Part shown: positions 1 through 64,000 of the stretch, in pieces
Layout of the letters: each line of letters starts with the position of its first letter
Position numbering within the stretch: position 1 is the first letter of the stretch
Source: a virus
DNA: 64,000 nt
Direction: 5' to 3' (one strand)
IMG/VR virus record: IMGVR_UViG_3300031834_001450
Location: 1-64,000 of that record
Notes under the pieces: generated by a model
What the model was told of the DNA's origin: nothing
What the model saw: the letters and a program-made list of their open reading frames with translations, nothing else
The model's database searches: none
Program-made: the position numbers and the translations under genes

Positions 1-394
1 TCAAATCAAATATAGTATCTTTAGATGTTAAAAAATTTATGCTTTGTAAAGGAATAAAAAATCCTTCTGATTTAAATCCTCTTAATTTCACACATCTTAC
101 TCTACCATTTAATTCAAAAAATCCAGATTTAGTTTTATCCTCATTAAGTTCTTTATCCCTATATAGATTATTTGCTCTAAGAAATATTTCTTTGATAGAG
201 CATTCAATAGGAAAAAATATACCTATATCATTTATTCTTGCATCCTCACTTATTTTTACATCTTTAGATATTATTACATGATTACCTTGAATAATAGTTC
301 CTTGTATTTGTGTACAATCTTCAAGTTCAATTATACTATCTATTTGTACTATAGTTGCACAATAATTTGGATTTCCTTTAAGTTCTATTTTCAT
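1..394 (-). CDS. RNA ligase-like protein, N-terminal part (runs off window)
   Basis: The frame is open from an ATG at 394 to the window edge, about 131 codons. It starts MKIELKGNPNYCATIV and contains GIFFPIE, NNLYRD and a late block RVRCVKLRGFKSEGFFIP. I recognise this from memory as the N-terminal half of a phage RNA ligase / nucleotidyltransferase family. The KLRGFKSEGFF stretch may lie near the adenylation site, but the rest of the catalytic domain is outside the window. The role would be RNA repair or sealing. The assignment rests on pattern recall only, and no catalytic lysine is assigned. Confidence 0.5.
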   Translation of the reverse strand, partial: MKIELKGNPNYCATIVQIDSIIELEDCTQIQGTIIQGNHVIISKDVKISEDARINDIGIFFPIECSIKEIFLRANNLYRDKELNEDKTKSGFFELNGRVRCVKLRGFKSEGFFIPLQSINFLTSKDTIFDL

Positions 395-604
395 TTATTT
401 TCCTTTTTCTAATTTCAAATGAAATATTTTTGGTTTATCTATAAACATTCCTTCATTATTTATTTTTCTATTTTTAAAATAATTTGATTTTTTAAAAACA
501 GTATAAAAATTAGCATTTTGTTCTCCACCACCATCTATATACTATTCAAGCCATTCATTCATATCTTTAAGAGATTTGAATTCTAAATTTAATACTTTAG
601 ACAT
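395..604 (-). pseudogene. Small protein gene interrupted by an in-frame amber codon
   Basis: An ATG at 604 has a good ribosome-binding site (AAAAAGGAG, 6 nt upstream) and abuts the stop of the upstream zinc-ribbon gene. The frame runs 20 codons to MNEWLE, meets TAG at 544-542, then continues open for 48 codons (YIDGGGEQN ... KLEKGK) to a TAA at 397-395, directly before the next gene's ATG. The residues after TAG look protein-like and fill the gap exactly, so this was probably one gene of about 69 residues. It may be inactivated, read through by a suppressor, or carry a sequence error. No family recognised. Confidence 0.45.
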
Positions 605-1009
605 TTATTTATTCTCCTTTTTAGTTGTAGTATAAGAATAAGAAATATAAGTTTCTATATTAAATTCATTTCCACAATTACTACATTCTATATTCTCATC
701 TCCATCATTATAAAAATAAGAACTTTCACTATCTGGTTTATGCAAATAACCACAATATGGACAAATTGCTCCATCATCACTATATTGATAATCATCCTCT
801 TCATGTTCTTTTTGGAAGTTTTCTATTTCAGATTGTATTCTTTTCTCTTCACAATCTTGACATCTAAATCCACCAAGAGTTCCCCATCGATTCATAGTAC
901 CTAATTCTAAAGTGTGTTTTCCACAAGACAAACATACGTCATGTTTTTCACATCTATTAAAATATTCTGGTTTTGTTTCATCACATATATAACATTTTTT
1001 ATCTTTCAT
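605..1009 (-). CDS. Zinc-ribbon protein, function unknown
   Basis: 134 residues with several CxxC knuckles: CYIC near residue 6, CLSC near 27, CQDC near 51, CPYC near 83 and CSNC near 109. This suggests two or three structural zinc sites. The middle (QKEHEEDDYQYSDDG) is acidic. The ATG at 1009 opens the gene and the stop abuts the next small gene. Such proteins in phages are usually small nucleic-acid or protein-binding factors. No specific function can be assigned. Confidence 0.6.
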   Translation of the reverse strand: MKDKKCYICDETKPEYFNRCEKHDVCLSCGKHTLELGTMNRWGTLGGFRCQDCEEKRIQSEIENFQKEHEEDDYQYSDDGAICPYCGYLHKPDSESSYFYNDGDENIECSNCGNEFNIETYISYSYTTTKKENK

Positions 1010-1048
1010 TTTTTATTCTTCCTTGTTATTTTCTTTATCTATTATTTA

Positions 1049-1119
1049 GTGAACTAAATACAACTCTAACTATATTTATTTTATTTTATTTTTGAAATCG
1101 GTGAACCAAACATAACTCA
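1049..1119. repeat. Imperfect direct repeat pair
   Basis: GTGAACTAAATACAACTC (1049-1066) and GTGAACCAAACATAACTC (1101-1118) match at 15 of 18 positions. They lie in the leader of the zinc-ribbon gene and are less AT-rich than the surrounding spacer. Function unknown. Confidence 0.35.
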
Positions 1120-1165
1120 TCAATTGGTTTTATTTTATTTTTTCCTTATTTAATTTAATTTTATT

Positions 1166-1198
1166 TATAATATATAAAATACTTTTAAAAAATTAAAT
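1166..1198 (-). promoter_or_regulatory. Recurrent promoter-like element, copy a (distal)
   Basis: On the minus strand it reads ATTTAA, T6, AAAAGTA, T4, ATATATTATA, the 33-base spacing seen in eight other copies. It lies about 157 bp upstream of the zinc-ribbon gene start at 1009, farther than the other copies lie from their genes, and is embedded in the inverted repeat. Confidence 0.45.
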
Positions 1199-1222
1199 TA
1201 TTTTTTAAAAGTATTTTATATA
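1171..1222 (-). terminator. Long perfect inverted repeat after a glycosyltransferase gene
   Basis: A 22-base arm at 1171-1192 pairs perfectly with 1201-1222 around an 8-base loop. The stem is almost all A/T. It begins 2 bases past the TAA at 1225, so it probably ends transcription of the glycosyltransferase gene. It also overlaps a copy of the recurrent promoter element. Confidence 0.5.
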
Positions 1223-1224
1223 TA

Positions 1225-2499
1225 TTAGGCTGTTCTTTTAATACTTAATTTATTAAATATATCTATTTTATTTATAATATTAAAATCTAATATAGTTTCT
1301 AATTGAGTATATACATTTTCCCAAAGGTATTTTTGTCCTTCTTCTTGATTTCTTTTTTTAATAATATCTAATTCAGTTAAATTTAATTGAATTACTTCTA
1401 ACATTTTTTCAACTGTTTCATTTATATTGGGTATTTTCCAATCACAGAAATAATTATTTGGTCTTATAGTAGCAACACTTGATATAGGAAAACCAAAATC
1501 TTGTATATATTGTGATATACCACCTACATTATGATATATAATAGGAAGACCATTTATCATTGCTTCCATAAATCCATATCCAAACCCTTCTGCAAGAGGC
1601 AATCCTATATAGCAATTACAACATCGATATCTTTTATATAATTCTCTTTTTGATATTTGTTCAGGCTTAGATAGTATAATATTATCTGATATTTTCAATT
1701 CATAAATCATAGATTTTATATCAGTTCCTGCATCTACTGTATCTACCATTCCATGAAGATACAATTTATATTTTTCTTTATTATCTACTTTTTGTAAAAA
1801 TTTATAAAAAGCTTCTATGACAAAATCTAATCCTTTTCTATTGAAATTATGTCCAACTGTAATAAAAACAAAATCATCCTCTTTAATTGCTCCACGAAAA
1901 ACTAATTGTTTAGTTAATTCTTCTTCTTCAAAATAAAAATTATCTAACCCATTTGGTAAAGATTCTAAAGTATTAGCTCCAAATTTATTTAATTGTATTT
2001 TACCAACTTCATTATAAGCAATAGAATAATCTATATTTTTACATATATCACTTAAAGATTTTCTTATATTTGGATCTATTTGTGTTGGATTAATTACATA
2101 TCCAGAATAGAAATCACTTTCTATTGGACAATATGCTATCCATGTAAATGTATCTCTATATGCAGATAATATGATATTTTCAAATTGCCATAAATCATGA
2201 ATTGTTAAAACTATATTAGGTTTAAATTCTTTTATACAATCATTTAAGATAGTTAAAGAATCTTGTTTTTTATTTTGACAATTATAAATTTTTGAATCAA
2301 ATAAATTTTCATAAAAGAAATGCCCTTTATTAGGAAGATCATTTATCGTACAATCTTCTCCACTCAAAATGCAATAATTTACTAAATATTCTTTTTGAAT
2401 AAAAAAATTACATAAATTCAAAGCTACATATGATAAACCAGTTATATTCTTAAATGAATCACTACATATTAATATTCGAGGACTATTTTTAGATTTCAA
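1225..2499 (-). CDS. GT-B glycosyltransferase (GT4-like)
   Basis: 424 residues, normal length for a GT4-type enzyme. The N-terminal domain is sugar-acceptor-like. The C-terminal domain shows the GT4 hallmarks VGHNFNRKGLDF (216-227) and PLAEGFGYGFMEAM (301-314), which includes the E-x7-E nucleotide-sugar motif (E304, E312). It should transfer a sugar from an activated donor in the cytoplasm. It is the most downstream sugar gene of the left island, separated from it by a small protein and TnpB. Donor and acceptor cannot be told from sequence. Confidence 0.75.
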   Translation of the reverse strand: MKSKNSPRILICSDSFKNITGLSYVALNLCNFFIQKEYLVNYCILSGEDCTINDLPNKGHFFYENLFDSKIYNCQNKKQDSLTILNDCIKEFKPNIVLTIHDLWQFENIILSAYRDTFTWIAYCPIESDFYSGYVINPTQIDPNIRKSLSDICKNIDYSIAYNEVGKIQLNKFGANTLESLPNGLDNFYFEEEELTKQLVFRGAIKEDDFVFITVGHNFNRKGLDFVIEAFYKFLQKVDNKEKYKLYLHGMVDTVDAGTDIKSMIYELKISDNIILSKPEQISKRELYKRYRCCNCYIGLPLAEGFGYGFMEAMINGLPIIYHNVGGISQYIQDFGFPISSVATIRPNNYFCDWKIPNINETVEKMLEVIQLNLTELDIIKKRNQEEGQKYLWENVYTQLETILDFNIINKIDIFNKLSIKRTA

Positions 2500-2529
2500 A
2501 AAATTCTCCTAATGATCTATTTTTTAAAA

Positions 2530-2557
2530 AAACTCCTTTATATTTCAAAAGGAGTTT
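2530..2557 (-). terminator. Rho-independent terminator
   Basis: A 10-bp stem AAACTCCTTT / AAAGGAGTTT with an 8-base loop is followed on the minus strand by a T-run. It sits 10 bases past the stop of the small virion-like gene. Confidence 0.75.
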
Positions 2558-2567
2558 AACTGGTGGG

Positions 2568-2849
2568 TTACACGTAAGTACCTATAATAGTAACTACATC
2601 CCCTGCTGTGAGAACATAATCGGAACTATTATTATAAATAACAACTGCTCCTGATGCAGTACTATATGCATGTTTTGTTTTAAATGAATAATCTACTTCT
2701 CCTCTTTTAATTCCAAGTGTATATGCAAAAGGATCTGTTGCATGTGCTGGAACTCCTGTACCTACAAACATAATTTTTTTTGTAGCTGTTACTTCTGCAG
2801 CAGTTACAGTGTCTTGAAGAGTTTTAACTTTTCTCCATGTTTTAACCAT
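2568..2849 (-). CDS. Small virion-like protein of unknown function
   Basis: 93 residues from ATG 2849, chosen because a very strong GGGGG ribosome-binding site lies about 8 bases upstream; the frame stays open further upstream but lacks such a signal. The product (MVKTWRKVKT ... VVTIIGTYV) is rich in A, T, V and G, has no cysteine, and looks like a small beta protein such as a capsid decoration or fibre-tip protein. That is a guess from composition. It has its own exact copy of the late-type promoter 14-mer (2944-2957), a palindromic leader and a terminator, so it is probably a strongly expressed monocistronic late gene. Confidence 0.6.
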   Translation of the reverse strand: MVKTWRKVKTLQDTVTAAEVTATKKIMFVGTGVPAHATDPFAYTLGIKRGEVDYSFKTKHAYSTASGAVVIYNNSSDYVLTAGDVVTIIGTYV

Positions 2850-2868
2850 TAAAAATACCCCCTGATAA

Positions 2869-2888
2869 AATTGTTTTATAAAACAATT
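2869..2888. repeat. 20-bp perfect palindrome in a 5' leader
   Basis: AATTGTTTTA joined to TAAAACAATT, just upstream of the GGGGG ribosome-binding site of the small virion-like gene. It could be an mRNA-stabilising leader hairpin or an operator. Confidence 0.5.
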
Positions 2889-2943
2889 AGGAATTACTTC
2901 CATATCATTTGATTATCGTTCATACTGTAAAGCATGAATAATA

Positions 2944-2957
2944 TTATTTATTAGTAA
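2944..2957 (-). promoter_or_regulatory. Late-type promoter 14-mer, minus-strand copy
   Basis: The minus strand reads TTACTAATAAATAA exactly, identical to the copies before the sheath, tape-measure and gp25-like genes. It lies 95 bp upstream of ATG 2849 and overlaps the last codons and stop of tnpB. Confidence 0.6.
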
Positions 2958-4177
2958 AAACCTTTTAAATAATATATTTCTTGGGCTGAGTTATTTAAAT
3001 CTTCACTCATATTTCCACAAGCGTAACTTTCTGTTTTGATAACAGTAGAATTTTTTAAAAGGTTTATTCCTTCTCTTTTAATATTTATTGAAGCATTTAA
3101 ATCCCTATCAATTTCTAGTCCACAATCACAAATATACGTCCGTTCTGACAATAAAAGTTCTTTCTTAACTTGTCCACAATTTGAACAAAGTTTACTACTT
3201 GGAAACCATCTGTCAGTTGTTACAAAATGTTTATTTGCTTTAAATGCTTTCCATTTGAGATTGGTTAAAAATTCTGAAAAACTAAAATCAAGTGTTACTG
3301 TTTTTGAAATACCTTTATTGAATTGCTTCATTCCTTCAATATTTAAATCCTCAAATATTAAAACATCAAACTTTGAAACTAATTCATGGGCTAAATTCCA
3401 TTGAAACCCTGTTCTTTGATTTGTAATGTTCAAATAAGTTTTAGCTAAAACCACTCTTTGTTTTTCAAAATTATTTGAATCGTTCTTTTTCTTTGAAAAT
3501 TTTCTATGTCTAATTTTTAATCTTCTTTCTTTTCTTCGATAAAATTTTTGATTTTCAAATTCCATTTCTGAACTTACAAGAAAATTTTTACAAGACATAT
3601 CAGCACTAAAAACTTTTGATTCTTGAATCTCAATTGGAAGATTTATTTCAAAATCTTTTTCAACTAAAATAGAAGCAAAGTATTGATTACATTTGTTTTT
3701 TGAAATTGTAATAGATTTTATTTTTGAATCGAAAATTCTCTTATCCTTAAATTTAATCCAATCAATTTTTGGAATTTTAATTTTTTTATTTTTAAAATCT
3801 ATTTTAAAATCCTTGGGTACTCTAAAAGAATTTTGTCTTTTATGTTTACTCTTAAATTTAGGAAAACCTAATTCTTTTTTACCTTGTTTTACTCTTCTAA
3901 AAAAGTTTAAATAGGCTTTTTCTAGATTTAAAATTGATTGCTGTAAAACCTGAGAATCTATTTCATTCATCCATTCATAACCTTCTAATTTTTTAATAAT
4001 AGTAAAATCTTTTATAGCATTATAGGCTGAATATTTTATTCCATGTTTATAGGAGTCAATTTTATAACCTAAGACTGAATTCCAAACAAATCTACAGACA
4101 CCAAAATACTTCTCAAAAGTTTCTTTTTGAATTATATTTGGATAGATTCTTATTTTATAGGCTTTATTTATTTTCAT
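2951..4177 (-). CDS. tnpB: TnpB RNA-guided nuclease (IS200/IS605 OrfB family), no TnpA
   Basis: 408 residues, full family length. The N-terminus (NKAYKIRIYPN) and GVCRFVWN (26-33) are typical OrfB. RuvC-like catalytic residues are visible: D193 in SADMSCKNF, E276 in LIFEDLNIEGM and D359 in DRDLNASINI. A zinc finger is formed by C331, C334, C350 and C352 after DRWFPSSK. TnpB proteins are guided by an RNA made from the 3' end of the gene and the element end. No TnpA transposase is nearby. The gene starts 9 bp after a glycosyltransferase stop and ends inside the promoter of the next gene. It appears intact. Confidence 0.9.
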   Translation of the reverse strand: MKINKAYKIRIYPNIIQKETFEKYFGVCRFVWNSVLGYKIDSYKHGIKYSAYNAIKDFTIIKKLEGYEWMNEIDSQVLQQSILNLEKAYLNFFRRVKQGKKELGFPKFKSKHKRQNSFRVPKDFKIDFKNKKIKIPKIDWIKFKDKRIFDSKIKSITISKNKCNQYFASILVEKDFEINLPIEIQESKVFSADMSCKNFLVSSEMEFENQKFYRRKERRLKIRHRKFSKKKNDSNNFEKQRVVLAKTYLNITNQRTGFQWNLAHELVSKFDVLIFEDLNIEGMKQFNKGISKTVTLDFSFSEFLTNLKWKAFKANKHFVTTDRWFPSSKLCSNCGQVKKELLLSERTYICDCGLEIDRDLNASINIKREGINLLKNSTVIKTESYACGNMSEDLNNSAQEIYYLKGFY

Positions 4178-4186
4178 AATTTTAAT

Positions 4187-4936
4187 TTAATTGAAAGTTA
4201 TTTTATTTGAATCAAATTCATAAAAATTAGTATTATTTAAATAGTGTTTAGTATTACAACTATCTCCTCGTATTTCTTTACACCCTTCTCGAAGTAATAA
4301 TTTTCTTAATATCCAATCTGGAGCATATCTTCTATATAATTTTTCACCGTCATTTATTACTTCATAAAGATTTTGTGTTATATCTATTATATTATTTAAT
4401 ATTTTAATAGGTAAAATAAAACAACCAAAACTATCAGACATTACTTGTTTTTTAGATTTTATAATATATGGGATATTTATAATATATGGAATTATTTCTT
4501 TATTTTTTCTTTCAAGAATTTTACATAATTTATATATATCATTAGCATCAATTTTTATATCAGCATCAATATAAAAAATATAATCAAAAGAAGTAAGTAC
4601 TTTCTTAATATTCATAAACATATATATTCTTTGTTTTGCCCATCCAACTTCATGAGCATTTTTTTCATTCATATTTTCTTTATAAATAGCATCAAAAGGT
4701 AATTTTGTAACTTGTATATTATATGTTTCAAAATTAAATAAATTCTCTTCAGGGCATTCTGTGCATGATAAAATATCTTGAAGATTTTTTGTCATTTGAT
4801 TATGACAAGAAAATAATCGATAAGTAAATAAATTAGATATTTTATTATATTTAGATGACTCCATAAAATAGTTTAAATTTTCTATTTCATGACAATTATT
4901 TTGCTCTGGAAAAAGACTCATATATAAAATTTTCAA
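4187..4936 (-). CDS. GT-A type glycosyltransferase
   Basis: 249 residues. A DxD metal and nucleotide-sugar motif is clear in FDYIFYIDADIKID (D124, D126), preceded by GWAKQRIYMF, an arrangement resembling galactosyl/mannosyltransferases of the GT34 type. It probably transfers a hexose from a nucleotide sugar. The TnpB gene follows 9 bp after its stop, so loss of a few C-terminal residues on insertion is possible. Part of the left glycan island. Confidence 0.6.
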   Translation of the reverse strand: MKILYMSLFPEQNNCHEIENLNYFMESSKYNKISNLFTYRLFSCHNQMTKNLQDILSCTECPEENLFNFETYNIQVTKLPFDAIYKENMNEKNAHEVGWAKQRIYMFMNIKKVLTSFDYIFYIDADIKIDANDIYKLCKILERKNKEIIPYIINIPYIIKSKKQVMSDSFGCFILPIKILNNIIDITQNLYEVINDGEKLYRRYAPDWILRKLLLREGCKEIRGDSCNTKHYLNNTNFYEFDSNKITFN

Positions 4937-4969
4937 CTTAACTTCTCCTTATAATTTAAAAATAATTGT

Positions 4970-5944
4970 TTAGTCTGAATATAGAGTATTCATAATTCGT
5001 TGTATAGCATTATCAAAATAATCTTCTTCTGCTAATTGTTCTGATTTTTTAAGTATTTCTTCTCTATTTGAATTTAATAATTTATCATATTGATTAACTA
5101 TTTTTTCTATATTCATATGATTATAAGTAAAATCTGGATAATATTTTGAAGCATAGCACATAGTACTGCTAATATAAGGGGTTCGTGAATAAAAAGATTC
5201 TATTATCGCTCTTCCTGGTCCTGGTCTAGCATCAGGATTTATATATACTTTTGATTTAGATAACCAAGGAATTAATCCTCGATTATTAGTAGTTATTGCA
5301 TCTTGAAATTCAATTTCAGGGTATAATGGTTGTAAAATATTTTTTCTATTTGTAGGATAAACAATTCTTTTATCTGGATATTTCTCTTTAAGCATCAACA
5401 TTATTTCAATAGCAAAGGCTAATGTTATTTCATTTCTATTAATTGATCCTGATAAAAGAATATCGATATCTCTTTGTTCATATGGTAAAGAAAAATTTAC
5501 CCTTTCAAGAAACATTCCCATATCTATAACTTTATGTTGATATCTACCAAAGAATTTCATGTGTGATGGAATTCCAGACATAATAATATCAACTTCTTTA
5601 CATAATGCTGTATATATAATACCATTTTTATTTATTAAATTATCACCTGTAAGAAATTTATAATCAGATGATATTGATAAGATTACTTTAGATCCATTTG
5701 CTTTAACTTTTCTAATAAATTCTATTTCATGTTCATAAGTATGTGTATAAGCTGAAAGTAAAATATATATATCAGCTGTCATATCTATATCTACATTATT
5801 TATATGACTTGCTCCACATTGTAATAATTTACCTAAAGCAATATTGCAATCATCATTCCAAGGTGCATTAAAATTAGGAGTAGACCATCTTCCTCCTTCT
5901 ATTGGTTGCATTATTAACCATTTTTTATCCCTATAATCTATCAA
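4970..5944 (-). CDS. GT-B glycosyltransferase-like protein
   Basis: About 324 residues. The C-terminal half contains DILLSGSINRN, a Rossmann stretch, then INPDARPGPGRAIIESFYS with an E that could correspond to the GT-B donor-site glutamate, followed by FTYNHMNIE. The start chosen is TTG 5944 with GAAGG 7-8 bases upstream, overlapping the previous gene's end; ATG 5911 (MQPIEGG) is an alternative. Probably a cytoplasmic sugar transferase, but more divergent than the other island glycosyltransferases. Confidence 0.5.
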   Translation of the reverse strand: MIDYRDKKWLIMQPIEGGRWSTPNFNAPWNDDCNIALGKLLQCGASHINNVDIDMTADIYILLSAYTHTYEHEIEFIRKVKANGSKVILSISSDYKFLTGDNLINKNGIIYTALCKEVDIIMSGIPSHMKFFGRYQHKVIDMGMFLERVNFSLPYEQRDIDILLSGSINRNEITLAFAIEIMLMLKEKYPDKRIVYPTNRKNILQPLYPEIEFQDAITTNNRGLIPWLSKSKVYINPDARPGPGRAIIESFYSRTPYISSTMCYASKYYPDFTYNHMNIEKIVNQYDKLLNSNREEILKKSEQLAEEDYFDNAIQRIMNTLYSD

Positions 5945-7565
5945 AATTATAACCTTCTTTTTTAAATTTATCTATTATTTTTTTATAAAATTCATTATTA
6001 ATTTTTAAATTATTAAACAAATTATAATGATATTCAGCTTTTTCTATATTATTTAATATTTTACTTTTAATATATATTTTATATAACATATAATGAGCAA
6101 TTGCATGACTAGGATAATGATTAACTACATTTTGAAAATAAGGTAAACAAATATCATATCTATTATTTTTATAATTAGTATTTTCTAAAAAATTTACAAT
6201 TAAATTCATATACTGAGCATATTCTTCTATTTGTTCTGGTTTTACTCCAGGTGCTTTGATATTACAATTAGATACAGTATATTTATTATAGTCAGTAGTT
6301 AGTAAATATCCATTATCTTTACATTGTTGATATAATCGGCTTCCAGCAATAGGAACAACAATAAATATATGAGCCCAATCTATCCCTATATCAAGTAATA
6401 AATCTAAAGTTTCTTTTCTATGTTTATCATATTCATTGGGAAAACCAATTACAATAAATGCATGAAGTCTTATATTATATTTTTTTAATAATTTTACAGC
6501 TTTATATATTTGTTCTTTTTTAAGAGGTTTATTTATTATTTTATGTAAAACATATTCTGACCCAGATTCAATAGCTAAAGGAAGTAATTTTATTTTAGTA
6601 TCTGCCAATGCTTTTGCTATTTCTTCATCTATTTTAAAAACAGCAATACCATTAGGGAATTCTATATTAATATTTAATTTTCTAATTTCTTCTAATAAAT
6701 ATAAAGCTCTTTCTTTATTAGCAAGAAAATGATCATCTTCAATAAGAAGAGTATTCATTTTATAATTATTAATGTAATATTTAATAGTTTCTAAAAATCT
6801 TTCATTAGACATTATTCTAATTTTTTTACCATGAACGATATAATTACTACAATAACAACAATTATAAGGGCATCCACGTGAAGTATGAATACTTACTTCT
6901 ATTTTATTAGAATCTTTATCTACATAAGATCGTCCATTATATTTTTTTAAATTTATATAAGTAAAATTAATAATTGGAATATCATCAAGATTATAAATAA
7001 AATCATATTCAGGTTTAATATTTAATTTTAATGATTTTTTTGTTATTAAAGATTTACTTATTTCATGTACTTGCTTATTCTCTTTATCATCTAATAATTT
7101 TTTAAAAGGTAATTCTCCTTCACCATAACATAGAATATCAATACAAGAAATTTCAGTAAATAAATCTTCATATAAATTTGTAGCTAATCCACCACCAATA
7201 ATAAGAATATTTTCTGGTAATATTTCTTTAATTATAGGACATAAATATTTCATATGAGGAAAACTAGTATTAAATAGAGCTGAAATACAGATGTATTTAG
7301 GATCAAAAGATTTTAATTTTATTGTAACTATGTTAATAATATATTCTTGATATTTATTTACTTCTAAATTGGGTGTATTTAATATCTCATAATTTAAATC
7401 TAAAATTTCTATATTATATTCTTTATTTTGATTTATGTATGAAATAATAGATAATACTCCATAAGGTGGTGTTAAGGTTGGTAATTTTTGTCCTACTTTA
7501 GAAGGTTTATATTCATCAAATGGAAGATAGGGAGGAATTATAAATAATATTTTATTGTTGAGCAT
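5931..7565 (-). CDS. B12-binding radical SAM protein with C-terminal TPR-like region
   Basis: About 544 residues from ATG 7565; an upstream TTG at 7583 would add six. The N-terminus is a cobalamin-binding-type Rossmann domain (PTLTPPYGVLSI, LIIGGGLATNL, GEGELPF). A radical SAM domain follows with the CxxxCxxC cluster motif in SRGCPYNCCYC (near residues 232-239). The last 110 residues (YPSHAIAHYMLYKIY) look TPR-like. This class includes methyltransferases and ring-forming enzymes; the substrate is unknown. The ATG overlaps the FkbM gene end, so the two are translationally linked. Ends with TAG. Confidence 0.75.
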   Translation of the reverse strand: MLNNKILFIIPPYLPFDEYKPSKVGQKLPTLTPPYGVLSIISYINQNKEYNIEILDLNYEILNTPNLEVNKYQEYIINIVTIKLKSFDPKYICISALFNTSFPHMKYLCPIIKEILPENILIIGGGLATNLYEDLFTEISCIDILCYGEGELPFKKLLDDKENKQVHEISKSLITKKSLKLNIKPEYDFIYNLDDIPIINFTYINLKKYNGRSYVDKDSNKIEVSIHTSRGCPYNCCYCSNYIVHGKKIRIMSNERFLETIKYYINNYKMNTLLIEDDHFLANKERALYLLEEIRKLNINIEFPNGIAVFKIDEEIAKALADTKIKLLPLAIESGSEYVLHKIINKPLKKEQIYKAVKLLKKYNIRLHAFIVIGFPNEYDKHRKETLDLLLDIGIDWAHIFIVVPIAGSRLYQQCKDNGYLLTTDYNKYTVSNCNIKAPGVKPEQIEEYAQYMNLIVNFLENTNYKNNRYDICLPYFQNVVNHYPSHAIAHYMLYKIYIKSKILNNIEKAEYHYNLFNNLKINNEFYKKIIDKFKKEGYNFDRL

Positions 7566-8232
7566 GTATATCCAACCATCCAAAACTTAAATTTTCTCTA
7601 TCTAATCCTCGTAATTCATTAAATTTTATATACCTATCTAAAGCGATATCAGCACTAACCCATTTATCTAAAGGAAGTAATTGCCCAAATAAACCTGAAC
7701 TTAATGGTGTATTATTGGCCTGATTTCTTAACTGAAAATATTTATACCCAGCTTTTTGAAGATTTATAAATAAATGCATATAATCTATTTTATTTAATTC
7801 AAAAGAAACAAATTTAGGTTTTTCTTTAGCAAACCTTAAATGAAAGGAAGTTATTATATCACAACCTTCTATATCAACTTTCATATAATATGGTATTCCA
7901 TACTTTTCAAAAAGACTACTTATATTTATTGACTCAACTATTATTTTAGTACTTGTTTCTCCATCTTGTTCTGCAATATGTTGATAGATACTTCCCCATT
8001 CTAATTTAGTTGGATGAATATAAAAATCTATTTTAGTTATTTCATCAGATACTACATTATTTAAAAGAATTAATTGACCTTTATTTATTTCATCTTTAAA
8101 TTTTTTATTTCCTATTTCAGTTAAATTGGGGTTACCTTCTACTGCTATTACTTTAAATCCCTGCTCTAAATAATAAGCAGTATCTGTACCATCACAAAAA
8201 CCTAAATCAAATATTAATTTATTGTTTTGCAT
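7552..8232 (-). CDS. FkbM-family methyltransferase
   Basis: 226 residues. The SAM-binding start LIFDLGFCDGTDTAYYL and the acidic strand end IAVEGNP are typical. KVDIEGCD near residue 118 and the following FVSFELN match the FkbM family. FkbM enzymes usually O-methylate sugars or small metabolites. The gene lies between two radical SAM genes and a second methyltransferase-like gene, so glycan methylation is the likely role. Confidence 0.75.
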   Translation of the reverse strand: MQNNKLIFDLGFCDGTDTAYYLEQGFKVIAVEGNPNLTEIGNKKFKDEINKGQLILLNNVVSDEITKIDFYIHPTKLEWGSIYQHIAEQDGETSTKIIVESINISSLFEKYGIPYYMKVDIEGCDIITSFHLRFAKEKPKFVSFELNKIDYMHLFINLQKAGYKYFQLRNQANNTPLSSGLFGQLLPLDKWVSADIALDRYIKFNELRGLDRENLSFGWLDIHAQQ

Positions 8233-8242
8233 CTTAACCTCT

Positions 8243-9091
8243 TTATCTACTACAATACCATGGAGAAATTATAGGATTTCCAGCAAAAGCATATTGATGT
8301 GGAGCTTGATCTCTTAAAGAATTTATTTGTTTTTTTGCACACATCATTACATAATATATATTATCAGATAACTGTCCAAAACTATTTTTACCAAAAAAAT
8401 AAGGATCATATTCAATTAATCTATAATAATCCCATCTATCGACAAAAAAAGTAGATCTTGAATATTTATTTGGAAGTAATTCTAAAATAATATTATTTAT
8501 TATTTCATATTTATTCGTCAGATAATAATCATTAAATAATGTTGGAGAAAATTGATAAAATCCATGATCCATAGTATTATTAGCTGGTAATATATGTATT
8601 ATATATCCTTCAGGAGTTAATAAATCAGTAGAATTTAAAAATACACTACGTATATCAAATACATGTTCCATTACTCCTGCGTCAATAACTAGATTATATC
8701 TTTTATCAATAATATCAATAATACCTTTATTATTTAAATTAAAAATAATTGTTGCTGTACCTTGAACATCAATTGAATCCATTATTTCAAAACCTAAAGC
8801 TGTATAAAAAAGAGTATCACTTATACAAGGATATGCTATTACTGTTTGTTTTGAAAGACTCATATGTTTATGTTGTTCAATTAAGTTCTTAACAGCAGTA
8901 TCTATTTTTGAATCAAAAAATTTTAATGTAGTATTAACATAATATGCTAATTCATATTTTATCATTAATTTTTCAAATTGTTCAAAATTAATAAAATAAT
9001 CTAATCTTCCTAAACTTAATATTGATCCTGTTATATTATTTTCTTTACATGTTTTAATTGTATATTCTATTTGAGGAAGTAATAATCCCAT
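8243..9091 (-). CDS. Class I methyltransferase-like protein
   Basis: 282 residues. The recognisable part is a late class I methyltransferase half: YNLVIDAGVMEHVFDIRSVF, then LLTPEGYIIHILP, then DHGFYQFSP. The usual glycine-rich SAM loop is not obvious (YPCISDTLFYTALGF lies in its place), so SAM binding may be degenerate. It belongs to the left-island operon, 11 bp from the FkbM gene and the radical SAM/SPASM gene. Confidence 0.5.
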   Translation of the reverse strand: MGLLLPQIEYTIKTCKENNITGSILSLGRLDYFINFEQFEKLMIKYELAYYVNTTLKFFDSKIDTAVKNLIEQHKHMSLSKQTVIAYPCISDTLFYTALGFEIMDSIDVQGTATIIFNLNNKGIIDIIDKRYNLVIDAGVMEHVFDIRSVFLNSTDLLTPEGYIIHILPANNTMDHGFYQFSPTLFNDYYLTNKYEIINNIILELLPNKYSRSTFFVDRWDYYRLIEYDPYFFGKNSFGQLSDNIYYVMMCAKKQINSLRDQAPHQYAFAGNPIISPWYCSR

Positions 9092-9102
9092 TTTAATATT
9101 TC

Positions 9103-10107
9103 CTAAAAATTATATTTTTTTATTAATTCTTCTGCATAATTATCTATATTTGATGGCATACCTTTTTTTAATTGATCACAATTTTTACAATAACGATGTG
9201 ATTTACGTTTGCCTTCTAACATAAAATTTCTAAAATTTTTTAATTGTTCTCCATTCCATATATCATAAATTGAAGTAGTATTAATATCTCCTATTTTCAA
9301 TTTTCTATTCCAATCTAAAAAACAAGAAGATACCAATCCATCACTATGTATAAAAAGAGAATACATTATATATGGACAAACCAGAGCTTCTTCTTTGAGT
9401 GATTGTCCATAAATTCCTATAGTATCATCTGATCTTAAAAATCCTTTTGGTTTAAAACTTTGCCAACAGGCCATAGATTTTTCAACTGCTACTGCATCCG
9501 CAATTGGTTCAAATATTTCTAAAAATTTTTGTTCATCCTCTTTAGAAATTGTATCTCCATTTATTTTTATAAATATATAACACTGTTTTTTATTTTCATA
9601 TAAATGTTTTATATGCTCAACATATTTTTTAAAATCTATTTTAACTCTAGTAAATTTGTGATATTGTTCATCACTCAATCCATTAACTGAAATATTTATT
9701 CTATCTATTCCTGATGCAATTAATTCTAAGTTTAATTGAGGATATAAACAAATAGCATTAGTTGTAGTATCTACCATTTCTACTCTATTTGATTGTTTAG
9801 CATATTTAATCATTCTACTAAAATTAATATTAAGTAGTGGTTCACCATGTCCATAAAGTCTAACTACTTTAATTTTAGTTTTAAATTGTAATAGATCATC
9901 TATAATTGAAGTAAATAATGAAAAATTCATTGATTGTAAGGGACGATTAACTTTCTTCATTAATTTTTTATCAGAGGTTGGACAAAATAAACATTTAAGA
10001 CAGCACCAATCAGAAGGGTCTATAAAAAGTACTAATGGAGCCTCTAATGGCAATAGAGTTTCTAATGGTTTTCTATTTTCAAGAATAATACGAGTTCCAA
10101 TAGTCAT
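9103..10107 (-). CDS. Radical SAM / SPASM-domain protein
   Basis: 334 residues. The cluster motif CxxxCxxC is C35, C39, C42 in DWCCLKCLFCP, followed by VVRLYGHGEPLL, the second strand glycine motif. The C-terminus carries further cysteines (CPYIMYS, SSCFLDW, YCKNCDQL) with GDINTTSIYDIWNG, typical of SPASM domains that bind auxiliary Fe-S clusters. Such enzymes modify peptides or carbohydrates, including dehydrogenation and epimerisation. The substrate is unknown; its place among glycosyl- and methyltransferases points to a sugar or a surface polymer. Confidence 0.75.
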   Translation of the reverse strand: MTIGTRIILENRKPLETLLPLEAPLVLFIDPSDWCCLKCLFCPTSDKKLMKKVNRPLQSMNFSLFTSIIDDLLQFKTKIKVVRLYGHGEPLLNINFSRMIKYAKQSNRVEMVDTTTNAICLYPQLNLELIASGIDRINISVNGLSDEQYHKFTRVKIDFKKYVEHIKHLYENKKQCYIFIKINGDTISKEDEQKFLEIFEPIADAVAVEKSMACWQSFKPKGFLRSDDTIGIYGQSLKEEALVCPYIMYSLFIHSDGLVSSCFLDWNRKLKIGDINTTSIYDIWNGEQLKNFRNFMLEGKRKSHRYCKNCDQLKKGMPSNIDNYAEELIKKYNF

Positions 10108-10120
10108 TGATTTTTCAACC

Positions 10121-11227
10121 TCAAATAGTTTGTATTAATATTGATATAAAGGCATTTAGATTTTCATTTGTTGTTGTTGTATATTCATTAAAATCAATAG
10201 GAATTACTTCTGATTGTTCAGTAATAAAAAAATTCCAAGTATGTGGATCTGTATGATTGGTAGAATTATATTTTGTAAGTTGAGTTTTTATTTTAAATCT
10301 ATCATAATAAGGAAGTAATCCAAATTTAATTATATCACTTAATAAAAATCCATTAATAAATTTTGATTTTTTAGTTAAAACATTATTAATAAATTTTAAA
10401 AAATATTTTTCATTTAATATATCTTTTGCAAAAGCATATGATATTCCTTGTTTTTCTCTTTTTCCATGAGCTAGTTTTCCTTGAGGAGTTAAAGAAAAAT
10501 CTCCAAAGTCTATATAAGGCAATAAAAATCTATCATAAATAATTCCCGTAAATAATTCAGTTTCTATTTTTTCTGAAATATGTTTTTTTAATTGAAATAA
10601 TGGTCTAAGACTCCCTATATGAGTTTTATGTACACCAATAAGTCTAACTGTATGAGTTAAAAATTGATTAGTTATATAATTAAATAATGTGTGAATAGGG
10701 GAAAGAGATTCATAATCTTCAGGAAGTAGTTTATTTGCCCAACTAGGTGATTCATTACAATGCGCTAATTCTAAATAAATAGTAGTTGAGTTTTTTATTT
10801 TTTCATAAACTTCATTGGGTAATTTATAATTTTTTTGAAAATGATGTAGGGTTGATAAAATAATATGAGATTCATAATTTTCAGGAATTGCTTCTGGTAT
10901 TATACCAGTTAAAAATTCTACATTTTTAATTTGATTAAATTTTCTTATTTCATTACATAATAATATATTATTATAGTCGTAATCAATAGCAGTTATTATT
11001 TTTTTTGTTTTTTCTGCTAATTTAAAAGAAAAATAACCAAGACTACATCCCCAATCACAAATACTACCTTCAAACATTTTATTGTTATTATATCCTTCTT
11101 CTGCTTGTAGAATAGTTTTCCATCTATCATTACTATTTCTTTTATACTCTTGTACTTCATTAAAATTATAAATAGGTTGATATAACTCTGCAATTTCAAA
11201 GGGTATATTATTATAAATTATTTGCAT
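10121..11227 (-). CDS. Methyltransferase fused to a kinase-like C-terminal domain
   Basis: 368 residues. The N-terminal half is a class I methyltransferase: ICDWGCSLGYFSFKLAEK, ITAIDYDYNN, LSTLHHF. The C-terminal half has HTDPHTWNFFI and VIPIDFNEYT, which resemble the catalytic and DFG-type loops of aminoglycoside/fructosamine kinase-like phosphotransferases (HxDxxxxN and IDF). The upstream part of that domain is not easily recognised. Either a bifunctional sugar-modifying enzyme or a methyltransferase with a pseudo-kinase domain. Confidence 0.5.
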   Translation of the reverse strand: MQIIYNNIPFEIAELYQPIYNFNEVQEYKRNSNDRWKTILQAEEGYNNNKMFEGSICDWGCSLGYFSFKLAEKTKKIITAIDYDYNNILLCNEIRKFNQIKNVEFLTGIIPEAIPENYESHIILSTLHHFQKNYKLPNEVYEKIKNSTTIYLELAHCNESPSWANKLLPEDYESLSPIHTLFNYITNQFLTHTVRLIGVHKTHIGSLRPLFQLKKHISEKIETELFTGIIYDRFLLPYIDFGDFSLTPQGKLAHGKREKQGISYAFAKDILNEKYFLKFINNVLTKKSKFINGFLLSDIIKFGLLPYYDRFKIKTQLTKYNSTNHTDPHTWNFFITEQSEVIPIDFNEYTTTTNENLNAFISILIQTI

Positions 11228-11229
11228 TA

Positions 11230-12534
11230 CTATTTATTCATTATTTTTTGAAATTTATTTAAATATTTATCATTAGGAAAATATTGTAGATATTGTTTTA
11301 TACTACCTTTACTGGTTGATTGCCACTGTAAATTAGAATTAAATATGTTTTCTATTTGTTGTTCATAAGTTATATATTTTTGAAATGCAGTAGCTATTTT
11401 ATAATCTAATGATTCTAAAAAAGCTATTGTACCTTCTCCATACATATCTTTAAAATTAGTAAACCATTGTCTTTCTTTTTTAGGTAAAAGAATAACTTCA
11501 TTAAATAATTTATTCCAATCATTAATCATTATTTCTATTGAATATTTTTCTTGCGCACTTATTGAAGCATTTAAAGAAATAGAAGATGTAGTTAATTTAT
11601 CTTTATCATTATATATTTGTTGTACAACGGACAAACATTCATCATCAGTTGATATTATATAACCATTTATATTATTTTCTACTATTTGTTTTTCACATTT
11701 ATTTCTAAATACAACTGGAATAATTCCACTAGCCATAACTTCACCAAGTATTTGCTCTGCTGTTCCAAAATGAGTTGGTTCTAATAAATATAAAAATATA
11801 TCTGCTATTTCAAAATAAGGAATTAAATTTTTAACTAACCCTGCAAATATAAATTTATCTCTAATTCCATAAAATTCAGTTTGTTCTATAATTTCTTGTT
11901 CAGAAGACCCAGTTCCACAAATAATAAAATTTGCTTCTGGTATTTGTTTACTTATTCTAAAACAAACTTCAACAAAATTATTATACATTTTTGCAAAATC
12001 TAAAGTACCTACATAAAGTATATTAAATCCTTCATGTTTATTTTGTTTTATATCTTTATATTTTTCTATTCCTCCTGTAGACCAAATGCATCCTAATTTA
12101 TCTTTTGATTCTTTAGGTAAATTAGTAATTACTTCTAACTCATAACTTATAGGAGAAGTAAATATAAACTTATCTGAATATTCTATTATTTCTTTTGGTA
12201 AATTATATGGTGCATAAAAACCAGAATTATGAAACCATGTTATAACTCTACATTTAGGTAAAGTTTTTTGTATTAAAAAATCTAATAGTAATGGAAAATT
12301 CCAATAATGAATAACAACTATATCTGCAAAATCTTGTACATATTTACAAATTAAATTATATTCTGCATTACTAAATATTTTAATATTATTTTTATTACAG
12401 AGCTGCTCTACTTGTTCATCTGCATATCCTAATGACATAAATATATGATTATTAATATTATCATTAATTGCCCAACTAAGAAGCACAACCTTAACGCCTC
12501 CTCCAAGATGTGGAACTAGATGTAGTATGTTCAC
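11230..12534 (-). CDS. GT4-like glycosyltransferase
   Basis: 434 residues. The N-terminus HLVPHLGGGVKVV is the glycine-rich acceptor-side loop of GT-B enzymes. The C-terminal half shows ILYVGTLDFAKMY, FIICGTGSSEQE and FGTAEQILGEVMASGIIPVV, the donor-binding region. About 70 extra C-terminal residues (from KERQWFTNF) are less conserved-looking. The ATG overlaps the upstream gene's stop by 4 bp. Part of the left glycan island. Confidence 0.7.
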   Translation of the reverse strand: MNILHLVPHLGGGVKVVLLSWAINDNINNHIFMSLGYADEQVEQLCNKNNIKIFSNAEYNLICKYVQDFADIVVIHYWNFPLLLDFLIQKTLPKCRVITWFHNSGFYAPYNLPKEIIEYSDKFIFTSPISYELEVITNLPKESKDKLGCIWSTGGIEKYKDIKQNKHEGFNILYVGTLDFAKMYNNFVEVCFRISKQIPEANFIICGTGSSEQEIIEQTEFYGIRDKFIFAGLVKNLIPYFEIADIFLYLLEPTHFGTAEQILGEVMASGIIPVVFRNKCEKQIVENNINGYIISTDDECLSVVQQIYNDKDKLTTSSISLNASISAQEKYSIEIMINDWNKLFNEVILLPKKERQWFTNFKDMYGEGTIAFLESLDYKIATAFQKYITYEQQIENIFNSNLQWQSTSKGSIKQYLQYFPNDKYLNKFQKIMNK

Positions 12535-13580
12535 TTACTTCTCTCCTTTGGTATACAGTACATTACTGCTCCTTGCCCCATATAGTTATGATTTCTCCAA
12601 TAAAAATTATAATTTTTAAGATTCTTAATTAAATATAGTGGAAGTTTATATAATCCTTCTTTTGTATGATAAGTAGTAACTGCTATAATTGGTCTATATT
12701 TTTTAATAGTTTTAATTGATCCTTTAATTGCTTCTAATTCATATCCTTCTAAGTGATATTTGATAAAAGTTGGTGTAAGTTCAATATTATCTAATTTATT
12801 TATTGGAACTTTATTTTTTGATCTTTTATCTACTTTTGATAAATATTTACAATTATTGAAATTGACATAACCTTTCTTATTTCCAAGTGCTATATTATAT
12901 AAATATAAAAATTCTATATCCCCTATTGATTGAGAAAGATTAAAACAATTTTCTAAATCAGGTTCAAAACAATAAATTGAATTAAATCTACCATGTATAT
13001 TTTCAATAAATTTTTTAATGACTCTTCCATCATAAGTACCTACATCTACAAATACTTCATGATCATGTAATACAGATATAATTTCAGGAATAAAATATCT
13101 ATTATTACAATTTATTGTTTGATTATATAGAAATTCAGTATAATAAATATGCCAATGAATAAAGGAATAATACTGTTTAATTGAAGCTTCATCATTTAAA
13201 TTATGTGCAACTTTATCACAATAGATTTCTTCTGATTCTTTCCATTTTTCTTTTCTCCATCCATTAGTTAAAGGGTGTTTATAATCATTAGCTTTATTTA
13301 TTTCTTCAGCTACTTCAAAGAATGATTTAATATTATTAAATCCCTTATTTTGTAATTTATTTAATATCTCTATATATGAAGTAGTAGAGATACAAATAAT
13401 AACTAAAGGATTATCTTCAATAATAATATCTTCTATTCTAAATATATTTTCATTTTGTGGGGTATCTTCACATAAAATATATTTAATATTGTAAAAATCA
13501 AAGAATTGACTAGCTAATTTACCAAGTTCTCCTGCTCCATATAAGATATATTTTTGATTATTTTCTTTTTTGTTCTGCAT
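12531..13580 (-). CDS. FkbM-family methyltransferase with N-terminal nucleotide-binding domain
   Basis: 349 residues. The N-terminus YILYGAGELGKLASQFF is a Rossmann GxGxxG segment as found in some sugar-island methyltransferases. The second part holds VFVDVGTYDGRVI, YCFEPD, IALGN and KYHLEGYELEAIKG, typical of the FkbM family, where the last block is normally KxDxEGxE; here H replaces the usual D. A sugar O-methyltransferase is likely. It overlaps the GDP-mannose dehydratase gene by 23 bp and the next glycosyltransferase by 4 bp. Confidence 0.65.
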   Translation of the reverse strand: MQNKKENNQKYILYGAGELGKLASQFFDFYNIKYILCEDTPQNENIFRIEDIIIEDNPLVIICISTTSYIEILNKLQNKGFNNIKSFFEVAEEINKANDYKHPLTNGWRKEKWKESEEIYCDKVAHNLNDEASIKQYYSFIHWHIYYTEFLYNQTINCNNRYFIPEIISVLHDHEVFVDVGTYDGRVIKKFIENIHGRFNSIYCFEPDLENCFNLSQSIGDIEFLYLYNIALGNKKGYVNFNNCKYLSKVDKRSKNKVPINKLDNIELTPTFIKYHLEGYELEAIKGSIKTIKKYRPIIAVTTYHTKEGLYKLPLYLIKNLKNYNFYWRNHNYMGQGAVMYCIPKERSK

Positions 13581-14589
13581 GTATCATTTCTTCAATTATA
13601 GTATCAATTGTATACTGTACTTGCCAATTTAAAAATTGTTTTGCTTTTGAATTATCTCCTATAAGATTATCAACTTCACATGGTCGATAAAATTTATTAG
13701 ATATTTCTATAATTTTTACATTATCTATTGTTGCATATTCTTCTATTCCTTTATTTTCATTATGCCATATTAAATTTAAATTTAATTTATTACAAATTTT
13801 ATTAATAAAATTTTTAATACTAATTGATTCTCCACTAGAAAGAATAAAATCATTTGGAATAGATTGTTGTAACATTAACCACATTCCATTTACTATATCT
13901 TTAGCGTGAGAAAAATCTCTTTCTGAATAAATATTACCTATTTTTAAAGGAAGAAATCCTCTATCTTCAATAATGCTTTTTTGTATTTTATATAATTCTT
14001 TTACGCATTTTTGAGAAATAAATTCTATTCCTCTTAATGATCCTGTATGATTAAACGAAATACTATTACTTATAAACATTCCATAACTTTCTCTATAGTT
14101 TATTCCTAAATAAAAACTAGCAACTTTTGATACTCCATAAGGGCTACGAGGATAAAAAGGAGTTGTTTCTGTTTGAGGAATTTCTTTAACTTTACCAAAC
14201 ATTTCACTAGTTGCTGCAAAACATATCTTTGTATTAAAACTATAATTTTTAACTGCTTCTAATATATTTAAATGTCCATAATAATTTACATCATTTGTAA
14301 CATATGGCATTTCAAATGAAGATCCTACAAAACTTTGTGCAGCTAATTGATATAATTCATTAGGTTTATATTTTTTTATAATAGAATTAACATTGTTTTG
14401 TTCTGTAATATCCATATATTCATAAATTAAATATGGATGATTGGCAATACCTAATTCTTCTAATCTCCAATTACTTGAACCTCCACTTCTTCTATCTGTT
14501 CCAATAATTCTATACCCTTTATCTAAAAGAAGTTTTGTTAACCAAGCGGCATCTTGTCCTCTTATACCAGTTATTAAAGCAGTTTTCAA
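13558..14589 (-). CDS. gmd: GDP-mannose 4,6-dehydratase
   Basis: 343 residues, normal family length. TGIRGQDAAWL (7-17) is the NAD(P) loop with the GQD typical of GMD; LAAQSFVG (82-89) and ATSEMFG (126-132) are characteristic; the catalytic YxxxK is Y151/K155 in SPYGVSK. It converts GDP-mannose to GDP-4-keto-6-deoxymannose, the precursor of rhamnose-, fucose- or perosamine-type sugars. No reductase or aminotransferase follows in the window, so the final sugar may depend on host enzymes. Signature sequence, high confidence. Confidence 0.85.
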   Translation of the reverse strand: MKTALITGIRGQDAAWLTKLLLDKGYRIIGTDRRSGGSSNWRLEELGIANHPYLIYEYMDITEQNNVNSIIKKYKPNELYQLAAQSFVGSSFEMPYVTNDVNYYGHLNILEAVKNYSFNTKICFAATSEMFGKVKEIPQTETTPFYPRSPYGVSKVASFYLGINYRESYGMFISNSISFNHTGSLRGIEFISQKCVKELYKIQKSIIEDRGFLPLKIGNIYSERDFSHAKDIVNGMWLMLQQSIPNDFILSSGESISIKNFINKICNKLNLNLIWHNENKGIEEYATIDNVKIIEISNKFYRPCEVDNLIGDNSKAKQFLNWQVQYTIDTIIEEMIHAEQKRK

Positions 14590-14592
14590 AAA

Positions 14593-15723
14593 TTATTCTC
14601 CTATGAGTTTATTTATTTGTTCAATAAAATTTTTTTTACCAAATTTTTTAATAATTTCAAGATCATTATTATTAGTATTCATATAATATTCTTGTTTATT
14701 TAACTTCCACATATTATAACAATCTCTTAAATTTTTAATAATATCTTTTATTGATGGAATAGCATAAATTGAATTTGATTCATACTCATAATGAGACATA
14801 CCTTGAGCAGTATCAAGAATACAAGAGATAGATTTATTTCCCTTAAATTTTCCAGTTTCAATAGTTGATGACCAATTCGTATAAATGCAAGGTAATCCAA
14901 TCATTCCAGCTTCTATTAAAGGTAATCCAAATCCTTCACCTCTAGAAGGAAATAATAATATAGATGATTCTGTATATAGAGAATAAATTTCATCTTTATT
15001 TAAATTTTGAGTAATTTCATAAATTTTTGCTTTCATTTCTTTTGAATTTGTACTAACTAATGTTTTTAATAATAATGGAATTTCTAACTCTTTATTAGAT
15101 AGTGGATGATATTTTAATATCAATCTACAATCTTTATATTGAGATAATGCATGTAAAAATCCTATTATTGCATCTTCCATTCCTTTTCTTTTAGTATATT
15201 GCCCTATATATAAAACAGTAAATATATTTTCATTATTTTTATTTTCTATTTTTATTTTATATTTAGAAAAATCATCTTTAAATATTGGGCAATATATAAG
15301 ATGATTTTCTTTATTTGTTCCTTTTATTTCATCTTTAATCATATCATAAATAAATTTAGATGGTGATATAAATCCAGTAAATAAATTAGATGCCCATAAC
15401 CATTTCCACTTAGAAGGTAAAGGAATAGTTTCCCAAAATAAATGTAAATAAATTTTAATACATGAAGTTGTAACTTGTTCTATATTTTGTTTAACTATTT
15501 TATTTTCAAATGATAATGGATGAGTTAATATAATACAAATATCATATTTATTAACAATATTCTTATATATTCCCATACTTAATTCATTTATATTTATATA
15601 AGTTACTTCTATATTTTCTATAATATCAAACATTTTCTTAAATGATTCTGCTATCACTCCATATCCACCATTTTGTGCTAAAATAAATTCTTCATATGGT
15701 GAAATATATAAAATTTTTTTCAT
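14593..15723 (-). CDS. GT4-like glycosyltransferase
   Basis: 376 residues. VLYIGQYTKRKGMEDAI and FPSRGEGFGLPLIEAGMIG are classic GT4 donor-domain motifs, the latter with the E-x7-E pair, and LILKYHPL lies between them. It is followed after 3 bp by gmd. Probably uses a sugar nucleotide for glycan assembly in the cytoplasm. Confidence 0.8.
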   Translation of the reverse strand: MKKILYISPYEEFILAQNGGYGVIAESFKKMFDIIENIEVTYININELSMGIYKNIVNKYDICIILTHPLSFENKIVKQNIEQVTTSCIKIYLHLFWETIPLPSKWKWLWASNLFTGFISPSKFIYDMIKDEIKGTNKENHLIYCPIFKDDFSKYKIKIENKNNENIFTVLYIGQYTKRKGMEDAIIGFLHALSQYKDCRLILKYHPLSNKELEIPLLLKTLVSTNSKEMKAKIYEITQNLNKDEIYSLYTESSILLFPSRGEGFGLPLIEAGMIGLPCIYTNWSSTIETGKFKGNKSISCILDTAQGMSHYEYESNSIYAIPSIKDIIKNLRDCYNMWKLNKQEYYMNTNNNDLEIIKKFGKKNFIEQINKLIGE

Positions 15724-15746
15724 CTATTCTTTATCCCTTACTATTT

Positions 15747-16004
15747 TTATTTATTATTTAAAATTATTTTAAATTTATGCCAAATTTGTGGAAGTACTAA
15801 TGACCAAAAATTATGTTTAAAATTTATACAATTATTATTTTTATTTTGAGGATAAGAAAAAGGGCGTTTTTGTATACAAATATAAGTTGGTATTAATTTT
15901 AAAGTATTTAAAAATTTATTATTATAAGAAATAGTACTACTACTACTACTATTATAATAAATTCTATAATATTTACATTTTTTACAAAATGTAATTTTAT
16001 TCAT
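15747..16004 (-). CDS. Small cysteine-containing protein, unknown
   Basis: 85 residues from ATG 16004, preferred over the upstream TTG because GGAAAA lies just upstream. It begins MNKITFCKKCKYYRIYY, has a CxxC and two later cysteines, a run of five serines, and a basic C-terminus. No family recognised. It is the first gene of the left-island transcription unit. Confidence 0.5.
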   Translation of the reverse strand: MNKITFCKKCKYYRIYYNSSSSSTISYNNKFLNTLKLIPTYICIQKRPFSYPQNKNNNCINFKHNFWSLVLPQIWHKFKIILNNK

Positions 16005-16101
16005 TTTTATTTTTTCCAATAATAAGGTTTATTTTTTCAAAAATACTGTAAAAGAATTCCATTTAGTTTTAAACAGATAATAATAATTAAGTTTAATAAT
16101 T

Positions 16102-17400
16102 TTACCACATTTCTCCTTTACCAGCTTTAACCATTATTCCATACACTCCAGCAACACTACTTCTTCTTAAGTAATAAAGACCTACAGAAAAGTCAAAACT
16201 TGCAATAGATACATTTGTAAATAAAGCAGGAGCAGTTTCAAACCCCGTACCTACTGGACAATAAGATTCTACAAAATCAGTAATTATTTTACTTTGAAAT
16301 GTATTAGATGAATTAAATCCCCGAACTTGAGATGTATCTGTGTATGAGTTATAAGTAATTGTAAAGTTTACTGTTGAACCAGTTACCAGTGATTTTATTG
16401 GTCTTATAGGAAGAGTTACAATTTCTGTAATAATTCCATTTTGTTGTTTATAATTTTTATTATCTATTGTAAAATATAATACTTTATTTATTCCAAGTCC
16501 TATAGAAAAGAAATCTGTAAAAGTATATATAATTGGATCAGATGTAATTGAACTGACAAATATTCCATTAGAATATGTTGATATTGTTTCAGTATATGAA
16601 CAAATGTATTTACTTAATGTTTTAGTTCTATAATACCAAAGTTCTTTAGTTGCTTCTATTAAATAGAAGAAATTTGAATCAATTGGAATTAAAGGAATAT
16701 TTCTTGTAATACTATAAGTAATTATTGATTCTGCTATAGTTACAGTCACTAAATATTCTTGTTCACTTAAATTTGCCGCTATTACTTTATAAGTTACAGG
16801 ATTTGTAAAATTATTTGTAGTTTCCTCACTAATTTGAATTGTACTTCCAATTTTAATAGTAGTTCCTGATATTGAAAAAGTAGCTACCATAGAAGTTACA
16901 TCTGTTCCATTTGGAACAATTAAATCAATAGTTTTTAATGTTTCATTGATAGTAGCATTTATTCCATTTAAAGAAAAAGATAATATACTTTTATCTACAC
17001 TAGTTGCAGTTATAACTGTTATAGTATAGTTTACTGTTGAAGTATCTTCTGCATGTATAGTATAAATAACGGAATTTGTAAAATCATTAGGTGTTTCTTC
17101 AGTTATTTGTTCAATTCCATTTATTGTTGTTTTTACTCCAGTTGTTTCAAAAGCAGTAATAAGATTTACTTTATTTGTTCCTATTGGTACTATTATAGAA
17201 ACTGTTTTCATTGTTTCATCTATTAGACCAACAACTTCGGGAGTTATAATAGAAAATGATATTAATGCCTTAGAATTAGAGGTTATAGGATTATCATTTT
17301 CTTCTTTTCCATTACTGTCATTATTATTGCTACTACTACCACCACAAGAAATAAGAAAAATAATTGTTATAAAACTTAGTAAATATTTAAAATTTTTCAT
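16102..17400 (-). CDS. Lipoprotein with two Ig-like (DUF5018-type) repeats
   Basis: 432 residues. A lipoprotein signal (KNFKYLL ... FLISCGGSSS) places the lipidated cysteine at about residue 19, followed by a Ser/Asn/Asp-rich linker. Two repeats of about 90 residues follow, each ending in a V-YTI or V-YKV strand, resembling the bacterial DUF5018-type fold. The C-terminal 200 residues are unassigned. The product should sit on a host membrane. A lipoprotein of this size is unusual in a phage; superinfection exclusion or host-surface alteration is possible. It has its own copy of the recurrent promoter and is divergent from the sheath gene. Confidence 0.7.
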   Translation of the reverse strand: MKNFKYLLSFITIIFLISCGGSSSNNNDSNGKEENDNPITSNSKALISFSIITPEVVGLIDETMKTVSIIVPIGTNKVNLITAFETTGVKTTINGIEQITEETPNDFTNSVIYTIHAEDTSTVNYTITVITATSVDKSILSFSLNGINATINETLKTIDLIVPNGTDVTSMVATFSISGTTIKIGSTIQISEETTNNFTNPVTYKVIAANLSEQEYLVTVTIAESIITYSITRNIPLIPIDSNFFYLIEATKELWYYRTKTLSKYICSYTETISTYSNGIFVSSITSDPIIYTFTDFFSIGLGINKVLYFTIDNKNYKQQNGIITEIVTLPIRPIKSLVTGSTVNFTITYNSYTDTSQVRGFNSSNTFQSKIITDFVESYCPVGTGFETAPALFTNVSIASFDFSVGLYYLRRSSVAGVYGIMVKAGKGEMW

Positions 17401-17432
17401 CTTTAATCTCCTTTATTTAATTTTTTATAATT

Positions 17433-17464
17433 TATAATATATAAAAATATTTAAAAAATTAAAC
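17433..17464 (-). promoter_or_regulatory. Recurrent promoter-like element, copy b
   Basis: Minus strand: GTTTAA, T6, AAATA, T5, ATATATTATA, 32 bases. It lies 33 bp upstream of the lipoprotein ATG at 17400. Confidence 0.7.
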
Positions 17465-17543
17465 TATTTATTATAATTTTTATAGTTTATTTTATTAGTA
17501 CCTTGAAGTAAACTACTATAAAAAATTTTATTCGTAAACTGCT

Positions 17544-17562
17544 ACGAAGCTAAAGACTTCGT
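17544..17562. repeat. Short hairpin in the divergent intergenic region
   Basis: ACGAAG and CTTCGT flank a 7-base loop. A related ACGAAG-loop-CTTCGT core occurs in the longer hairpin at 40635-40681. The 284-bp region 17401-17684 also holds a minus-strand promoter element and the late-type 14-mer for the sheath gene. Confidence 0.4.
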
Positions 17563-17621
17563 GAATTTCTTGTAACATCCATTTAAAACTATAACAATTT
17601 TTAAATTTTTAAATTTTTTTC

Positions 17622-17635
17622 TTACTAATAAATAA
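17622..17635 (+). promoter_or_regulatory. Late-type promoter 14-mer before the sheath gene
   Basis: TTACTAATAAATAA, identical to three other copies. It ends 49 bp before the sheath ATG. Its AT-rich core resembles the TATAAATA late-promoter style of T4-like phages, but the factor that reads it is not known. Confidence 0.6.
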
Positions 17636-17684
17636 AAGTAGGAAAAAAAAGACAAATTATGACAAAAACGAGGTATAAAATCAT

Positions 17685-19835
17685 ATGAGTAGAACACAAA
17701 TTATAGAAAAAGATCTTTCAGGATTTATAAATACTCTTGTTGATGAAACAGGAGCGATGGTTTTAACTACAGCAAAAGGAAAATCAACTCCAATGTATTT
17801 ACAATCAGAAGAAGATTGTTTAAGAGAATTGGGTAGACCTTCTGCAACTTATCATGGAGTTTTTGAAGCAATTGCATTTACACGAAGAGCCCCTTTATAT
17901 GTAGCTTGTGCAATTGGAACTGGAGCAGTTTATGGTGGAGTAGATGTAGGTGCAGCAACTGTAACTACTTTTGGAGTTGGTAGAACACCTAGTACCTTTA
18001 ATTATGGATCTACTTTAAAAGGAGCAACTCATTCAGTTGGGATAGGTACAGGTATTACAGCTACTTATTCAGGAATTATAACAAATATTCCAGTAGCTGA
18101 TGAAGCTAATTTTAAAGTATTAGTTAATGGTTATGAAAAAGTTGTTACAATGGCGACAGGTGGTGCATTATCTGGAACAGATATTACAGCAGGTTCAGTA
18201 GTATTAGCAACAGGTGTATATTCAATTACATTTGCTGGAGTTGTTGGAAGTTATGCAACTGTTATTACGAATGTAAATTTTAGTTCAACTTTAGATTTAA
18301 GTTTAGGATCAACAGATAAATATATTAAAATATCTATTGATGGTAATATTCAAACTATTAATCTTGGTCAATCTGCGACTACTTCAAGAGCTTCTGTAAT
18401 TTCTGCCATTAATTCAGCTTTTGGATATACTGCAGCAGTAGTCGATACAAATTATATTAGATTAACAGGAAGAAATGGAAGTACCATTGGTAGTATAACA
18501 GTTGAAACTCCTACAACAGGAGATTCAGCATTAACAATAGTTTTCAGTTCTGGTGGAACAAGTTTAACAGATATTGGATCTAACCCAACTTTATCAATTC
18601 CTAAATATGGAGAAGCAGTTATTTTTAATTATCATTATACAGTTGATACTTCTTCTGTAGTTTCTCATAGTTTTTTTACAACTTCTCCCTATATAGATGA
18701 TTTAGCAGCTTCAATAACTTATGTATCTGGGAGTAAATTTACCTTAACCCTTTATAGAGTTCTTTCAACAGGCAATTCACTTCTTAATACTTATAATTAT
18801 TCACTCATAAATGAAAAAGATGCATTTGGTAAATCTTTATATTATATAGACGTATTTGATGAAAATCCATATGTAACTTTTAAACTTAATTCTGCTTTTG
18901 TTTCTACTCCATATACAGTTGCTTCTACAGCAATTGCATTTTCTGGTGGATCTAGGGGAGCTACTCCATTAACAGGGGATTATACTACAGCATGGAATCA
19001 ATTTCAATATGCTAATAAATATAAAGCTAAAATATTTATGGATGTATATGGTACACATGCATCAACAATAAATACTCTTATTCAAACTTATCAAACACAA
19101 GCACAAGGTATTACATGTGTTCCACTTGGTTATAGTGCTTCACAAGCTTTATCTTTTAGATCTGCACTAGCTCTTGATACAGATGATATAGGACTTTATC
19201 ATAATTGGGCTAAAATTCAAGATGATTATAATAATAGTTTTGCATGGATATCTCATGTAGGATCAGTAGGTAAAAAATTTGCTTATATGTCAGATGTTTA
19301 TGATGCTGCTGCTCCTGCAGGACTTGATGAAAATGGACATGGTGGACAATTAAATGATTGGTCAGTGAAAGAAGTAGAAATAGATTATACTCAAGCAGAA
19401 TTAGATTCTTTTTATAATGCTCAAATAAATCCATTACTACTTGATCCTTCTTATGGTTTATTAGCTTATGGAGATCAAACTCTTCAAGTAACGAATAGCG
19501 ATACAAGTTTTGTAGGAACAAGACGAGTATATAAATATATGCTAGATGTTATTTCTAAACAAATTCTTAGAAAACAAGAATTTAAAATAAATGATCCTCT
19601 TCATAGACTTATGGCAAAAGTTCAAACAGAAGAATTTGTTGAACCTATTAGAGCGAATGGTTGGATCCGGGAATTCAAAATTGTGTGTGATTCTAGTAAC
19701 AATACTGATATTGTTTTAAATAATCGTCAATTTATTTTGGATTTTTACTGTAAAATAACTCCAACAAGTGAGTGGATTATTTTAAGACTTACACGAGTTT
19801 CTCAAACAATTTCTATTGAAAGTTTAATAATTTAA
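17685..19835 (+). CDS. Contractile tail sheath protein
   Basis: 716 residues, similar in length to T4 gp18. The N-terminus (MSRTQIIEKDLSGF ... RRAPLYVACAIG) and the conserved C-terminal part, with INDPLHRLMAKVQ, NGWIREF and FYCKITPTSEWI, match tail sheath proteins, whose C-terminal domain packs on the tube. A variable beta-rich region lies between. It is the first gene of the rightward tail operon, with the late-type 14-mer and a GAGG ribosome-binding site upstream, and is followed by a hairpin and the tube gene. Confidence 0.85.
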   Translation: MSRTQIIEKDLSGFINTLVDETGAMVLTTAKGKSTPMYLQSEEDCLRELGRPSATYHGVFEAIAFTRRAPLYVACAIGTGAVYGGVDVGAATVTTFGVGRTPSTFNYGSTLKGATHSVGIGTGITATYSGIITNIPVADEANFKVLVNGYEKVVTMATGGALSGTDITAGSVVLATGVYSITFAGVVGSYATVITNVNFSSTLDLSLGSTDKYIKISIDGNIQTINLGQSATTSRASVISAINSAFGYTAAVVDTNYIRLTGRNGSTIGSITVETPTTGDSALTIVFSSGGTSLTDIGSNPTLSIPKYGEAVIFNYHYTVDTSSVVSHSFFTTSPYIDDLAASITYVSGSKFTLTLYRVLSTGNSLLNTYNYSLINEKDAFGKSLYYIDVFDENPYVTFKLNSAFVSTPYTVASTAIAFSGGSRGATPLTGDYTTAWNQFQYANKYKAKIFMDVYGTHASTINTLIQTYQTQAQGITCVPLGYSASQALSFRSALALDTDDIGLYHNWAKIQDDYNNSFAWISHVGSVGKKFAYMSDVYDAAAPAGLDENGHGGQLNDWSVKEVEIDYTQAELDSFYNAQINPLLLDPSYGLLAYGDQTLQVTNSDTSFVGTRRVYKYMLDVISKQILRKQEFKINDPLHRLMAKVQTEEFVEPIRANGWIREFKIVCDSSNNTDIVLNNRQFILDFYCKITPTSEWIILRLTRVSQTISIESLII

Positions 19836-19841
19836 AAATAA

Positions 19842-19880
19842 ATTAGTACTGTAAATAAAACTTTTATTTACAGTACTAAT
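19842..19880 (+). terminator. Perfect 19-bp inverted repeat between sheath and tube genes
   Basis: 19842-19860 and 19862-19880 are exact inverted copies with one base between them, so the real loop is a few bases. It could attenuate or process the transcript between sheath and tube, or act as an mRNA-stabilising hairpin. Confidence 0.6.
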
Positions 19881-19919
19881 ATAAAATAATGAATTTGAAA
19901 AAGATAAGAGGTAAAATAA

Positions 19920-20432
19920 ATGACAATTTCTACTGATCAGATACTTTCGCTTGGTGATGACGCTTTGGCCAGCCAGTTCTCAATTATATTTCCAAATGGT
20001 ATTCCAGGTGGTGGAGATGCAAATGCAATATCTTTAAGATGTGACCAAACTTTTGATCCACCTGAAGATGTAGTAAATGTATATGAAATATTTAGAAAAG
20101 GTTTTAAAATTCCTAAAACAGGTATGTTACAAGAAACTACTAAAGAATTTACAATAGATATAAGACTTGATCAAGCTTGGAAAGTATATGATGATATGCG
20201 AAAATGGGCTGATATGTCTTATGATCATAGTAATGGTACAGCTCTTCCAGAAATAATGGCTAGAAGTACTGTTATAATTCAAGCAGAAGATAGAACACAA
20301 GCAGGAGTAAAATCAATTAGTTTTAAATATGCCAAGCCAAAGTCTGTTAAAATTCAAACATTTGACAATCAATCAGGCGATCCTTTACGAATTACTGTTA
20401 TTTTTATTTATGTAGTAATGACGGTAGAATAG
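19920..20432 (+). CDS. Tail tube protein (T4 gp19-like)
   Basis: 170 residues. The middle block DQAWKVYDDMRKWADMSYD and the C-terminal KSVKIQTFDN and PLRITVIFIY match T4-like tube proteins. It polymerises to form the inner tube through which DNA passes. It ends with TAG, which overlaps the GTG start of the next gene (TAGTG). Confidence 0.8.
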   Translation: MTISTDQILSLGDDALASQFSIIFPNGIPGGGDANAISLRCDQTFDPPEDVVNVYEIFRKGFKIPKTGMLQETTKEFTIDIRLDQAWKVYDDMRKWADMSYDHSNGTALPEIMARSTVIIQAEDRTQAGVKSISFKYAKPKSVKIQTFDNQSGDPLRITVIFIYVVMTVE

Positions 20433-21064
20433 TGGCAATAGCAAACAATATTATAAATACTTATAAAAAAGGAGTAGATACTGCAGGAATACTTAATGAA
20501 GCTGATATTGCTATATTAAGTAATACTTCTATGCAGCATAAGTGTTTATTTGAAATGATTATTTATCCAGAAACTTTTCCTTCTACTGCTGGTGGAATTG
20601 TTTTAACTTCATTAGATACAATAATCATGAAATTTAATTTATATTCGATCAATGATATTCCTTTAGTTGGATTTGAATATCAACGATACGGTGGAATGAA
20701 TTATATAAAAGATATGATATATCCAGATACTTTTAATTGTACTTTTATTGAGAATGGAACTGGTAGTGTAAAAGGATATTTTAGAAAATGGCAAGATGCA
20801 ATAGCTGTATATACTCCAGCATTAGGAACATTAAAGAGAGATTATCTTTTTAAAGATAATCAAGATGATAGTAAAAGAACAGGTTTAATTATTCCTCTTC
20901 AAACAGATATGTTACCTTCTCCAGAATGGATAAAAATAGATGGAATGAAATTTAAAAATATAACGGGTATTGGTTATGATCATACTTCAGGAGAAAATGA
21001 GATATTAACTACAGAATTTACTTGTGATAGTATCAGATTATCATTAGGCACGTCTGCATTATAA
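20432..21064 (+). CDS. Second tube-like protein (tube initiator / baseplate-tube junction candidate)
   Basis: 210 residues from GTG 20432, coupled to the tube gene stop. The layout echoes tube proteins: VGFEYQRYGGMNYIKDM, GYFRKWQDAIAVYT and a late EFTCDSIRLSL strand. Two-tube-gene arrangements are common in T4-like and jumbo phages, where the second protein initiates the tube on the baseplate (compare gp54/gp48). The exact equivalent is not certain. Confidence 0.55.
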   Translation: MAIANNIINTYKKGVDTAGILNEADIAILSNTSMQHKCLFEMIIYPETFPSTAGGIVLTSLDTIIMKFNLYSINDIPLVGFEYQRYGGMNYIKDMIYPDTFNCTFIENGTGSVKGYFRKWQDAIAVYTPALGTLKRDYLFKDNQDDSKRTGLIIPLQTDMLPSPEWIKIDGMKFKNITGIGYDHTSGENEILTTEFTCDSIRLSLGTSAL

Positions 21065-21110
21065 GTCAACATACTAATAAAAAGTATTTAATAATTAAAG
21101 GAGAATATAC

Positions 21111-22283
21111 ATGGCTGAAAGTTTTATATTAAAACCAGAAGAGGTAGCAAGAAGAAGAAATCAAACAATAGAAAATAAAAAATTAGAAGAACAAACAGAA
21201 AAAGAAAATGAATTTCAAAATACAGCAGGATTAGTTAAAATTAATTATGAATCCCAAGGAAGATTTGGAACACCTACTACTCTTTATTTTGATGATTTTA
21301 ATGGTCAACACATTAATGATATTGAATTATCTACTCAAGATAATCTTCTAGAAAATTTAATTGTTATTCTTAACAATTTAAAAAGAAATGAACCAAATTT
21401 TAATATTAAAGATATGAGTGCAGAAGATTTATTAGAAACACTCATTGCAATAAAACAACAATTTGAAGGTAATACTCATATTCATTATTGGGTATGTAAT
21501 TGTCAATCTGAAAAAAGCGATAAAGATAGAATCATAAATGAACTTATTCTTGAATTATCAGATCTTAATTTTAACTCAATGACTCAGGTTGATGAAGAAA
21601 TGAAAAAATTCTTAACTGAAAGATTTGCTGAAATGACTTCAGATGAATTTAAACAATATCTATTAGTTAAATATAAAACTAATCCTTTAGATGATATTGA
21701 TACTTATACCAAAGAAGAGGAAATATCAAAAGTATTAGTGAAGGAACCCTTCCATATTATTGCACAAAAAGATATATATACAATAAGATATCCTAGACTT
21801 GAAGATATAATTAAAGCAAAAAAATATGCAGATAAATTATATGGATCTAAAATAAAAAATATTCAAAATAGACGAGAAGCAAATGTTCCTCTTTATGAAT
21901 TAAAAGAAAAAAAAGAAAATGAAATAAAAGAATTAAAAGACGAACAAGCAAAAGTAATAGTTCTTTATGCAAAATCAATGATGTTAATAACTAAAAATAA
22001 TTTAATTCTTTCTGATAGTGAAAAATATGAGGAATTTAAAAATGTTATTAAACGTAAAACAATGAGAAATATAGAAGATTTATTTGAAAATATTTCTTTT
22101 GGTCTACAAACGGAAACAGAGCTGATTTGCCCTTTATGTGGTGAATCGGAAAAGAGGTTACTTCGGGATTTCATCGATCCAAGACAACTTCTCCCCCTCA
22201 ATTATCGTAAACAAGATTCAGGAAATGATGCCCAGAGAAAATCTCAACTCAATTCAGGACTTGATTTTTATTTTGGTATATAG
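21111..22283 (+). CDS. Baseplate hub / tail assembly chaperone-like protein (frame-0 product)
   Basis: 390 residues. A central coiled or charged region follows FHIIAQKDIYTIRYPR. The C-terminus has CPLCGESEKRLLRDF. It lies between the tube genes and the tape-measure candidate, the usual place of tail assembly chaperones, and resembles T4 baseplate gp26-type proteins in general make-up. After codon 362 the sequence loses protein-like character (QDSGNDAQRKSQ) while an overlapping frame becomes well formed, which suggests a programmed frameshift at 22194-22197. RBS AAAGGAG 8 bases before ATG. Confidence 0.6.
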   Translation: MAESFILKPEEVARRRNQTIENKKLEEQTEKENEFQNTAGLVKINYESQGRFGTPTTLYFDDFNGQHINDIELSTQDNLLENLIVILNNLKRNEPNFNIKDMSAEDLLETLIAIKQQFEGNTHIHYWVCNCQSEKSDKDRIINELILELSDLNFNSMTQVDEEMKKFLTERFAEMTSDEFKQYLLVKYKTNPLDDIDTYTKEEEISKVLVKEPFHIIAQKDIYTIRYPRLEDIIKAKKYADKLYGSKIKNIQNRREANVPLYELKEKKENEIKELKDEQAKVIVLYAKSMMLITKNNLILSDSEKYEEFKNVIKRKTMRNIEDLFENISFGLQTETELICPLCGESEKRLLRDFIDPRQLLPLNYRKQDSGNDAQRKSQLNSGLDFYFGI

Positions 22284-22422
22284 AGTTGGATTGTCTGAAA
22301 CTGAAATACTTAAAATGAAAAGATGGATTCTTAAAAAAAGACTGAATCAATATGAAATTTATCAAAAAGCTAAACAAGCTGAAATGAAAAAAGCAACAAG
22401 TCAAATACCTTCTTTCAAATAG
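22191..22422 (+). other. Candidate +1 frameshift site and extension of the tail chaperone gene
   Basis: The frame-0 codons are CTC CCC CTC (22191-22199). The five C bases let the proline tRNA slip one base onto an identical CCC, after which TCA ATT ATC continues in an open frame to a TAG at 22420-22422. The extension is 74 residues (SIIVNKIQEMM ... SQIPSFK), helical and charged, and would give a 436-residue fusion. Independent translation from ATG ATG (MMPREN) is possible, but its ribosome-binding site is poor. The C-run stands out in such AT-rich DNA. Lambda-like and P2-like phages make chaperone fusions by frameshifting at this genome position, usually by -1. Confidence 0.55.
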
Positions 22423-22436
22423 AAGGTATTATTTTT
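22404..22436 (+). terminator. Rho-independent terminator overlapping the frameshift extension end
   Basis: Stem AATACCTTCT / AGAAGGTATT, 7-base loop, then ATTTTT. It includes the TAG of the extension and is followed at once by a late-type promoter 14-mer, forming a terminator-promoter junction before the tape-measure candidate. Confidence 0.7.
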
Positions 22437-22448
22437 ACTAATAAATAA
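22435..22448 (+). promoter_or_regulatory. Late-type promoter 14-mer before the tape-measure candidate
   Basis: TTACTAATAAATAA exactly, 17 bp before the ATG at 22466, with AGGAGG in between. Confidence 0.6.
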
Positions 22449-22465
22449 AAATAGGAGGTTTATAA

Positions 22466-24034
22466 ATGGAAGATAGTTTTGTAATGCCTGATTTTAATAA
22501 ACCTCTTAGTAAGGAATTAAAAAAAGAAGAAATAAAAGTTAATAAAATATACACCCCTTTTATGATAAAATTTTTTGGTGGCAATGGTATGTTTACTATG
22601 GCTATCAAAGGTCTACATAATATGCTTATTACTAGATTTACTCGTTTAATAGAAATTGTAGAAAAAGTATATGGAGAAACAGAATCAGGAAATAAATTCG
22701 ATAAAAAAAATGAACCAAAAGATGGAGATAAGAAAAAACAATCTTGGATAACAGAAAAATGGCAAAAAGTTATTAAATCTAATTTCTTTCAAAAAACTTT
22801 AGGATTTTTAAAAGGAATGGCATCAGTAAGTTTTATTACTACTCTTATTGCCTTTTTAATATTACTTAGAATGGGAATTATACAAAAATTTCTTCCTTGG
22901 TTCCTCAGTATTATTGGAAGTGCTATAACAGGGTTAATTAAATTTATACCGACTCTCTTAAAATTCTTTTGGAATTTATTAACTAAAATTATACCTAGTA
23001 TTTTAAAAACAATTTTTAGAACTATTTTTAAAATGTTAGGTATAGAAAATAAAACATTACTTAAATTTGCTGATTTTATTGCACAATGGTTACCACTTCT
23101 AATAGCAGGTATTTGGTTAATATCTACAATAATGCCAATAATAACTACTGTAGCTGGTGTTATAGGTGCTCTAAGTCTACCCATTGTTGCATTAGTTGCA
23201 GCTGTTGCATTATTAGGATATTTAATATATGATAATTGGGCTCTTATTAAACCAATGTTAATGGATATGTTTAATGAAATTAAATCATTTTTTAATAATT
23301 ATATAGTTCCTATGTTACCATATTTAAAGATAGTTGGTAAATTTTTATTTAAAATTCTTGGCATTATTTTTATGGGAATAATAAAAGTAATTAAAGCTAT
23401 TATATTATTTCCTATTAGACTCATTAAAGGATTATATACTTTTATAATAGGAGCAATTGCTGTTTTCAAAACAGGATATATTGTACTTAGTAATATATTT
23501 AGATCTATTTTTATAGACCCTATTAAAAGATTATTTAAAGCATTATCTAAAGCAGCCGCTCCAGTACTTAAAAAATTAACTCCTGTAATAAATATGATAA
23601 GTAGTCTTTTTAGTACAGTTGCTAGTGGAGTAACTTCTGCAATGTCTACTGTAACTAAAGTTATAAGTGATTTATTAGATTGGATTGGAGCTGTTTCTGA
23701 TTATGGTATAATGGATTATAAAGAACATAAACAACAAATAGAGGCTTCTGAAAAAGAAGCTGCACAATCAATTGTTGTTCAAGCGGCAAAAACAGATGCA
23801 ACAGAAAAACAATTAGTAGCAACTGGTCAATTAACAGCTGCAGAAGCTAGAGATGCATTAAAGTTAAGAGAATTATCAAAAGAAACTGGAATGTCTGCTA
23901 CTAGATTAGCTGCGGCTAAACAAACTGGTTTATTATCAGATTTGGAAATAAGTTCAAAACAAACTCAAACTGTTAAAGCAATGAATTTTTCATTAAGTAA
24001 AACAGGAACTTTAAAATTAGCTGAAAAGGGGTAA
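22466..24034 (+). CDS. Tape-measure-like membrane-rich tail protein
   Basis: 522 residues. A charged N-terminal part (to about residue 105) is followed by some nine hydrophobic or amphipathic segments between residues 115 and 410, such as FITTLIAFLILL and IMPIITTVAGVIGAL, and then a Lys/Glu/Ala-rich helical tail. DNWALIKPMLMDMF resembles the helical repeats of tape-measure proteins. Position after the chaperone-like gene and before the baseplate genes supports this. It would be short for a long tail; T4 gp29 is of similar size. Strong AGGAGG site. Confidence 0.55.
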   Translation: MEDSFVMPDFNKPLSKELKKEEIKVNKIYTPFMIKFFGGNGMFTMAIKGLHNMLITRFTRLIEIVEKVYGETESGNKFDKKNEPKDGDKKKQSWITEKWQKVIKSNFFQKTLGFLKGMASVSFITTLIAFLILLRMGIIQKFLPWFLSIIGSAITGLIKFIPTLLKFFWNLLTKIIPSILKTIFRTIFKMLGIENKTLLKFADFIAQWLPLLIAGIWLISTIMPIITTVAGVIGALSLPIVALVAAVALLGYLIYDNWALIKPMLMDMFNEIKSFFNNYIVPMLPYLKIVGKFLFKILGIIFMGIIKVIKAIILFPIRLIKGLYTFIIGAIAVFKTGYIVLSNIFRSIFIDPIKRLFKALSKAAAPVLKKLTPVINMISSLFSTVASGVTSAMSTVTKVISDLLDWIGAVSDYGIMDYKEHKQQIEASEKEAAQSIVVQAAKTDATEKQLVATGQLTAAEARDALKLRELSKETGMSATRLAAAKQTGLLSDLEISSKQTQTVKAMNFSLSKTGTLKLAEKG

Positions 24035-24037
24035 TAA

Positions 24038-24757
24038 ATGAATAGAATGATTATAACTTTTCAAACTCCTGATTTGGCATCTACTTTAACTTATCCTATT
24101 ATGGAAGATTTTCAAATAGAAACATCAACTGAATTTAGTAATTTTGCTGAATTATGTCCAACAATATCATCTCTTGTAGATTTAGGTATTACTTATGAAT
24201 CTGCCTCTTCGGGTGGAGTTTCTACTGCTGGATTTAATATAAGATCTATACTAGATGCCCCCAGATGGCGAAAAACTAATCCAGTAAAAATAACTCTTGA
24301 TTTGTTTTTTTACACAAAAACAAATCCAGTAACAGATGTACTTATTCCTATGAATGCATTACTTGGAGCTCATTTACCTAGATTTGTAGAAGGAAAAATT
24401 AAAGTTCCAGGGCTGAATGCAACAAATGTTAGTGATGTTAATAAAATAATTGGTGCGGCTAAAGAAAAAAGTACCGCATTAATTGAGGAATTGGGTGGTG
24501 GAAAAACAGGAGAAAAAGAACTTAGAAATATTCTTGAATCTCAATATAGTGCTTTATTTTCTGTTTTAATTCCTGGAGTTGTTTTTCTTCCTGTAGCTTT
24601 TATTTTTGCAATTGCTCCAACATATTCTAAACATGTTACAGAAAAAGGATATCCACTATGGGCAAGTGCTAATTTACAAATACAAAGTTTAACTCCTGCA
24701 TTAGCTGAATATTTTAGAGATGGAATGAATTATACTGCTGGTGGAATTGAAAGATAG
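24038..24757 (+). CDS. Baseplate structural protein (tube-cap candidate)
   Basis: 239 residues. It contains PRWRKTNPVKITLDLFFYTKT, then VLIPMNALLG, reminiscent of baseplate or tube-cap proteins of T4-like tails, and a hydrophobic stretch LFSVLIPGVVFLPVAFIFAIA near residues 175-195. The AAAAGGGG ribosome-binding site overlaps the previous gene's last codons. Name given by context; no single family is certain. Confidence 0.4.
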   Translation: MNRMIITFQTPDLASTLTYPIMEDFQIETSTEFSNFAELCPTISSLVDLGITYESASSGGVSTAGFNIRSILDAPRWRKTNPVKITLDLFFYTKTNPVTDVLIPMNALLGAHLPRFVEGKIKVPGLNATNVSDVNKIIGAAKEKSTALIEELGGGKTGEKELRNILESQYSALFSVLIPGVVFLPVAFIFAIAPTYSKHVTEKGYPLWASANLQIQSLTPALAEYFRDGMNYTAGGIER

Positions 24758-24765
24758 GAATATTT

Positions 24766-25065
24766 ATGAGAGAAAAAGTACAATTAATATTAGATGAAAC
24801 AGATGGAAATGTAATAAGAGATTCAGTATCTGTTGTATGGAAAGACTTTAAATGGACAAATGGATATTATAAACATAAAATATCTAAAATAGAGATAGAA
24901 CGCCCATATTTAATTTCTCAAAGTTATTATGGTATAATAGATTATTGGGATATTATATTACTTTTAAATAATATTGAAGATATATTTGAAATTGTTCCTT
25001 TAAGTGAATTATTTATTCCAAAATTAGACGATATAAAACAATTCATTTTAGATAATCGTAAATAA
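24766..25065 (+). CDS. Baseplate wedge protein gp53-like
   Basis: 99 residues. The pattern RPYLISQSYYGIIDYWDIIL followed by NNIEDIFEI and LFIP matches T4 gp53 and its small relatives (rPDLIS, yW.iI, N.I, IP). These proteins help close the baseplate wedge ring. Follows the previous gene by 8 bp and precedes the spike-like gene. Confidence 0.65.
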   Translation: MREKVQLILDETDGNVIRDSVSVVWKDFKWTNGYYKHKISKIEIERPYLISQSYYGIIDYWDIILLLNNIEDIFEIVPLSELFIPKLDDIKQFILDNRK

Positions 25066-25077
25066 AAGGAGTTTATA

Positions 25078-25776
25078 GTGCAAGGACCATTTCCAGCTAA
25101 AGTTATAAATAATAATGATACAAAAAAGAAAGGAAGAATTCAAATAAAAATTGAACATCTTCATTATAATATAAAAAATTCTGAACTTCCATGGGCAAAA
25201 CAGTATTCACTTGCAACAGGTGGAAGCGGTACTTATGGTAAATCAAGTATACCTGAAAATAACTCTTATGTATGGATAGGATATGAAGATGTAGATGAGT
25301 TAATGAGACAACCCTATTATTTAGCAGATATTCATTTTAGTAATTTACATCCTCATAATTTATTTGAAAATAATATTAAATCTTCTATTGGATCAGCAGC
25401 AGCATACCCTAATGCTAAATATACTTATTATCCTAATGGAATATGTATAGGAGTAGATAGTAGTTCAGGAAATAAAGAAATTTTTATTTATCATCCAACA
25501 GCTTCTATATTTATAGATAAAAATGGTAAAATTAAAATAAAAGCTACAGAGATAGAATTACTTGGAGGAACAACTCCTTCTGAAAGTTCTATTTTAGGAG
25601 AAACTTTAAAAACTACATTAGAAGCAATACTAGATCAAATTATTGCACATACTCATCCTTATATAAATGTTGCTGCACCTGCAGTTACTTCTCCTCCTGG
25701 AAATGCTGCTGCATTTACATTAATAAAAACAACACAAGTACCAACTACTTTATCTTTAAAAATAAAAAATAATTAA
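25078..25776 (+). CDS. Baseplate spike protein, gp5/gpV OB-fold-like
   Basis: 232 residues from GTG 25078 with AAAAGGAG 6 bases upstream. The N-terminus FPAKVINNNDTKKKGRIQIK is the OB-fold start of gp5/gpV/VgrG-type spike proteins, and PENNSYVWIGYED and RQPYYLA follow the pattern. The remainder (IFIDKNGKIKIKA, LLGG) is a short beta-helix-like stretch, then a tail with HTHPY that may bind a metal ion. No lysozyme domain is present. Confidence 0.7.
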   Translation: MQGPFPAKVINNNDTKKKGRIQIKIEHLHYNIKNSELPWAKQYSLATGGSGTYGKSSIPENNSYVWIGYEDVDELMRQPYYLADIHFSNLHPHNLFENNIKSSIGSAAAYPNAKYTYYPNGICIGVDSSSGNKEIFIYHPTASIFIDKNGKIKIKATEIELLGGTTPSESSILGETLKTTLEAILDQIIAHTHPYINVAAPAVTSPPGNAAAFTLIKTTQVPTTLSLKIKNN

Positions 25777-25780
25777 ATTA

Positions 25781-25794
25781 TTACTAATAAATAA
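25781..25794 (+). promoter_or_regulatory. Late-type promoter 14-mer before the gp25-like gene
   Basis: TTACTAATAAATAA exactly, 18 bp before the ATG at 25813, with AGGGG between. Confidence 0.6.
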
Positions 25795-25812
25795 TATAAT
25801 TAGGGGTATAGA

Positions 25813-26400
25813 ATGGCGGTTTTTCAAGATATTGATTTGTATGGAAGAGATAATGCAGATGGAACTCCTATAACTTATTATTCTGCTGATGCCATTAAAA
25901 ATGCACTTACTCAATGGGCGAATTCTAAAAGAGGAGATTATTTAATGGCACCAGGAGCTGGTGGAGCATTAGATAATTTTGTATTTAAAACACTAACAAC
26001 TGAAAATCTTTTAATTTTAAAAACTCAACTACTTACAGCATTAGTAAATCAATTTAGTCCTTCTATTACAGTTATTGATATAACTATTACTCCTGATTAT
26101 CAAAATAGAATAACAGAAATTGAAGTAACATATTCTATTCCAGAAGAAGGAATAACTGATTCAATAGCATTATTTATAAATACAGCTTTTAGTACTACTT
26201 CTTTTGAATATGAAATTGTTAGTTATATTGAACATAATTTATTAGAATTTGTAACAATTAAGAAACCAGATCAAAGCTCTAATCGTTTAATATATGATTA
26301 TGATATAAATAGTTGGAAATATGGAAAATATAAATTTGTTAATCTTTTACCAACAGATCCATATTTTACAGATATATTATTTATTTGCAATGGAAGTTAG
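25813..26400 (+). CDS. Baseplate wedge protein gp25/gpW-like
   Basis: 195 residues. ADAIKNALTQWANSKRGDYLM and GALDNFVFKTLT fit the GPW/gp25 family (helix, G-(D/E)-(Y/R), G-G-x-L-D/x-x-(L/F)). The family forms the wedge core that nucleates sheath assembly. About 60 residues longer at the C-terminus than T4 gp25. It has its own late-type promoter and is followed by the gp6/J-like gene, the usual order in contractile tails. Confidence 0.7.
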   Translation: MAVFQDIDLYGRDNADGTPITYYSADAIKNALTQWANSKRGDYLMAPGAGGALDNFVFKTLTTENLLILKTQLLTALVNQFSPSITVIDITITPDYQNRITEIEVTYSIPEEGITDSIALFINTAFSTTSFEYEIVSYIEHNLLEFVTIKKPDQSSNRLIYDYDINSWKYGKYKFVNLLPTDPYFTDILFICNGS

Positions 26401-26409
26401 AGGTTTAAT

Positions 26410-28254
26410 ATGATATACACGTACGATGGGTTAGTAACAGAAATAAAAAACAGATTATCACTTCTATCTGATTGGAATACAATATTATATTATGGAGTAT
26501 ATCAACGTATAGTAGATATGCTTGCGTATACTGGAGAAAAACTTGTATATTTAGCAGAATTTTTATATAGGGAAGCTAAGTGGATAACAGCAGAAAAAAG
26601 AGATTCTCTTGTTAAACTTGCAATATGGTTAGGCTATATTCCATATAGAAAAACTGGAGCAATAGGAGAATTAAAATTAAATTATGATCCTACTTTTAAT
26701 TCAATGTCAATATATACAGGAAAAGAAGTAAATATTCCACGATGGGCAATTTTTACAAATACTGATAGTGATTTAATTACATATTGTACAGAAAGTACTT
26801 TCTATTATACTGGATTTATAGGTAACGTAATTATTCCAGTAAAAGAAGGAACACCCAAAGAATTTTTATATATTGCTCAAGGAATAGTTAATGAATGTGT
26901 TTATGTATATTCTGATTCAACTGATAATACGGAAATTCAAGTTCAGATAGTTGATACATCAGGTAATTTTTTATATGAAGCTATCATTACAACTAATTTA
27001 TATCTTATAAATAATGTTGTAGACTATTACTGTGAAATTTCAAATTCTGCTGCTTATGATTATATTAAAATTTGTTTTGGTGATGGTATAAATTCTAAAA
27101 AATTAATTGCTGGAGAAAGAGTTCTTGTAAAATATGCAGATACAAAAGGAGCATCAGGAGATATTACATCTAGTAATGTAATAACTGTTCTTGTAACAAC
27201 TTTAGTTGACGAAGATAATCTTCCAGTTACTTTATATGTTACAAATGATGAAGGTATAGTTGGTGGATCTGAAATAGAAAATATTGAATCAATTAGAAAT
27301 AATGCCCCTAATTTATTTCAAATAGGATCTTTATTATCATCTACTGCAAATTGGGAAGCTGCAATTAATCTTGCTTCTTATGTAAATAAATCAATTGTAT
27401 GGACAATAGAAAGTCTTGGACTATCAACTACTGTATCTGATCAAAATATTGTATATTTTACTGCAGTTTCTACAACTGGAGAAAATTTAACTACCATTCA
27501 ACAGGGAGATATTATAGTAACTTATTTAACACCTAAAAAATGTTTAACTGAAATGGTAGCATATACAGCCTTGCAAAAAATATATGTACGATTTGATATT
27601 ACTGCTAAAATTGCACTAACTCAAACTTTTACAGTATTAGATGCGGTTATTAAAACAGCATTAAATACAGAATATGATATATTAACTACAACATTTCAAA
27701 AAAATATATATGAATCTAATTTCTATAGAATTATTGATGAAATACCAAATATTATCTATCATACAACTAAAATTTATTATATGGAATCAGATATTAATAT
27801 AATAACAAGTAATTTAAAATTAAAACCAAGTTATACTTCTATTGACACCCCTAATTTAGATAAACAAAATTATTTAGTTCTTGATAGTTTTGAAATTTGG
27901 ATAAAACGAAAAATTGCAAATGCTTGGGTTGCTCCTTTACAAATAGCATATACCTCAGGAATTACTATTTTAGGTATGAATGGATATACAATAACTGGAG
28001 GTTTTGTATCATATTCAACAAATCAAGTTTCATTTACAATAGCAGAAATTGTAGCAGATGTTACTCATGTAATATATGGTATTGCAGATCCAGGAGATTC
28101 TGATCCTTTAGGATATAAAATATTTATTTCATATAAAATGCAAGATGGTAATACTCCAGCAACTCAACAAAATAGTATTAGACTTCCATATTTTTATCAG
28201 ATAACAGACATTGAAGATTCATTCATTAATGCTGATTTATCTTATATATCTTAA
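26410..28254 (+). CDS. Baseplate wedge protein gp6/gpJ-like
   Basis: 614 residues. The N-terminus YYGVYQRIVDMLAYTGEKLVYL and the block AEKRDSLVKLAIWLGY are typical of gpJ/gp6-like proteins (helical clamp followed by beta domains). IKICFGDGINSKKL matches the conserved F-G-(D/N)-G motif. It dimerises to form the baseplate inner ring. GAGG ribosome-binding site. Confidence 0.7.
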   Translation: MIYTYDGLVTEIKNRLSLLSDWNTILYYGVYQRIVDMLAYTGEKLVYLAEFLYREAKWITAEKRDSLVKLAIWLGYIPYRKTGAIGELKLNYDPTFNSMSIYTGKEVNIPRWAIFTNTDSDLITYCTESTFYYTGFIGNVIIPVKEGTPKEFLYIAQGIVNECVYVYSDSTDNTEIQVQIVDTSGNFLYEAIITTNLYLINNVVDYYCEISNSAAYDYIKICFGDGINSKKLIAGERVLVKYADTKGASGDITSSNVITVLVTTLVDEDNLPVTLYVTNDEGIVGGSEIENIESIRNNAPNLFQIGSLLSSTANWEAAINLASYVNKSIVWTIESLGLSTTVSDQNIVYFTAVSTTGENLTTIQQGDIIVTYLTPKKCLTEMVAYTALQKIYVRFDITAKIALTQTFTVLDAVIKTALNTEYDILTTTFQKNIYESNFYRIIDEIPNIIYHTTKIYYMESDINIITSNLKLKPSYTSIDTPNLDKQNYLVLDSFEIWIKRKIANAWVAPLQIAYTSGITILGMNGYTITGGFVSYSTNQVSFTIAEIVADVTHVIYGIADPGDSDPLGYKIFISYKMQDGNTPATQQNSIRLPYFYQITDIEDSFINADLSYIS

Positions 28255-28268
28255 TGGAGAATGATTAA

Positions 28269-29435
28269 GTGAATTTTTCATTTAAAAAATTTATACCAAA
28301 AGTAATGCAAGAGACCAAATGGGGGTCTCTTACTGAAGTATGGCAATCTATTTATGTAGATATTAAAAATGATAAAATAAAAGCAATTTTTAATCAATAT
28401 GATTTTGATAATATTACAGAACAAGAATTAAGGGATTTAGCTGTAATGTTAGGATTCAATTTAAAAACTTTAAATGGTTATACTTCTACCTTAAATTTTA
28501 TAAAAAAAGAAATGTTATTTTTAATTCCAAGATTAAAAACAAAAACAACTCCAACTTGTTATCAATTACAAGGAATTCCATTTAATATAATAGCAAATGG
28601 ATATTCAATTATTTATGATAATAATTTAGATAAATATATTGGAGATGAAACTTTAATTGGATCAGATGTACAAGGTACAGTTACTTTAGATAGAGAAGAT
28701 AAAAATTATACATATATGGGAAGTCTTATTAATTTAGACAATTATATTAATTTAGATAACTCTCCATTCTATCATATGGACACTTTATATCGAATATCTA
28801 TAGGAACATATACTGAATTAGCAGAATCATATTTAGATTTTTATGAATTTCCAACACTGGATGGATCTTCTACTTTATATTCATTAACAAGAAACATGTT
28901 ATTTAATTATACGCATAAATTTGTTGAATCTGCGACAGAATTTATTTCTTTAAATACGCTTAAAGTTCTTAAAAGTGATATAGATCAATTTAAAAGAATG
29001 ACAGATAGATGTTATTATGAACCATATTTACATTTTGATTTAAATTCTGATCATTCAATCACTAATAAAACTTGGACAGATTATTTAGGAGTAGCAACAG
29101 CAATACAAAAAAATATTTTAATAGAAAATTCTTTTACTGATTGGTCTGGTATAAGATTTGGAACAAGCGCGCATTCAGTAATTACTACATCGATTACTGA
29201 TGTAAATAATTACTCTTTTTCATGGGATTATAGAAGTGGTACTAATAAAATAATAGAAACAGATATTAACTATACTTTTAGATTATTAATAACAGAAATG
29301 CAAAAAATAACAGAATTTACTGAATTAGCTGTTATAAATATGTCAGGAACTTGTGTATTATATAGTACATTTCCAAAAGTTCAATGGGATGAAGGAATGT
29401 ATAATAACTTAAAATTTGAATTTAAAATTATTTAA
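28269..29435 (+). CDS. Baseplate wedge / tail protein gp7- or gpI-like
   Basis: 388 residues from GTG 28269. The N-terminus (KKFIPKVMQETKWGSLTEVWQ, then TEQELRDLAVMLGFNL) resembles the part of gpI/gp7-type proteins that binds the J-like ring. The C-terminal 200 residues are not recognised and may connect to fibres. It lies directly between the J-like gene and the first fibre gene, where gpI-like genes are found. Confidence 0.5.
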   Translation: MNFSFKKFIPKVMQETKWGSLTEVWQSIYVDIKNDKIKAIFNQYDFDNITEQELRDLAVMLGFNLKTLNGYTSTLNFIKKEMLFLIPRLKTKTTPTCYQLQGIPFNIIANGYSIIYDNNLDKYIGDETLIGSDVQGTVTLDREDKNYTYMGSLINLDNYINLDNSPFYHMDTLYRISIGTYTELAESYLDFYEFPTLDGSSTLYSLTRNMLFNYTHKFVESATEFISLNTLKVLKSDIDQFKRMTDRCYYEPYLHFDLNSDHSITNKTWTDYLGVATAIQKNILIENSFTDWSGIRFGTSAHSVITTSITDVNNYSFSWDYRSGTNKIIETDINYTFRLLITEMQKITEFTELAVINMSGTCVLYSTFPKVQWDEGMYNNLKFEFKII

Positions 29436-29451
29436 ATAAGAGGTTTTTTAA

Positions 29452-30792
29452 ATGTCAGCAACAAATCTAGGGGATCAATATATTACATTTGATTATAAAC
29501 ACCCAGCAAAAGGAAGTGATTTTAATACTCTTCTTAGAGAAGCAATTACTCCTGGTGTTTATAAAGGTGGTCTTATTACTTATTCTGGTACAGGAATAAC
29601 AATAGCTCCCTTTGTTATATATATAAATACAAGTACAGACAAACTTGTAAGAATTGAAACTAGAGCGAATGTAAATATAACAGTTACAGAATCTACACCA
29701 GTAATAGCACTTACGTATACTTGGCAAGATGTTTCAGAAGATTGGTTAGATTTTAATCAAAGAGCATCTGGATCTGGAGCATTAACAAATGAAGTATGTT
29801 TAGGTGAATGTGTATTTGGTGGTGGAGTAATTACAAGTATAACTTATGCTAGTAAAACTTGGGGTAAAAAATTTACAAATGATGTTCCTATTGGAACTTC
29901 TCCTTTTATAATAACCTCTACAACTAAAGTATCAAATCTTAATGTAGATCAAGTTGATGGAGCAGATTTAAGTACAGACGTAACTTTTGCTGGAAATAGT
30001 GATGTTTTAATACCTAGTCAAAAAGCAGTAAAAACATTAACATCACATCCTATAACAGCATATAAACAAGCAACATATCCTATAACAGATACAGATGGAT
30101 TACAAGTTATCGAAGTAAATACGACAGCGGGGGCAGTTACAATTACTCTCCCTCTTATGGCTAATAATCTAGGAAGACAAATACGAATCCAATTTGTAAA
30201 AAATGATGCTTCTCTTGATGTAGTTACAATCTCTCCTCATGCTACAGATGCTGGTAAATTATCAAATGATTTACTCGCATCGATTATACTTCCAAAAGTT
30301 GGAGATTTTATAGTAGTTCAACAAAGTGTAAATTCAGATTGTTGGGAGATTGTAAATGAAAGAATTACAAGTCAGTTGAGATTAGACACATATGCGGGTT
30401 ATGGATCAACTGATACAAAAATTATGAGATTTACAACTGTTACTGAAAATTTTGGAAATATGTTTTCAGAAAACCATGTTAGTGGGTATTCTGGTAATGC
30501 TAAAGGGTTGGAAATTACTATAAATCGATCAGGAAGATATGCTTTTATACATTCTGGAGTAGAAAGTGGGACAGCTGCATTTTATGGTCTTTCACTTAAT
30601 TCAGCACAACGTACAACTGATGTAACATCAATTACAGCTAATACTATTTGCTCAATAAGTTTTGGGTCAGCTACAGCTGGAATTGTTATGGCTTATACAG
30701 CGTATCTTAAAAAAGGAGATATTATGAGACCACACTCAACAGCAATAGCTCCGGGGAATATATTTTTTTCTTGCACATATTTAGGAAATTAA
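29452..30792 (+). CDS. Tail fibre / receptor-binding protein 1
   Basis: 446 residues. The N-terminal domain (QYITFDYKHPAKGSDFN, KTWGKKFTND) should bind the baseplate; the middle is a beta-structured shaft (PITDTDGLQVIEVNT, NAGRQIRI-like); the C-terminal head contains YAGYGSTDTKIMRF and ENHVSGYSGNAKGLEITINR. The head region is strongly repeated in the fibre at 31195-32466 at both DNA and protein level, while the last 80 residues differ, as expected for receptor specificity. Confidence 0.65.
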   Translation: MSATNLGDQYITFDYKHPAKGSDFNTLLREAITPGVYKGGLITYSGTGITIAPFVIYINTSTDKLVRIETRANVNITVTESTPVIALTYTWQDVSEDWLDFNQRASGSGALTNEVCLGECVFGGGVITSITYASKTWGKKFTNDVPIGTSPFIITSTTKVSNLNVDQVDGADLSTDVTFAGNSDVLIPSQKAVKTLTSHPITAYKQATYPITDTDGLQVIEVNTTAGAVTITLPLMANNLGRQIRIQFVKNDASLDVVTISPHATDAGKLSNDLLASIILPKVGDFIVVQQSVNSDCWEIVNERITSQLRLDTYAGYGSTDTKIMRFTTVTENFGNMFSENHVSGYSGNAKGLEITINRSGRYAFIHSGVESGTAAFYGLSLNSAQRTTDVTSITANTICSISFGSATAGIVMAYTAYLKKGDIMRPHSTAIAPGNIFFSCTYLGN

Positions 30793-30793
30793 A

Positions 30794-31183
30794 ATGAAAA
30801 GATATATAAAAATAAATGAAAAAAATGAAATTATAGACTTATTTCATGAACATGTTGTTTCTAAGTTTGATGGAACGGAAATATTTTTTGATGAAGTTCA
30901 AGAACAATCAATATGGATAGAAAATAAATGTATTTCAGATGAAATGGGAAATCCAATATTTAAATTTATAAATAAAGAAATTATTGAAATAGATACTTCT
31001 GTAAATTTAAAAGAATTTAGATATAATAGAGATTTAGAAATATGTATATCTCAAAGAAAATCTGCTTATATAAACGAAAGTGATGGATTATTTTTCGATT
31101 TTCAACGAGGGGAAATAGAAAAATCAGTATGGATAGCTAAAGTTGAAGAAATAAAAACTAGATTTCCAAAACCAATAGAATAA
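30794..31183 (+). CDS. Tail fibre assembly chaperone-like protein 1
   Basis: 129 residues, directly after fibre 1. KRYIKINEKNEIIDLFHEH and DEVQEQSIWIENKC match the paralogue after fibre 2. Such small genes behind fibre genes usually encode fibre chaperones or a fibre-associated cap. The C-terminal part (NRDLEICISQRKSAYI) differs from the paralogue. Confidence 0.55.
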   Translation: MKRYIKINEKNEIIDLFHEHVVSKFDGTEIFFDEVQEQSIWIENKCISDEMGNPIFKFINKEIIEIDTSVNLKEFRYNRDLEICISQRKSAYINESDGLFFDFQRGEIEKSVWIAKVEEIKTRFPKPIE

Positions 31184-31194
31184 AAAGGTATAAC

Positions 31195-32466
31195 ATGGGA
31201 ACAACAGATTATGGAACACAGACAATAACTTTTAGATATAATCAAGCACTTATATCTTCTGATTTAGGAAAACTACTTTATAATATTACTAAACCAGGTA
31301 TATATGATGGTGGTAATCTTACAATAAATTCTGGAAATAATGTTAATATAGCACCTCTTGATTTATTGGTAGAAACATCAGCACTACAAATGATGCATGT
31401 AAAAACTACAACAAACATAGTATTTCCTATTACTGAATCTACTCCATATATAACGTGTCAATTTACATGGGTAGATTCTACAACTAATTATATGGATTTT
31501 ACTGCTAAAGCCGTAGGGGACTTACTTACTTCTGATGTAGTTGTTGGTATGGGAGTATATGTAGCAAGTACTTTAACTTCATTTTCTTATACATCTAAAA
31601 CATGGGGTACATTTGATAGAAGTGGTAATATGAGAAGTACAAATGTTATTGCTGCTACAGATGTTACTATTTTAGGAGCTAATGGATTATATAATAGTAC
31701 TAAAGCACTTACAACATATGGTAATACAACAGTAGCAAAAACAGCTAATTATGTTATGTTAGATAATGATGGATATTCAAGAATTGAGTGTGACACAACT
31801 TCTAATGCAATTACTATTACGCTTCCAGCAGTTGCAACAAACAGAGGTAGACGCATAGAAATTGCCTTGGTTAAAAATGATGCTTCTTTGGATAAGGTAA
31901 TTATTCAAGGAGCAGCAGGGTCTATAATGTCCGAAGATTTACTTGCTGCAATTTGGCTTACGAAAGTTGGAGATTTTATTTGCGTGCAAGAATCCGCAAC
32001 AAGCGGTGCTTGGAATATAGTAAATGAAAGAATTACAAGTCAGTTGAAATTAAACACATATGCTGGCTATGGATCAACAGATAATAAAATTATGCGATTT
32101 ACGAATGTTGTAACAAATTTTGGAAATATGTTTTCAGAAAATCATGTTTCTGGATATACGGCAAATGCCAAAGGGCTAGAAATTACCATAAATCGATCAG
32201 GGAGATATGCTATTTCTTTTTCAGCTCAAGGAGGAGCTGCGACAAATAATGGATTAAGTCTAAATTCAACAGAACTAACGACTTCATTAGAGACTATCAC
32301 GGTGACAGATAGACTCGTAATTACTGTGGCATTATCCTCCTGTGGTTCAATAACAGTAAATATGTTTTTTAAAAAAAATGATATAATTAGACCCCATACT
32401 GCTGGACTAGCTCCAGCTTCAAATAATGCGCTAACTCATTTCAACGTAGAATATATAGGAAACTAA
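31195..32466 (+). CDS. Tail fibre / receptor-binding protein 2 (paralogue)
   Basis: 423 residues. The N-terminus (GTQTITFRYNQALISSDLG) resembles fibre 1, and RITSQLKLNTYAGYGSTDNK and MFSENHVSGYTANAKGLEITIN are nearly the same as in fibre 1, whereas the tip (last 70 residues) diverges. This suggests tandem duplication with exchange of the tip, giving two receptor specificities. The late part of the gene is less AT-rich than its neighbours, which may indicate recent transfer. Confidence 0.65.
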   Translation: MGTTDYGTQTITFRYNQALISSDLGKLLYNITKPGIYDGGNLTINSGNNVNIAPLDLLVETSALQMMHVKTTTNIVFPITESTPYITCQFTWVDSTTNYMDFTAKAVGDLLTSDVVVGMGVYVASTLTSFSYTSKTWGTFDRSGNMRSTNVIAATDVTILGANGLYNSTKALTTYGNTTVAKTANYVMLDNDGYSRIECDTTSNAITITLPAVATNRGRRIEIALVKNDASLDKVIIQGAAGSIMSEDLLAAIWLTKVGDFICVQESATSGAWNIVNERITSQLKLNTYAGYGSTDNKIMRFTNVVTNFGNMFSENHVSGYTANAKGLEITINRSGRYAISFSAQGGAATNNGLSLNSTELTTSLETITVTDRLVITVALSSCGSITVNMFFKKNDIIRPHTAGLAPASNNALTHFNVEYIGN

Positions 32467-32480
32467 AGGGATAAAAAAAA

Positions 32481-32720
32481 ATGAAGCGATACATCAAAAC
32501 AAACAATGAAAATTTTATAATAGATATTTTTCATGAACATCAAAAAGAAAAATTTGATGGAAGCGAAATATTTTTAGACGAAGTAGAAAAGCAATCTGTT
32601 TGGATAGATGGAAAAGTAATTTTTGATGAAACTAACAATCCAATATTCAAACTAATATCTAATAAACCCATCTTACAACCAGAAAATATTTTATATACTG
32701 AATATAAACAAAAAAAATAG
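32481..32720 (+). CDS. Tail fibre assembly chaperone-like protein 2 (frame-0 part)
   Basis: 79 residues to a TAG at 32718-32720. KRYIKTNNENFIIDIFHEH and DEVEKQSVWIDGK match chaperone 1. The product ends QKK at a run of eight A bases, and a -1 shift there opens a second segment that looks like the missing C-terminal domain of fibre chaperones. See the following entry. Confidence 0.55.
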   Translation: MKRYIKTNNENFIIDIFHEHQKEKFDGSEIFLDEVEKQSVWIDGKVIFDETNNPIFKLISNKPILQPENILYTEYKQKK

Positions 32721-32890
32721 ACAATAAAAAATTACAAGATGCTAAAGATTATCTATTTGAAACTGATCATAAAATTATAAAACAAATAGAACTTGGAGAA
32801 GCTTGTCCGCCAGATGTTTTAAACAAACGGCAAGCAGCTAGAGCAACAATTTCAGAGATAGAAGGAACTGATAAAAAAAAGCTAAAATAA
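32710..32890 (+). other. Frameshifted C-terminal part of fibre chaperone 2
   Basis: From the A8 run at 32710-32717, the -1 frame reads IDNKKLQDAKDYLFETD, then IIKQIELGEACPPDVL and KRQAARATISEIEG, ending at TAA 32888-32890. This strongly resembles the C-terminal domain of tail fibre assembly proteins (Y-L-x-E-T-D, I-x-x-G, P-x-x-V, R-x-A). Translation would need -1 slippage at A AAA AAA or RNA-polymerase slippage; otherwise the gene is broken. Confidence 0.5.
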
Positions 32891-32898
32891 AAATAATC

Positions 32899-32931
32899 TT
32901 AGTTTAAAAAAAGTTTAAAAAAAGTTTAAGA
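32899..32931. repeat. Three tandem AGTTTAAAA-type repeats
   Basis: AGTTTAAAAAA is repeated three times with a 12-bp period (the last copy AGTTTAAG) between fibre chaperone 2 and the hub gene. Function unknown; could be an A-rich ribosome or regulator site. Confidence 0.35.
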
Positions 32932-32949
32932 GAATAATAATTTAAAAAA

Positions 32950-34269
32950 ATGTCAATATCTAAATATGAATTTGAAATGCTCTCAACTCCTAGTTGTATC
33001 AATTTTTATAAAGAAGATTATAAAGATGGAGATAAATTAGGTACACCTATTAGAAATTGGTCAAAGATTCTTTTTAAAGATTCTTTATTTGATTTCTTTC
33101 CGTACAGTGAAATATATTTTAAAGATTCTGCTGGTCAAATAGTTGATAGTGTTTATTTTGTAGAAGGTCTTGAATTTCATTGTAAATTAGGTTTTCAAGA
33201 AGAAATAGTAAAAGATAAAGATGATAATGATAAAAAAATTGGTGGATATCTAGAATATGATTATATTTGGTCTGCTTTTGAAATAAACAATATTACATTT
33301 GCCCAATCAATATCTGGTGATAATATGTTTATGATGGTATCTAAACATTTTTATAATGATTATCCACAATCTAGAACTTTTAATCATGAAAGTTCTACTA
33401 AACAAACAATAAGTAATATACTTATCAATACAATATTACCTGCTTGGGGAATAGATAAAAGTAAATTTAGAGGTGGAGAAAAAGGTAAAGAAATAAATTC
33501 TATTACTGATACTACTGGTACGCCATATTTAAATCAAAACAATATATCTAATAAATTATTTATTTCTAAATTAGCAGAATATGCATATAGTCAAAATAAT
33601 AAAGCATCTGGGTTTTATACATTTATAAATTGTAATGGTGAATTTTATTTTATGACTATACAAGGTATGTTAAATCAACCCCCTGTTAGAAAATATAAAA
33701 TAGATTTACATCAAGATATGATGACAGATGAATATTATATTAAAGATTATCGAGTATTAAATGGTGGAGTTCCAGTTAATTTTGAAAATTATAAAAGAAA
33801 AATATATAGATATAAAGCAGATGGAACGAATATCGCAGAAATAAAAAATATTCAAACTTATGCAAATGAATCTGAATTAGATACAGCAACTCAACTTCTT
33901 ATTAGAAAACAATATATACCAACTGTAAATAGTAAAGTAACATATGGTGGAATACAAGAAGAAGAAAATGGATTAGAATTTTATCAAGGTTTTGTAAATT
34001 ATTTTTATAGAGATACACTTTTATGTTATAGAATGGTAATTGTAGTTGATTTTTATGCTGGGCTAGTATCAGGAAAAACTATAGAAATAGAAGTAGAAAA
34101 ACAAACTAAAACAAATGAAATAGCTGGAGAGTTTTCTGGTAAATGGTTAATATGTGAATCAATACATATCATGGATAAAAATGGTATTCCTTATTCACAA
34201 CTTACAATAAGTAAACCTCAAATAAAAATAGATCAATCCCATCCATTTAAAAAAGATTTTACTCCATGA
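32950..34269 (+). CDS. Baseplate hub protein (gp27/gpD-like)
   Basis: 439 residues. NKLFISKLAEYAYSQNN followed by GFYTFINCNGEFYFMT is typical of hub proteins that bind the spike, and SGKWLICESIHIM near the end fits the barrel closing the hub. It links tube and spike at the baseplate centre. No ribosome-binding site is evident apart from GAG/AATAA, and the start is taken as the first ATG. Its TGA overlaps the next gene's ATG (ATGA). Confidence 0.6.
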   Translation: MSISKYEFEMLSTPSCINFYKEDYKDGDKLGTPIRNWSKILFKDSLFDFFPYSEIYFKDSAGQIVDSVYFVEGLEFHCKLGFQEEIVKDKDDNDKKIGGYLEYDYIWSAFEINNITFAQSISGDNMFMMVSKHFYNDYPQSRTFNHESSTKQTISNILINTILPAWGIDKSKFRGGEKGKEINSITDTTGTPYLNQNNISNKLFISKLAEYAYSQNNKASGFYTFINCNGEFYFMTIQGMLNQPPVRKYKIDLHQDMMTDEYYIKDYRVLNGGVPVNFENYKRKIYRYKADGTNIAEIKNIQTYANESELDTATQLLIRKQYIPTVNSKVTYGGIQEEENGLEFYQGFVNYFYRDTLLCYRMVIVVDFYAGLVSGKTIEIEVEKQTKTNEIAGEFSGKWLICESIHIMDKNGIPYSQLTISKPQIKIDQSHPFKKDFTP

Positions 34270-34646
34270 ACAAAAAAACAATACTCCTTGTTGAAGATGA
34301 AATTATTATAGCAATAACAACTAAAATAATTCTTGAAAATTATGGGTATATTGTTATTGTTGTTAATACTGGAGAAGACGCAATAAAAACTATAAAAAAT
34401 ATACCTAATATTCAACTTCTTCTTATAGATATTGATTTAGGAAAAGGACTAGATGGTATTGAAACTGCAGAAATAATTTTAAAAAATTATGACATTCCAA
34501 TAATTTTTCGTTCAAGTCATATAGAACAAGATATTATAGAAAAGATTAAAAATATAAAAAAAATAACTTCATATAGTTATATAACAAAAAATTCAAATAA
34601 TGTCGATCTTGACATCTCAATAAAAATGGCATTTAAATTATTGTAA
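34266..34646 (+). CDS. Single-domain response regulator (CheY-like receiver)
   Basis: 126 residues, exactly one receiver domain. E10-D11 in LLVEDE, the phosphoacceptor D55 in LLIDIDLG, the switch Ser in FRSSH (83-84) and K108 in YITKNS are all in place. There is no output domain. The wording GDGIETAEIIL-like, IPIIF, ITSYSY and DISIKMAFKLL is like receiver domains I associate with spirochaetes and other anaerobes. It overlaps the hub gene by 4 bp, so it is expressed with the late tail genes. It might disturb host signalling or chemotaxis. Confidence 0.8.
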   Translation: MNKKTILLVEDEIIIAITTKIILENYGYIVIVVNTGEDAIKTIKNIPNIQLLLIDIDLGKGLDGIETAEIILKNYDIPIIFRSSHIEQDIIEKIKNIKKITSYSYITKNSNNVDLDISIKMAFKLL

Positions 34647-34651
34647 ACAAA

Positions 34652-34906
34652 TTATATTTTATGTTGATGTTTATGTTTAGAAATTAAAAAAATAGATTTT
34701 ATAAAAAGTTCTATTTTTTTTTGAATCTTTTTTCTCATATATCTATTAAATGATTGTCTAAGTAATTCAATTTCTTGTACTATAATTTCTTTAGGTGCAT
34801 GAAATTCAATTAATTGCAAAAATCTTTTTTTTCTTCTATTTATTAAATAATTATAGTAGAAATTTCTTTCTCTTCTTATATAATGCTTAATAGTCTTGAT
34901 GAACAT
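34652..34906 (-). CDS. Small basic protein, unknown
   Basis: 84 residues, very rich in Lys/Arg/His (IRRERNFYYNYLINRRKKRF, RKKIQKKI). It overlaps the start of its upstream neighbour's 3' end by 31 bp and converges on the tail operon. A nucleic-acid binding role is possible. Not recognised. Confidence 0.4.
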   Translation of the reverse strand: MFIKTIKHYIRRERNFYYNYLINRRKKRFLQLIEFHAPKEIIVQEIELLRQSFNRYMRKKIQKKIELFIKSIFLISKHKHQHKI

Positions 34907-35787
34907 TCTTCTGATACCTCCTTTGATAAAATTTTTTCAATAGAATATTTTTTAAACTTTTCAAGTATTGTTGCTTTTTCAAATTCTTGTTTAAAAGAAC
35001 TTTCTGTATTTTCTGTTCTTAATAGTTTAATACCAGCTTCTCTTATATAATAATCTTTATATTTTTCGTATACTAATTTTTTATTTGGTACATTTATAAT
35101 ATTAAGTATATTATTTTTATTTGATGGTTCTTCTCCATAATTAATAGTTTCATATTGAAAATAAATTGGAACTTTAATAATTTCTATTTGTTTATTATTT
35201 ATTTTAAATATCTTATGATTTTGATCTTCTAAGTGTCGAGTGCTTACTGGAATACCTACGATATGATGTTGATTATTATAATTATCAATAAAAGAAGATT
35301 GTAGATGATGATGGCCATGAAAAAAACATCCTTTTAAATTTGGAAAAGATACGCCTTCATCTGCAAATTGAGTTTCTTGTGGCATTAAATGAGTAAAAAT
35401 AAAATCAAAATTACCTTCTAAATCTTGATATGTTTTATAATCATATTTAAAAGGAAGCATAAGACAATTCATATTATCTATAATAACAGATGTTGCATCT
35501 TCATAAACAAATACATTATCTATTAATTGAAATGCAGATAAAGCACTCCCTTTGTTTTTTGATAGATCATGATTGCCCTCTAATATATGAGTTATATTTT
35601 TTCTTTTCAAAAGAAATTCTTTAAAAATTTTATAAACTGACCAAACTGGAGTTGAATTATCAAAAATATCACCTAACAAAATTAATTCTTCATTACAATA
35701 ATTATCATTTAACCAATTTAAAAATTGTTTAGTTGATTTTAAAAAAGGTTCTTTATTTTTTAAATGTAAATCAGAACAACAAATCAT
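34876..35787 (-). CDS. SbcD/Mre11-like exonuclease subunit (T4 gp47-like)
   Basis: 303 residues. The calcineurin-type metallophosphoesterase motifs are complete: SDLH (5-8), GDIFDN (39-44), GNHD (71-74), FTHLMP and GHHHL. Order and spacing match SbcD/Mre11 and T4 gp47, the nuclease subunit paired with an SbcC/Rad50 ATPase in recombination and DNA degradation. No SbcC partner lies in this window. Start overlaps the preceding small gene by ATGA. Confidence 0.75.
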   Translation of the reverse strand: MICCSDLHLKNKEPFLKSTKQFLNWLNDNYCNEELILLGDIFDNSTPVWSVYKIFKEFLLKRKNITHILEGNHDLSKNKGSALSAFQLIDNVFVYEDATSVIIDNMNCLMLPFKYDYKTYQDLEGNFDFIFTHLMPQETQFADEGVSFPNLKGCFFHGHHHLQSSFIDNYNNQHHIVGIPVSTRHLEDQNHKIFKINNKQIEIIKVPIYFQYETINYGEEPSNKNNILNIINVPNKKLVYEKYKDYYIREAGIKLLRTENTESSFKQEFEKATILEKFKKYSIEKILSKEVSEECSSRLLSII

Positions 35788-35930
35788 AGTTTATTTTCCT
35801 CATATGCCTTATATTTATTAATTAGTTTATCTATAACAGGAACAAGACCACTTATACTATTAACATTATCTTCAAAATCTTCAATTAAATATTTTAATAT
35901 TTCTAAATCTTCTATAAGAGTAGTATTCAT
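35784..35930 (-). CDS. Very small acidic protein
   Basis: 48 residues (MNTTLIEDLEILKYLIEDF ... KAYEENKL). Both ends overlap neighbours by ATGA, so it belongs to one translationally coupled set with the unknown gene upstream and the SbcD-like nuclease downstream. Helical, unrecognised. Confidence 0.5.
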   Translation of the reverse strand: MNTTLIEDLEILKYLIEDFEDNVNSISGLVPVIDKLINKYKAYEENKL

Positions 35931-36181
35931 ATTATTCCTTTTTCCTTATATCTTTGACAAATTCCTTTTAAAGTATTATATAATATATTAAGTTGTATTC
36001 TATTCTTTCTAATATATTTCATATCATACTCATTTAATGCCATACATATTAATTTAGTAGAAAAATTTTTTTGTAAATTTTGTAATAATTTAAGTTTTTG
36101 ACTATAAGAAATTTCAATTATATTAGACAATATATCATTTATATTTTGTTCTCGAATAAAATTATAATATATTTGTCTCAT
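35927..36181 (-). CDS. Small unknown protein
   Basis: 84 residues, helical, basic C-terminus (KYIRKNRIQLNILYNTLKGI). It is the first gene behind promoter copy c, followed by ATGA coupling to the 48-residue gene and the nuclease. RBS GGAG. Not recognised. Confidence 0.45.
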   Translation of the reverse strand: MRQIYYNFIREQNINDILSNIIEISYSQKLKLLQNLQKNFSTKLICMALNEYDMKYIRKNRIQLNILYNTLKGICQRYKEKGII

Positions 36182-36198
36182 TTCTATTTTCTCCTATT

Positions 36199-36231
36199 AA
36201 TAAAATATAAACTAATTATAAAAAATTAAAC
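36199..36231 (-). promoter_or_regulatory. Recurrent promoter-like element, copy c
   Basis: Minus strand: GTTTAA, T6, ATAATTAG, TTT, ATATTTTATT; 33 bases. It ends 18 bp upstream of ATG 36181. It shares the ATAATTAGTTT spacer with copy g. Confidence 0.65.
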
Positions 36232-36265
36232 TTTAAATAAGAATTTAAATTCTTATTTAAAGTTT
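36228..36265. terminator. 38-bp perfect palindrome, terminator
   Basis: AAACTTTAAATAAGAATTT joined to its exact inverse. It lies after the stop of the holin candidate on the minus strand and is T-rich on both sides. It abuts promoter copy c, giving a terminator-promoter junction. Confidence 0.7.
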
Positions 36266-36279
36266 TTTTATTATTTAAA

Positions 36280-36573
36280 TTATTTAGTTTTTTTAAACAA
36301 TAATAAAATAGCTAACAATGTAATAAATTGCCAACCATTACTTTTTAGTTCAGTGCTTATAATTGTTATTACATCTTTAGATACTGTAAGAATATATGCT
36401 ATCATTCCTACTTTACCTGTAAAAATTACATCTATTATAAGAGCAGTTACAAAAATTAAAATTAGCGCTCCTTTAAAACTCGCTAATTGTAATGTAATAG
36501 AACTTATAATTACATCAAAAACTCCTAAAATCTTAATACCAAATGCTGTTAACCATGCTACAAGCTTAACCAT
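36280..36573 (-). CDS. Small membrane protein, holin candidate
   Basis: 97 residues with about three transmembrane segments: AWLTAFGIKILGVFDVII, GALILIFVTALIIDVIF and WQFITLLAILLLF, and a short charged C-terminus (KKTK). Size and topology fit phage holins. No endolysin is visible nearby, so the assignment rests on topology alone. GAGG ribosome-binding site 13 bases upstream. Confidence 0.45.
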   Translation of the reverse strand: MVKLVAWLTAFGIKILGVFDVIISSITLQLASFKGALILIFVTALIIDVIFTGKVGMIAYILTVSKDVITIISTELKSNGWQFITLLAILLLFKKTK

Positions 36574-36678
36574 ACAAAATTACCTCAAAATTAAATTTTA
36601 AAACTTAATAATAATTAGTATTTATTTTATTTTATTTTAATTTTTAATGAATTATTATAACTTCAATTAAAATAATAA

Positions 36679-37818
36679 TTAACTTCTCCTTCTTATTATA
36701 TTTCCTTTATTTTGTAATATATCAATTTCAGATATTCTTTTTTTAGTTTCATTTTTTTCTTTATTCTGATTAAAAATATCCACTAGAATAAAATCTATTA
36801 TCTCCTGGTTGACATAGGGATATTTATTTAATTCGAATAATTTGTTAAGTGCATATTCAACTTGTTGAATACTAATTGTTTTATCTATACCTTGAAGTTG
36901 TTGAGTTTGCCAATAGGGAACTTCAATTCCAGATAAACTTTTATATATAGTACCTAACATATATCTTAATTTATCTTTTAACTCTATTGTATATTGAATA
37001 TTAAAAGCTTCTGAATTTCCCTTGAATAAATAATTTATACTTGTTATTAAATCACTACTAGATATTATTTCAAGTTCTTTTGTAACTTCATTAACTGTCC
37101 ATAATTCTGAATAGATAATTCTTTCTAAGTAACTTAATGCTTGTCTCATACTACCATAACTATTTTCTGCTATAGTTAATAATACATTTATTTTTTCTTC
37201 ATTATCAATTAATACATTTTCTTGTTTACATATAAAGTATAATTGTTTAGATATTTCTTCAATAGTATGTGGTTTAAGTTTATAAGTTGTACAACGATTA
37301 ACAATAGCTTTTGGAATATCTTTCAAATCTCCCATTGATCCTAATATCCAATACACATTTTTATAATTTTTTTCAATTGGTTTTAATAAATTATTAAGTG
37401 CTGCTTTCGTCTTTGACATTTCTTGTATTTCATCAAGGCAAAATACTTTAGCATTAGCATTAGAAAAACTTTTAATTTCCGCATTTTCTGCAATTTCTCT
37501 AGCAGTATCTATTCCAATATTTGATGAATTGTATTCAAAATAAAAATTAGAAATTTTTTCGTCTATAATAGTTTTACAAATATTACAAATATTACAACTA
37601 TTACCATTTTCATCTTTATCCCTACATAAAATATTTTTAGCTATTATTCTTTGTAAGGTCGTCTTACCCACACCAGTATTACCAGTTAATAATAATACTC
37701 TTGGTATTGTACTTTCTTTAGATCTTTTTTGTAGATCTTTTATTGTTGCTATATGACCAATTACTTCAGATAATTGATTTGGTCTATATTTATTATAGAG
37801 TAAAGTATTATTATTCAT
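36679..37818 (-). CDS. Clamp-loader ATPase (DnaX / RFC-like)
   Basis: 379 residues. YNKYRPNQLSEVIGH is the standard start; Walker A is GNTGVGKTT (46-54); a zinc knuckle follows (C65, C75, C78, C81), as in DnaX; Walker B is CLDEIQ (127-132); VNRC replaces the SRC motif. It loads the sliding clamp for the phage polymerase. The C-terminal domain is longer than in T4 gp44. No small subunit is recognised beside it. Confidence 0.8.
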   Translation of the reverse strand: MNNNTLLYNKYRPNQLSEVIGHIATIKDLQKRSKESTIPRVLLLTGNTGVGKTTLQRIIAKNILCRDKDENGNSCNICNICKTIIDEKISNFYFEYNSSNIGIDTAREIAENAEIKSFSNANAKVFCLDEIQEMSKTKAALNNLLKPIEKNYKNVYWILGSMGDLKDIPKAIVNRCTTYKLKPHTIEEISKQLYFICKQENVLIDNEEKINVLLTIAENSYGSMRQALSYLERIIYSELWTVNEVTKELEIISSSDLITSINYLFKGNSEAFNIQYTIELKDKLRYMLGTIYKSLSGIEVPYWQTQQLQGIDKTISIQQVEYALNKLFELNKYPYVNQEIIDFILVDIFNQNKEKNETKKRISEIDILQNKGNIIRRRS

Positions 37819-37824
37819 TTATCC

Positions 37825-38139
37825 TTATCCTTTTTCAATTCCAGAAAATTCGCAATCTGCCAACCCTTGTAAACCTCTAAATTCAATTGTAGATATACAA
37901 TCAGAAATATTTAAACAATCAATACATAATCGTGGTAATTTAATATTTTTAAGAATTGGACAATCTTGTACGTATTTTGGACAAATAGCGTTATCTATAT
38001 TACACCAATTATAATAATCTACTTTTGAAATTGTTTCATTTATTTTTAATTCAGAATTATATTCAATATGACAATTATTATTTATTTTATGAGAGGATAG
38101 ATGTATACAATATCGACAAAATGTATCTAAATCTAACAT
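37825..38139 (-). CDS. Cysteine-rich small protein, unknown
   Basis: 104 residues with about 12 cysteines (CRYC, CHIE, CNID, CPKY, CPIL, CIDC). It probably binds zinc or an Fe-S cluster. It ends 6 bp before the clamp-loader gene, so it is likely co-transcribed. Not recognised. Confidence 0.45.
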   Translation of the reverse strand: MLDLDTFCRYCIHLSSHKINNNCHIEYNSELKINETISKVDYYNWCNIDNAICPKYVQDCPILKNIKLPRLCIDCLNISDCISTIEFRGLQGLADCEFSGIEKG

Positions 38140-38160
38140 AATAAACCCCTTTTTTATTTT

Positions 38161-38342
38161 TCAATCTATCTTATATTCTATTAATATTTTTGCAATTTCT
38201 ACAACATCTATTATTTCCCAATCTTTTTCTCTAGTTCCTTGCTTTGGAAAAACAACTGCAATTTTTTATAGATATAAAATTCTCATCTTTCTTTTGGAGT
38301 CTCACCAATTAATTCTTATATTATTAATCTTTCATATAGCAT
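38161..38342 (-). pseudogene. Decayed small gene
   Basis: After a good GGAG site, ATG 38342 reads MLYERLII, TAA, ELIGETPKER, TGA, EFYIYKK, and then a one-base frame change gives IAVVFPKQGTREKDWEII ... IEYKID and TGA 38161. The pieces read as one protein of about 60 residues with two stops and a frameshift. No family recognised. Confidence 0.4.
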
Positions 38343-38403
38343 TTCATTTTATTTTATTTCTCCTTTAATAAGTATTAAATTTATCAAAATAAATTTAATA
38401 AAA

Positions 38404-38556
38404 TTATTTTTTTTTAATTCCCATTATTTTATATACTTTTCGATCACTGATTTTAGAAATAATATATGCAACGAAAATAACAATAAAATAAAAACCAAGA
38501 ATTATTCCAAGACAAATTCCAACAAATAATAGTACATTCTCATTAATTTCATTCAT
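38404..38556 (-). CDS. Single-span small membrane protein
   Basis: 50 residues: MNEINENVLLFVGICLG, one hydrophobic segment to about residue 33, then a basic tail (SDRKVYKIMGIKKK). GAGG lies 13 bases upstream, a little far. Unknown function; lysis-related or superinfection-immunity roles are possible for such proteins. Confidence 0.45.
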   Translation of the reverse strand: MNEINENVLLFVGICLGIILGFYFIVIFVAYIISKISDRKVYKIMGIKKK

Positions 38557-38576
38557 AGTTGCAAATATCCTCTTTT

Positions 38577-38978
38577 TTAATTTATTGCAGACATCCCCAA
38601 AATAAATCTCATTTGTTCTGTATTATTTTCAACAATCATTACTTTAAACATAATAGAATTTGCACTAGTGTCGTGTAAAACATAATAAAATTTACAATCT
38701 TTCATTAAAATAGTAGTTATTTTAATTCCTTGAGAATCTATTTTAACTGTTATTGATTTAATTTTTTTAGGTGTTTCATCAATACCTACAACGGTAATTT
38801 CATCTGCGTCTATTATAACCATATTTCTCATATCACCATTTAAATAAGCTTCACTTCCACCAGCAGAAATACCAAGTAATTGCCAAGTACCTATATACTT
38901 AAAATTTAAAAAACTTTCTTCTGTTGCATATAGGACAGAACTTACAAATAACAATACTATCATTAAATATGTTTTCAT
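38577..38978 (-). CDS. Secreted protein with signal peptide, unknown
   Basis: 133 residues. The N-terminus KTYLMIVLLFVSSVLYA is a signal peptide with a likely cut after LYA (residue 18). The mature part starts TEESFLNFKYIGTWQL, beta-rich, resembling small periplasmic lipocalin-like or copy-type proteins in general character only. Transcribed from promoter copy d. Confidence 0.55.
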   Translation of the reverse strand: MKTYLMIVLLFVSSVLYATEESFLNFKYIGTWQLLGISAGGSEAYLNGDMRNMVIIDADEITVVGIDETPKKIKSITVKIDSQGIKITTILMKDCKFYYVLHDTSANSIMFKVMIVENNTEQMRFILGMSAIN

Positions 38979-39015
38979 TTTTTAACCATCCTTTTTTTAA
39001 TTTTAATATCTTATA

Positions 39016-39048
39016 TATAATATATAAAAAATTTATGAAAAATTAAAC
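39016..39048 (-). promoter_or_regulatory. Recurrent promoter-like element, copy d
   Basis: Minus strand: GTTTAA, T5, CATAAA, T6, ATATATTATA; 33 bases. About 38 bp upstream of ATG 38978. Confidence 0.7.
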
Positions 39049-39105
39049 TTTTTTACTTAATTTCTTCTAGTGTAAACTATTATCTCGATTCATTTTTTGA
39101 ATCTT

Positions 39106-39183
39106 TTAAAAATAAAAAAATATAATTTGTTCTATTATTATTATTATAATTAGAATAATAAAAAGAAATATCATTTTTTTCAT
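39106..39183 (-). CDS. Possible 25-residue hydrophobic peptide
   Basis: ATG 39183 overlaps the TGA of the upstream gene (ATGA) and reads MKKMIFLFIIL, a run of Ile, then EQIIFFYF. Such coupled tiny hydrophobic frames can be real membrane peptides, but low-complexity AT-rich DNA makes them by chance. Confidence 0.3.
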   Translation of the reverse strand: MKKMIFLFIILIIIIIIEQIIFFYF

Positions 39184-39419
39184 AAATCTAAAAATTCTTG
39201 AATTGTTATTAATTTATGTTCACGTTCTTTTTGAAAATATTTAATATCATTAGAAAAAAAGATTGTACCATTTTTATTTAAATATAAATAAGAAAAATTA
39301 AATTTACAAGATTCATCTTTAATAAGTTGATTTACTTCCCAATAATACCCCAACTTAAAACTTTTTAATCGAATTGTATCTAGTACTTCATTATTTATAT
39401 CTATCTTATATGCAAACAT
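39180..39419 (-). CDS. Small unknown protein
   Basis: 79 residues from ATG 39419, preferred to an upstream in-frame start because GTAGGAAA lies just upstream. Contains SFKLGYYWEVNQLIKDESC and NKNGTIFFSNDIKYF. It overlaps neither catalytic motif of the RuvC-like gene. Not recognised. Confidence 0.45.
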   Translation of the reverse strand: MFAYKIDINNEVLDTIRLKSFKLGYYWEVNQLIKDESCKFNFSYLYLNKNGTIFFSNDIKYFQKEREHKLITIQEFLDL

Positions 39420-39429
39420 TATTTTTTTC

Positions 39430-39945
39430 CTACAAATTATGTCTTCTTGCCCATTCTGCAATTAATAAACCATCAGCATCTTTATGTAAAGTAATTACCT
39501 CTTTATGTTGAGGAAACATTCTAATTCCTATATCCATAGATGCTTTTTTTTGTTGAGCTGCCCCTTTAATACCTAAAGGTAATAATTCATGTTGCCATAA
39601 TTTACTATCTACAAAAAAATAGGAAATATTTAATTCTTCTAAACAAATTAAAGTACATTCAAATGCTCTTAACGCTGAGGTTGTTGCCTCAAATCTCATT
39701 GGATTTACCATTGGTCGTTCTATAAAAACTTTCCAATTTTTTAATTCATTTTTTGAATAAGTAGTAAATATTTCAACAAGTTTAGGATAATCTATTCGTG
39801 TGATATTTTTTGCTTTTGTTTTTTGATAGTTTGTTACTACTTTTATTGGAGTTTTTCTAAAACTAGAAGTATTATCTGGAAATATAATGCCTATCGTACC
39901 AGAACTACCATTATCGATAGCTACATATACAGTATTGTTTATCAT
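39430..39945 (-). CDS. RuvC-like Holliday-junction resolvase
   Basis: 171 residues. RNase H-fold acidic residues are placed as in RuvC: VAIDNGSSGTIG (D10), VFIERPM (E near 80) and HKDADGLLIAEWARR near the C-terminus. It would cut branched DNA for replication and packaging. Preceded by ATACTAATAA, a partial match to the late-type element. Confidence 0.7.
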   Translation of the reverse strand: MINNTVYVAIDNGSSGTIGIIFPDNTSSFRKTPIKVVTNYQKTKAKNITRIDYPKLVEIFTTYSKNELKNWKVFIERPMVNPMRFEATTSALRAFECTLICLEELNISYFFVDSKLWQHELLPLGIKGAAQQKKASMDIGIRMFPQHKEVITLHKDADGLLIAEWARRHNL

Positions 39946-39984
39946 TATAATACTCCAATTTTTTAATTATTAGTATTAATATTA

Positions 39985-40260
39985 TTATAGTTTATTATTA
40001 TTTTTTAATTTTTTTTTAATAGAAGGTAATTTATCTTCTTTTGTAAAATTCCTAATAAGACATAATTCTATATCTTGGTAATAAATAATAATTTCATCTT
40101 CATTTGCAGAAACTAAATGTATATTACCTTTACTATCTACTGTAATAAATTGAGAAACATTAATTTTAACTACTTCTAAATATTGAATTTTTAATTTATC
40201 TTCTTGATTACTACAAGATATTAAAAATAATACAATAAAAATAATAAATAATCTTTTCAT
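39985..40260 (-). CDS. Small lipoprotein
   Basis: 91 residues. KRLFIIFIVLFLISCSNQE is a lipoprotein signal with Cys at about 16. The mature part (KVNVSQFITVDSKGNIHLV-like) is short. The ATG overlaps the TAA/TGA end of the membrane-anchored gene upstream by 4 bp. Possibly the outer-membrane half of a two-component spanin, but the usual proline-rich sequence is not seen. Confidence 0.5.
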   Translation of the reverse strand: MKRLFIIFIVLFLISCSNQEDKLKIQYLEVVKINVSQFITVDSKGNIHLVSANEDEIIIYYQDIELCLIRNFTKEDKLPSIKKKLKNNNKL

Positions 40261-40607
40261 TTTTTTAATTCTTCCTTCATTTTTATGAAAATTTCAGGAT
40301 ATATTAAATCTACCCAAGCAGAATTAGAATGCAATGTAATTTTACAGTAAAAACTAGAAATAGGATGAAGTCGATTAAGTTCTTCTGGAACATCTTCTAG
40401 TAAGCATTTAACAAGTTTCCATTCTATAATATTACCTTGAGCAGCCCATTGATTAATAAGTAATTGTCCTTGAAATTGTTGTTGATATTGATATTGTCTT
40501 GTATAATTAAAATTATTTATTTCAATACCCTTACCACTAAAGAACCAAATATTTATCCCTATTGATACTGCCAATAATAATCCTATTATTACTATTATTT
40601 TATTCAT
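40257..40607 (-). CDS. Membrane-anchored small protein
   Basis: 116 residues with an N-terminal hydrophobic anchor (KIIVIIGLLLAVSIGINIWFF) and a soluble part, QYQYQQQFQGQLLIN, then a C-terminal KKMKEELKK-like end. GGAG site 8 bases upstream. Paired by a 4-bp overlap with a lipoprotein gene, an arrangement that recalls inner/outer spanin pairs. The predicted coiled coil of typical inner spanins is not evident. Confidence 0.45.
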   Translation of the reverse strand: MNKIIVIIGLLLAVSIGINIWFFSGKGIEINNFNYTRQYQYQQQFQGQLLINQWAAQGNIIEWKLVKCLLEDVPEELNRLHPISSFYCKITLHSNSAWVDLIYPEIFIKMKEELKK

Positions 40608-40634
40608 TTTTTATTCTCCTTTTTATAAAAATTT

Positions 40635-40681
40635 GTTATCATTCATCCACGAAGTTGAAGACTTCGTGGATGAATGATAAC
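40635..40681. terminator. 20-bp stem hairpin, terminator candidate
   Basis: GTTATCATTCATCCACGAAG and its exact inverse flank a 7-base loop (TTGAAGA). TTTTT follows on the plus strand; on the minus strand a weaker T-run follows. It separates two minus-strand genes and would end the unit upstream. It is the longest GC-containing stem in the region. Confidence 0.7.
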
Positions 40682-40684
40682 TTT

Positions 40685-40798
40685 TTAATCATTCCATACT
40701 AAACTCCCTTGACTAAAATATTTTTCAACTACATTTATGTTAAAATATTCTTTCTTTTTTACATTACCAAACAAAATATATAACCCTTTGTTAAACAT
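40685..40798 (-). CDS. Small unknown frame with unclear start
   Basis: 37 residues from ATG 40798 (MFNKGLYILFGN ... SQGSLVWND). The open frame extends upstream as IQPLDLFWTKGERYSCKG to near 40850, where AAGGAAG follows the previous stop, but no ATG, GTG or TTG fits there. A non-standard ATT/ATA start or an upstream sequence error is possible. Confidence 0.35.
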   Translation of the reverse strand: MFNKGLYILFGNVKKKEYFNINVVEKYFSQGSLVWND

Positions 40799-40851
40799 TC
40801 CCTTACAAGAATATCTCTCACCTTTAGTCCAAAATAGATCTAAAGGTTGAA

Positions 40852-41100
40852 TTATACTTCCTTATATTTTTTTAAAAATCTTTCTGGTGATATAGAATAA
40901 TATATTCCTAAGATATCTTTAACAATATAATCATTAATTTCACCAGTATGAATACCTAATATAACTTGATTATTAATTACTTCACCAAAAATTCCAATAA
41001 ATTCTTCTATTTCAGTTTTATTTTTTCCTGTCCATTGAATAACATTTAATTTTTGAGTAATTTTCATTTTTCCAACTAATTTGACGTATTGTTTTTCCAT
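40852..41100 (-). CDS. PGDYG-like small phage protein
   Basis: 82 residues. VIQWTGKNKTEIEEF, GEINDYIVKDILGIYYSIS and PERFLKKYKEV form a pattern common in small phage proteins (the PGDYG / W-x-G-D group). Complete in length. Function unknown. Confidence 0.5.
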   Translation of the reverse strand: MEKQYVKLVGKMKITQKLNVIQWTGKNKTEIEEFIGIFGEVINNQVILGIHTGEINDYIVKDILGIYYSISPERFLKKYKEV

Positions 41101-41129
41101 ATATCCTCTAATTTTTTAAAATAATATTT

Positions 41130-41237
41130 TTATTTCTTTATAAAAAATACAATAAAAAATAAACCTATGCATAAACAAGTAATGAATAAATTATTTTGTA
41201 ACCACATTAACAATTCAACTAAATTATATTGATTCAT
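41130..41237 (-). CDS. Very small membrane protein
   Basis: 35 residues (MNQYNLVELLMWLQNN, then LFITCLCIGLFFIVFF, KK). One membrane span and a basic end. Low complexity, no obvious homologue. Confidence 0.35.
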   Translation of the reverse strand: MNQYNLVELLMWLQNNLFITCLCIGLFFIVFFIKK

Positions 41238-41306
41238 TTTTATTTTTTTACCATTTTTACCATTTATTTTTTTATCACTTCTTACTAATGAATTCCTTTT
41301 ATCTAG

Positions 41307-41969
41307 TTATAAAAATAAATATTTATACCAATCTTCATCTGGCATCATATTTAAACATACCCATTTAGTATTAGTTTTTTTATATATATTTTCTAAATAT
41401 TTATGCCAATGTCCAAATATCCAAATTTTAGGTTTATATTTTTGACATATTAAATTTAAAATTTGTCTTGATGGATCATTTACTTCATCATAGCATGGTA
41501 CTTCAACATTAAAAAATATTGGACATGTATGAGATATTACAATATCAGCTTTTTTAACATTTTCTTTAATATATTTAAAATCTTCATATGTTAATATTTC
41601 TTGATTCCACCATGAAATTTTAGGAAGTCTATATTTTTTATCAATACTATCAGCACCACCTATAAATAAAATAGTTAGTTTGTTTATTATTAATGTAGAC
41701 CCTATTGGACACATAAATATATTTTTTTCTATTTCAATTGGGTCTTTACCATATCTTCCAATTTTTTCTTCAAAAAGATCCCAATTGTCATGATTACCTG
41801 GAATAAAATATATTTTAGTATTTTGTGGTTTAATTACTCCCTTATTCTCTTTTTTCCAATAATAAGCATTATCTCCACATTGTATTATAATATCTGGTTT
41901 TTCTAAAAAAATAAATTCATTGAATATATCAAATTTACCATGTATATCTCCTACTACTATAATTTTCAT
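41307..41969 (-). CDS. Calcineurin-like metallophosphoesterase
   Basis: 220 residues. The metal motifs are complete: VVGDIHGKFD, QCGDNAYYW, IPGNHDNWD, VISHTCP and IFGHWHK. This is a small stand-alone phosphoesterase, different from the SbcD-like gene. It could act on nucleotides, on RNA 2',3'-ends, or on signalling molecules. It overlaps or abuts the zinc-protein gene upstream. Confidence 0.75.
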   Translation of the reverse strand: MKIIVVGDIHGKFDIFNEFIFLEKPDIIIQCGDNAYYWKKENKGVIKPQNTKIYFIPGNHDNWDLFEEKIGRYGKDPIEIEKNIFMCPIGSTLIINKLTILFIGGADSIDKKYRLPKISWWNQEILTYEDFKYIKENVKKADIVISHTCPIFFNVEVPCYDEVNDPSRQILNLICQKYKPKIWIFGHWHKYLENIYKKTNTKWVCLNMMPDEDWYKYLFL

Positions 41970-42197
41970 TTATTCTATTCCTAAATCAATAAGATACATA
42001 GCACTTACAAGACACTTAGTAAATTTACCACAATTTTTACAAATAAAAGTATGATAGATAAGAGAAGTGTTTTTTAAAGAAATATTTATATTTTTAATAT
42101 AAATAGTTCCTTTAGGAAATTTATCCCCAGTTACAGAAATTAGTTCTAATTGATTATTACACTCTTCACAATTAATGTGATCAAGTTGTAATATCAT
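41970..42197 (-). CDS. Small zinc-ribbon protein
   Basis: 75 residues with CEEC (near 10) and CKNC (near 53), and a beta-rich middle. It probably binds one zinc ion. Adjacent to the phosphoesterase gene (no gap). Unknown function. Confidence 0.5.
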   Translation of the reverse strand: MILQLDHINCEECNNQLELISVTGDKFPKGTIYIKNINISLKNTSLIYHTFICKNCGKFTKCLVSAMYLIDLGIE

Positions 42198-42229
42198 TAT
42201 CTACTCCTATACAACTATAGACCTTTTAT

Positions 42230-42463
42230 TTATTTATATATGTCAAAAATTCCTTTTTCAGAAAAAAAATGATTTTGTAAATTACTAAAATGTTTAATTG
42301 CAAATCCATGAAAAATATAAATATGATTTTTTCTTTCTGCATCATATGAAATATTTTTAATTTCATAAAAACAATCATCCAACTTTCTTTTTAGTATATC
42401 ACCTATTTTTAAATCTGAATAAGATTTTGTTTCTTGTAAAATAAAATTAGAACTTAATAACAT
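42230..42463 (-). CDS. Small unknown protein
   Basis: 77 residues. LKIGDILKRKLDDCFYEIK and HIYIFHGFAIKHF suggest a small SH3-like or beta fold. No motif recognised. It ends near the zinc-ribbon gene and starts 1 bp after the FmdB-like gene. Confidence 0.4.
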   Translation of the reverse strand: MLLSSNFILQETKSYSDLKIGDILKRKLDDCFYEIKNISYDAERKNHIYIFHGFAIKHFSNLQNHFFSEKGIFDIYK

Positions 42464-42464
42464 T

Positions 42465-42722
42465 TTATTTTTTTATCCTTTTTCCTTTAAAATTTCCATA
42501 TTTACTTGGCATTGGTGTTATATTATTTTCAAAACCATTATTACTATTTCCTAACATACCCCCAGCAACAGAAAAATCACCAATTCCCCAAATTCTATAA
42601 GTATCAATACTTCCACATAAAGAACATTTGTAAGAACTTTCAAAATTTTCTTCTATTGTTTTTTTCCAAACATCAAAAGGTTGAGAACATTTTGAACATT
42701 TAAAAGTTGTTTGAATAGTCAT
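42465..42722 (-). CDS. FmdB-type zinc-ribbon protein
   Basis: 85 residues from ATG 42722. The frame is open further up into the helicase gene, but that part is not protein-like. CSKCSQPFDVWK and CSLCGSIDTYRI form a zinc ribbon like FmdB-type putative regulatory proteins. The C-terminus is glycine- and lysine-rich. Confidence 0.55.
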   Translation of the reverse strand: MTIQTTFKCSKCSQPFDVWKKTIEENFESSYKCSLCGSIDTYRIWGIGDFSVAGGMLGNSNNGFENNITPMPSKYGNFKGKRIKK

Positions 42723-42801
42723 TATATTTTTTCCATATTTATTATTTTTAATATTTTTAATTAGTAGTATTAAGAAATTCCTTCTTTTAATTAAAAAATA
42801 A

Positions 42802-44184
42802 TTATTTTTTATTTTCTCGATAAGGAAAAAGTTTAAAAGAATTATCTCCAAAAATAAAGGGAGTTCGACTAAGATAAGGAGAATCATTTTGTTTGCATAT
42901 ATTTACCCAAATTAAATCAGTAGAAATATTCCATTCCTCCTCCCGATTTGGAAAATATCTTCTTTTTAAAGTCAATGGTCGATTAATAGCCATTACTACT
43001 CGTGATCTTGCTGCATAAACACTTCCACCTTCTACCATTTCTGGTTGAAGACAAAAAGTATCACAAACTTCTGGAGTAGAAAACATTTTTCCTCCACGAA
43101 AGAGGTTTTCGTTAGATTGTAAAATATTTATAATATGTATTTTATGTTTTTTTGCTATTTGTAATAATCTATTAACTCCAGGTTTTAAATCTGTTCCTGC
43201 TTTACCAGATAATTCTTCAATTTGTTCTGTAAGATCTATTGTAACTACACAATATCCATCTTCTGGTAATACTCCTGCTTTATTAAATTTTTGTTTACAT
43301 TTATAAATATAAGTATCTAATTCATTTAATGTTAACATTGGTTCTGCGTAATAAGCAAAATTTTTTCTAGTTTCTTTTAATTTTAAATTATCTTCTATTA
43401 TTTGTTTAGTTTCTTCTGATTTATTATTAGATAATAATTCTTCAAGTGATAAATTAGTTTCCATAGAAACAAATCGATCCATATTACTTTCTTCTATCAT
43501 TTCAAGATTTATTGAAATAACACAAGTACCCTTATTAACAAGAATATTTTCTATACATTTACATAGAATACTTTTTCCACTCCCTTTCATACCAAAAATA
43601 ACTGTCATTTCTCCAACAGCAGCAGGTCTTATTAACATTTTATCAATTACTTTAAAACCATAACTTCTTTTATTTAAACCATCTTCTCTTTTTCTTAAAA
43701 TTTCCCTATATGTTGTAGAAAGTTCATCATAAGTTCTTACTGTTTTATCATCATCAAGTTTAATAGAATTATAAAGTATACTATCAGCAAGATTTCTGAT
43801 AATATCATAATTAAGCCCACCATCTGAAACACTTTGAGTTAAAAATTGTTCAATAGTATTTCCTATTTTTAATTTTATTGTATAATCTTTAATATTTTTA
43901 ATATATGTTTTAATAATATTAAAATCTATACTTGGTTTATTAAAAATAGATTCTATAAATTCTTGACTAACTTCTTGACAATATTTTTGGATGGCTCTTT
44001 TATCAATTACTTGTACATCTTTTTTTGTATGTAAATCAATAATAGTATTATATATTATTTTACTATTTTTATTTATAAAATCTTTTTCAGAAATAAAAAA
44101 ATAATCTTTAGGAGTTTTTAAAAAATATGACAATACCCATAATTCATCTTCTTCTACAGAGGGAACAAATTTAACAAATGACAT
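42802..44184 (-). CDS. Replicative DNA helicase, DnaB-like
   Basis: 460 residues. The N-terminal helical domain (ELWVLSYFLKTPKDYFF) is followed by the RecA-like core: Walker A IFGMKGSGKSIL near residue 200, Walker B CVVTIDLTE, and HIINILQSNENLFRGG, then RSRVVMAINRP. The structure fits DnaB/gp41-like helicases that unwind DNA at the fork. Promoter copy e lies just upstream, ending 18 bp before the ATG. Confidence 0.8.
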   Translation of the reverse strand: MSFVKFVPSVEEDELWVLSYFLKTPKDYFFISEKDFINKNSKIIYNTIIDLHTKKDVQVIDKRAIQKYCQEVSQEFIESIFNKPSIDFNIIKTYIKNIKDYTIKLKIGNTIEQFLTQSVSDGGLNYDIIRNLADSILYNSIKLDDDKTVRTYDELSTTYREILRKREDGLNKRSYGFKVIDKMLIRPAAVGEMTVIFGMKGSGKSILCKCIENILVNKGTCVISINLEMIEESNMDRFVSMETNLSLEELLSNNKSEETKQIIEDNLKLKETRKNFAYYAEPMLTLNELDTYIYKCKQKFNKAGVLPEDGYCVVTIDLTEQIEELSGKAGTDLKPGVNRLLQIAKKHKIHIINILQSNENLFRGGKMFSTPEVCDTFCLQPEMVEGGSVYAARSRVVMAINRPLTLKRRYFPNREEEWNISTDLIWVNICKQNDSPYLSRTPFIFGDNSFKLFPYRENKK

Positions 44185-44202
44185 AAAATTTCCTTTATAC
44201 TA

Positions 44203-44235
44203 TATAGTATATAAAATTTATTTAAAAAATTAAAC
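44203..44235 (-). promoter_or_regulatory. Recurrent promoter-like element, copy e
   Basis: Minus strand: GTTTAA, T6, AAATAAA, T4, ATATACTATA; 33 bases. It ends 18 bp before the helicase ATG. The TAA of GTTTAA is the stop codon of the exonuclease gene. Confidence 0.7.
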
Positions 44236-45174
44236 AGTCAATACTCTCTTATATCTCTTTCTTTCTAAAAAATTATGTGAATCTCTTTTAGGATCAATCA
44301 TAAAATTAAAAAATGGAATATCTAAAAGTGCAAACCAACTCCTTAATTTTTCAATGTTTAATAAACATTTATAAGCAATATCTGTAAAAGTTAAATCTAA
44401 GGTAATAAAATCAACTAATTGATAATTTATTTTTAATTGAATTTGTGCTTCTTGTATTTTTAATTTCCATTGTTTTGGAATTTCTTCATTTTTCCACATA
44501 TTAGCAAGTAAGTCATAAATACTATCATAATTTTCTATAATATGACTTAAAATTATTTTTGGTAAATAAGGTACAGCATTTTCAATGCAATCACTTTTAT
44601 CTCCATGAATTGCTTTATATATTTTAACACCGTTACCAGAAGGATTAAATCCATAATCGTCAATAAAAGTGTCTACATCATATACTTTATGATAATTAAA
44701 CCAATAAATTCTATTTTCTTGTGAAACGCTTCTTGCCCAGTCAAGATCAGCACTTATAAGTAAACAAGAATTTTTTACTTTATTAATAATTGGCAATACT
44801 AAATCATCTGCTTCACATTTATTATGTGAAACTATATAAAAATTATTATCATAAGATTTTAATATTTCTATAAGTTTTTCTAAAGATTTATAAAATACTT
44901 GAGGAATATTTTTATTTTTTCTCGCATGTTTATAAGATGAATCAATTAATTCTCTTTCATTTATTTTTGAAAAGGGATTATCATGCAGTATATATACATT
45001 AGTTTCATTATTTCCATAAACATTTTTAAGTTGATTTATTCTTTCAAGAGAATCTTGAATAATCATAGAATAAAATTTATCTTCCTCTTCTTGTTCTATA
45101 ATTTTTTTAATTGTGTTTGTTATAGAACGCCAATATAAATTATTAAGGTCGATTATTACATTAGCAAATTTCAA
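44230..45174 (-). CDS. 5'-3' exonuclease / flap endonuclease-like (T4 RNase H-like)
   Basis: 314 residues. PIN/FEN-type motifs: VIIDLNNLYWRS at the start, VSHNKCEADDLV, LLISADLDWARSV and IHGDKSDCIENAVP, where the acidic residues bind two metal ions. It would remove primers from Okazaki fragments. Directly follows an unknown gene, with no gap, in the replication block. Confidence 0.75.
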   Translation of the reverse strand: MKFANVIIDLNNLYWRSITNTIKKIIEQEEEDKFYSMIIQDSLERINQLKNVYGNNETNVYILHDNPFSKINERELIDSSYKHARKNKNIPQVFYKSLEKLIEILKSYDNNFYIVSHNKCEADDLVLPIINKVKNSCLLISADLDWARSVSQENRIYWFNYHKVYDVDTFIDDYGFNPSGNGVKIYKAIHGDKSDCIENAVPYLPKIILSHIIENYDSIYDLLANMWKNEEIPKQWKLKIQEAQIQLKINYQLVDFITLDLTFTDIAYKCLLNIEKLRSWFALLDIPFFNFMIDPKRDSHNFLERKRYKRVLTV

Positions 45175-45642
45175 TTATTTTTCTCCTTCAGTAAATTCAC
45201 TTTGTTTTAATTTATTGTGAACATCTATTAGATCAAGTAATTCCTTGAGTTTTTTAGTTTGTTCTATTGTTACAATTCCATCAAGTCCAAGTAGAGGTTT
45301 ATCTGGTGGAAACATTTCAGATTCTTTTTCCATTTTAATAGAAGCTTCTAATATTTTTAAAATTGGAGTAGCTGCTTCAGTTTCTCCTTTAGATAATATT
45401 TCAACTAATTTTATTAAAACTCCATAAGGAACATCTTCATCTTCTTTTTCTAATTTAGCAAGAAGCAGAGTATCTACTTTTTGTTTTAATACTGAAGTAC
45501 TTGTTGATTTTTTAATATATGCATTTACAAAATTAAATATATTTTCCTTAGCAATTTCTTTTATATTATTTCTATCAATTTGAGAATTTGATTCAGTTGT
45601 TATATCATCTATTTTTGTTATTAACTCTTTTTCAATATTCAT
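45175..45642 (-). CDS. Unknown protein in the replication block
   Basis: 155 residues, helical. It contains DVPYGVLIKLVEILSKGETEAA and KEL/KKLKELLDLIDVHNKL. The context (between a PIN exonuclease and another unknown, upstream of the helicase) suggests a replication accessory or small-terminase-like helper, but no motif supports either. Overlaps the next gene's start by about 11 bp. Confidence 0.45.
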   Translation of the reverse strand: MNIEKELITKIDDITTESNSQIDRNNIKEIAKENIFNFVNAYIKKSTSTSVLKQKVDTLLLAKLEKEDEDVPYGVLIKLVEILSKGETEAATPILKILEASIKMEKESEMFPPDKPLLGLDGIVTIEQTKKLKELLDLIDVHNKLKQSEFTEGEK

Positions 45643-46114
45643 TTAGTTCTTCTTCCTTAACAGAATTTAAAGTTCTATAAAAATTTACAAATTCTTTTTC
45701 ATCTATATTATTAAGTGTATTAATTAAATCTTGTCCTAACGCCTCTTTAATTTTATTTATTTTACCTCCAATACTTATAGAGCTTAATAATTCTTTATGA
45801 GAATCAGGAATGTCTAAATAATCTTTTATATCTGTCCAAGTATACCCTTTAAAAATTTTTAGCCAAAAACATAAAGCAGTAAGAACACTTGTTTTATATG
45901 CTTCTCTAGAAGGAAGTCTTAAAATATCTCCATCATAATAAATTAAAAGTTTTTGTAGGGATTCATTATCTAAAATTTTAGCAAGTAAATATAAATCATG
46001 TTGTTTATGATCTAAAGAATAAATATATAAAGATAACTCATTAAATATTTGTTCATTTAATATATTTTCTTTTTTAAAATAATTCTCTAACGTAGCATGC
46101 AAAAATTTATTCAT
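45632..46114 (-). CDS. Unknown helical protein in the replication block
   Basis: 160 residues. SLYIYSLDHKQHDLYLLAKILD and YTWTDIKDYLDIPDSHKEL are helical. A tail such as NTLNNIDEKEFVNFYRTL follows. No motif recognised. ATACTAATAT lies upstream, a partial match to the late-type element. Confidence 0.45.
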   Translation of the reverse strand: MNKFLHATLENYFKKENILNEQIFNELSLYIYSLDHKQHDLYLLAKILDNESLQKLLIYYDGDILRLPSREAYKTSVLTALCFWLKIFKGYTWTDIKDYLDIPDSHKELLSSISIGGKINKIKEALGQDLINTLNNIDEKEFVNFYRTLNSVKEEELNEY

Positions 46115-46204
46115 AAAAGTATAATTCCTCTAATTTTTTATATTAGTATTCTTTTGTTTTTCTCAGAACTAATATTAAAAAAGAAGTATTTTTTATGAAT
46201 AAAA

Positions 46205-47122
46205 TTAAGAAAGTAATTGTTTATTTATTTGAAGCATTTTATTTAATAGAGGATATTTTAAATTTTTATTTATTGGTATTATTTTTTCTTTTGGATAAAA
46301 ACAATTTATTGCTTGTCCATAACAAAGTTCAGATGAATTTTCTAATTCTTTTCTTAATATTTCTAAAGTATCAAGTGATTTCATTCGGCCCTCTCTTCCA
46401 AATGCCTGAAATAATCTATCAAATGAATTTTCTCCATATTTAAAATTTAAATGCATTGCAATAGTTCTTATATAATCTTCATATGGATTTTTACAATAGT
46501 TGCTAACTCCTTCTATAAGATCCATTATTTTATAATAAAGTCTTATTGTATCTTCTTCCACTTCTACTTTATGTATTGTATCTTTATCACATGGAATAAG
46601 TTCATGTAAATTATTTCCATCTTCAAATTGAAAATCAAGGGAGATATCTTTTGATTCTAATTCAGATGGATGAAATATAGCTTGTTTAATTTTCCATATT
46701 AAATAACCACCAAAAGAAAAATCAACTTTAAAATCATCTCTTGTTAAATATTCTTCTATGAAAACAACAACAGAATTATAACTATAATATTCTAACGCCC
46801 CTATCCATGTTAAATATATTTTATAATTTTTTTTAATAAGTGATTGAGTATATAAATCAAGTAATCTTATAAATGGAGTTATTGTTTTTTCACATCGGTT
46901 ATTTAAATAATCTGCTTGTAAATATTTTAATTTTCTTTCAGTTGGTGGTAATATACACCATTGTTCATTGCATTTAGGACAAATACAATTATTATTTTGC
47001 CATTGTTTTTTTATCTCAATATTAGAAATTTTAAATTCATTATTACAATATTTACATTTAAGAGGTTTTCCTCTATTTTCAATTAATTTAGTTTCTTCAA
47101 ATAGAATATCTATTTTAAGCAT
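46205..47122 (-). CDS. Zinc-finger protein with possible sigma-like region
   Basis: 305 residues. An N-terminal zinc ribbon has CKYC (23-26) and CPKC (48-51). The middle FSFGGYLIWKIKQAIF, followed by DISLDFQFEDGNNLHELIP, resembles the end of sigma region 2 and the linker (sYl..kI..al, sLD..i.edg..l.dl). The C-terminus is helical. If right, it would be a transcription specificity factor that reads one of the two phage promoter types. The resemblance is weak and I would not exclude chance. Confidence 0.4.
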   Translation of the reverse strand: MLKIDILFEETKLIENRGKPLKCKYCNNEFKISNIEIKKQWQNNNCICPKCNEQWCILPPTERKLKYLQADYLNNRCEKTITPFIRLLDLYTQSLIKKNYKIYLTWIGALEYYSYNSVVVFIEEYLTRDDFKVDFSFGGYLIWKIKQAIFHPSELESKDISLDFQFEDGNNLHELIPCDKDTIHKVEVEEDTIRLYYKIMDLIEGVSNYCKNPYEDYIRTIAMHLNFKYGENSFDRLFQAFGREGRMKSLDTLEILRKELENSSELCYGQAINCFYPKEKIIPINKNLKYPLLNKMLQINKQLLS

Positions 47123-47138
47123 TTTTTTTTCCTTAAAA

Positions 47139-47170
47139 AAATTCTTCTATTTAATATAATAGAAGAATTT
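47139..47170 (-). terminator. Rho-independent terminator after the HTH gene
   Basis: Stem AAATTCTTCTATT / AATAGAAGAATTT (13 bp), 6-base loop, followed on the minus strand by a T7 run. It ends transcription of the small HTH gene. Confidence 0.75.
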
Positions 47171-47203
47171 TAAGTTAATTTATTTAAATTAAATTAAATT
47201 AAA

Positions 47204-47383
47204 TTAACAATAACTACTATCAGAGAATTTACAAAGATTTTGATTTTCACACCATATCATTACTTGAGCTCTTGGAAGTTTAAGTTTTTCTGCAATTTTT
47301 CTTGCATTTTTTGTTGTTTTCCATTCTTTCATTACTTCTTTTTGTTCTTTTGTAGTGAGAGTGACTGTTGTTGGTCTTGACAT
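47204..47383 (-). CDS. Small helix-turn-helix protein
   Basis: 59 residues, MSRPTTVTLTTKEQKEVMKE; NARKIAEKLKLPRAQVMIWCE is an HTH (A-x-x-L/I, then P-R-A-Q-V recognition helix). GGAG site 6 bases upstream. A DNA-binding regulator, possibly acting on the adjacent direct repeats at 47436-47457. It is a monocistronic unit closed by its own terminator. Confidence 0.6.
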   Translation of the reverse strand: MSRPTTVTLTTKEQKEVMKEWKTTKNARKIAEKLKLPRAQVMIWCENQNLCKFSDSSYC

Positions 47384-47435
47384 TAAAGTCTCCTATAAAT
47401 TTAATTTTATTATTAACTATCTAATGATAGCAAAT

Positions 47436-47457
47436 AGTTTATTCATAGTTTATTCAT
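47436..47457. repeat. Two adjacent 11-bp direct repeats
   Basis: AGTTTATTCAT occurs twice in tandem, 53 bp upstream of the HTH gene start. Possible operator for autoregulation. Confidence 0.45.
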
Positions 47458-47502
47458 AATCTTTTATAAAAAGGTTTTATAAAATATAACTCATATTTTT
47501 TA

Positions 47503-47688
47503 TTATTCTTTAAAAGATCCTTCTGCTTTTAATTCATCAAGTATATATTCTTTATCTGCAAAAGATAATTTCATAAATTCTTTATCTTTCTTTACATCTT
47601 TAAATGAACCATATTTTCCTTTAAATTCTCCTACAAGCTCATTTAAATCTTTTTTACTTGCCTCTTTATACTTTACATATTTTTTCAT
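47503..47688 (-). CDS. Small protein with MKKYVKY leader
   Basis: 61 residues, MKKYVKYKEASKKDLNE; charged helical (GKYGSFKDVKKDKEFM). It starts directly after the stop of the next gene and shares the first seven residues with it. Not recognised. Confidence 0.45.
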   Translation of the reverse strand: MKKYVKYKEASKKDLNELVGEFKGKYGSFKDVKKDKEFMKLSFADKEYILDELKAEGSFKE

Positions 47689-48063
47689 TTAATTACCTCG
47701 TTTAAATGCTACTTTTTTCTTATCAAAATTAAAAAATTCATCTGAAACTAAAAATATATTATTTTGTTTTGAATTATCATTAAATGAGGAATCTTCAACA
47801 GAAGGTATAATCTTCATTAATTTTCCCATAATCTCTTTTGCTACTTTTTCATTTTGCTGTTTTTGCTGTTTTAAACTTTGTCCTAAGCTAGTATCTTTAT
47901 TTCCCATGGAAACAACTTGTCCAGATCCTCCTGTTATAGTTTTTAAATTAATAAACATAAAATTATCTTCTATTCTATAACTTACTACTTCTTCATAATC
48001 TTTTAAATAATTATAAACTTTTAATTCTACAGCACTTTCTTCATATTTTACGTATTTTTTCAT
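47689..48063 (-). CDS. Small protein with MKKYVKY leader, larger copy
   Basis: 124 residues, beginning MKKYVKYEESAVELK. A central Gly/Gln-rich stretch (TITGGSGQVV, LKQQKQQNEK) precedes a serine/asparagine-rich end. The shared leader suggests a common partner or a tag. Not recognised. Confidence 0.45.
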   Translation of the reverse strand: MKKYVKYEESAVELKVYNYLKDYEEVVSYRIEDNFMFINLKTITGGSGQVVSMGNKDTSLGQSLKQQKQQNEKVAKEIMGKLMKIIPSVEDSSFNDNSKQNNIFLVSDEFFNFDKKKVAFKRGN

Positions 48064-48085
48064 TTTTTACCTCAAGTTTATTTTA

Positions 48086-48107
48086 TTTTTCTATATTAAT
48101 AGAAAAA
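48086..48107 (-). terminator. Short hairpin after an unknown gene
   Basis: TTTTTCTAT and ATAGAAAAA (9 bp) flank a 4-base loop, immediately past the stop of the gene at 48108-48611. Confidence 0.5.
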
Positions 48108-48611
48108 TTAACTATAAAATATTTTTATATCTATTTCATTTTCATTACAGTAATCTACAATAAATTCAGGTATTCTATGTATTGGCCATTTACAAAAACC
48201 TAGTTTTTCTCCTAAATAATATTGTCTATAGGATTTTACAGCATCTTTACATTTATATTGTTCTGGCATAGCTAATTTAAATTGAGTAAGTCCTCTAGAT
48301 TTTAACTTTGATTGGTTAAAATTATGAATTACTTGTTCACTTTTATGAACTCTACCATATCTATAAGTATATTCTTTACAAAGTCCTAATGTATATATTT
48401 TAAGCCATTCAAAATTATCTAAACTTTCTCTCGCCCATATACAACAAGGATGATTATAATGTGTCCTTTTATAAAGTACTTCTGATTGATCAAAACAATT
48501 ACATAGAATTTGAACACTCTCCAATATCATTTTCACATTATGTTTATTACAAAGCATAATTGAATTATCTATTGGATTTTCATTTAATACAAAAATATTC
48601 AAAATATCCAT
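48108..48611 (-). CDS. Conserved phage protein of unknown function
   Basis: 167 residues. LCNKHNVKMILESVQILC, HYNHPCCIWARESLDNFEWL and EYTYRYGRVHKSEQVI form a block I recall as a widespread phage hypothetical family (KHVVKMILE, HPc.vWarES, YrYgk.HKs). His- and Cys-rich conserved positions suggest a metal-binding enzyme, but no function is known to me. Confidence 0.55.
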   Translation of the reverse strand: MDILNIFVLNENPIDNSIMLCNKHNVKMILESVQILCNCFDQSEVLYKRTHYNHPCCIWARESLDNFEWLKIYTLGLCKEYTYRYGRVHKSEQVIHNFNQSKLKSRGLTQFKLAMPEQYKCKDAVKSYRQYYLGEKLGFCKWPIHRIPEFIVDYCNENEIDIKIFYS

Positions 48612-48668
48612 CCTTAGTTAATTTAAAAACAATGTAAAATAATTATATAAATAACTTTTTAAAAATTA

Positions 48669-48950
48669 TTATGAACAAGTATTACAATTTATAATATTTA
48701 AATCTATATTACCAAAAAGTGTAACTTTACATCCACAATTACATAAAAAACTTCTTGATAATACTTTTTCTTGTTCAAGAATTTCTTTTTTTTCATCTCG
48801 TTTTTCTTTTATTACAGTAAGTACTGCTTGATTTTCTTCATGTTTAGTAAGTTTTTTATTTTTTATTTTATTATCTTTTTTTAATTTTTCAACTTCTTTT
48901 TTAAGTTTTTTTTTCTTTTCTTTTCTTTTTATAGTTTCTGGTCTTTCCAT
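48669..48950 (-). CDS. Basic coiled-coil protein with C-terminal zinc-like motif
   Basis: 93 residues. The first 60 are Lys/Glu-rich helix (KRKEKKKKLKKEVEKLKKD); the end is FLCNCGCKVTLFG ... CNTCS with five cysteines. Promoter copy f directly upstream. Unknown; a small DNA-binding role is possible. Confidence 0.45.
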   Translation of the reverse strand: MERPETIKRKEKKKKLKKEVEKLKKDNKIKNKKLTKHEENQAVLTVIKEKRDEKKEILEQEKVLSRSFLCNCGCKVTLFGNIDLNIINCNTCS

Positions 48951-48980
48951 TTTAATATCCCTTTTTTAAAAGCTTATATT

Positions 48981-49012
48981 TATAATATATAAAAAAATTT
49001 AAAAAATTAAAC
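48981..49012 (-). promoter_or_regulatory. Recurrent promoter-like element, copy f
   Basis: Minus strand: GTTTAA, T6, AAA, T7, ATATATTATA; 32 bases. It ends 30 bp upstream of ATG 48950, and its TAA is the stop codon of the DNA polymerase gene. Confidence 0.7.
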
Positions 49013-51679
49013 TATTATTTTAAAATTATTAGTATTTCTTACATTTAATCTTTGTAAACATTCATTCCATTCTTCTTGATGTAAATCCCAATATTGTTTA
49101 CCATATCCATATTTCCATATTTCACCATATTTAATATCAGCCATTAGTTTCACTTGATTATTATCAATATTTTTATAATATGGTATTTCCATCCAATATT
49201 TAATAATTTTACAAACTTCTTCTATTTCATTTAAGTCTAGTTCAAATACAATCTCATCATGTACATTTATAAGTATTTTAGATTTTAGATTTTTTTCTTT
49301 AAATTCTTTCCAAATATTAATCATTGCAATAATAGTAGTTTGACCACTCGTTCCTTGTACTGGAGCATTTATTGCAGCATTTAATAAGTTACCAACATCA
49401 AAAGAAGATTGTTTTTTATTATAAAAACTATCTTTTCCAATATAAGTTAATTGAGGCAATCTTCTTTTTCTTCCTAATAGAGATTTCACCCATCCATATT
49501 TTTTAGCATGTTCACGATTATTTGTTATATATGTTGCTACTTCTGGATATGATTTATAAAATGCATCCAAAAATTTATTTCCTTCATCATTAGAAATATT
49601 AAACATATTTGCTATTCCATAATTTGTAGACCCATATAGAGCACTAAAATTTAATGACTTGGATTTACCTCTCCATTCTACAAATTCTTTATCTTCTTGA
49701 CCATCTATTTTAGTTTTTGAAAATACTTCTTCATATGTTGTTTTTTTATTTAATAATTCAAATAATTGTACGCAAGTATAACAATGCATATCTTTATTTT
49801 CAAGTATAAGAGATTCAAGAATACCAGGACCTGATATTTGAGAAAATATACAAACTTCCATTGCATCATAATCTGCAAAAGCCATAACCATATTTTTTGA
49901 CGGTAAAAATATTTTTCTAAATTCTTTTGTTTTTGGCATATTTTGCCAATTTATAGAAGACCCTAAACCACCTCCTCCTGACATTCTACCAGTTTCAGTT
50001 CCATGTAATTTATATCCACCATATAATCTATTATTATATATAGAAGCTAAAAATCCTTTTTCATTTTCTTCAAGTTCATCTTCATTACCAAATAATGCGT
50101 CTCTAGTAGATTCTTTTTGTTGTAATGAATATCCAAATTGAGAAATTTCTTTTGTAATATGATTATATTCTGCAATTTTTTTCATGAATGGTAAATTAGA
50201 TTCTTCTGCATATCTTTCTAGTGTTTCTTTATCAAGTGTTAAATCACCATTTTTATTTAAAAGTTCTTTGCCATCAGAATTTGTTAATACTTTAAAATTT
50301 TCTAAATTTCTTAAAACTTTACTTAATTCTTTACCACTTTTTAAATTAAAAGTATATCCAGCAATTTTATATAATTCTTGTTCTGTTTCTAATGCTTGTA
50401 TTTTTAATTGTTTTACATATTCATTTAAATATTTAATATCAATTTGAACACCAGTCATTTCTATATCTATAATCATTGGTATTGCTGGCATTATAAACTT
50501 ATAAAAATTATCTTTTATAAATAAATCTTCTAATTCTAATCGATTTTTAAAATATACATATAATTGATATGTTATTATACTATCATAACAAGCATATTCA
50601 AGTAATAATTGTTCTGGTAATTTTGTAAAATCAGTATTTTTATTCTGTTTAATATATTGTTTTAACTTAATATCATATCCACCTAATTGTGTATAAATCC
50701 AAGTTAATTGTTTTAATCCATTGGGGGTATTTTCATTAAGAAGATGAGAAGCTAACATAGTATCAAAAGTACATTTTGCATTATATATTCCATTACTAAT
50801 TAAAAACTTCAAATCAAATTGGGAATGATGCAAGCAAAAATCAATATCAGTTCTATTAAATAATTCAATTAATAAATTTTTATCTATTTGATCAAAATAA
50901 CAAAAATATCCAGATCTACCATCAAAAGAAAATTGAATACTATACAATTTTCCTTCTATATAATTTAAATTAGAAGTTTCAATATCTATAGCAATTGCAA
51001 TAATATCTTTATTTTTTATAAGTTCTTTAAGAAAAGAATTTGGATTTTTTTCTAAAAATAAATTATATTTTGAAATTCTTCTTTTATTTTCTACTATAGA
51101 AGATAAAATAAATTTAAATTGTTGAGTAATAAATTTATATTCATAGACATCTTTTATAGTGTCACTTATCCATTGATATAAAGCAGGAATTGGAAATATT
51201 TTACAATTAAATTCTTGAGAATATAACCAACAATCATCTTTTTGATATTCTTGTAATGAATTATTAACTGGAATAAAAAAATGTTCAGCTCGTAATCCTT
51301 TACTTTCTGTAATAGAATATAATGCTCTACCTGTAGTTATAATACATTTTGGATTATATTTTTCTATTATTTTTTTTATATTATATTCTTTACATTTTAC
51401 GTAAGTATTTATTGTATCTTGTGAAGAAAACCCAATAGGAGTACATCCAAGAGCTGGAATAATAGCATATTTTATATTTTTAAAATAATTTTCACATAAT
51501 TTTAAAAAAGGATTTAATTTATCAAATGTTTCTTTAAATTCAAGCAATATTAAAACATCTATATTTTCTTGATTTATTGAATTTCCATAATGTTCATTAT
51601 ATGTATTTGTATAAATAGTACTTTTATTTGCAGCACAACTACATTTTTGTATTTTCTTTTTTTGTAAAAAATCTTCCAT
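49007..51679 (-). CDS. Family A DNA polymerase with N-terminal UDG-like domain
   Basis: 890 residues. The first ~190 resemble a uracil-DNA-glycosylase-fold domain (IIPALGCTPIG, PKCIITTGRALYSI) apparently lacking a clear catalytic loop. The 3'-5' exonuclease follows: AIDIETSN near 231, LHHSQFDLKF, YACYDSIITYQLY. The polymerase domain has motif A AFADYDAMEVC near 600, motif B KSLNFSALYGSTNYG near 676 and motif C NVHDEIVFE near 808. It is the phage replicase, larger than T7 gp5 (704). Promoter copy g upstream. Confidence 0.9.
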   Translation of the reverse strand: MEDFLQKKKIQKCSCAANKSTIYTNTYNEHYGNSINQENIDVLILLEFKETFDKLNPFLKLCENYFKNIKYAIIPALGCTPIGFSSQDTINTYVKCKEYNIKKIIEKYNPKCIITTGRALYSITESKGLRAEHFFIPVNNSLQEYQKDDCWLYSQEFNCKIFPIPALYQWISDTIKDVYEYKFITQQFKFILSSIVENKRRISKYNLFLEKNPNSFLKELIKNKDIIAIAIDIETSNLNYIEGKLYSIQFSFDGRSGYFCYFDQIDKNLLIELFNRTDIDFCLHHSQFDLKFLISNGIYNAKCTFDTMLASHLLNENTPNGLKQLTWIYTQLGGYDIKLKQYIKQNKNTDFTKLPEQLLLEYACYDSIITYQLYVYFKNRLELEDLFIKDNFYKFIMPAIPMIIDIEMTGVQIDIKYLNEYVKQLKIQALETEQELYKIAGYTFNLKSGKELSKVLRNLENFKVLTNSDGKELLNKNGDLTLDKETLERYAEESNLPFMKKIAEYNHITKEISQFGYSLQQKESTRDALFGNEDELEENEKGFLASIYNNRLYGGYKLHGTETGRMSGGGGLGSSINWQNMPKTKEFRKIFLPSKNMVMAFADYDAMEVCIFSQISGPGILESLILENKDMHCYTCVQLFELLNKKTTYEEVFSKTKIDGQEDKEFVEWRGKSKSLNFSALYGSTNYGIANMFNISNDEGNKFLDAFYKSYPEVATYITNNREHAKKYGWVKSLLGRKRRLPQLTYIGKDSFYNKKQSSFDVGNLLNAAINAPVQGTSGQTTIIAMINIWKEFKEKNLKSKILINVHDEIVFELDLNEIEEVCKIIKYWMEIPYYKNIDNNQVKLMADIKYGEIWKYGYGKQYWDLHQEEWNECLQRLNVRNTNNFKIIV

Positions 51680-51697
51680 TTATTTTTTCCTTATTTT

Positions 51698-51730
51698 GAT
51701 AATATATAAACTAATTATAAAAATTTAAAT
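51698..51730 (-). promoter_or_regulatory. Recurrent promoter-like element, copy g
   Basis: Minus strand: ATTTAA, ATTTTT, ATAATTAG, TTT, ATATATTATC; 33 bases. It ends 18 bp before the polymerase ATG. Its TAA is the stop of the dCMP deaminase gene. Confidence 0.65.
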
Positions 51731-52153
51731 TTTTTCTACTTCAATCCCTCTATTTTTTAAAAAATCTATTCCAGAAGAATCTCTATATTCTTCTCTATAA
51801 AAAACTTTTTTAATACCAGCAGATAGAATTTGTAAACTACAATTAAAACATGGAGATAATGTTATATAGATTGTTGATCCATTAGGAGAAATACCCTGTT
51901 TTACTGCTTTATGTATGGCATTAAGTTCTGAATGCATTACTTCTTTTCTAGTAACTAATTCTCCCAGTTCATTAATATATTCACATTCATTGTCCATTCC
52001 CATGGGCATACCATTATATCCATATGCTATAATATTATGATCTTTAACAATAACGCATCCAACCTTATTACGAGTTGCATAAGACATCTGAGATGTATTA
52101 ACTGCAATAGACATATATAATTGATCATATTGTTTTATTCGTTCCTTATTCAT
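51725..52153 (-). CDS. dCMP deaminase
   Basis: 142 residues from ATG 52153 (an upstream TTG at 52165 would add four). Zinc site HSELNAI and SPCFNC, with GCVIVKDHNIIAYGYNG, are standard for deoxycytidylate deaminases. The enzyme turns dCMP into dUMP, the precursor of dTMP. The ATG overlaps the end of the thymidylate-synthase-like gene, so the two are co-translated. Confidence 0.85.
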   Translation of the reverse strand: MNKERIKQYDQLYMSIAVNTSQMSYATRNKVGCVIVKDHNIIAYGYNGMPMGMDNECEYINELGELVTRKEVMHSELNAIHKAVKQGISPNGSTIYITLSPCFNCSLQILSAGIKKVFYREEYRDSSGIDFLKNRGIEVEKI

Positions 52154-52865
52154 TATAACTCTCAACTATTTTTTGTAATAAATCAAAATGTCTATCATAT
52201 ATATGAAAAGATCCAAAAAAGAAATTAATAATTCCCATTTGTAAAGTTGGATATATTTCTTTTAATTCTAAATATAATTTATTATAAACATAACAATGCC
52301 AATAAAAATCATTAAAAAAGCCATAAATTCCATCGCAACTTCTTTGATCTACAAAATATATCAATGAATTATTTCTAATAAAACATTGAACACTATTGGT
52401 ACATACAAAATCTGACATTCCATTTCTATTATAATCTATATGCATAGATGGTCTTGTATATAACATTAATGCTCTTCTTGATAGAGGATTAAATATTAAT
52501 TCTTGTTTACAATTATTAAATTGATTATAATTCTCTTCAGAAAAAATTAAATAACCATAATTAGAATTTATTTCTTTTTTTTCATCTTTAGTACAAACAT
52601 CGTTCCATATTTTAATATCATCAACATAATCAATAATAGATAATGATTCTGAAAGATACCAATTTAATTCTTTTTCTACATATTGAATAGAAGTTTTTTT
52701 AATTTCATTAAAATTTAAAATTGATTGTACTGGATTTAATCCTTCTATTTTACATCCAATAATTTCAACAACTTTAATACCAGTTTTATCTATTACAAAC
52801 TTTTTATTTTGTATATCACTATATAATTTTTTAAAACTCGGTAACAATATTTGTTCATTAGTCAT
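52146..52865 (-). CDS. Thymidylate synthase homologue, probable dCMP hydroxymethylase
   Basis: 239 residues. TS-fold hallmarks: SNYGYLIF (101-108), NPLSRRALM (126-134), catalytic C155 in SDFVCTNSV, QRSCD (174-178), FHIYDRH (220-226). Aligning without gaps on E. coli TS C146 = C155, Q165, R166, D169 and G173 all fall on identical residues, and N177 falls on D186. In T4 dCMP hydroxymethylase the same position is Asp, which selects dCMP over dUMP. The product would be 5-hydroxymethyl-dCMP. It is coupled by ATGA to a glycosyltransferase gene upstream. Confidence 0.7.
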   Translation of the reverse strand: MTNEQILLPSFKKLYSDIQNKKFVIDKTGIKVVEIIGCKIEGLNPVQSILNFNEIKKTSIQYVEKELNWYLSESLSIIDYVDDIKIWNDVCTKDEKKEINSNYGYLIFSEENYNQFNNCKQELIFNPLSRRALMLYTRPSMHIDYNRNGMSDFVCTNSVQCFIRNNSLIYFVDQRSCDGIYGFFNDFYWHCYVYNKLYLELKEIYPTLQMGIINFFFGSFHIYDRHFDLLQKIVESYNE

Positions 52866-54070
52866 TTTAATAATCCTTCAATATCTTTAATTACATTATT
52901 TGAAATTTCTTCAAAAGCTCCTTGATTATTTCTAATTTTAATTTCTTTAAATTCATTTGTATTAATATAATCTAAAGAATCTAGTGCATAATTTAATTTT
53001 TGTACTATGCTATCAACTATAGGTGAATCACCATCATGATCGATATAATAAGGATACTTTTTACCACCTCTTCTAGCATATTCAAAAACCATAGGCATTA
53101 TAGTAATATTATTACAATAAAGAGACTCCACTTGACTACACCCCCCCATTCTCTCAAGAATAAATCCATGAAAGCTAATATCTGCTTTCCATAATAATTC
53201 AAAGTATTCTTGTCTATTAAGAGATCCTTCTTTATAAATATAGAGAGGTTTAACTAATTCTTTTAATTCATCTATGGAATATTTTCCAGATGGATTTGTA
53301 AATATAACTTGAAAATCTTTTCTTTTTTCATAAAGTTTATTTACTGCTTCAATAAATTCTATGTGATGAGTATAGTTTATACCACTTAATCTATTGAGAA
53401 ATAATATAGTTTTCTTTTCAAATTTTTCTTCTAATTTATAAGTATCAGCCTCTTTTTTAGAAAATCCAAAATCCCAAATAAAACTTTTCTTTTTAATTTG
53501 ATTTATTTTATTTGATTTAAAAACTAATTTAGCATTATTAAAAAAAGCTTCTTTTGTTGATTTACAAGTAAAAATACAAAGATCAGAACATTCATATCCA
53601 TCAAATTGTCTATATTGATAACTTATTTCAGTAGCCACTTTTGCTTCATTAATTTCAGGAGTATCCATCCAATAACAACAAGAAATTAACTTTGTTTCTT
53701 TTGATTTTTGAAATAAATATGTTTTTATATTTCTAGAAAGTTCTATAATATTATTCCATACAATATCAATCTTTGGAAGTTCTTTAAAAATAGAATCAAA
53801 TTCAATAATATTAAAATGTTGTCGTATTGTAAATGCATCAATAGGATAAGTATAGGGAATAAAAATAACATTTTTGTGTTTAAAGATATTATCATAAGAT
53901 TTTATGTCAGCAAAATCTTTAAGTGGTGCAATAAGAATATAAACTGTCCAATTTATCTTTTCAACAATTTCAGTTAAAATCCCAACTAGCATATTAATGT
54001 TACTATCAGCGCTAATCCATTTATTTTCATTATTATAAATACTTTGTTGCAAAATATATAAAATATTCAT
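52862..54070 (-). CDS. GT-B glycosyltransferase, candidate DNA base glycosyltransferase
   Basis: 402 residues. The second domain shows KKTILFLNRLSGINYTHHIEF, FQVIFTNPSG and SFHGFILERMGGCSQVESL, where ERMGGCSQVE could correspond to the donor-binding E...E loop. Its 3' end overlaps the TS-like gene by ATGA and its 5' end overlaps the GIY-YIG gene by 4 bp. The tight coupling to a probable dCMP hydroxymethylase suggests transfer of a sugar to hydroxymethylcytosine in DNA. A glycan acceptor cannot be excluded. Confidence 0.6.
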   Translation of the reverse strand: MNILYILQQSIYNNENKWISADSNINMLVGILTEIVEKINWTVYILIAPLKDFADIKSYDNIFKHKNVIFIPYTYPIDAFTIRQHFNIIEFDSIFKELPKIDIVWNNIIELSRNIKTYLFQKSKETKLISCCYWMDTPEINEAKVATEISYQYRQFDGYECSDLCIFTCKSTKEAFFNNAKLVFKSNKINQIKKKSFIWDFGFSKKEADTYKLEEKFEKKTILFLNRLSGINYTHHIEFIEAVNKLYEKRKDFQVIFTNPSGKYSIDELKELVKPLYIYKEGSLNRQEYFELLWKADISFHGFILERMGGCSQVESLYCNNITIMPMVFEYARRGGKKYPYYIDHDGDSPIVDSIVQKLNYALDSLDYINTNEFKEIKIRNNQGAFEEISNNVIKDIEGLLK

Positions 54071-54753
54071 TTATTATCTCCTATTATATTTTTTAAATGC
54101 GCTTCACTTCTATTTCTTAATTTAATTTTATGTTTTCTAAGTATTTTGCTAATAGGCCCACCATAGACATTATATCTTTTTCCTATTGTATAAGGTGATT
54201 CTTTTAAATTTAAATATGAAAAAATTATTTCTTTTTCTTGCTCATCTGTAAAAAATTTACCACTAGCTTCTTGTAAATTTCTTTTATGCACATTATTTTC
54301 TTTTAATATTCTTTCAATAACCGCACCACTAACATTAAATATTTTTCCTATATTTTTTAAAGATATTTTGTCATTATACATATTTAAAATAGATATAGTT
54401 TGTGATTGAGAAAATTGAATTTTACTTCTTCCAGGACAATCTGTATTATCTGGATCCTGTTTATTATACCCAAATTCACTATTTTTTGTTTTATAAAAGT
54501 CTATATAATATTTTTCCTTTTGTCTAAGAGTATCTTCATTATATTCTGATAGTAATTCGATAATATAAAAATTAAAATTTTCTTTGCCGTATTTTAATAA
54601 TGAAAATCTTAAATGTTTATTTATGGCCTCATTTTTTAAAAATAATTGCATATGATCTTTTAACCTTGACTGAACATATTTAGAACTTCCAATATATTTT
54701 TTGTTATTTATTTTATTTTCAATACAATATATTCCAGGTTGTACAAATAGCAT
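54067..54753 (-). CDS. GIY-YIG homing-type endonuclease
   Basis: 228 residues. GIYCI (7-11) and KKYIGSSKYVQSRLKDH (18-34) form the nuclease core with the catalytic Arg; the C-terminus has two helix-turn-helix segments (LKNIGKIFNVSGAVIERIL and SPYTIGKRYNVYGGPISKIL) for DNA targeting. It is a free-standing homing endonuclease placed seamlessly between kinase and glycosyltransferase genes. Confidence 0.85.
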   Translation of the reverse strand: MLFVQPGIYCIENKINNKKYIGSSKYVQSRLKDHMQLFLKNEAINKHLRFSLLKYGKENFNFYIIELLSEYNEDTLRQKEKYYIDFYKTKNSEFGYNKQDPDNTDCPGRSKIQFSQSQTISILNMYNDKISLKNIGKIFNVSGAVIERILKENNVHKRNLQEASGKFFTDEQEKEIIFSYLNLKESPYTIGKRYNVYGGPISKILRKHKIKLRNRSEAHLKNIIGDNK

Positions 54754-55254
54754 TTATTCTCCTATGAATTCTTTTATTTTTAATATTTGATTTTCTAAAT
54801 TTTCATCTGTAGTATCTAATATAAGATATTCACATTTTGTTTTTTTAAGAAATTCAATATAATATTGTTTTATTAATTTTATTTTATTTTGATTAATAAC
54901 ATCATCAATATATATTTTATATTCTTTTTTAAAACAATAAATAAGTTTTAATTTCAACTTAGAAAACTCTTCATCTATTTGCCATATAAAATTTTCATTA
55001 AATTGTCTATCTAATGCTAAGGAATATGAAAAATGACAAGCAATTCCACGATCCATAATTAAATTAGTTGGAACTTGTTTTAAATAATCTATAAAAAATC
55101 TACTTTCATATTCTACTGAAAGATCAATTTCATTATTTTTAAAATATTCTTTTGTATTATTATTTCTATAATATGAAATATTTAATAACTTAGATATTAT
55201 TTGAGCAATTGTTGTTTTTGCTGTTCTATCAGGACCAATAAATTGAATCAACAT
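54754..55254 (-). CDS. P-loop nucleotide kinase-like protein
   Basis: 166 residues. The P-loop is FIGPDRTAKTTIAQ (5-18), of the thymidylate-kinase type (G-x-D-x-x-x-K-T/S), followed by LIMDRGIACHFSYS, which matches the DR(Y/G) motif. Small for the family but complete in motifs. A likely role is to phosphorylate dNMPs, including a modified dCMP, as T4 gp1 does. Confidence 0.6.
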   Translation of the reverse strand: MLIQFIGPDRTAKTTIAQIISKLLNISYYRNNNTKEYFKNNEIDLSVEYESRFFIDYLKQVPTNLIMDRGIACHFSYSLALDRQFNENFIWQIDEEFSKLKLKLIYCFKKEYKIYIDDVINQNKIKLIKQYYIEFLKKTKCEYLILDTTDENLENQILKIKEFIGE

Positions 55255-55265
55255 TAAATTTTTCC

Positions 55266-55955
55266 TTATATTTTTTCTAAAAAATAAATCACATCTCTAC
55301 TTAATTTATAATTATTCCAAGCAAATAAAACTCGTTGAATTTCAATTGGTAAAATAGTAAACTCTTCTATTGCACAATTATTTAAATAATTATCATTTGA
55401 CATACTCCATCCATGTACATCTAATATTTTGAGTCCACTTTGATTAAAACAATCTTCAAGTTCTTTATAAGTATATTCATAATTATGATATTTTGGCCAA
55501 TTTACAATATTTGATATTTGATTTGGTGTACTTATAATTAAATATTTAAAAGGTAAATTACAAATTTTATTAAAAATTTCTATTCCTTTTTCTTTTGAAT
55601 TAAAATGTTCAATTACATCTAATAATAATAAACAATCAATTTTATTTTTTAAAATAATTTCTTGAATAGTTAAAAATACATTTTCTGTTTTATAAAAAAT
55701 TCCATTACTACAAAGATTATCATATATAATTGAATCTCTATAATCAATACCAAAATAAGAAATAATTTTATTTGATTCAATTAATAATTTATTAATATAT
55801 GCTGTATCACAACCCACATCAATAATTGATTCAATATTATTTTTAATAATAAATTCTCTAACAGATTGATCTTTAAATAATTTACTTATATATCCAGGAT
55901 CAAGATCTATTTTAGATAATTGTTGTCTTAATGATGACATATCAACAATAGTCAT
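55266..55955 (-). CDS. Class I SAM methyltransferase
   Basis: 229 residues. IIDVGCDTAYINKLL, YFGIDYRD, CLLLLDVIEHFNSKEKG and LIISTPNQI are the motif I to IV/post sequence of a small-molecule methyltransferase. In an operon with sugar-nucleotide enzymes, so O- or N-methylation of a sugar is plausible. Confidence 0.7.
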   Translation of the reverse strand: MTIVDMSSLRQQLSKIDLDPGYISKLFKDQSVREFIIKNNIESIIDVGCDTAYINKLLIESNKIISYFGIDYRDSIIYDNLCSNGIFYKTENVFLTIQEIILKNKIDCLLLLDVIEHFNSKEKGIEIFNKICNLPFKYLIISTPNQISNIVNWPKYHNYEYTYKELEDCFNQSGLKILDVHGWSMSNDNYLNNCAIEEFTILPIEIQRVLFAWNNYKLSRDVIYFLEKI

Positions 55956-56980
55956 ATTTTTTCTAAATTTACCATTTCAATTACCCATGGTATAATTTCA
56001 TCTAATGCTTTATTTAATGAAGTTTCTGCTTTAAATCCTAATAACTTTTCTGCTTTATCAATAGAAGGAATTCGGCATTGTACATCATATTCATACGGGT
56101 TATCTGAAATATAATTAAACTCTACATTAGAATTTAATCTATCCCAAATAATTTTTGCAAGTTCTAATACAGTATAACTTTCAGGGGTACTTAAATTAAA
56201 ATCAGTATTTAATGCATTTTCATTAAAAATGGCTTGATAAATCCCTTCTGCTAAATCTCCTGCATATGTATAATGGCGTATTTGATTTCCTTTTCCAAGA
56301 ATATGAAGCGGGTTTTGACCTTTAATTATTTTTTGTATAAGATCAGGTATTACATGGCTAAGAGCTAATTTAATATTACCAGACATAACTACTGTTTCTG
56401 TCATAGCTGCTTGTTCCCCAATTCCAGCTGCATTAAATGGTCTTACAATAGTATATGGAAGTTTATATTGTTCATATGCACCTTTAACAAAATATTCAAT
56501 TGCAAGTTTTTGAAATCCATATGTTGATAATGGAGGTGGGCAAATCAATTGATCTCCTTCTTTTGAAGGAAAAGTTTCTGTTGATTCAAAAACCATACTT
56601 GAAGATATTGCAATTATTTTTTTAAGAAATCCTTCTTTATGCGCTTTAATTGCAATATCAAAAATAGATGCGGTAAGTCTTTCATTTTCAGCAAGTAAAT
56701 CATAAGCCAATTCATGAAAGAAACTTATACCACCAATCCACGCAGCTCCATGCACAATATAATCTATTTTATTAGAAAAAATTATATTTTCTAAAATATC
56801 TTTATTTTTTGCATCACCATAAAAATGAAAATAATTTGGATGTTTATCAAAACTTTTTTCTAATGGACCATATTTCCAATCATTATCTACTCCATAAACA
56901 ATATGACCTTCATTTAATAATTTTTGTATTGAATATCCTGCAATAAAACCTCGATCACCAGTCCAAAATATTTTAGCCAT
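55952..56980 (-). CDS. NAD-dependent sugar-nucleotide epimerase (SDR family)
   Basis: 342 residues from ATG 56980, chosen over an in-frame TTG at 56992 for its GGAG site. WTGDRGFIAGYSI (about 6-18) is the NAD loop, HGAAWIGG the second motif, and SSSM ... YGFQKLA the catalytic Ser and YxxxK. The family includes UDP-glucose epimerases, UDP-xylose/arabinose enzymes and GDP-fucose synthases (YGFQK). The substrate cannot be fixed. It starts at the stop of the dehydrogenase gene (TAATG). Confidence 0.75.
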   Translation of the reverse strand: MAKIFWTGDRGFIAGYSIQKLLNEGHIVYGVDNDWKYGPLEKSFDKHPNYFHFYGDAKNKDILENIIFSNKIDYIVHGAAWIGGISFFHELAYDLLAENERLTASIFDIAIKAHKEGFLKKIIAISSSMVFESTETFPSKEGDQLICPPPLSTYGFQKLAIEYFVKGAYEQYKLPYTIVRPFNAAGIGEQAAMTETVVMSGNIKLALSHVIPDLIQKIIKGQNPLHILGKGNQIRHYTYAGDLAEGIYQAIFNENALNTDFNLSTPESYTVLELAKIIWDRLNSNVEFNYISDNPYEYDVQCRIPSIDKAEKLLGFKAETSLNKALDEIIPWVIEMVNLEKI

Positions 56981-58212
56981 TAATTTCTCCAATTATTATA
57001 TAAATTTTCTTTTAATATATTCCATCCATCAATTACTATTTTATCATTAAATTCTTCTTTAGTAAAAGTAAGATATTCTTTATGATTTATTGCTATAATA
57101 ATAATATCACATTGTTTAACTTCTTCTATTGAATAATTTATAAAAATCATATTATTATATTTATCATTATATTCTCCTAACGGAAGATTAGGTTCATTTA
57201 TTTTAATTTGTTCTGGTAAATTACGTTCTAAATATCTAATTAATTTAGGTGTTAAATTATCTCTAGTATCATCAGTATTACTTTTAAATGTAAATCCAAA
57301 AATTCCAATAGTTTTATTTTTAATATCATTTTGAATTAAATCAACATAAAATTTTGGTGTAAATTCATTAATTTTGTAAGCTTGTAATATTAAATCTGTT
57401 TGTGGAAAATTTTCATTAATCATTCCCCAATCTTTCGTTAAACATGTGCCTTTTGCAAAACCAGGAGTCAATAATCCTTTATTTCTATCATATCCAGGAT
57501 TCATTAAAGAAAATAATTTATATATATCAACTCCAAATGATTGTGACATATATGAAAAATAATTAGGAATTGCCATATTTATGTAACGATAAATATTTGT
57601 AAATAATTTACTTAATTCAGCTTCAATAAAAGTTGATTTAAAGATTTGAATTCCTAAAATAGAAAAAATATTTTTTGCAAGATCAAAACTAATATCATCT
57701 TTTACTCCAATAACTTGAGGTAATTCTAATAATTCTTTATATGCTTCGCCTTCAACTATTCTTTCAGGACACATTGCTAAATAAAAATCTTTACCAAGAA
57801 TATAGTTTGTTTTATTTTCAATAATATTTTTGATATACTCAGTTGTATTAGGTGCAACTGTTGATCTAAGAATAATTAATTTATTTTTAATATCTATTTT
57901 AGAAATTAAATCATTAATTACGAATGTTACTTGAGATAAATCTGTTTCAATATGTTCTCCTAGTGGAGTTCCAACAGTTAGTATATATGCTTTTGCATCA
58001 GGGTAATTTTCATATTTTGAATTATAAATTGTAAAAGTTTCTTTAACTAATTCATCATATCCTGGTTCATAAAATGGCATTTTATTATTTTTAATACCCT
58101 CTATCATTTCATCATTAATATCTACACCACAAACATTTAACTTTTTTTCTCGTAAAGATAATGCCAATGGAAGACCAACTCTTCCACATCCTATTACACA
58201 AATATCATACAT
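56980..58212 (-). CDS. UDP-sugar 6-dehydrogenase (UDP-Glc/UDP-ManNAc dehydrogenase family)
   Basis: 410 residues. VIGCGRVGLPLALSL (7-21) is the NAD site; SKYENYPDAKAYILTVGTPLGE and STVAPNTTEYI are typical; the catalytic Cys is in GTCLTKDWG near residue 256, where the family has G-x-C-(L/F)-(P)-K-D. It oxidises C6 of a UDP sugar to a uronate. With the epimerase next to it, products such as UDP-glucuronate derivatives, galacturonate or pentoses are possible. Confidence 0.8.
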   Translation of the reverse strand: MYDICVIGCGRVGLPLALSLREKKLNVCGVDINDEMIEGIKNNKMPFYEPGYDELVKETFTIYNSKYENYPDAKAYILTVGTPLGEHIETDLSQVTFVINDLISKIDIKNKLIILRSTVAPNTTEYIKNIIENKTNYILGKDFYLAMCPERIVEGEAYKELLELPQVIGVKDDISFDLAKNIFSILGIQIFKSTFIEAELSKLFTNIYRYINMAIPNYFSYMSQSFGVDIYKLFSLMNPGYDRNKGLLTPGFAKGTCLTKDWGMINENFPQTDLILQAYKINEFTPKFYVDLIQNDIKNKTIGIFGFTFKSNTDDTRDNLTPKLIRYLERNLPEQIKINEPNLPLGEYNDKYNNMIFINYSIEEVKQCDIIIIAINHKEYLTFTKEEFNDKIVIDGWNILKENLYNNWRN

Positions 58213-58234
58213 ATATTAACTCCATTTTTATTTT

Positions 58235-58729
58235 CTATTTTATTCCCGTACTTCCAAAACCACCACTTCCTCTTGAAGATTCTTTATCTATATAAAGTTC
58301 TGAAAATTCTACTTCATATGGTAAAAGATAAGAAATAGGAATTAGTATAAATTGAATTATTTTTTCATTTTGTTCTATAACCACTATTTCATTAGAAGAA
58401 TTAATAAGAGAAATATGTATTTCACCTAAATAATCTTCATCTATAGTTTCTGCTGCTTTTATTAAACCTCTTCTTGAACTTATTCCAGATTTATTAAATG
58501 CGTTTAACATAAATCCATCTGGTATATTTGCATGAATACCTGATGGAATTAAACATCTTTCATTTGGATTTAGGATAATTGCTGTATTATTTATTTGAAT
58601 ATTTGAATTTTTTAATTTAAAATCTAATAAAAATTGTGAATCAAATACAGGAATAAAAAAATCTATTCCAGCAGATTTTGGAGTTGATCTAATTGGACTT
58701 TTTACCTCTCTAATTTTCGAAAATTTCAT
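58235..58729 (-). CDS. dut: dUTPase (first of two)
   Basis: 164 residues. Motifs 1, 2, 3 and 5 are SAGIDFF, NKSGIS, AETIDEDYLGEI and RGSGGFGSTG. Motif 2 departs from PRSS (NKSG), a form seen in many phage enzymes. It removes dUTP and supplies dUMP. It begins the operon leading to the sugar-nucleotide and modification genes. Confidence 0.85.
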   Translation of the reverse strand: MKFSKIREVKSPIRSTPKSAGIDFFIPVFDSQFLLDFKLKNSNIQINNTAIILNPNERCLIPSGIHANIPDGFMLNAFNKSGISSRRGLIKAAETIDEDYLGEIHISLINSSNEIVVIEQNEKIIQFILIPISYLLPYEVEFSELYIDKESSRGSGGFGSTGIK

Positions 58730-58757
58730 TAACTATATTCTCCTTATTATTAATTCT

Positions 58758-59042
58758 TTATTTTATTAAAAATCTTATTTGATCAGAATCCCCTTTAGAA
58801 GAAATTTTCATAAATGATAAAAATTCAGCAGGTAGAGACTTATAAGTTTGAGAATAATATCCACTAAGTGTTTTATTACCAATACTATGCCAAATTCCTA
58901 CACCTTCTTGTATAAATTCTTTTAAACTCTTAGTTGATTCATATTCAGTATATTCTTTTGAAATAAGGTAAGTACTCAGCATAAAATAAAATTTTAAACT
59001 ATTTATTATTTCATATCTTGAAGAATCTTCATTATTATTCAA
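58758..59042 (-). CDS. Small unknown protein
   Basis: 94 residues from TTG 59042, preferred over GTG 59051 because AAAAGGTGG would then serve as the ribosome-binding site. It contains SSRYEIINSLKFYFMLSTYL and LKEFIQEGVGIWHSIGNK. Helical, not recognised. Promoter copy h directly upstream. Confidence 0.45.
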   Translation of the reverse strand: MNNNEDSSRYEIINSLKFYFMLSTYLISKEYTEYESTKSLKEFIQEGVGIWHSIGNKTLSGYYSQTYKSLPAEFLSFMKISSKGDSDQIRFLIK

Positions 59043-59066
59043 AATTACCACCTTTTTAATATATTT

Positions 59067-59099
59067 TTATATATATAAAATTTTTATAAAAAATTAAAC
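59067..59099 (-). promoter_or_regulatory. Recurrent promoter-like element, copy h
   Basis: Minus strand: GTTTAA, T6, ATAAAAA, T4, ATATATATAA; 33 bases. It ends 24 bp before TTG 59042. Confidence 0.65.
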
Positions 59100-59101
59100 T
59101 T

Positions 59102-59296
59102 TTAATTTTCTTTTATTGCATTCGCTGGACATTCAAAATTTATAATACAAGTTTTACAATTTTTACATTTAGTTTGATCTATAGTACTTTGTAAATATCC
59201 TTTCTTAATTATATTTAAATGATCTATTTGAATAGCTTCAAAAGGACATTCTTCTACACACATCCCACACGAAATACAGTCTTCTATAATTCTCAA
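59102..59296 (-). CDS. 2[4Fe-4S] ferredoxin
   Basis: 64 residues. C7, C10, C13, C17P and C44, C47, C50, C56P form two cluster-binding sets; the second has five rather than three residues before the last Cys. It is a low-potential electron carrier, plausible partner for the anaerobic ribonucleotide reductase activase or for radical SAM enzymes, though no activase is in the window. Its ATG overlaps the methyltransferase gene's stop. Confidence 0.85.
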   Translation of the reverse strand: MRIIEDCISCGMCVEECPFEAIQIDHLNIIKKGYLQSTIDQTKCKNCKTCIINFECPANAIKEN

Positions 59297-60120
59297 TCTA
59301 TTTCTCCTATTTTATAATAGCAAATTTCATTTAATACGGTTTCTCTTTTTCTATTAGGACTTATATTTTTTAATTTATTCAAATAGATTTTATTTTTAAA
59401 ATATTTATTACCTATTTCATTCTCTATATCAAAATAAATAATATCATTGGAAATAAAATCTAATTGTTTAAACATTTCTTCCAAATCCTGTATACTCCAT
59501 CCATTAGAATTAACCATTTTATTTATTTGATAGGGGGGATCTAAAATATATAAACTATTTTTTAAATTTATAATATTAAAAGCATTATTTGATATAAATA
59601 ATTTATCTTTAATGAGTTTAAAGTTTTTTAAAGAATATTCAAAATCTCTACATGTATAATTACTAATAAACCTGTTCCCAAAACTTTGATTAAATCCATT
59701 AGGTCCAAATCTATACATAGTATTTATACAACTATTTACTAAAATTATTAAACCAAATGCTTCTTCTTTAGTCTGCTTTTTCCATAAAATATTATTAAAA
59801 TAATCTCTAAAATTATAATATCCATTATAAGTTGAAACATTATATTGAAGATTATTTACGTAAGTAGTAAACTCACCTTCATCTATTAAGAATAGATGTT
59901 CATAAATATTTAATAAATTAATATCTATTTCTGAAACATAATAACTATTAAATTGTTTTTGTAAATTTAATAATATTTGTGCAGAACCTAAAAAAGGTTC
60001 AACATAAATATTTTTATTTGATTTTTTTACAAGATCATTTATCATATCTAAATGAATAAGTTTATTACCCATATATTGGAATAGTCTAGATATAATTTGT
60101 TTTCTTTGTAAAAAACTCAA
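59293..60120 (-). CDS. DNA N6-adenine methyltransferase (Dam-like)
   Basis: 275 residues. KLIHLDMINDLVK and IYVEPFLGSAQILL form the SAM site (F-x-G-S/G), MYRFGPNGFNQSFGNR is the usual middle block and ILDPPYQ is the catalytic DPPY near residue 192. It methylates adenine in DNA, which protects against host restriction or marks phage DNA. No restriction endonuclease partner is adjacent. Confidence 0.85.
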   Translation of the reverse strand: MSFLQRKQIISRLFQYMGNKLIHLDMINDLVKKSNKNIYVEPFLGSAQILLNLQKQFNSYYVSEIDINLLNIYEHLFLIDEGEFTTYVNNLQYNVSTYNGYYNFRDYFNNILWKKQTKEEAFGLIILVNSCINTMYRFGPNGFNQSFGNRFISNYTCRDFEYSLKNFKLIKDKLFISNNAFNIINLKNSLYILDPPYQINKMVNSNGWSIQDLEEMFKQLDFISNDIIYFDIENEIGNKYFKNKIYLNKLKNISPNRKRETVLNEICYYKIGEID

Positions 60121-60413
60121 TCTATTTCCTCCTCAAAAGTAAGCCAATCTTTTTCAATCATTAGTAATGATAAATAGCCAAATAAATCACAAACATCCGA
60201 TTTACGTAATCCTTCATTACTATTTTTTATTCTATTTAGCTTATCGTCTATTCTTATACATATTGAATTACTTGCATCTAATTTAGAAAATAATTGCATA
60301 GGACTTATTGCAGAATCTCCATAACGTTTATTTTTCTCTTTAAGGAATTCTCCAAAATTAAACATAAGTCTATCTATTTTTTCTTGAGTAGTATATTTTT
60401 TTTCTGTTGACAT
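60117..60413 (-). CDS. DUF1599-like / MazG-type small protein
   Basis: 98 residues. KNKRYGDSAISPM and SNSICIRIDDKLNRIKNS followed by KSDVCDLFGYLSLL match the phage family often called nucleotide-modification-associated domain 1 / DUF1599 (YGDSw, KadRi, D-l-x-GY). The fold is probably MazG-like. Neighbouring base-modification genes are consistent with a role in the nucleotide pool. Confidence 0.5.
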   Translation of the reverse strand: MSTEKKYTTQEKIDRLMFNFGEFLKEKNKRYGDSAISPMQLFSKLDASNSICIRIDDKLNRIKNSNEGLRKSDVCDLFGYLSLLMIEKDWLTFEEEID

Positions 60414-60422
60414 AAGCTCTCT

Positions 60423-60845
60423 TTAATTTAAATTTGAAATTATTGGTGTTTCTTTGTTCTCTGTTAAATTTTTATTCAATATCTCTTTCATAAGAATATC
60501 TCTAATATCTTCATAGCTTTTTTTAGTATCAAACATTTTTTCTATTATTGTAGTTTCCCATAATATATCTATGCATACCCCAGTCTCATCAAAAATAGTA
60601 TAAAAAGAACTATCCATTACACACATAATTTGATGATTTGCTAATTCTATAATAATAGTTGAAAATAGAATCATGTCTCTAGGATCAGAGATATAAGCAA
60701 GATCAAATGAAATATGCCATTTATTATCAAATTCTGCTATTATTCCCATAGGTATTTGGAAGCTATTATCTTTTTTATTATAAAAAATATATTCTTCTTC
60801 AAAATAGTTCATAAATATAGTTTTTATTATTTTATATTCTTGCAT
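60423..60845 (-). CDS. Unknown protein
   Basis: 140 residues, with DNKWHISFDLAYISDPRDMILFS and a C-terminal helical tail. Beta-rich N-terminal half. Nothing recognised. It lies between the DUF1599-like gene and a small cysteine-containing gene. Confidence 0.45.
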   Translation of the reverse strand: MQEYKIIKTIFMNYFEEEYIFYNKKDNSFQIPMGIIAEFDNKWHISFDLAYISDPRDMILFSTIIIELANHQIMCVMDSSFYTIFDETGVCIDILWETTIIEKMFDTKKSYEDIRDILMKEILNKNLTENKETPIISNLN

Positions 60846-60848
60846 ACT

Positions 60849-61007
60849 TTATTCCTTTATTTTATTAAATTTTGGACAAACTATTTGTACAACTAAATGA
60901 GATTGTTTACATCTTTCTTTACATTTTTTACATAATTCTGAAAAATTAGACCAATACCATTTACTATATTGTTTATCTGACATTGAATTAATATTTATAT
61001 TTTCCAT
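60849..61007 (-). CDS. Small cysteine-containing protein
   Basis: 52 residues, MENININSMSDKQYSKWYW, then CKKCKERCKQ and VCPKF. The ATG at 61007 overlaps the TAA of the second dUTPase gene (TAATG). Possibly zinc binding. Unknown. Confidence 0.45.
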   Translation of the reverse strand: MENININSMSDKQYSKWYWSNFSELCKKCKERCKQSHLVVQIVCPKFNKIKE

Positions 61008-61441
61008 TATTTTGTACCTGTTGACCCAAAACCACCTCTTGGATTATCTGTCATATGTTCTACTTCTGTAATAAGTATTTGAGGCATTTTTTCTACTACT
61101 CGAAATTGACAAACTCTATCATTCTTTTTTATATAAGATTCTCTTGTTGCATATATTGGCATTTTTACAATATCAGATTCTCCACAAAACGATTCATCTA
61201 AAATTCCCATAGAATTTATTTGTAAAATTCCCCAAATTTTAAAAGTAGAAGATCTTGGTAATATATGCATTTCATATCCAGGAGGAACTTTAACAGATAC
61301 ACCTAAATCAATAAGTCTAAAATCACCTTGTTCTATATGATAATCATAAGCACTTCTTAAATCTATCCAATCTCCTTTCTCTATTTTTTCTATTTTAATT
61401 AAATCTAATACATGATATTTTACTTTTAATTCAAGAATCAT
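61007..61441 (-). CDS. dut: dUTPase (second, bacterial-type)
   Basis: 144 residues. All five motifs are present: WIDLRSA, PRSSTF, MGILDESFCGE, NDRVCQFRVVE and PRGGFGSTG. The motif wording differs from the first dUTPase and matches Gram-positive and phage forms. Having two suggests division of work, such as dUTP control during DNA repair versus replication, or a regulatory second copy. Confidence 0.85.
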   Translation of the reverse strand: MILELKVKYHVLDLIKIEKIEKGDWIDLRSAYDYHIEQGDFRLIDLGVSVKVPPGYEMHILPRSSTFKIWGILQINSMGILDESFCGESDIVKMPIYATRESYIKKNDRVCQFRVVEKMPQILITEVEHMTDNPRGGFGSTGTK

Positions 61442-61529
61442 TTTACTTCTCCTAAATCATAGCTTTCAAATCTTTCTTATTATTTAAATTAATCAAAAAA
61501 TAAAATTCTTATAAAATATCATTTATCTT

Positions 61530-61949
61530 TTAAAGTACTTCTATTTCTTTTTTTTCTTTAAAGGTCATTTTGTTAATATTTATTAAAGGTATACCTGGTA
61601 TTACTCTAGTATTCTTTAAAAATATTAAATGAATAAGATTTTGAATATTTTTATCTGAAATATCATCAATTTGAGATTTATTTGTTTTTACTATTTTTGG
61701 AAAAAGATCTTTAATACCTTCTCTAAGCATATCAATATAAATTTCCATTACATTATATTCTAAAGAACTTTCACCTCTAGTTAAAAAAATTTTACTATCT
61801 AATTCAGGATAATAAAGAGTTTTAGATAATTTACGATTTATGAGTTCTTGTTCTCCTTCTTTAAATTGCAATTCTAATTCTTCTATTATTTTTTTAATTT
61901 CAATTAATTCTTTTCCTATCTGTTCAATGGATTTTTCTAAAATATCCAT
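61530..61949 (-). CDS. Helical unknown protein
   Basis: 139 residues. The N-terminus (ILEKSIEQIGKELIEIKKII) is a strong coiled coil to about residue 40; the remainder, GIKDLFPKIVKTNKS, is mixed. Promoter copy i is directly upstream. Not recognised. Confidence 0.45.
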   Translation of the reverse strand: MDILEKSIEQIGKELIEIKKIIEELELQFKEGEQELINRKLSKTLYYPELDSKIFLTRGESSLEYNVMEIYIDMLREGIKDLFPKIVKTNKSQIDDISDKNIQNLIHLIFLKNTRVIPGIPLININKMTFKEKKEIEVL

Positions 61950-61971
61950 AATCTTTTCTCCTTGTTTTTTT

Positions 61972-62003
61972 TATATTATATAAAAAAATTTTTAAAATAA
62001 AAC
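61972..62003 (-). promoter_or_regulatory. Recurrent promoter-like element, copy i
   Basis: Minus strand: GTTTTA, TTTT, A5, T7, ATATAATATA; 32 bases. It ends about 22 bp before ATG 61949. The most divergent copy. Confidence 0.6.
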
Positions 62004-62019
62004 TTTTAAAAAAATTATA

Positions 62020-62577
62020 TTATATACATAATGAAGTAAAATAAATAAAATTATTTATATTTATATAATCTTCAAATAAAACTCCAATACCTCTATTAGA
62101 AGTATCACTTATGAACATTATCCCATTTATTTTATATACAATTAAAGAATGTCTACCAGTTTTTTTAGCATTTATTATTCGTAATGTCCCAATAAATTCT
62201 GTTTGTGTTAATGACCAAGTAATAAATTCTTCATAATTATTAGATCCAATTACATCTATTCCAAATTTTTTAGCAAATAATATTTGAAAAACTCCATCAT
62301 AAAAACCAAATGATTCTAAAAGATAACTATCTTCTGGTTTTATCCAATGATTATTTTTACACTTACTAAGAAAAGCAATAACACTATCTTCAATTAAATT
62401 TTTGGATATTGCTTCTAACCCAAATGTAATTAATTTACAGATAGATCCTATACTTTTTTTAGCTTGTATATCATTAAATTCGAATGCAGTTTTTACTTCT
62501 TTTAAAAGGAGATTTTTTGAATCAAATACAAATTGATTTCTTGTTGCGATACTATTATTTAATTTTATTATATCCAT
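62020..62577 (-). CDS. Unknown protein
   Basis: 185 residues. FEFNDIQAKKSIGSICKLITF and ESFGFYDGVFQILFAKKFG are helical; GTLRIINAKKTGRHSLIVYK is beta. No motif recognised. It follows the NrdD gene by 15 bp and is probably co-transcribed with it. Confidence 0.45.
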   Translation of the reverse strand: MDIIKLNNSIATRNQFVFDSKNLLLKEVKTAFEFNDIQAKKSIGSICKLITFGLEAISKNLIEDSVIAFLSKCKNNHWIKPEDSYLLESFGFYDGVFQILFAKKFGIDVIGSNNYEEFITWSLTQTEFIGTLRIINAKKTGRHSLIVYKINGIMFISDTSNRGIGVLFEDYININNFIYFTSLCI

Positions 62578-62592
62578 AATTCCTCTTTTCTA

Positions 62593-64000
62593 TTAATTCA
62601 CAATTTCACGATCAAAATCTCCATTACTAAATTCTCTTCTTATTGTATGATCATAAATTTGTTTAAATGTTGACATATCACTTACATCTACGAAAAAACC
62701 TACTACTCTAGCAATTTTCTTTTTAATTAATTTACCACATTTAGCACAAGTCTCTCTATTACCTATAATTACATGTCCATCAACACACTGACAAAAAGTT
62801 CCAGTTATTGCAAAATGTTCTAAATTACATTCTATTGCATAATTAATAAGTTTTTCAGCTTGTTTAGATGTAATGTGTTCCCCTGTATTTATATGTGATA
62901 TACCTCCACCAGTTAAACTATTAAGATATTTACCATCTATTTCCATTTTTTCCCATATTGTATGCTTTTGATCAGTTAGTGGCACAAATTGATTAGAGTA
63001 AATATTGTAAGGAATATTTTTTTCACCAAATAACAATTTATCTATTCTTGGTAATCTATGAGACATAGATTCTCCAGGTACTTGTTCAATATTAAAAGTA
63101 CATCCAATAAAATTTTCATTATTTGAATTTACCTCATTATTAAAATAATCAAGAAATTCTTTTAATATATCTATATTTTTTAATTGTTTAAATTTATTTT
63201 TTAAAATTTCCTCTGCTTCTACATATCCTAATATTCCAAGAGTAGAAAACATTCTTTCTAACCGAATCCAACCAATTTGAAGAAATAATTGAGAATGTTT
63301 AGAATCTTCTAATAGTTGTTTATGAGAATATAATATTTTTTTAGCATTATTTGTATGTACTTTTATTAATTCAAAAAATTCTTCATATGTTTTACTCATT
63401 AATGCAAATCTAGCAAAATTTAATGTTAGTACTCTATGACTACCAAGAGATATAGATCCACCTGCACCAAAACTATTTGCTTGAGCAGCTAATTCTATCA
63501 TTTCTATAGAATTAATTAGGCGGCAACAAGATGCAATTTTATTTCCTTCACTTACAAAAACATTATATCTATAAATATCTTTTTTACAAACAGATTTAAG
63601 AAATGATTTATCTTCTATAACCCATTTTCCTTCTTTATCTCTTTTCTTAGATATATTTAAAGTCGCGATTGGAAAACGATAAGGAATTCCATCATTCATT
63701 GGATCCCCTTTATCGAAAAATTCCATAAAAATATTTTGTAATTCTAAAATAAAATCTATCACTGTATCTAAATCATATGGATAATATCCATCTTCTTGCA
63801 TATAATACCAATTATATTCTTCTTTAACAAGTTTATTAAGTTTTTCTCTATCAAATAAAGATATATTTGTAAATGGGCATTCAACTCCTCCACTTCTACT
63901 TAAAGAATTAAAGCCATGTATTACTTTTTGATATTGATTTTTTATATATTTTCTATAAATGGGATCTTGTAAATCTTCTATTTTTTTATTTTCTTTTAAT
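62593..64000 (-). CDS. nrdD: Anaerobic (class III) ribonucleotide reductase, NrdD, 3' part
   Basis: The frame is open from the window edge, so about 468 residues of the C-terminal two-thirds are seen. FNSLSRSGGVECPFTNISL (upstream end) and FRFPIATLNIS-like blocks match NrdD; GGGISHINTGEH and the C-terminal cysteines (CQCV, CAKCG) form the zinc site. ARVVGFFVD contains the likely radical glycine. It makes dNTPs without oxygen. The activase NrdG is outside the window. Confidence 0.85.
   Translation of the reverse strand, partial: LKENKKIEDLQDPIYRKYIKNQYQKVIHGFNSLSRSGGVECPFTNISLFDREKLNKLVKEEYNWYYMQEDGYYPYDLDTVIDFILELQNIFMEFFDKGDPMNDGIPYRFPIATLNISKKRDKEGKWVIEDKSFLKSVCKKDIYRYNVFVSEGNKIASCCRLINSIEMIELAAQANSFGAGGSISLGSHRVLTLNFARFALMSKTYEEFFELIKVHTNNAKKILYSHKQLLEDSKHSQLFLQIGWIRLERMFSTLGILGYVEAEEILKNKFKQLKNIDILKEFLDYFNNEVNSNNENFIGCTFNIEQVPGESMSHRLPRIDKLLFGEKNIPYNIYSNQFVPLTDQKHTIWEKMEIDGKYLNSLTGGGISHINTGEHITSKQAEKLINYAIECNLEHFAITGTFCQCVDGHVIIGNRETCAKCGKLIKKKIARVVGFFVDVSDMSTFKQIYDHTIRREFSNGDFDREIVN

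Follow-up and report, generated by a model that had tools for sequence, protein, structure and literature searches.

The locus analyzed here raises the question of whether an uncultured phage decorates cytosines in its DNA with a sugar that the phage itself makes. The locus belongs to a 64,000-nt stretch (positions 1-64,000 of IMG/VR record IMGVR_UViG_3300031834_001450; hereinafter, the window) and comprises a tight run of minus-strand genes (Table 1), eight of which had been named in an initial annotation. Each of the eight is an open reading frame at the position assigned to it there, and the arrangement is confirmed, but a GIY-YIG homing endonuclease gene within the run, not seen at the equivalent place in three related cassettes (L005, L009 and L010), had been overlooked. 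The families of seven of the eight named genes were identified by profile searches, and the glycosyltransferase was recognized by its predicted fold only. From the dUTPase to the dCMP deaminase, successive genes are separated by +22, -13, -4, +11, 0, -4, -4 and -20 bp, where the overlaps of 13 and 20 bp depend on TTG starts and would both shrink if the in-frame ATG at codon 5 were used; the DNA polymerase follows after 45 bp. A link between the N-terminal 200 residues of this polymerase and uracil-DNA glycosylase was dropped in the absence of a Pfam match at E 0.01. A separate glycan-type cluster is located at 1225-15723 in the same phage.

Table 1. Features of the putative cassette and the adjoining polymerase gene, with positions in the window
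Feature	Coordinates	Strand	Evidence or remark
Family A DNA polymerase with 3'-5' exonuclease, next downstream gene	49007..51679	-	DNA_pol_A 2.8e-63, exonuclease 1.7e-15
dCMP deaminase, 146 aa	51725..52165	-	Pfam 2.9e-23, PHROG 174 2.1e-52
Putative dCMP 5-hydroxymethylase, T4 gp42 type, 239 aa	52146..52865	-	PDB 1b49, alignments, tree
Glycosyltransferase (402 aa) from a new phage family, with a predicted GT4-like GT-B fold	52862..54070	-	predicted fold; relatives in L003, L005, L009, L010
GIY-YIG homing endonuclease, an insertion in the run that lies outside the pathway	54067..54753	-	GIY-YIG 2.4e-10; PHROG 7168 1.3e-21
Thymidylate-kinase-like P-loop kinase, 166 aa	54754..55254	-	PHROG 761 4.6e-05; TIGR00041 2.7e-05, below cut-off
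Small SAM methyltransferase, 229 aa	55266..55955	-	Methyltransf_23 6.4e-06, just below Pfam cut-off
Extended SDR, NAD-dependent nucleotide-sugar epimerase type, 346 aa	55952..56992	-	Epimerase 3.6e-34; in-frame ATG at 56980
Replaced block: dehydrogenase codons from about 170 (C-terminal part) and whole SDR	55962..57705	.	identity drop against L003
Nucleotide-sugar 6-dehydrogenase (UGD family), 410 aa, substrate not fixed	56980..58212	-	three Pfam UDPG_MGDP_dh domains; TIGR03026
Trimeric dUTPase-family pyrophosphatase, 164 aa	58235..58729	-	dUTPase 1.9e-16

We consider it probable that the run is a cytosine hypermodification cassette, that is, that the phage would carry hydroxymethylcytosine DNA bearing a sugar that the phage itself makes by way of a UDP-uronate; there is no chemistry for this phage. 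Proof is lacking both for the identity of the sugar and for its linkage to DNA, and the core claims are supported at the level of sequence. At that level, the gene arrangement is beyond chance, given that a like set is present in three divergent viral contigs (L005, L009 and L010; glycosyltransferase identity 48-57%), each of which encodes a sugar dehydrogenase, a TMPK-like kinase, an SDR of the same subfamily and a TS-family enzyme in which the Asp of the window homologue is conserved. A methyltransferase gene is found in two of these cassettes and is missing from L005.

The dehydrogenase (family match 9.5e-39) scores 269.6 bits against TIGR03026, with a cut-off of 189.8. The catalytic residues of such enzymes are Cys, Lys, Asn and Asp, and K202, N206, C257 and D261 are invariant in an alignment of six sequences. 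It scores higher with models of UDP-ManNAc dehydrogenase (177 and 152 bits) than with UDP-glucose models (128 and 109 bits), all below cut-off; the equivalog scores for UDP-glucose 6-dehydrogenase are missed (127.7 of 670 for AglM, 108.6 of 700 for TuaD), and the UDP-ManNAc models fail as well. L010 has a short enzyme in the dehydrogenase slot, and the models giving it the highest scores are those of UDP-glucose dehydrogenase. The accompanying SDR, for which relatives were found in PDB, contains YxxxK but has SSSM in place of TSE. The SSSM signature is common to all five cassette SDRs and to the entire subfamily sampled (all 79 bacterial and all 40 viral members, four of the five cassette SDRs being among the latter). 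The viral loci are not independent because they include three pairs with identical SDRs and because four of them (L003, L110, L112 and L113) are the contigs of L003, L009, L010 and L005, respectively. In 68 of 79 bacterial loci (80 were fetched, one without a recognized SDR), a dehydrogenase gene lies no more than 100 bp from the SDR gene, from which we infer that the two enzymes act in series. The earlier proposal that the phage builds its own nucleotide sugar with a dehydrogenase and an epimerase is upheld insofar as this pair accompanies a hydroxymethylase-type enzyme and a dedicated glycosyltransferase in divergent contigs; the sugar itself is unproved. Membership in this SDR subfamily is not tied to DNA modification: 35 of the 40 viral loci fetched, and all 80 bacterial ones, show no TS-family gene, and the neighbors in Pelosinus are glycan genes.

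The product of this pair could also be a pentose, if the SDR forms UDP-xylose or UDP-arabinose by decarboxylation of UDP-glucuronate, a route once discussed for RB69. UDP-glucuronate decarboxylases of known structure are among the profile relatives of the SDR (E about 4e-25), and cytosines bearing pentoses or deoxypentoses have been reported in RB69, NP and Thanatos. In UDP-xylose synthases, the catalytic Glu belongs to the TSE motif. The SDR of the window, which carries a Met at that position, does not pass this test, and neither TSE nor its Glu is found in any of the five cassette SDRs or the 119 of 119 relatives with SSSM, whereas the SDR of a Maribacter phage reads STSEVYG. The low score with the NCBIfam UDP-4-keto-pentose/UDP-xylose model (50 of 294 bits) is a weak point, since all other listed SDR models are below cut-off as well. 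A pentose thus appears unlikely, and arabinose, which had been suggested as the sugar, is a less likely candidate given the Met in place of the Glu.

Returning to a uronate-derived sugar, the sister contig L003 offers a view of variation in the pathway. Outside one block, L003 is 99.8% identical to the window; inside the block, which covers much of the dehydrogenase and the entire SDR, the identity drops to 67.8%, compared with 99.83% and 99.87% on the flanks. Such a clean replacement suggests, as far as can be judged from two contigs, sugar switching between near-identical phages, and variation of the sugar-making pair is what would be expected if host defenses press on the sugar. An assembly chimera would produce the same pattern: both sequences are metagenome contigs, L003 is only 10.4 kb long, and its identity to the window drops at the very contig end, too. 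Nevertheless, the reading frames are intact in both alleles, the break on the downstream side falls where the SDR gene ends, and the GC content of the two blocks is similar (25.3% and 24.9%), so that we regard an artifact as improbable. If the swap is real, the sugar would be a natural unit of diversification against host defenses, and the two alleles would allow a direct comparison bearing on this idea. A broader hypothesis, which we offer only tentatively and which may well be wrong, is that such phages possess exchangeable DNA 'sugar coats', with a fixed core consisting of the hydroxymethylase, the kinase and the new glycosyltransferase, and a swappable sugar-making pair, whereby an acidic, possibly methylated uronic acid would be attached to hydroxymethylcytosine by an undescribed glycosyltransferase family.

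The sequence of this glycosyltransferase has no significant match in Pfam, PHROG or PDB, the best non-significant ones being HAMP_2 (0.069) and a PHROG of unknown function (0.035). A model built from four sequences (pLDDT 75.8), which superseded a three-sequence model (pLDDT 54.2), predicts a GT-B, GT4-like fold; in the fold search against PDB, the best match had a Z of 28.2 and an rmsd of 3.7 over 357 aligned residues. Neither T4 AGT nor BGT is among the 50 fold matches listed, which does not exclude them. Two other glycosyltransferases in the window do match Glycos_transf_1 (GT4), but the enzyme of the run has no Pfam match to it, and one family member reaches PF04488 at 0.25. PF09198 is not among the Pfam matches up to E 1 for the window enzyme and three relatives, and PHROG 7922 is not among the PHROG matches up to 0.1 for the window enzyme. 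In the searches run, relatives came from viral contigs only: none was found in 50,697 records of annotated phages, with the window and L010 proteins as queries, nor among 149 pattern matches in genome contigs, and further scans of viral contigs added none among the matches listed. These scans, built on a small number of short peptide patterns, can overlook distant members.

Many bacterial and viral loci have the SDR with its dehydrogenase but show no TS-family gene in the DNA retrieved, and the phage carries a glycan-type cluster of its own; it is therefore conceivable that only the hydroxymethylase modifies DNA, and that the dehydrogenase, the SDR, the methyltransferase and the glycosyltransferase together build a glycan of the surface or virion, their place in the replication operon being a coincidence. 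We find this quite unlikely. All loci in which this glycosyltransferase family was found contain a hydroxymethylase-type gene (the copy in L003 is cut by the contig end), which abuts the glycosyltransferase gene in the window, L005 and L009 and is separated from it by one gene in L010. In addition, the comparable run in L004, which lacks the dehydrogenase and encodes the closest hydroxymethylase (54% identity), holds a T4-type DNA beta-glucosyltransferase (PF09198 1e-18, PHROG 7922 1.6e-53). Among six records searched, PF09198 was found in that of L004 only, being absent from those of the window, L005, L009 and L010; no sugar dehydrogenase was found in the records of L004 and L006.

The assignment to DNA modification rests on the TS homologue, which had been taken for a dCMP hydroxymethylase rather than a dTMP synthase, a reading that our results favor, with the activity itself inferred. 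In addition to the match to the TS family profile (4e-15), the protein shows full-length homology to T4 gp42 (PDB 1b49; E 4.1e-52, residues 18-230 of 239). Enzymes of this family employ a catalytic Cys, and in the hydroxymethylases an Asp replaces the Asn of TS. In the alignments, Cys155 and Asp186 of the window enzyme occupy the catalytic and base-recognition columns, and a true ThyA (L015) has Asn in the latter. In the phylogenetic tree, the window enzyme belongs to a clade of five with T6 gp42 (support 100/100); the deeper forks are largely unresolved, and RB69 and ThyA form long branches. The counterparts in L005, L009 and L010 are 50%, 34% and 26% identical to the window enzyme and all retain the Asp. 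The L005 phage also encodes a separate true ThyA (5e-123) and the L004 phage a ThyX (1.7e-47), so that the cassette enzyme is not the sole source of dTMP there; this argument does not extend to the window, in whose own record no second TS or ThyX was found. That last observation, the homology to the RB69 TS-superfamily protein ORF048 (E 1e-04) and the RB69 gene annotated as thymidylate kinase near its TS-family gene leave some room for production of dTMP or, as in RB69, 5-hydroxy-dCMP, and hence no hydroxymethylcytosine, but with 41.7% identity to T6 gp42 versus 21.1% to ORF048, an R-S-x-D-x-x-x-G motif that is kept in the window enzyme and lost in RB69, and Asp in place of the ThyA Asn, this seems very unlikely.

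The remaining enzymes fit a hydroxymethylcytosine pathway with varying confidence. The P-loop kinase is likely an hm-dCMP kinase, with homologues in L005, L009 and L010; an Ala at the usual Gly position of its P-loop counts against this reading. FkbM-type enzymes are linked to sugars. The methyltransferase is a possible sugar O- or carboxyl-methyltransferase, and the methylation proposed earlier is plausible in view of a 45% identical enzyme in L009 and an FkbM-type enzyme in L010, but finds no support in L005, which has none. The dUTPase-family enzyme is possibly a dCTPase or dCTPase/dUTPase: the Gly of motif III is replaced by Glu in the window, with Gln or Ser at this position in L004, L005 and L006, and LR756500 encodes the same kind of dUTPase with Ser and, elsewhere in the record, a TS-family gene with Asp. 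As the association covers five genomes and has no control set, it is kept as a lead only; in L009 and L010, the place of the dUTPase upstream of the dehydrogenase gene is taken by a dUTPase_2 gene.

In the resulting scheme, inferred from families, folds and the conserved neighborhood, the dUTPase-family enzyme would degrade dCTP and dUTP; the gp42-type enzyme would hydroxymethylate dCMP, a step well supported by sequence for which there is no assay; and the TMPK-like kinase would help produce hm-dCTP, to be incorporated by the phage polymerase. The dehydrogenase would oxidize a host UDP-sugar, probably UDP-glucose, possibly UDP-HexNAc, to a UDP-uronate that the SDR would epimerize, and the new GT-B enzyme would move the sugar onto the hydroxymethyl group in DNA. 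That the methyltransferase may then cap the sugar is a guess from gene position.

The sugar on phage cytosines influences which restriction and CRISPR systems act on the DNA, and the new glycosyltransferase might serve as a hydroxymethylcytosine-labelling enzyme. Diverse glycans on phage DNA were reportedly described by Pyle et al. in 2024. In the open-licence literature, as far as it was accessible, no description of the gene combination in the window was found, but parts of it have counterparts. Bacterial UGD-SDR pairs are similar in that the SDR of Pelosinus fermentans is 61% identical (58-64% among 80 fetched) and adjoins a full-length dehydrogenase; the Pelosinus pair differs in lying among the glycan genes PMT_2, GT2 and GtrA, with no TS-family gene in the stretch retrieved. 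In the isolated Maribacter phages Molly and Colly, UGD, SDR, beta-glucosyltransferase-like and TS-family genes stand in one row, but the glycosyltransferase is of PHROG 7922, the SDR has TSE, and the TS has Asn, not Asp; the words glucosyl, dehydrogenase, epimerase and thymidylate do not occur in the accessible part of the paper on these phages (PMC8776804). Bacillus phage SP-15 encodes a UDP-glucose dehydrogenase, as does the window cassette at the level of the UGD family, and carries phosphoglucuronate on its DNA (PMC5977210). The SP-15 modification, as described there, differs in that it resides on dihydroxypentyluracil, a hypermodified thymine, and is linked through a phosphodiester; the same source names a hydroxymethyldeoxyuridine synthase. 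No SDR is annotated in the 19 kb of SP-15 viewed, and a PF00303 search of the record gave no TS-family match.

In the Mosigvirus phages RB69 and NP and in Shewanella phage Thanatos, a phage-made nucleotide sugar on cytosine has likewise been proposed, the product there being pentosyl-cytosine (PMC13390438, PMC6024577, PMC12838424). RB69 had been cited as a hydroxymethylcytosine phage, which no longer holds: in current work, its sugar is placed on 5-hydroxycytosine (PMC13390438), and for RB69 and NP, an isomerase/epimerase/NTP-transferase route is proposed. RB69 also resembles the window in having a TS-family gene with a thymidylate-kinase gene nearby; the window differs from RB69 and NP in its gp42-type enzyme and dehydrogenase-SDR route. 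Of eight RB69 proteins compared with the record of the window, only the TS-family one matched at E 0.01.

The likeness to the T-even phages consists in a gp42-type dCMP hydroxymethylase gene beside a glycosyltransferase gene in the replication region (the gene order in T6 is gp43, imm.1, imm, gp42, GT, uvsX). The players in T-even cytosine modification are gp42, gp56, gp1 and AGT/BGT. The window phage differs in having its own dehydrogenase and SDR, a glycosyltransferase of another family and a TMPK-like kinase. The T-even phages draw on host UDP-glucose (PMC6024577); if our interpretation is correct, the phage described here, rather than borrowing that sugar, would make a uronate-derived one and thereby put a charged group on every modified base.

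The thymidylate synthase (TS) homologue is the anchor of our reading of the cassette, which the initial annotation had tentatively read as specifying hydroxymethylcytosine carrying a phage-made sugar. In a PDB sequence search, its top solved relative was the T4 dCMP hydroxymethylase (1b49, E 4.1e-52), followed by CMP 5-hydroxymethylases (3e-05) and thymidylate synthases (0.0019 or worse). At the base column of the TS family, Asp versus Asn tells dCMP from dUMP enzymes. In the window protein the catalytic Cys is conserved (residue 155) and the base-column residue is Asp 186, against Asn in the true ThyA of the L005 phage (L015); among nine aligned sequences, Asp is found in seven (the window, T6 gp42, L004, L005, L006, L009 and L010) and Asn in two (L015 and a Maribacter phage). 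According to a recent report, the RB69 base has been reassigned as arabinosyl-5-hydroxycytosine, produced by a gp42 homologue (PMC13390438). Given this reassignment to the 5-hydroxycytosine type, the window protein was compared with both T6 gp42 (41.7% identity) and RB69 ORF048 (21.1%), the latter equated with the reported homologue on the strength of its record note; ORF048 has lost the R-S-x-D-x-x-x-G motif, yet shares Asp at the base column with the window protein. A maximum-likelihood tree of 11 family members places the window protein and T6 gp42 in a clade of five (support 100/100), with deeper forks mostly unresolved and RB69 and ThyA on long branches. Profile search of the window's record detected no further TS (PF00303) and no ThyX (PF02511); the L005 phage has a separate ThyA and the L004 phage a ThyX.

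The genes that the initial annotation named in this run were all correctly identified; a GIY-YIG homing endonuclease had been overlooked. Intergenic distances range from -20 to +22 bp, and a DNA polymerase A gene directly follows the dCMP deaminase (gap +45 bp). The source IMG/VR record has 83,334 bases (24% GC), of which the window covers 1-64000. The upstream second dUTPase-family gene, 2.3 kb from the one in the cassette, has an intact motif III Gly. The second glycosyltransferase cluster, close to the tail sheath gene, is distinct from the cassette and possibly makes a surface or virion glycan.

Coordinates and gene orders of the cassette and related features
Record	Positions	Strand	Feature
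Window	51725-58729	minus	Cassette, transcription order: dUTPase-family gene, nucleotide-sugar dehydrogenase, SDR, methyltransferase, TMPK-like kinase, GIY-YIG homing endonuclease, GT, TS homologue, dCMP deaminase
Window	57705-55962		Block replaced in L003
Window	59293-60120		D12-class adenine DNA methyltransferase (3.5e-15), upstream of the cassette
Window	61007-61441		Second dUTPase-family gene
Window	1225-15723	minus	Second cluster: glycosyltransferases (two match Pfam Glycos_transf_1), nucleotide-sugar epimerase (PHROG 540), B12-binding radical SAM protein, methyltransferase
Window	17685		Tail sheath gene
L003	10288-10410		Renewed drop in identity to the window, at the contig end within the hydroxymethylase
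L005			Dehydrogenase, three small ORFs, SDR, uracil-DNA-glycosylase (UDG)-like gene, kinase, GT, hydroxymethylase
L009			dUTPase_2, dehydrogenase, SDR, UDG-like, methyltransferase, kinase, GT, TS-family, dCMP deaminase, DNA polymerase III alpha-like gene (last by eye)
L010			dUTPase_2, small ORF, dCMP deaminase, small ORF, short dehydrogenase, SDR, FkbM methyltransferase, GT, kinase, TS-family, polymerase III alpha-like gene (last by eye)
L111			TS-family gene, short dehydrogenase, SDR, contig end
L005	7622-8218		UDG-family gene
L009	8263-8826		UDG-family gene
L006	5698-6438		UDG-family gene
L006	6439-8139		NodU-type carbamoyltransferase inside hydroxymethylase-kinase-deaminase run
L010	7443-8243		Short dehydrogenase
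L111	9216-10010		Short dehydrogenase
L012	9001-13760		One row: UGD, SDR with TSE motif, beta-glucosyltransferase-like gene, TS with Asn

Among the matches listed, relatives of the glycosyltransferase (GT) occur in four other viral contigs: L003, a near-identical sister, and the divergent L005 (250 kb), L009 (178 kb) and L010 (39 kb). Across the cassette contigs, the TS enzyme, dehydrogenase and pyrophosphatase are distant or non-orthologous versions with the role retained, and the methyltransferase is variable, with none in L005. A fifth locus, L111, encodes a TS with Asp at the base column (by eye, unaligned). The recurrence of the set is most simply explained by selection on genes that act in one pathway. 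The UDG-family genes within or beside three hydroxymethylase cassettes perhaps remove deaminated or unmodified bases; their role is unknown.

Searches of Pfam, PHROGs and PDB gave no significant sequence match for the window GT, and adding its relatives to the Pfam and PDB searches did not change this. A structure model based on four sequences (pLDDT 75.8) resembles GT-B enzymes along its full length; the top match is a sucrose-phosphate synthase (Z 28.2, rmsd 3.7, 357 residues), ahead of MshA, BshA and PglA (Z 26-28). Because we take these to be retaining GT4 enzymes, an alpha linkage would be the default guess from the model.

Two more hydroxymethylase loci, L004 and L006, help to assign the genes to the two halves of the cassette. 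Their records contain no sugar dehydrogenase (PF03721), which was found in five of the seven records searched. L004 encodes a hydroxymethylase 54% identical to that of the window, a TMPK-like kinase and a beta-glucosyltransferase of T4 type (PF09198, 1e-18); judged from sequence, such runs can therefore serve DNA glycosylation. L006 combines a carbamoyltransferase with a kinase matched weakly (4.1e-08) and only by PHROGs thymidylate-kinase families; carbamoylated hydroxymethylcytosine is possible in that phage. Since the kinase accompanies the hydroxymethylase even without a dehydrogenase, we assign it to the nucleotide branch, at the step from hm-dCMP to hm-dCDP; the activity of the window kinase is not assured because Ala replaces the usual P-loop Gly.

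In the window dehydrogenase, the three domains are all present and the catalytic residues are conserved. UDP-ManNAc dehydrogenase models outscore UDP-glucose models, every score being far below cut-off, which leaves the substrate open; for the short L010 enzyme, UDP-glucose models score highest. The SDR probably acts on the dehydrogenase product, because its subfamily adjoins a dehydrogenase in bacteria (at most 100 bp away in 68 of 79 loci, full-length in 67 of these; one of 80 fetched loci, without a recognised SDR, was left out) and lies near one in viruses (within 100 bp in 24/40, within 10 kb in 15 more). Where decarboxylases have TSE, every SDR checked in this subfamily has SSSM (5/5 in cassettes, 79/79 bacterial and 40/40 viral relatives); from these residues we favour, without proof, an epimerised uronate over a pentose. 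The nearest dehydrogenase is short (under 300 aa) in 36/40 viral loci, including most of L114-L148, versus 1/79 bacterial loci; Pfam did not find the C-terminal UDP-binding domain in L111, and the others were judged from length. The row in the isolate Maribacter phage Molly_1 (L012) possibly specifies a sugar-bearing thymine- or hydroxymethyluracil-type modification.

Counting against a DNA role, no TS-family gene was seen in the fetched DNA of 35 of the 40 viral SDR loci; four have one (L110-L113) and that of L003 is cut by the contig end. This GT or kinase occurs in only four (L003, L110, L112, L113), and the fetched stretches of bacterial loci contain no TS-family gene (0/80). In Pelosinus, the pair neighbours PMT_2, GT2 and GtrA genes. 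We therefore regard the dehydrogenase-SDR pair as a sugar module of general use, which certain phages, in our interpretation, apply to DNA.

L003 is 99.83% identical to the window upstream (5282/5291) and 99.87% downstream (3158/3162), but only 67.8% (1177/1735) within a block that starts near codon 170 of the dehydrogenase and takes in the rest of that gene and the whole SDR. Over its first 160 residues the dehydrogenase is identical, beyond them 63.6% identical; the SDRs share 49.7%. Sugar switching would be expected to leave such a pattern, with only the sugar-making part replaced. Both alleles are intact; homologous exchange without functional change is not excluded, nor is an assembly chimera. 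Identity drops again over the last ~100 bases of L003, within the hydroxymethylase gene, possibly through a further exchange or an error at the end of the contig.

Judged from sequence, the proposed pathway rests on no experiment for any step in this phage. Phage cytosine glycosylation is of an already known kind; the combination of a gp42-type hydroxymethylase, a phage-made uronate-type nucleotide sugar and a new GT family was not found among the matches listed in open-licence literature. The record of Bacillus phage SP-15 (NC_031245) has no PF00303 match, though its paper names TS-family genes; this is unexplained, perhaps reflecting split or very divergent genes. That paper describes phosphoglucuronate on modified uracil and an encoded UDP-glucose dehydrogenase (PMC5977210). 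SP-15 is thus a precedent for a uronate on phage DNA, albeit on a modified uracil.
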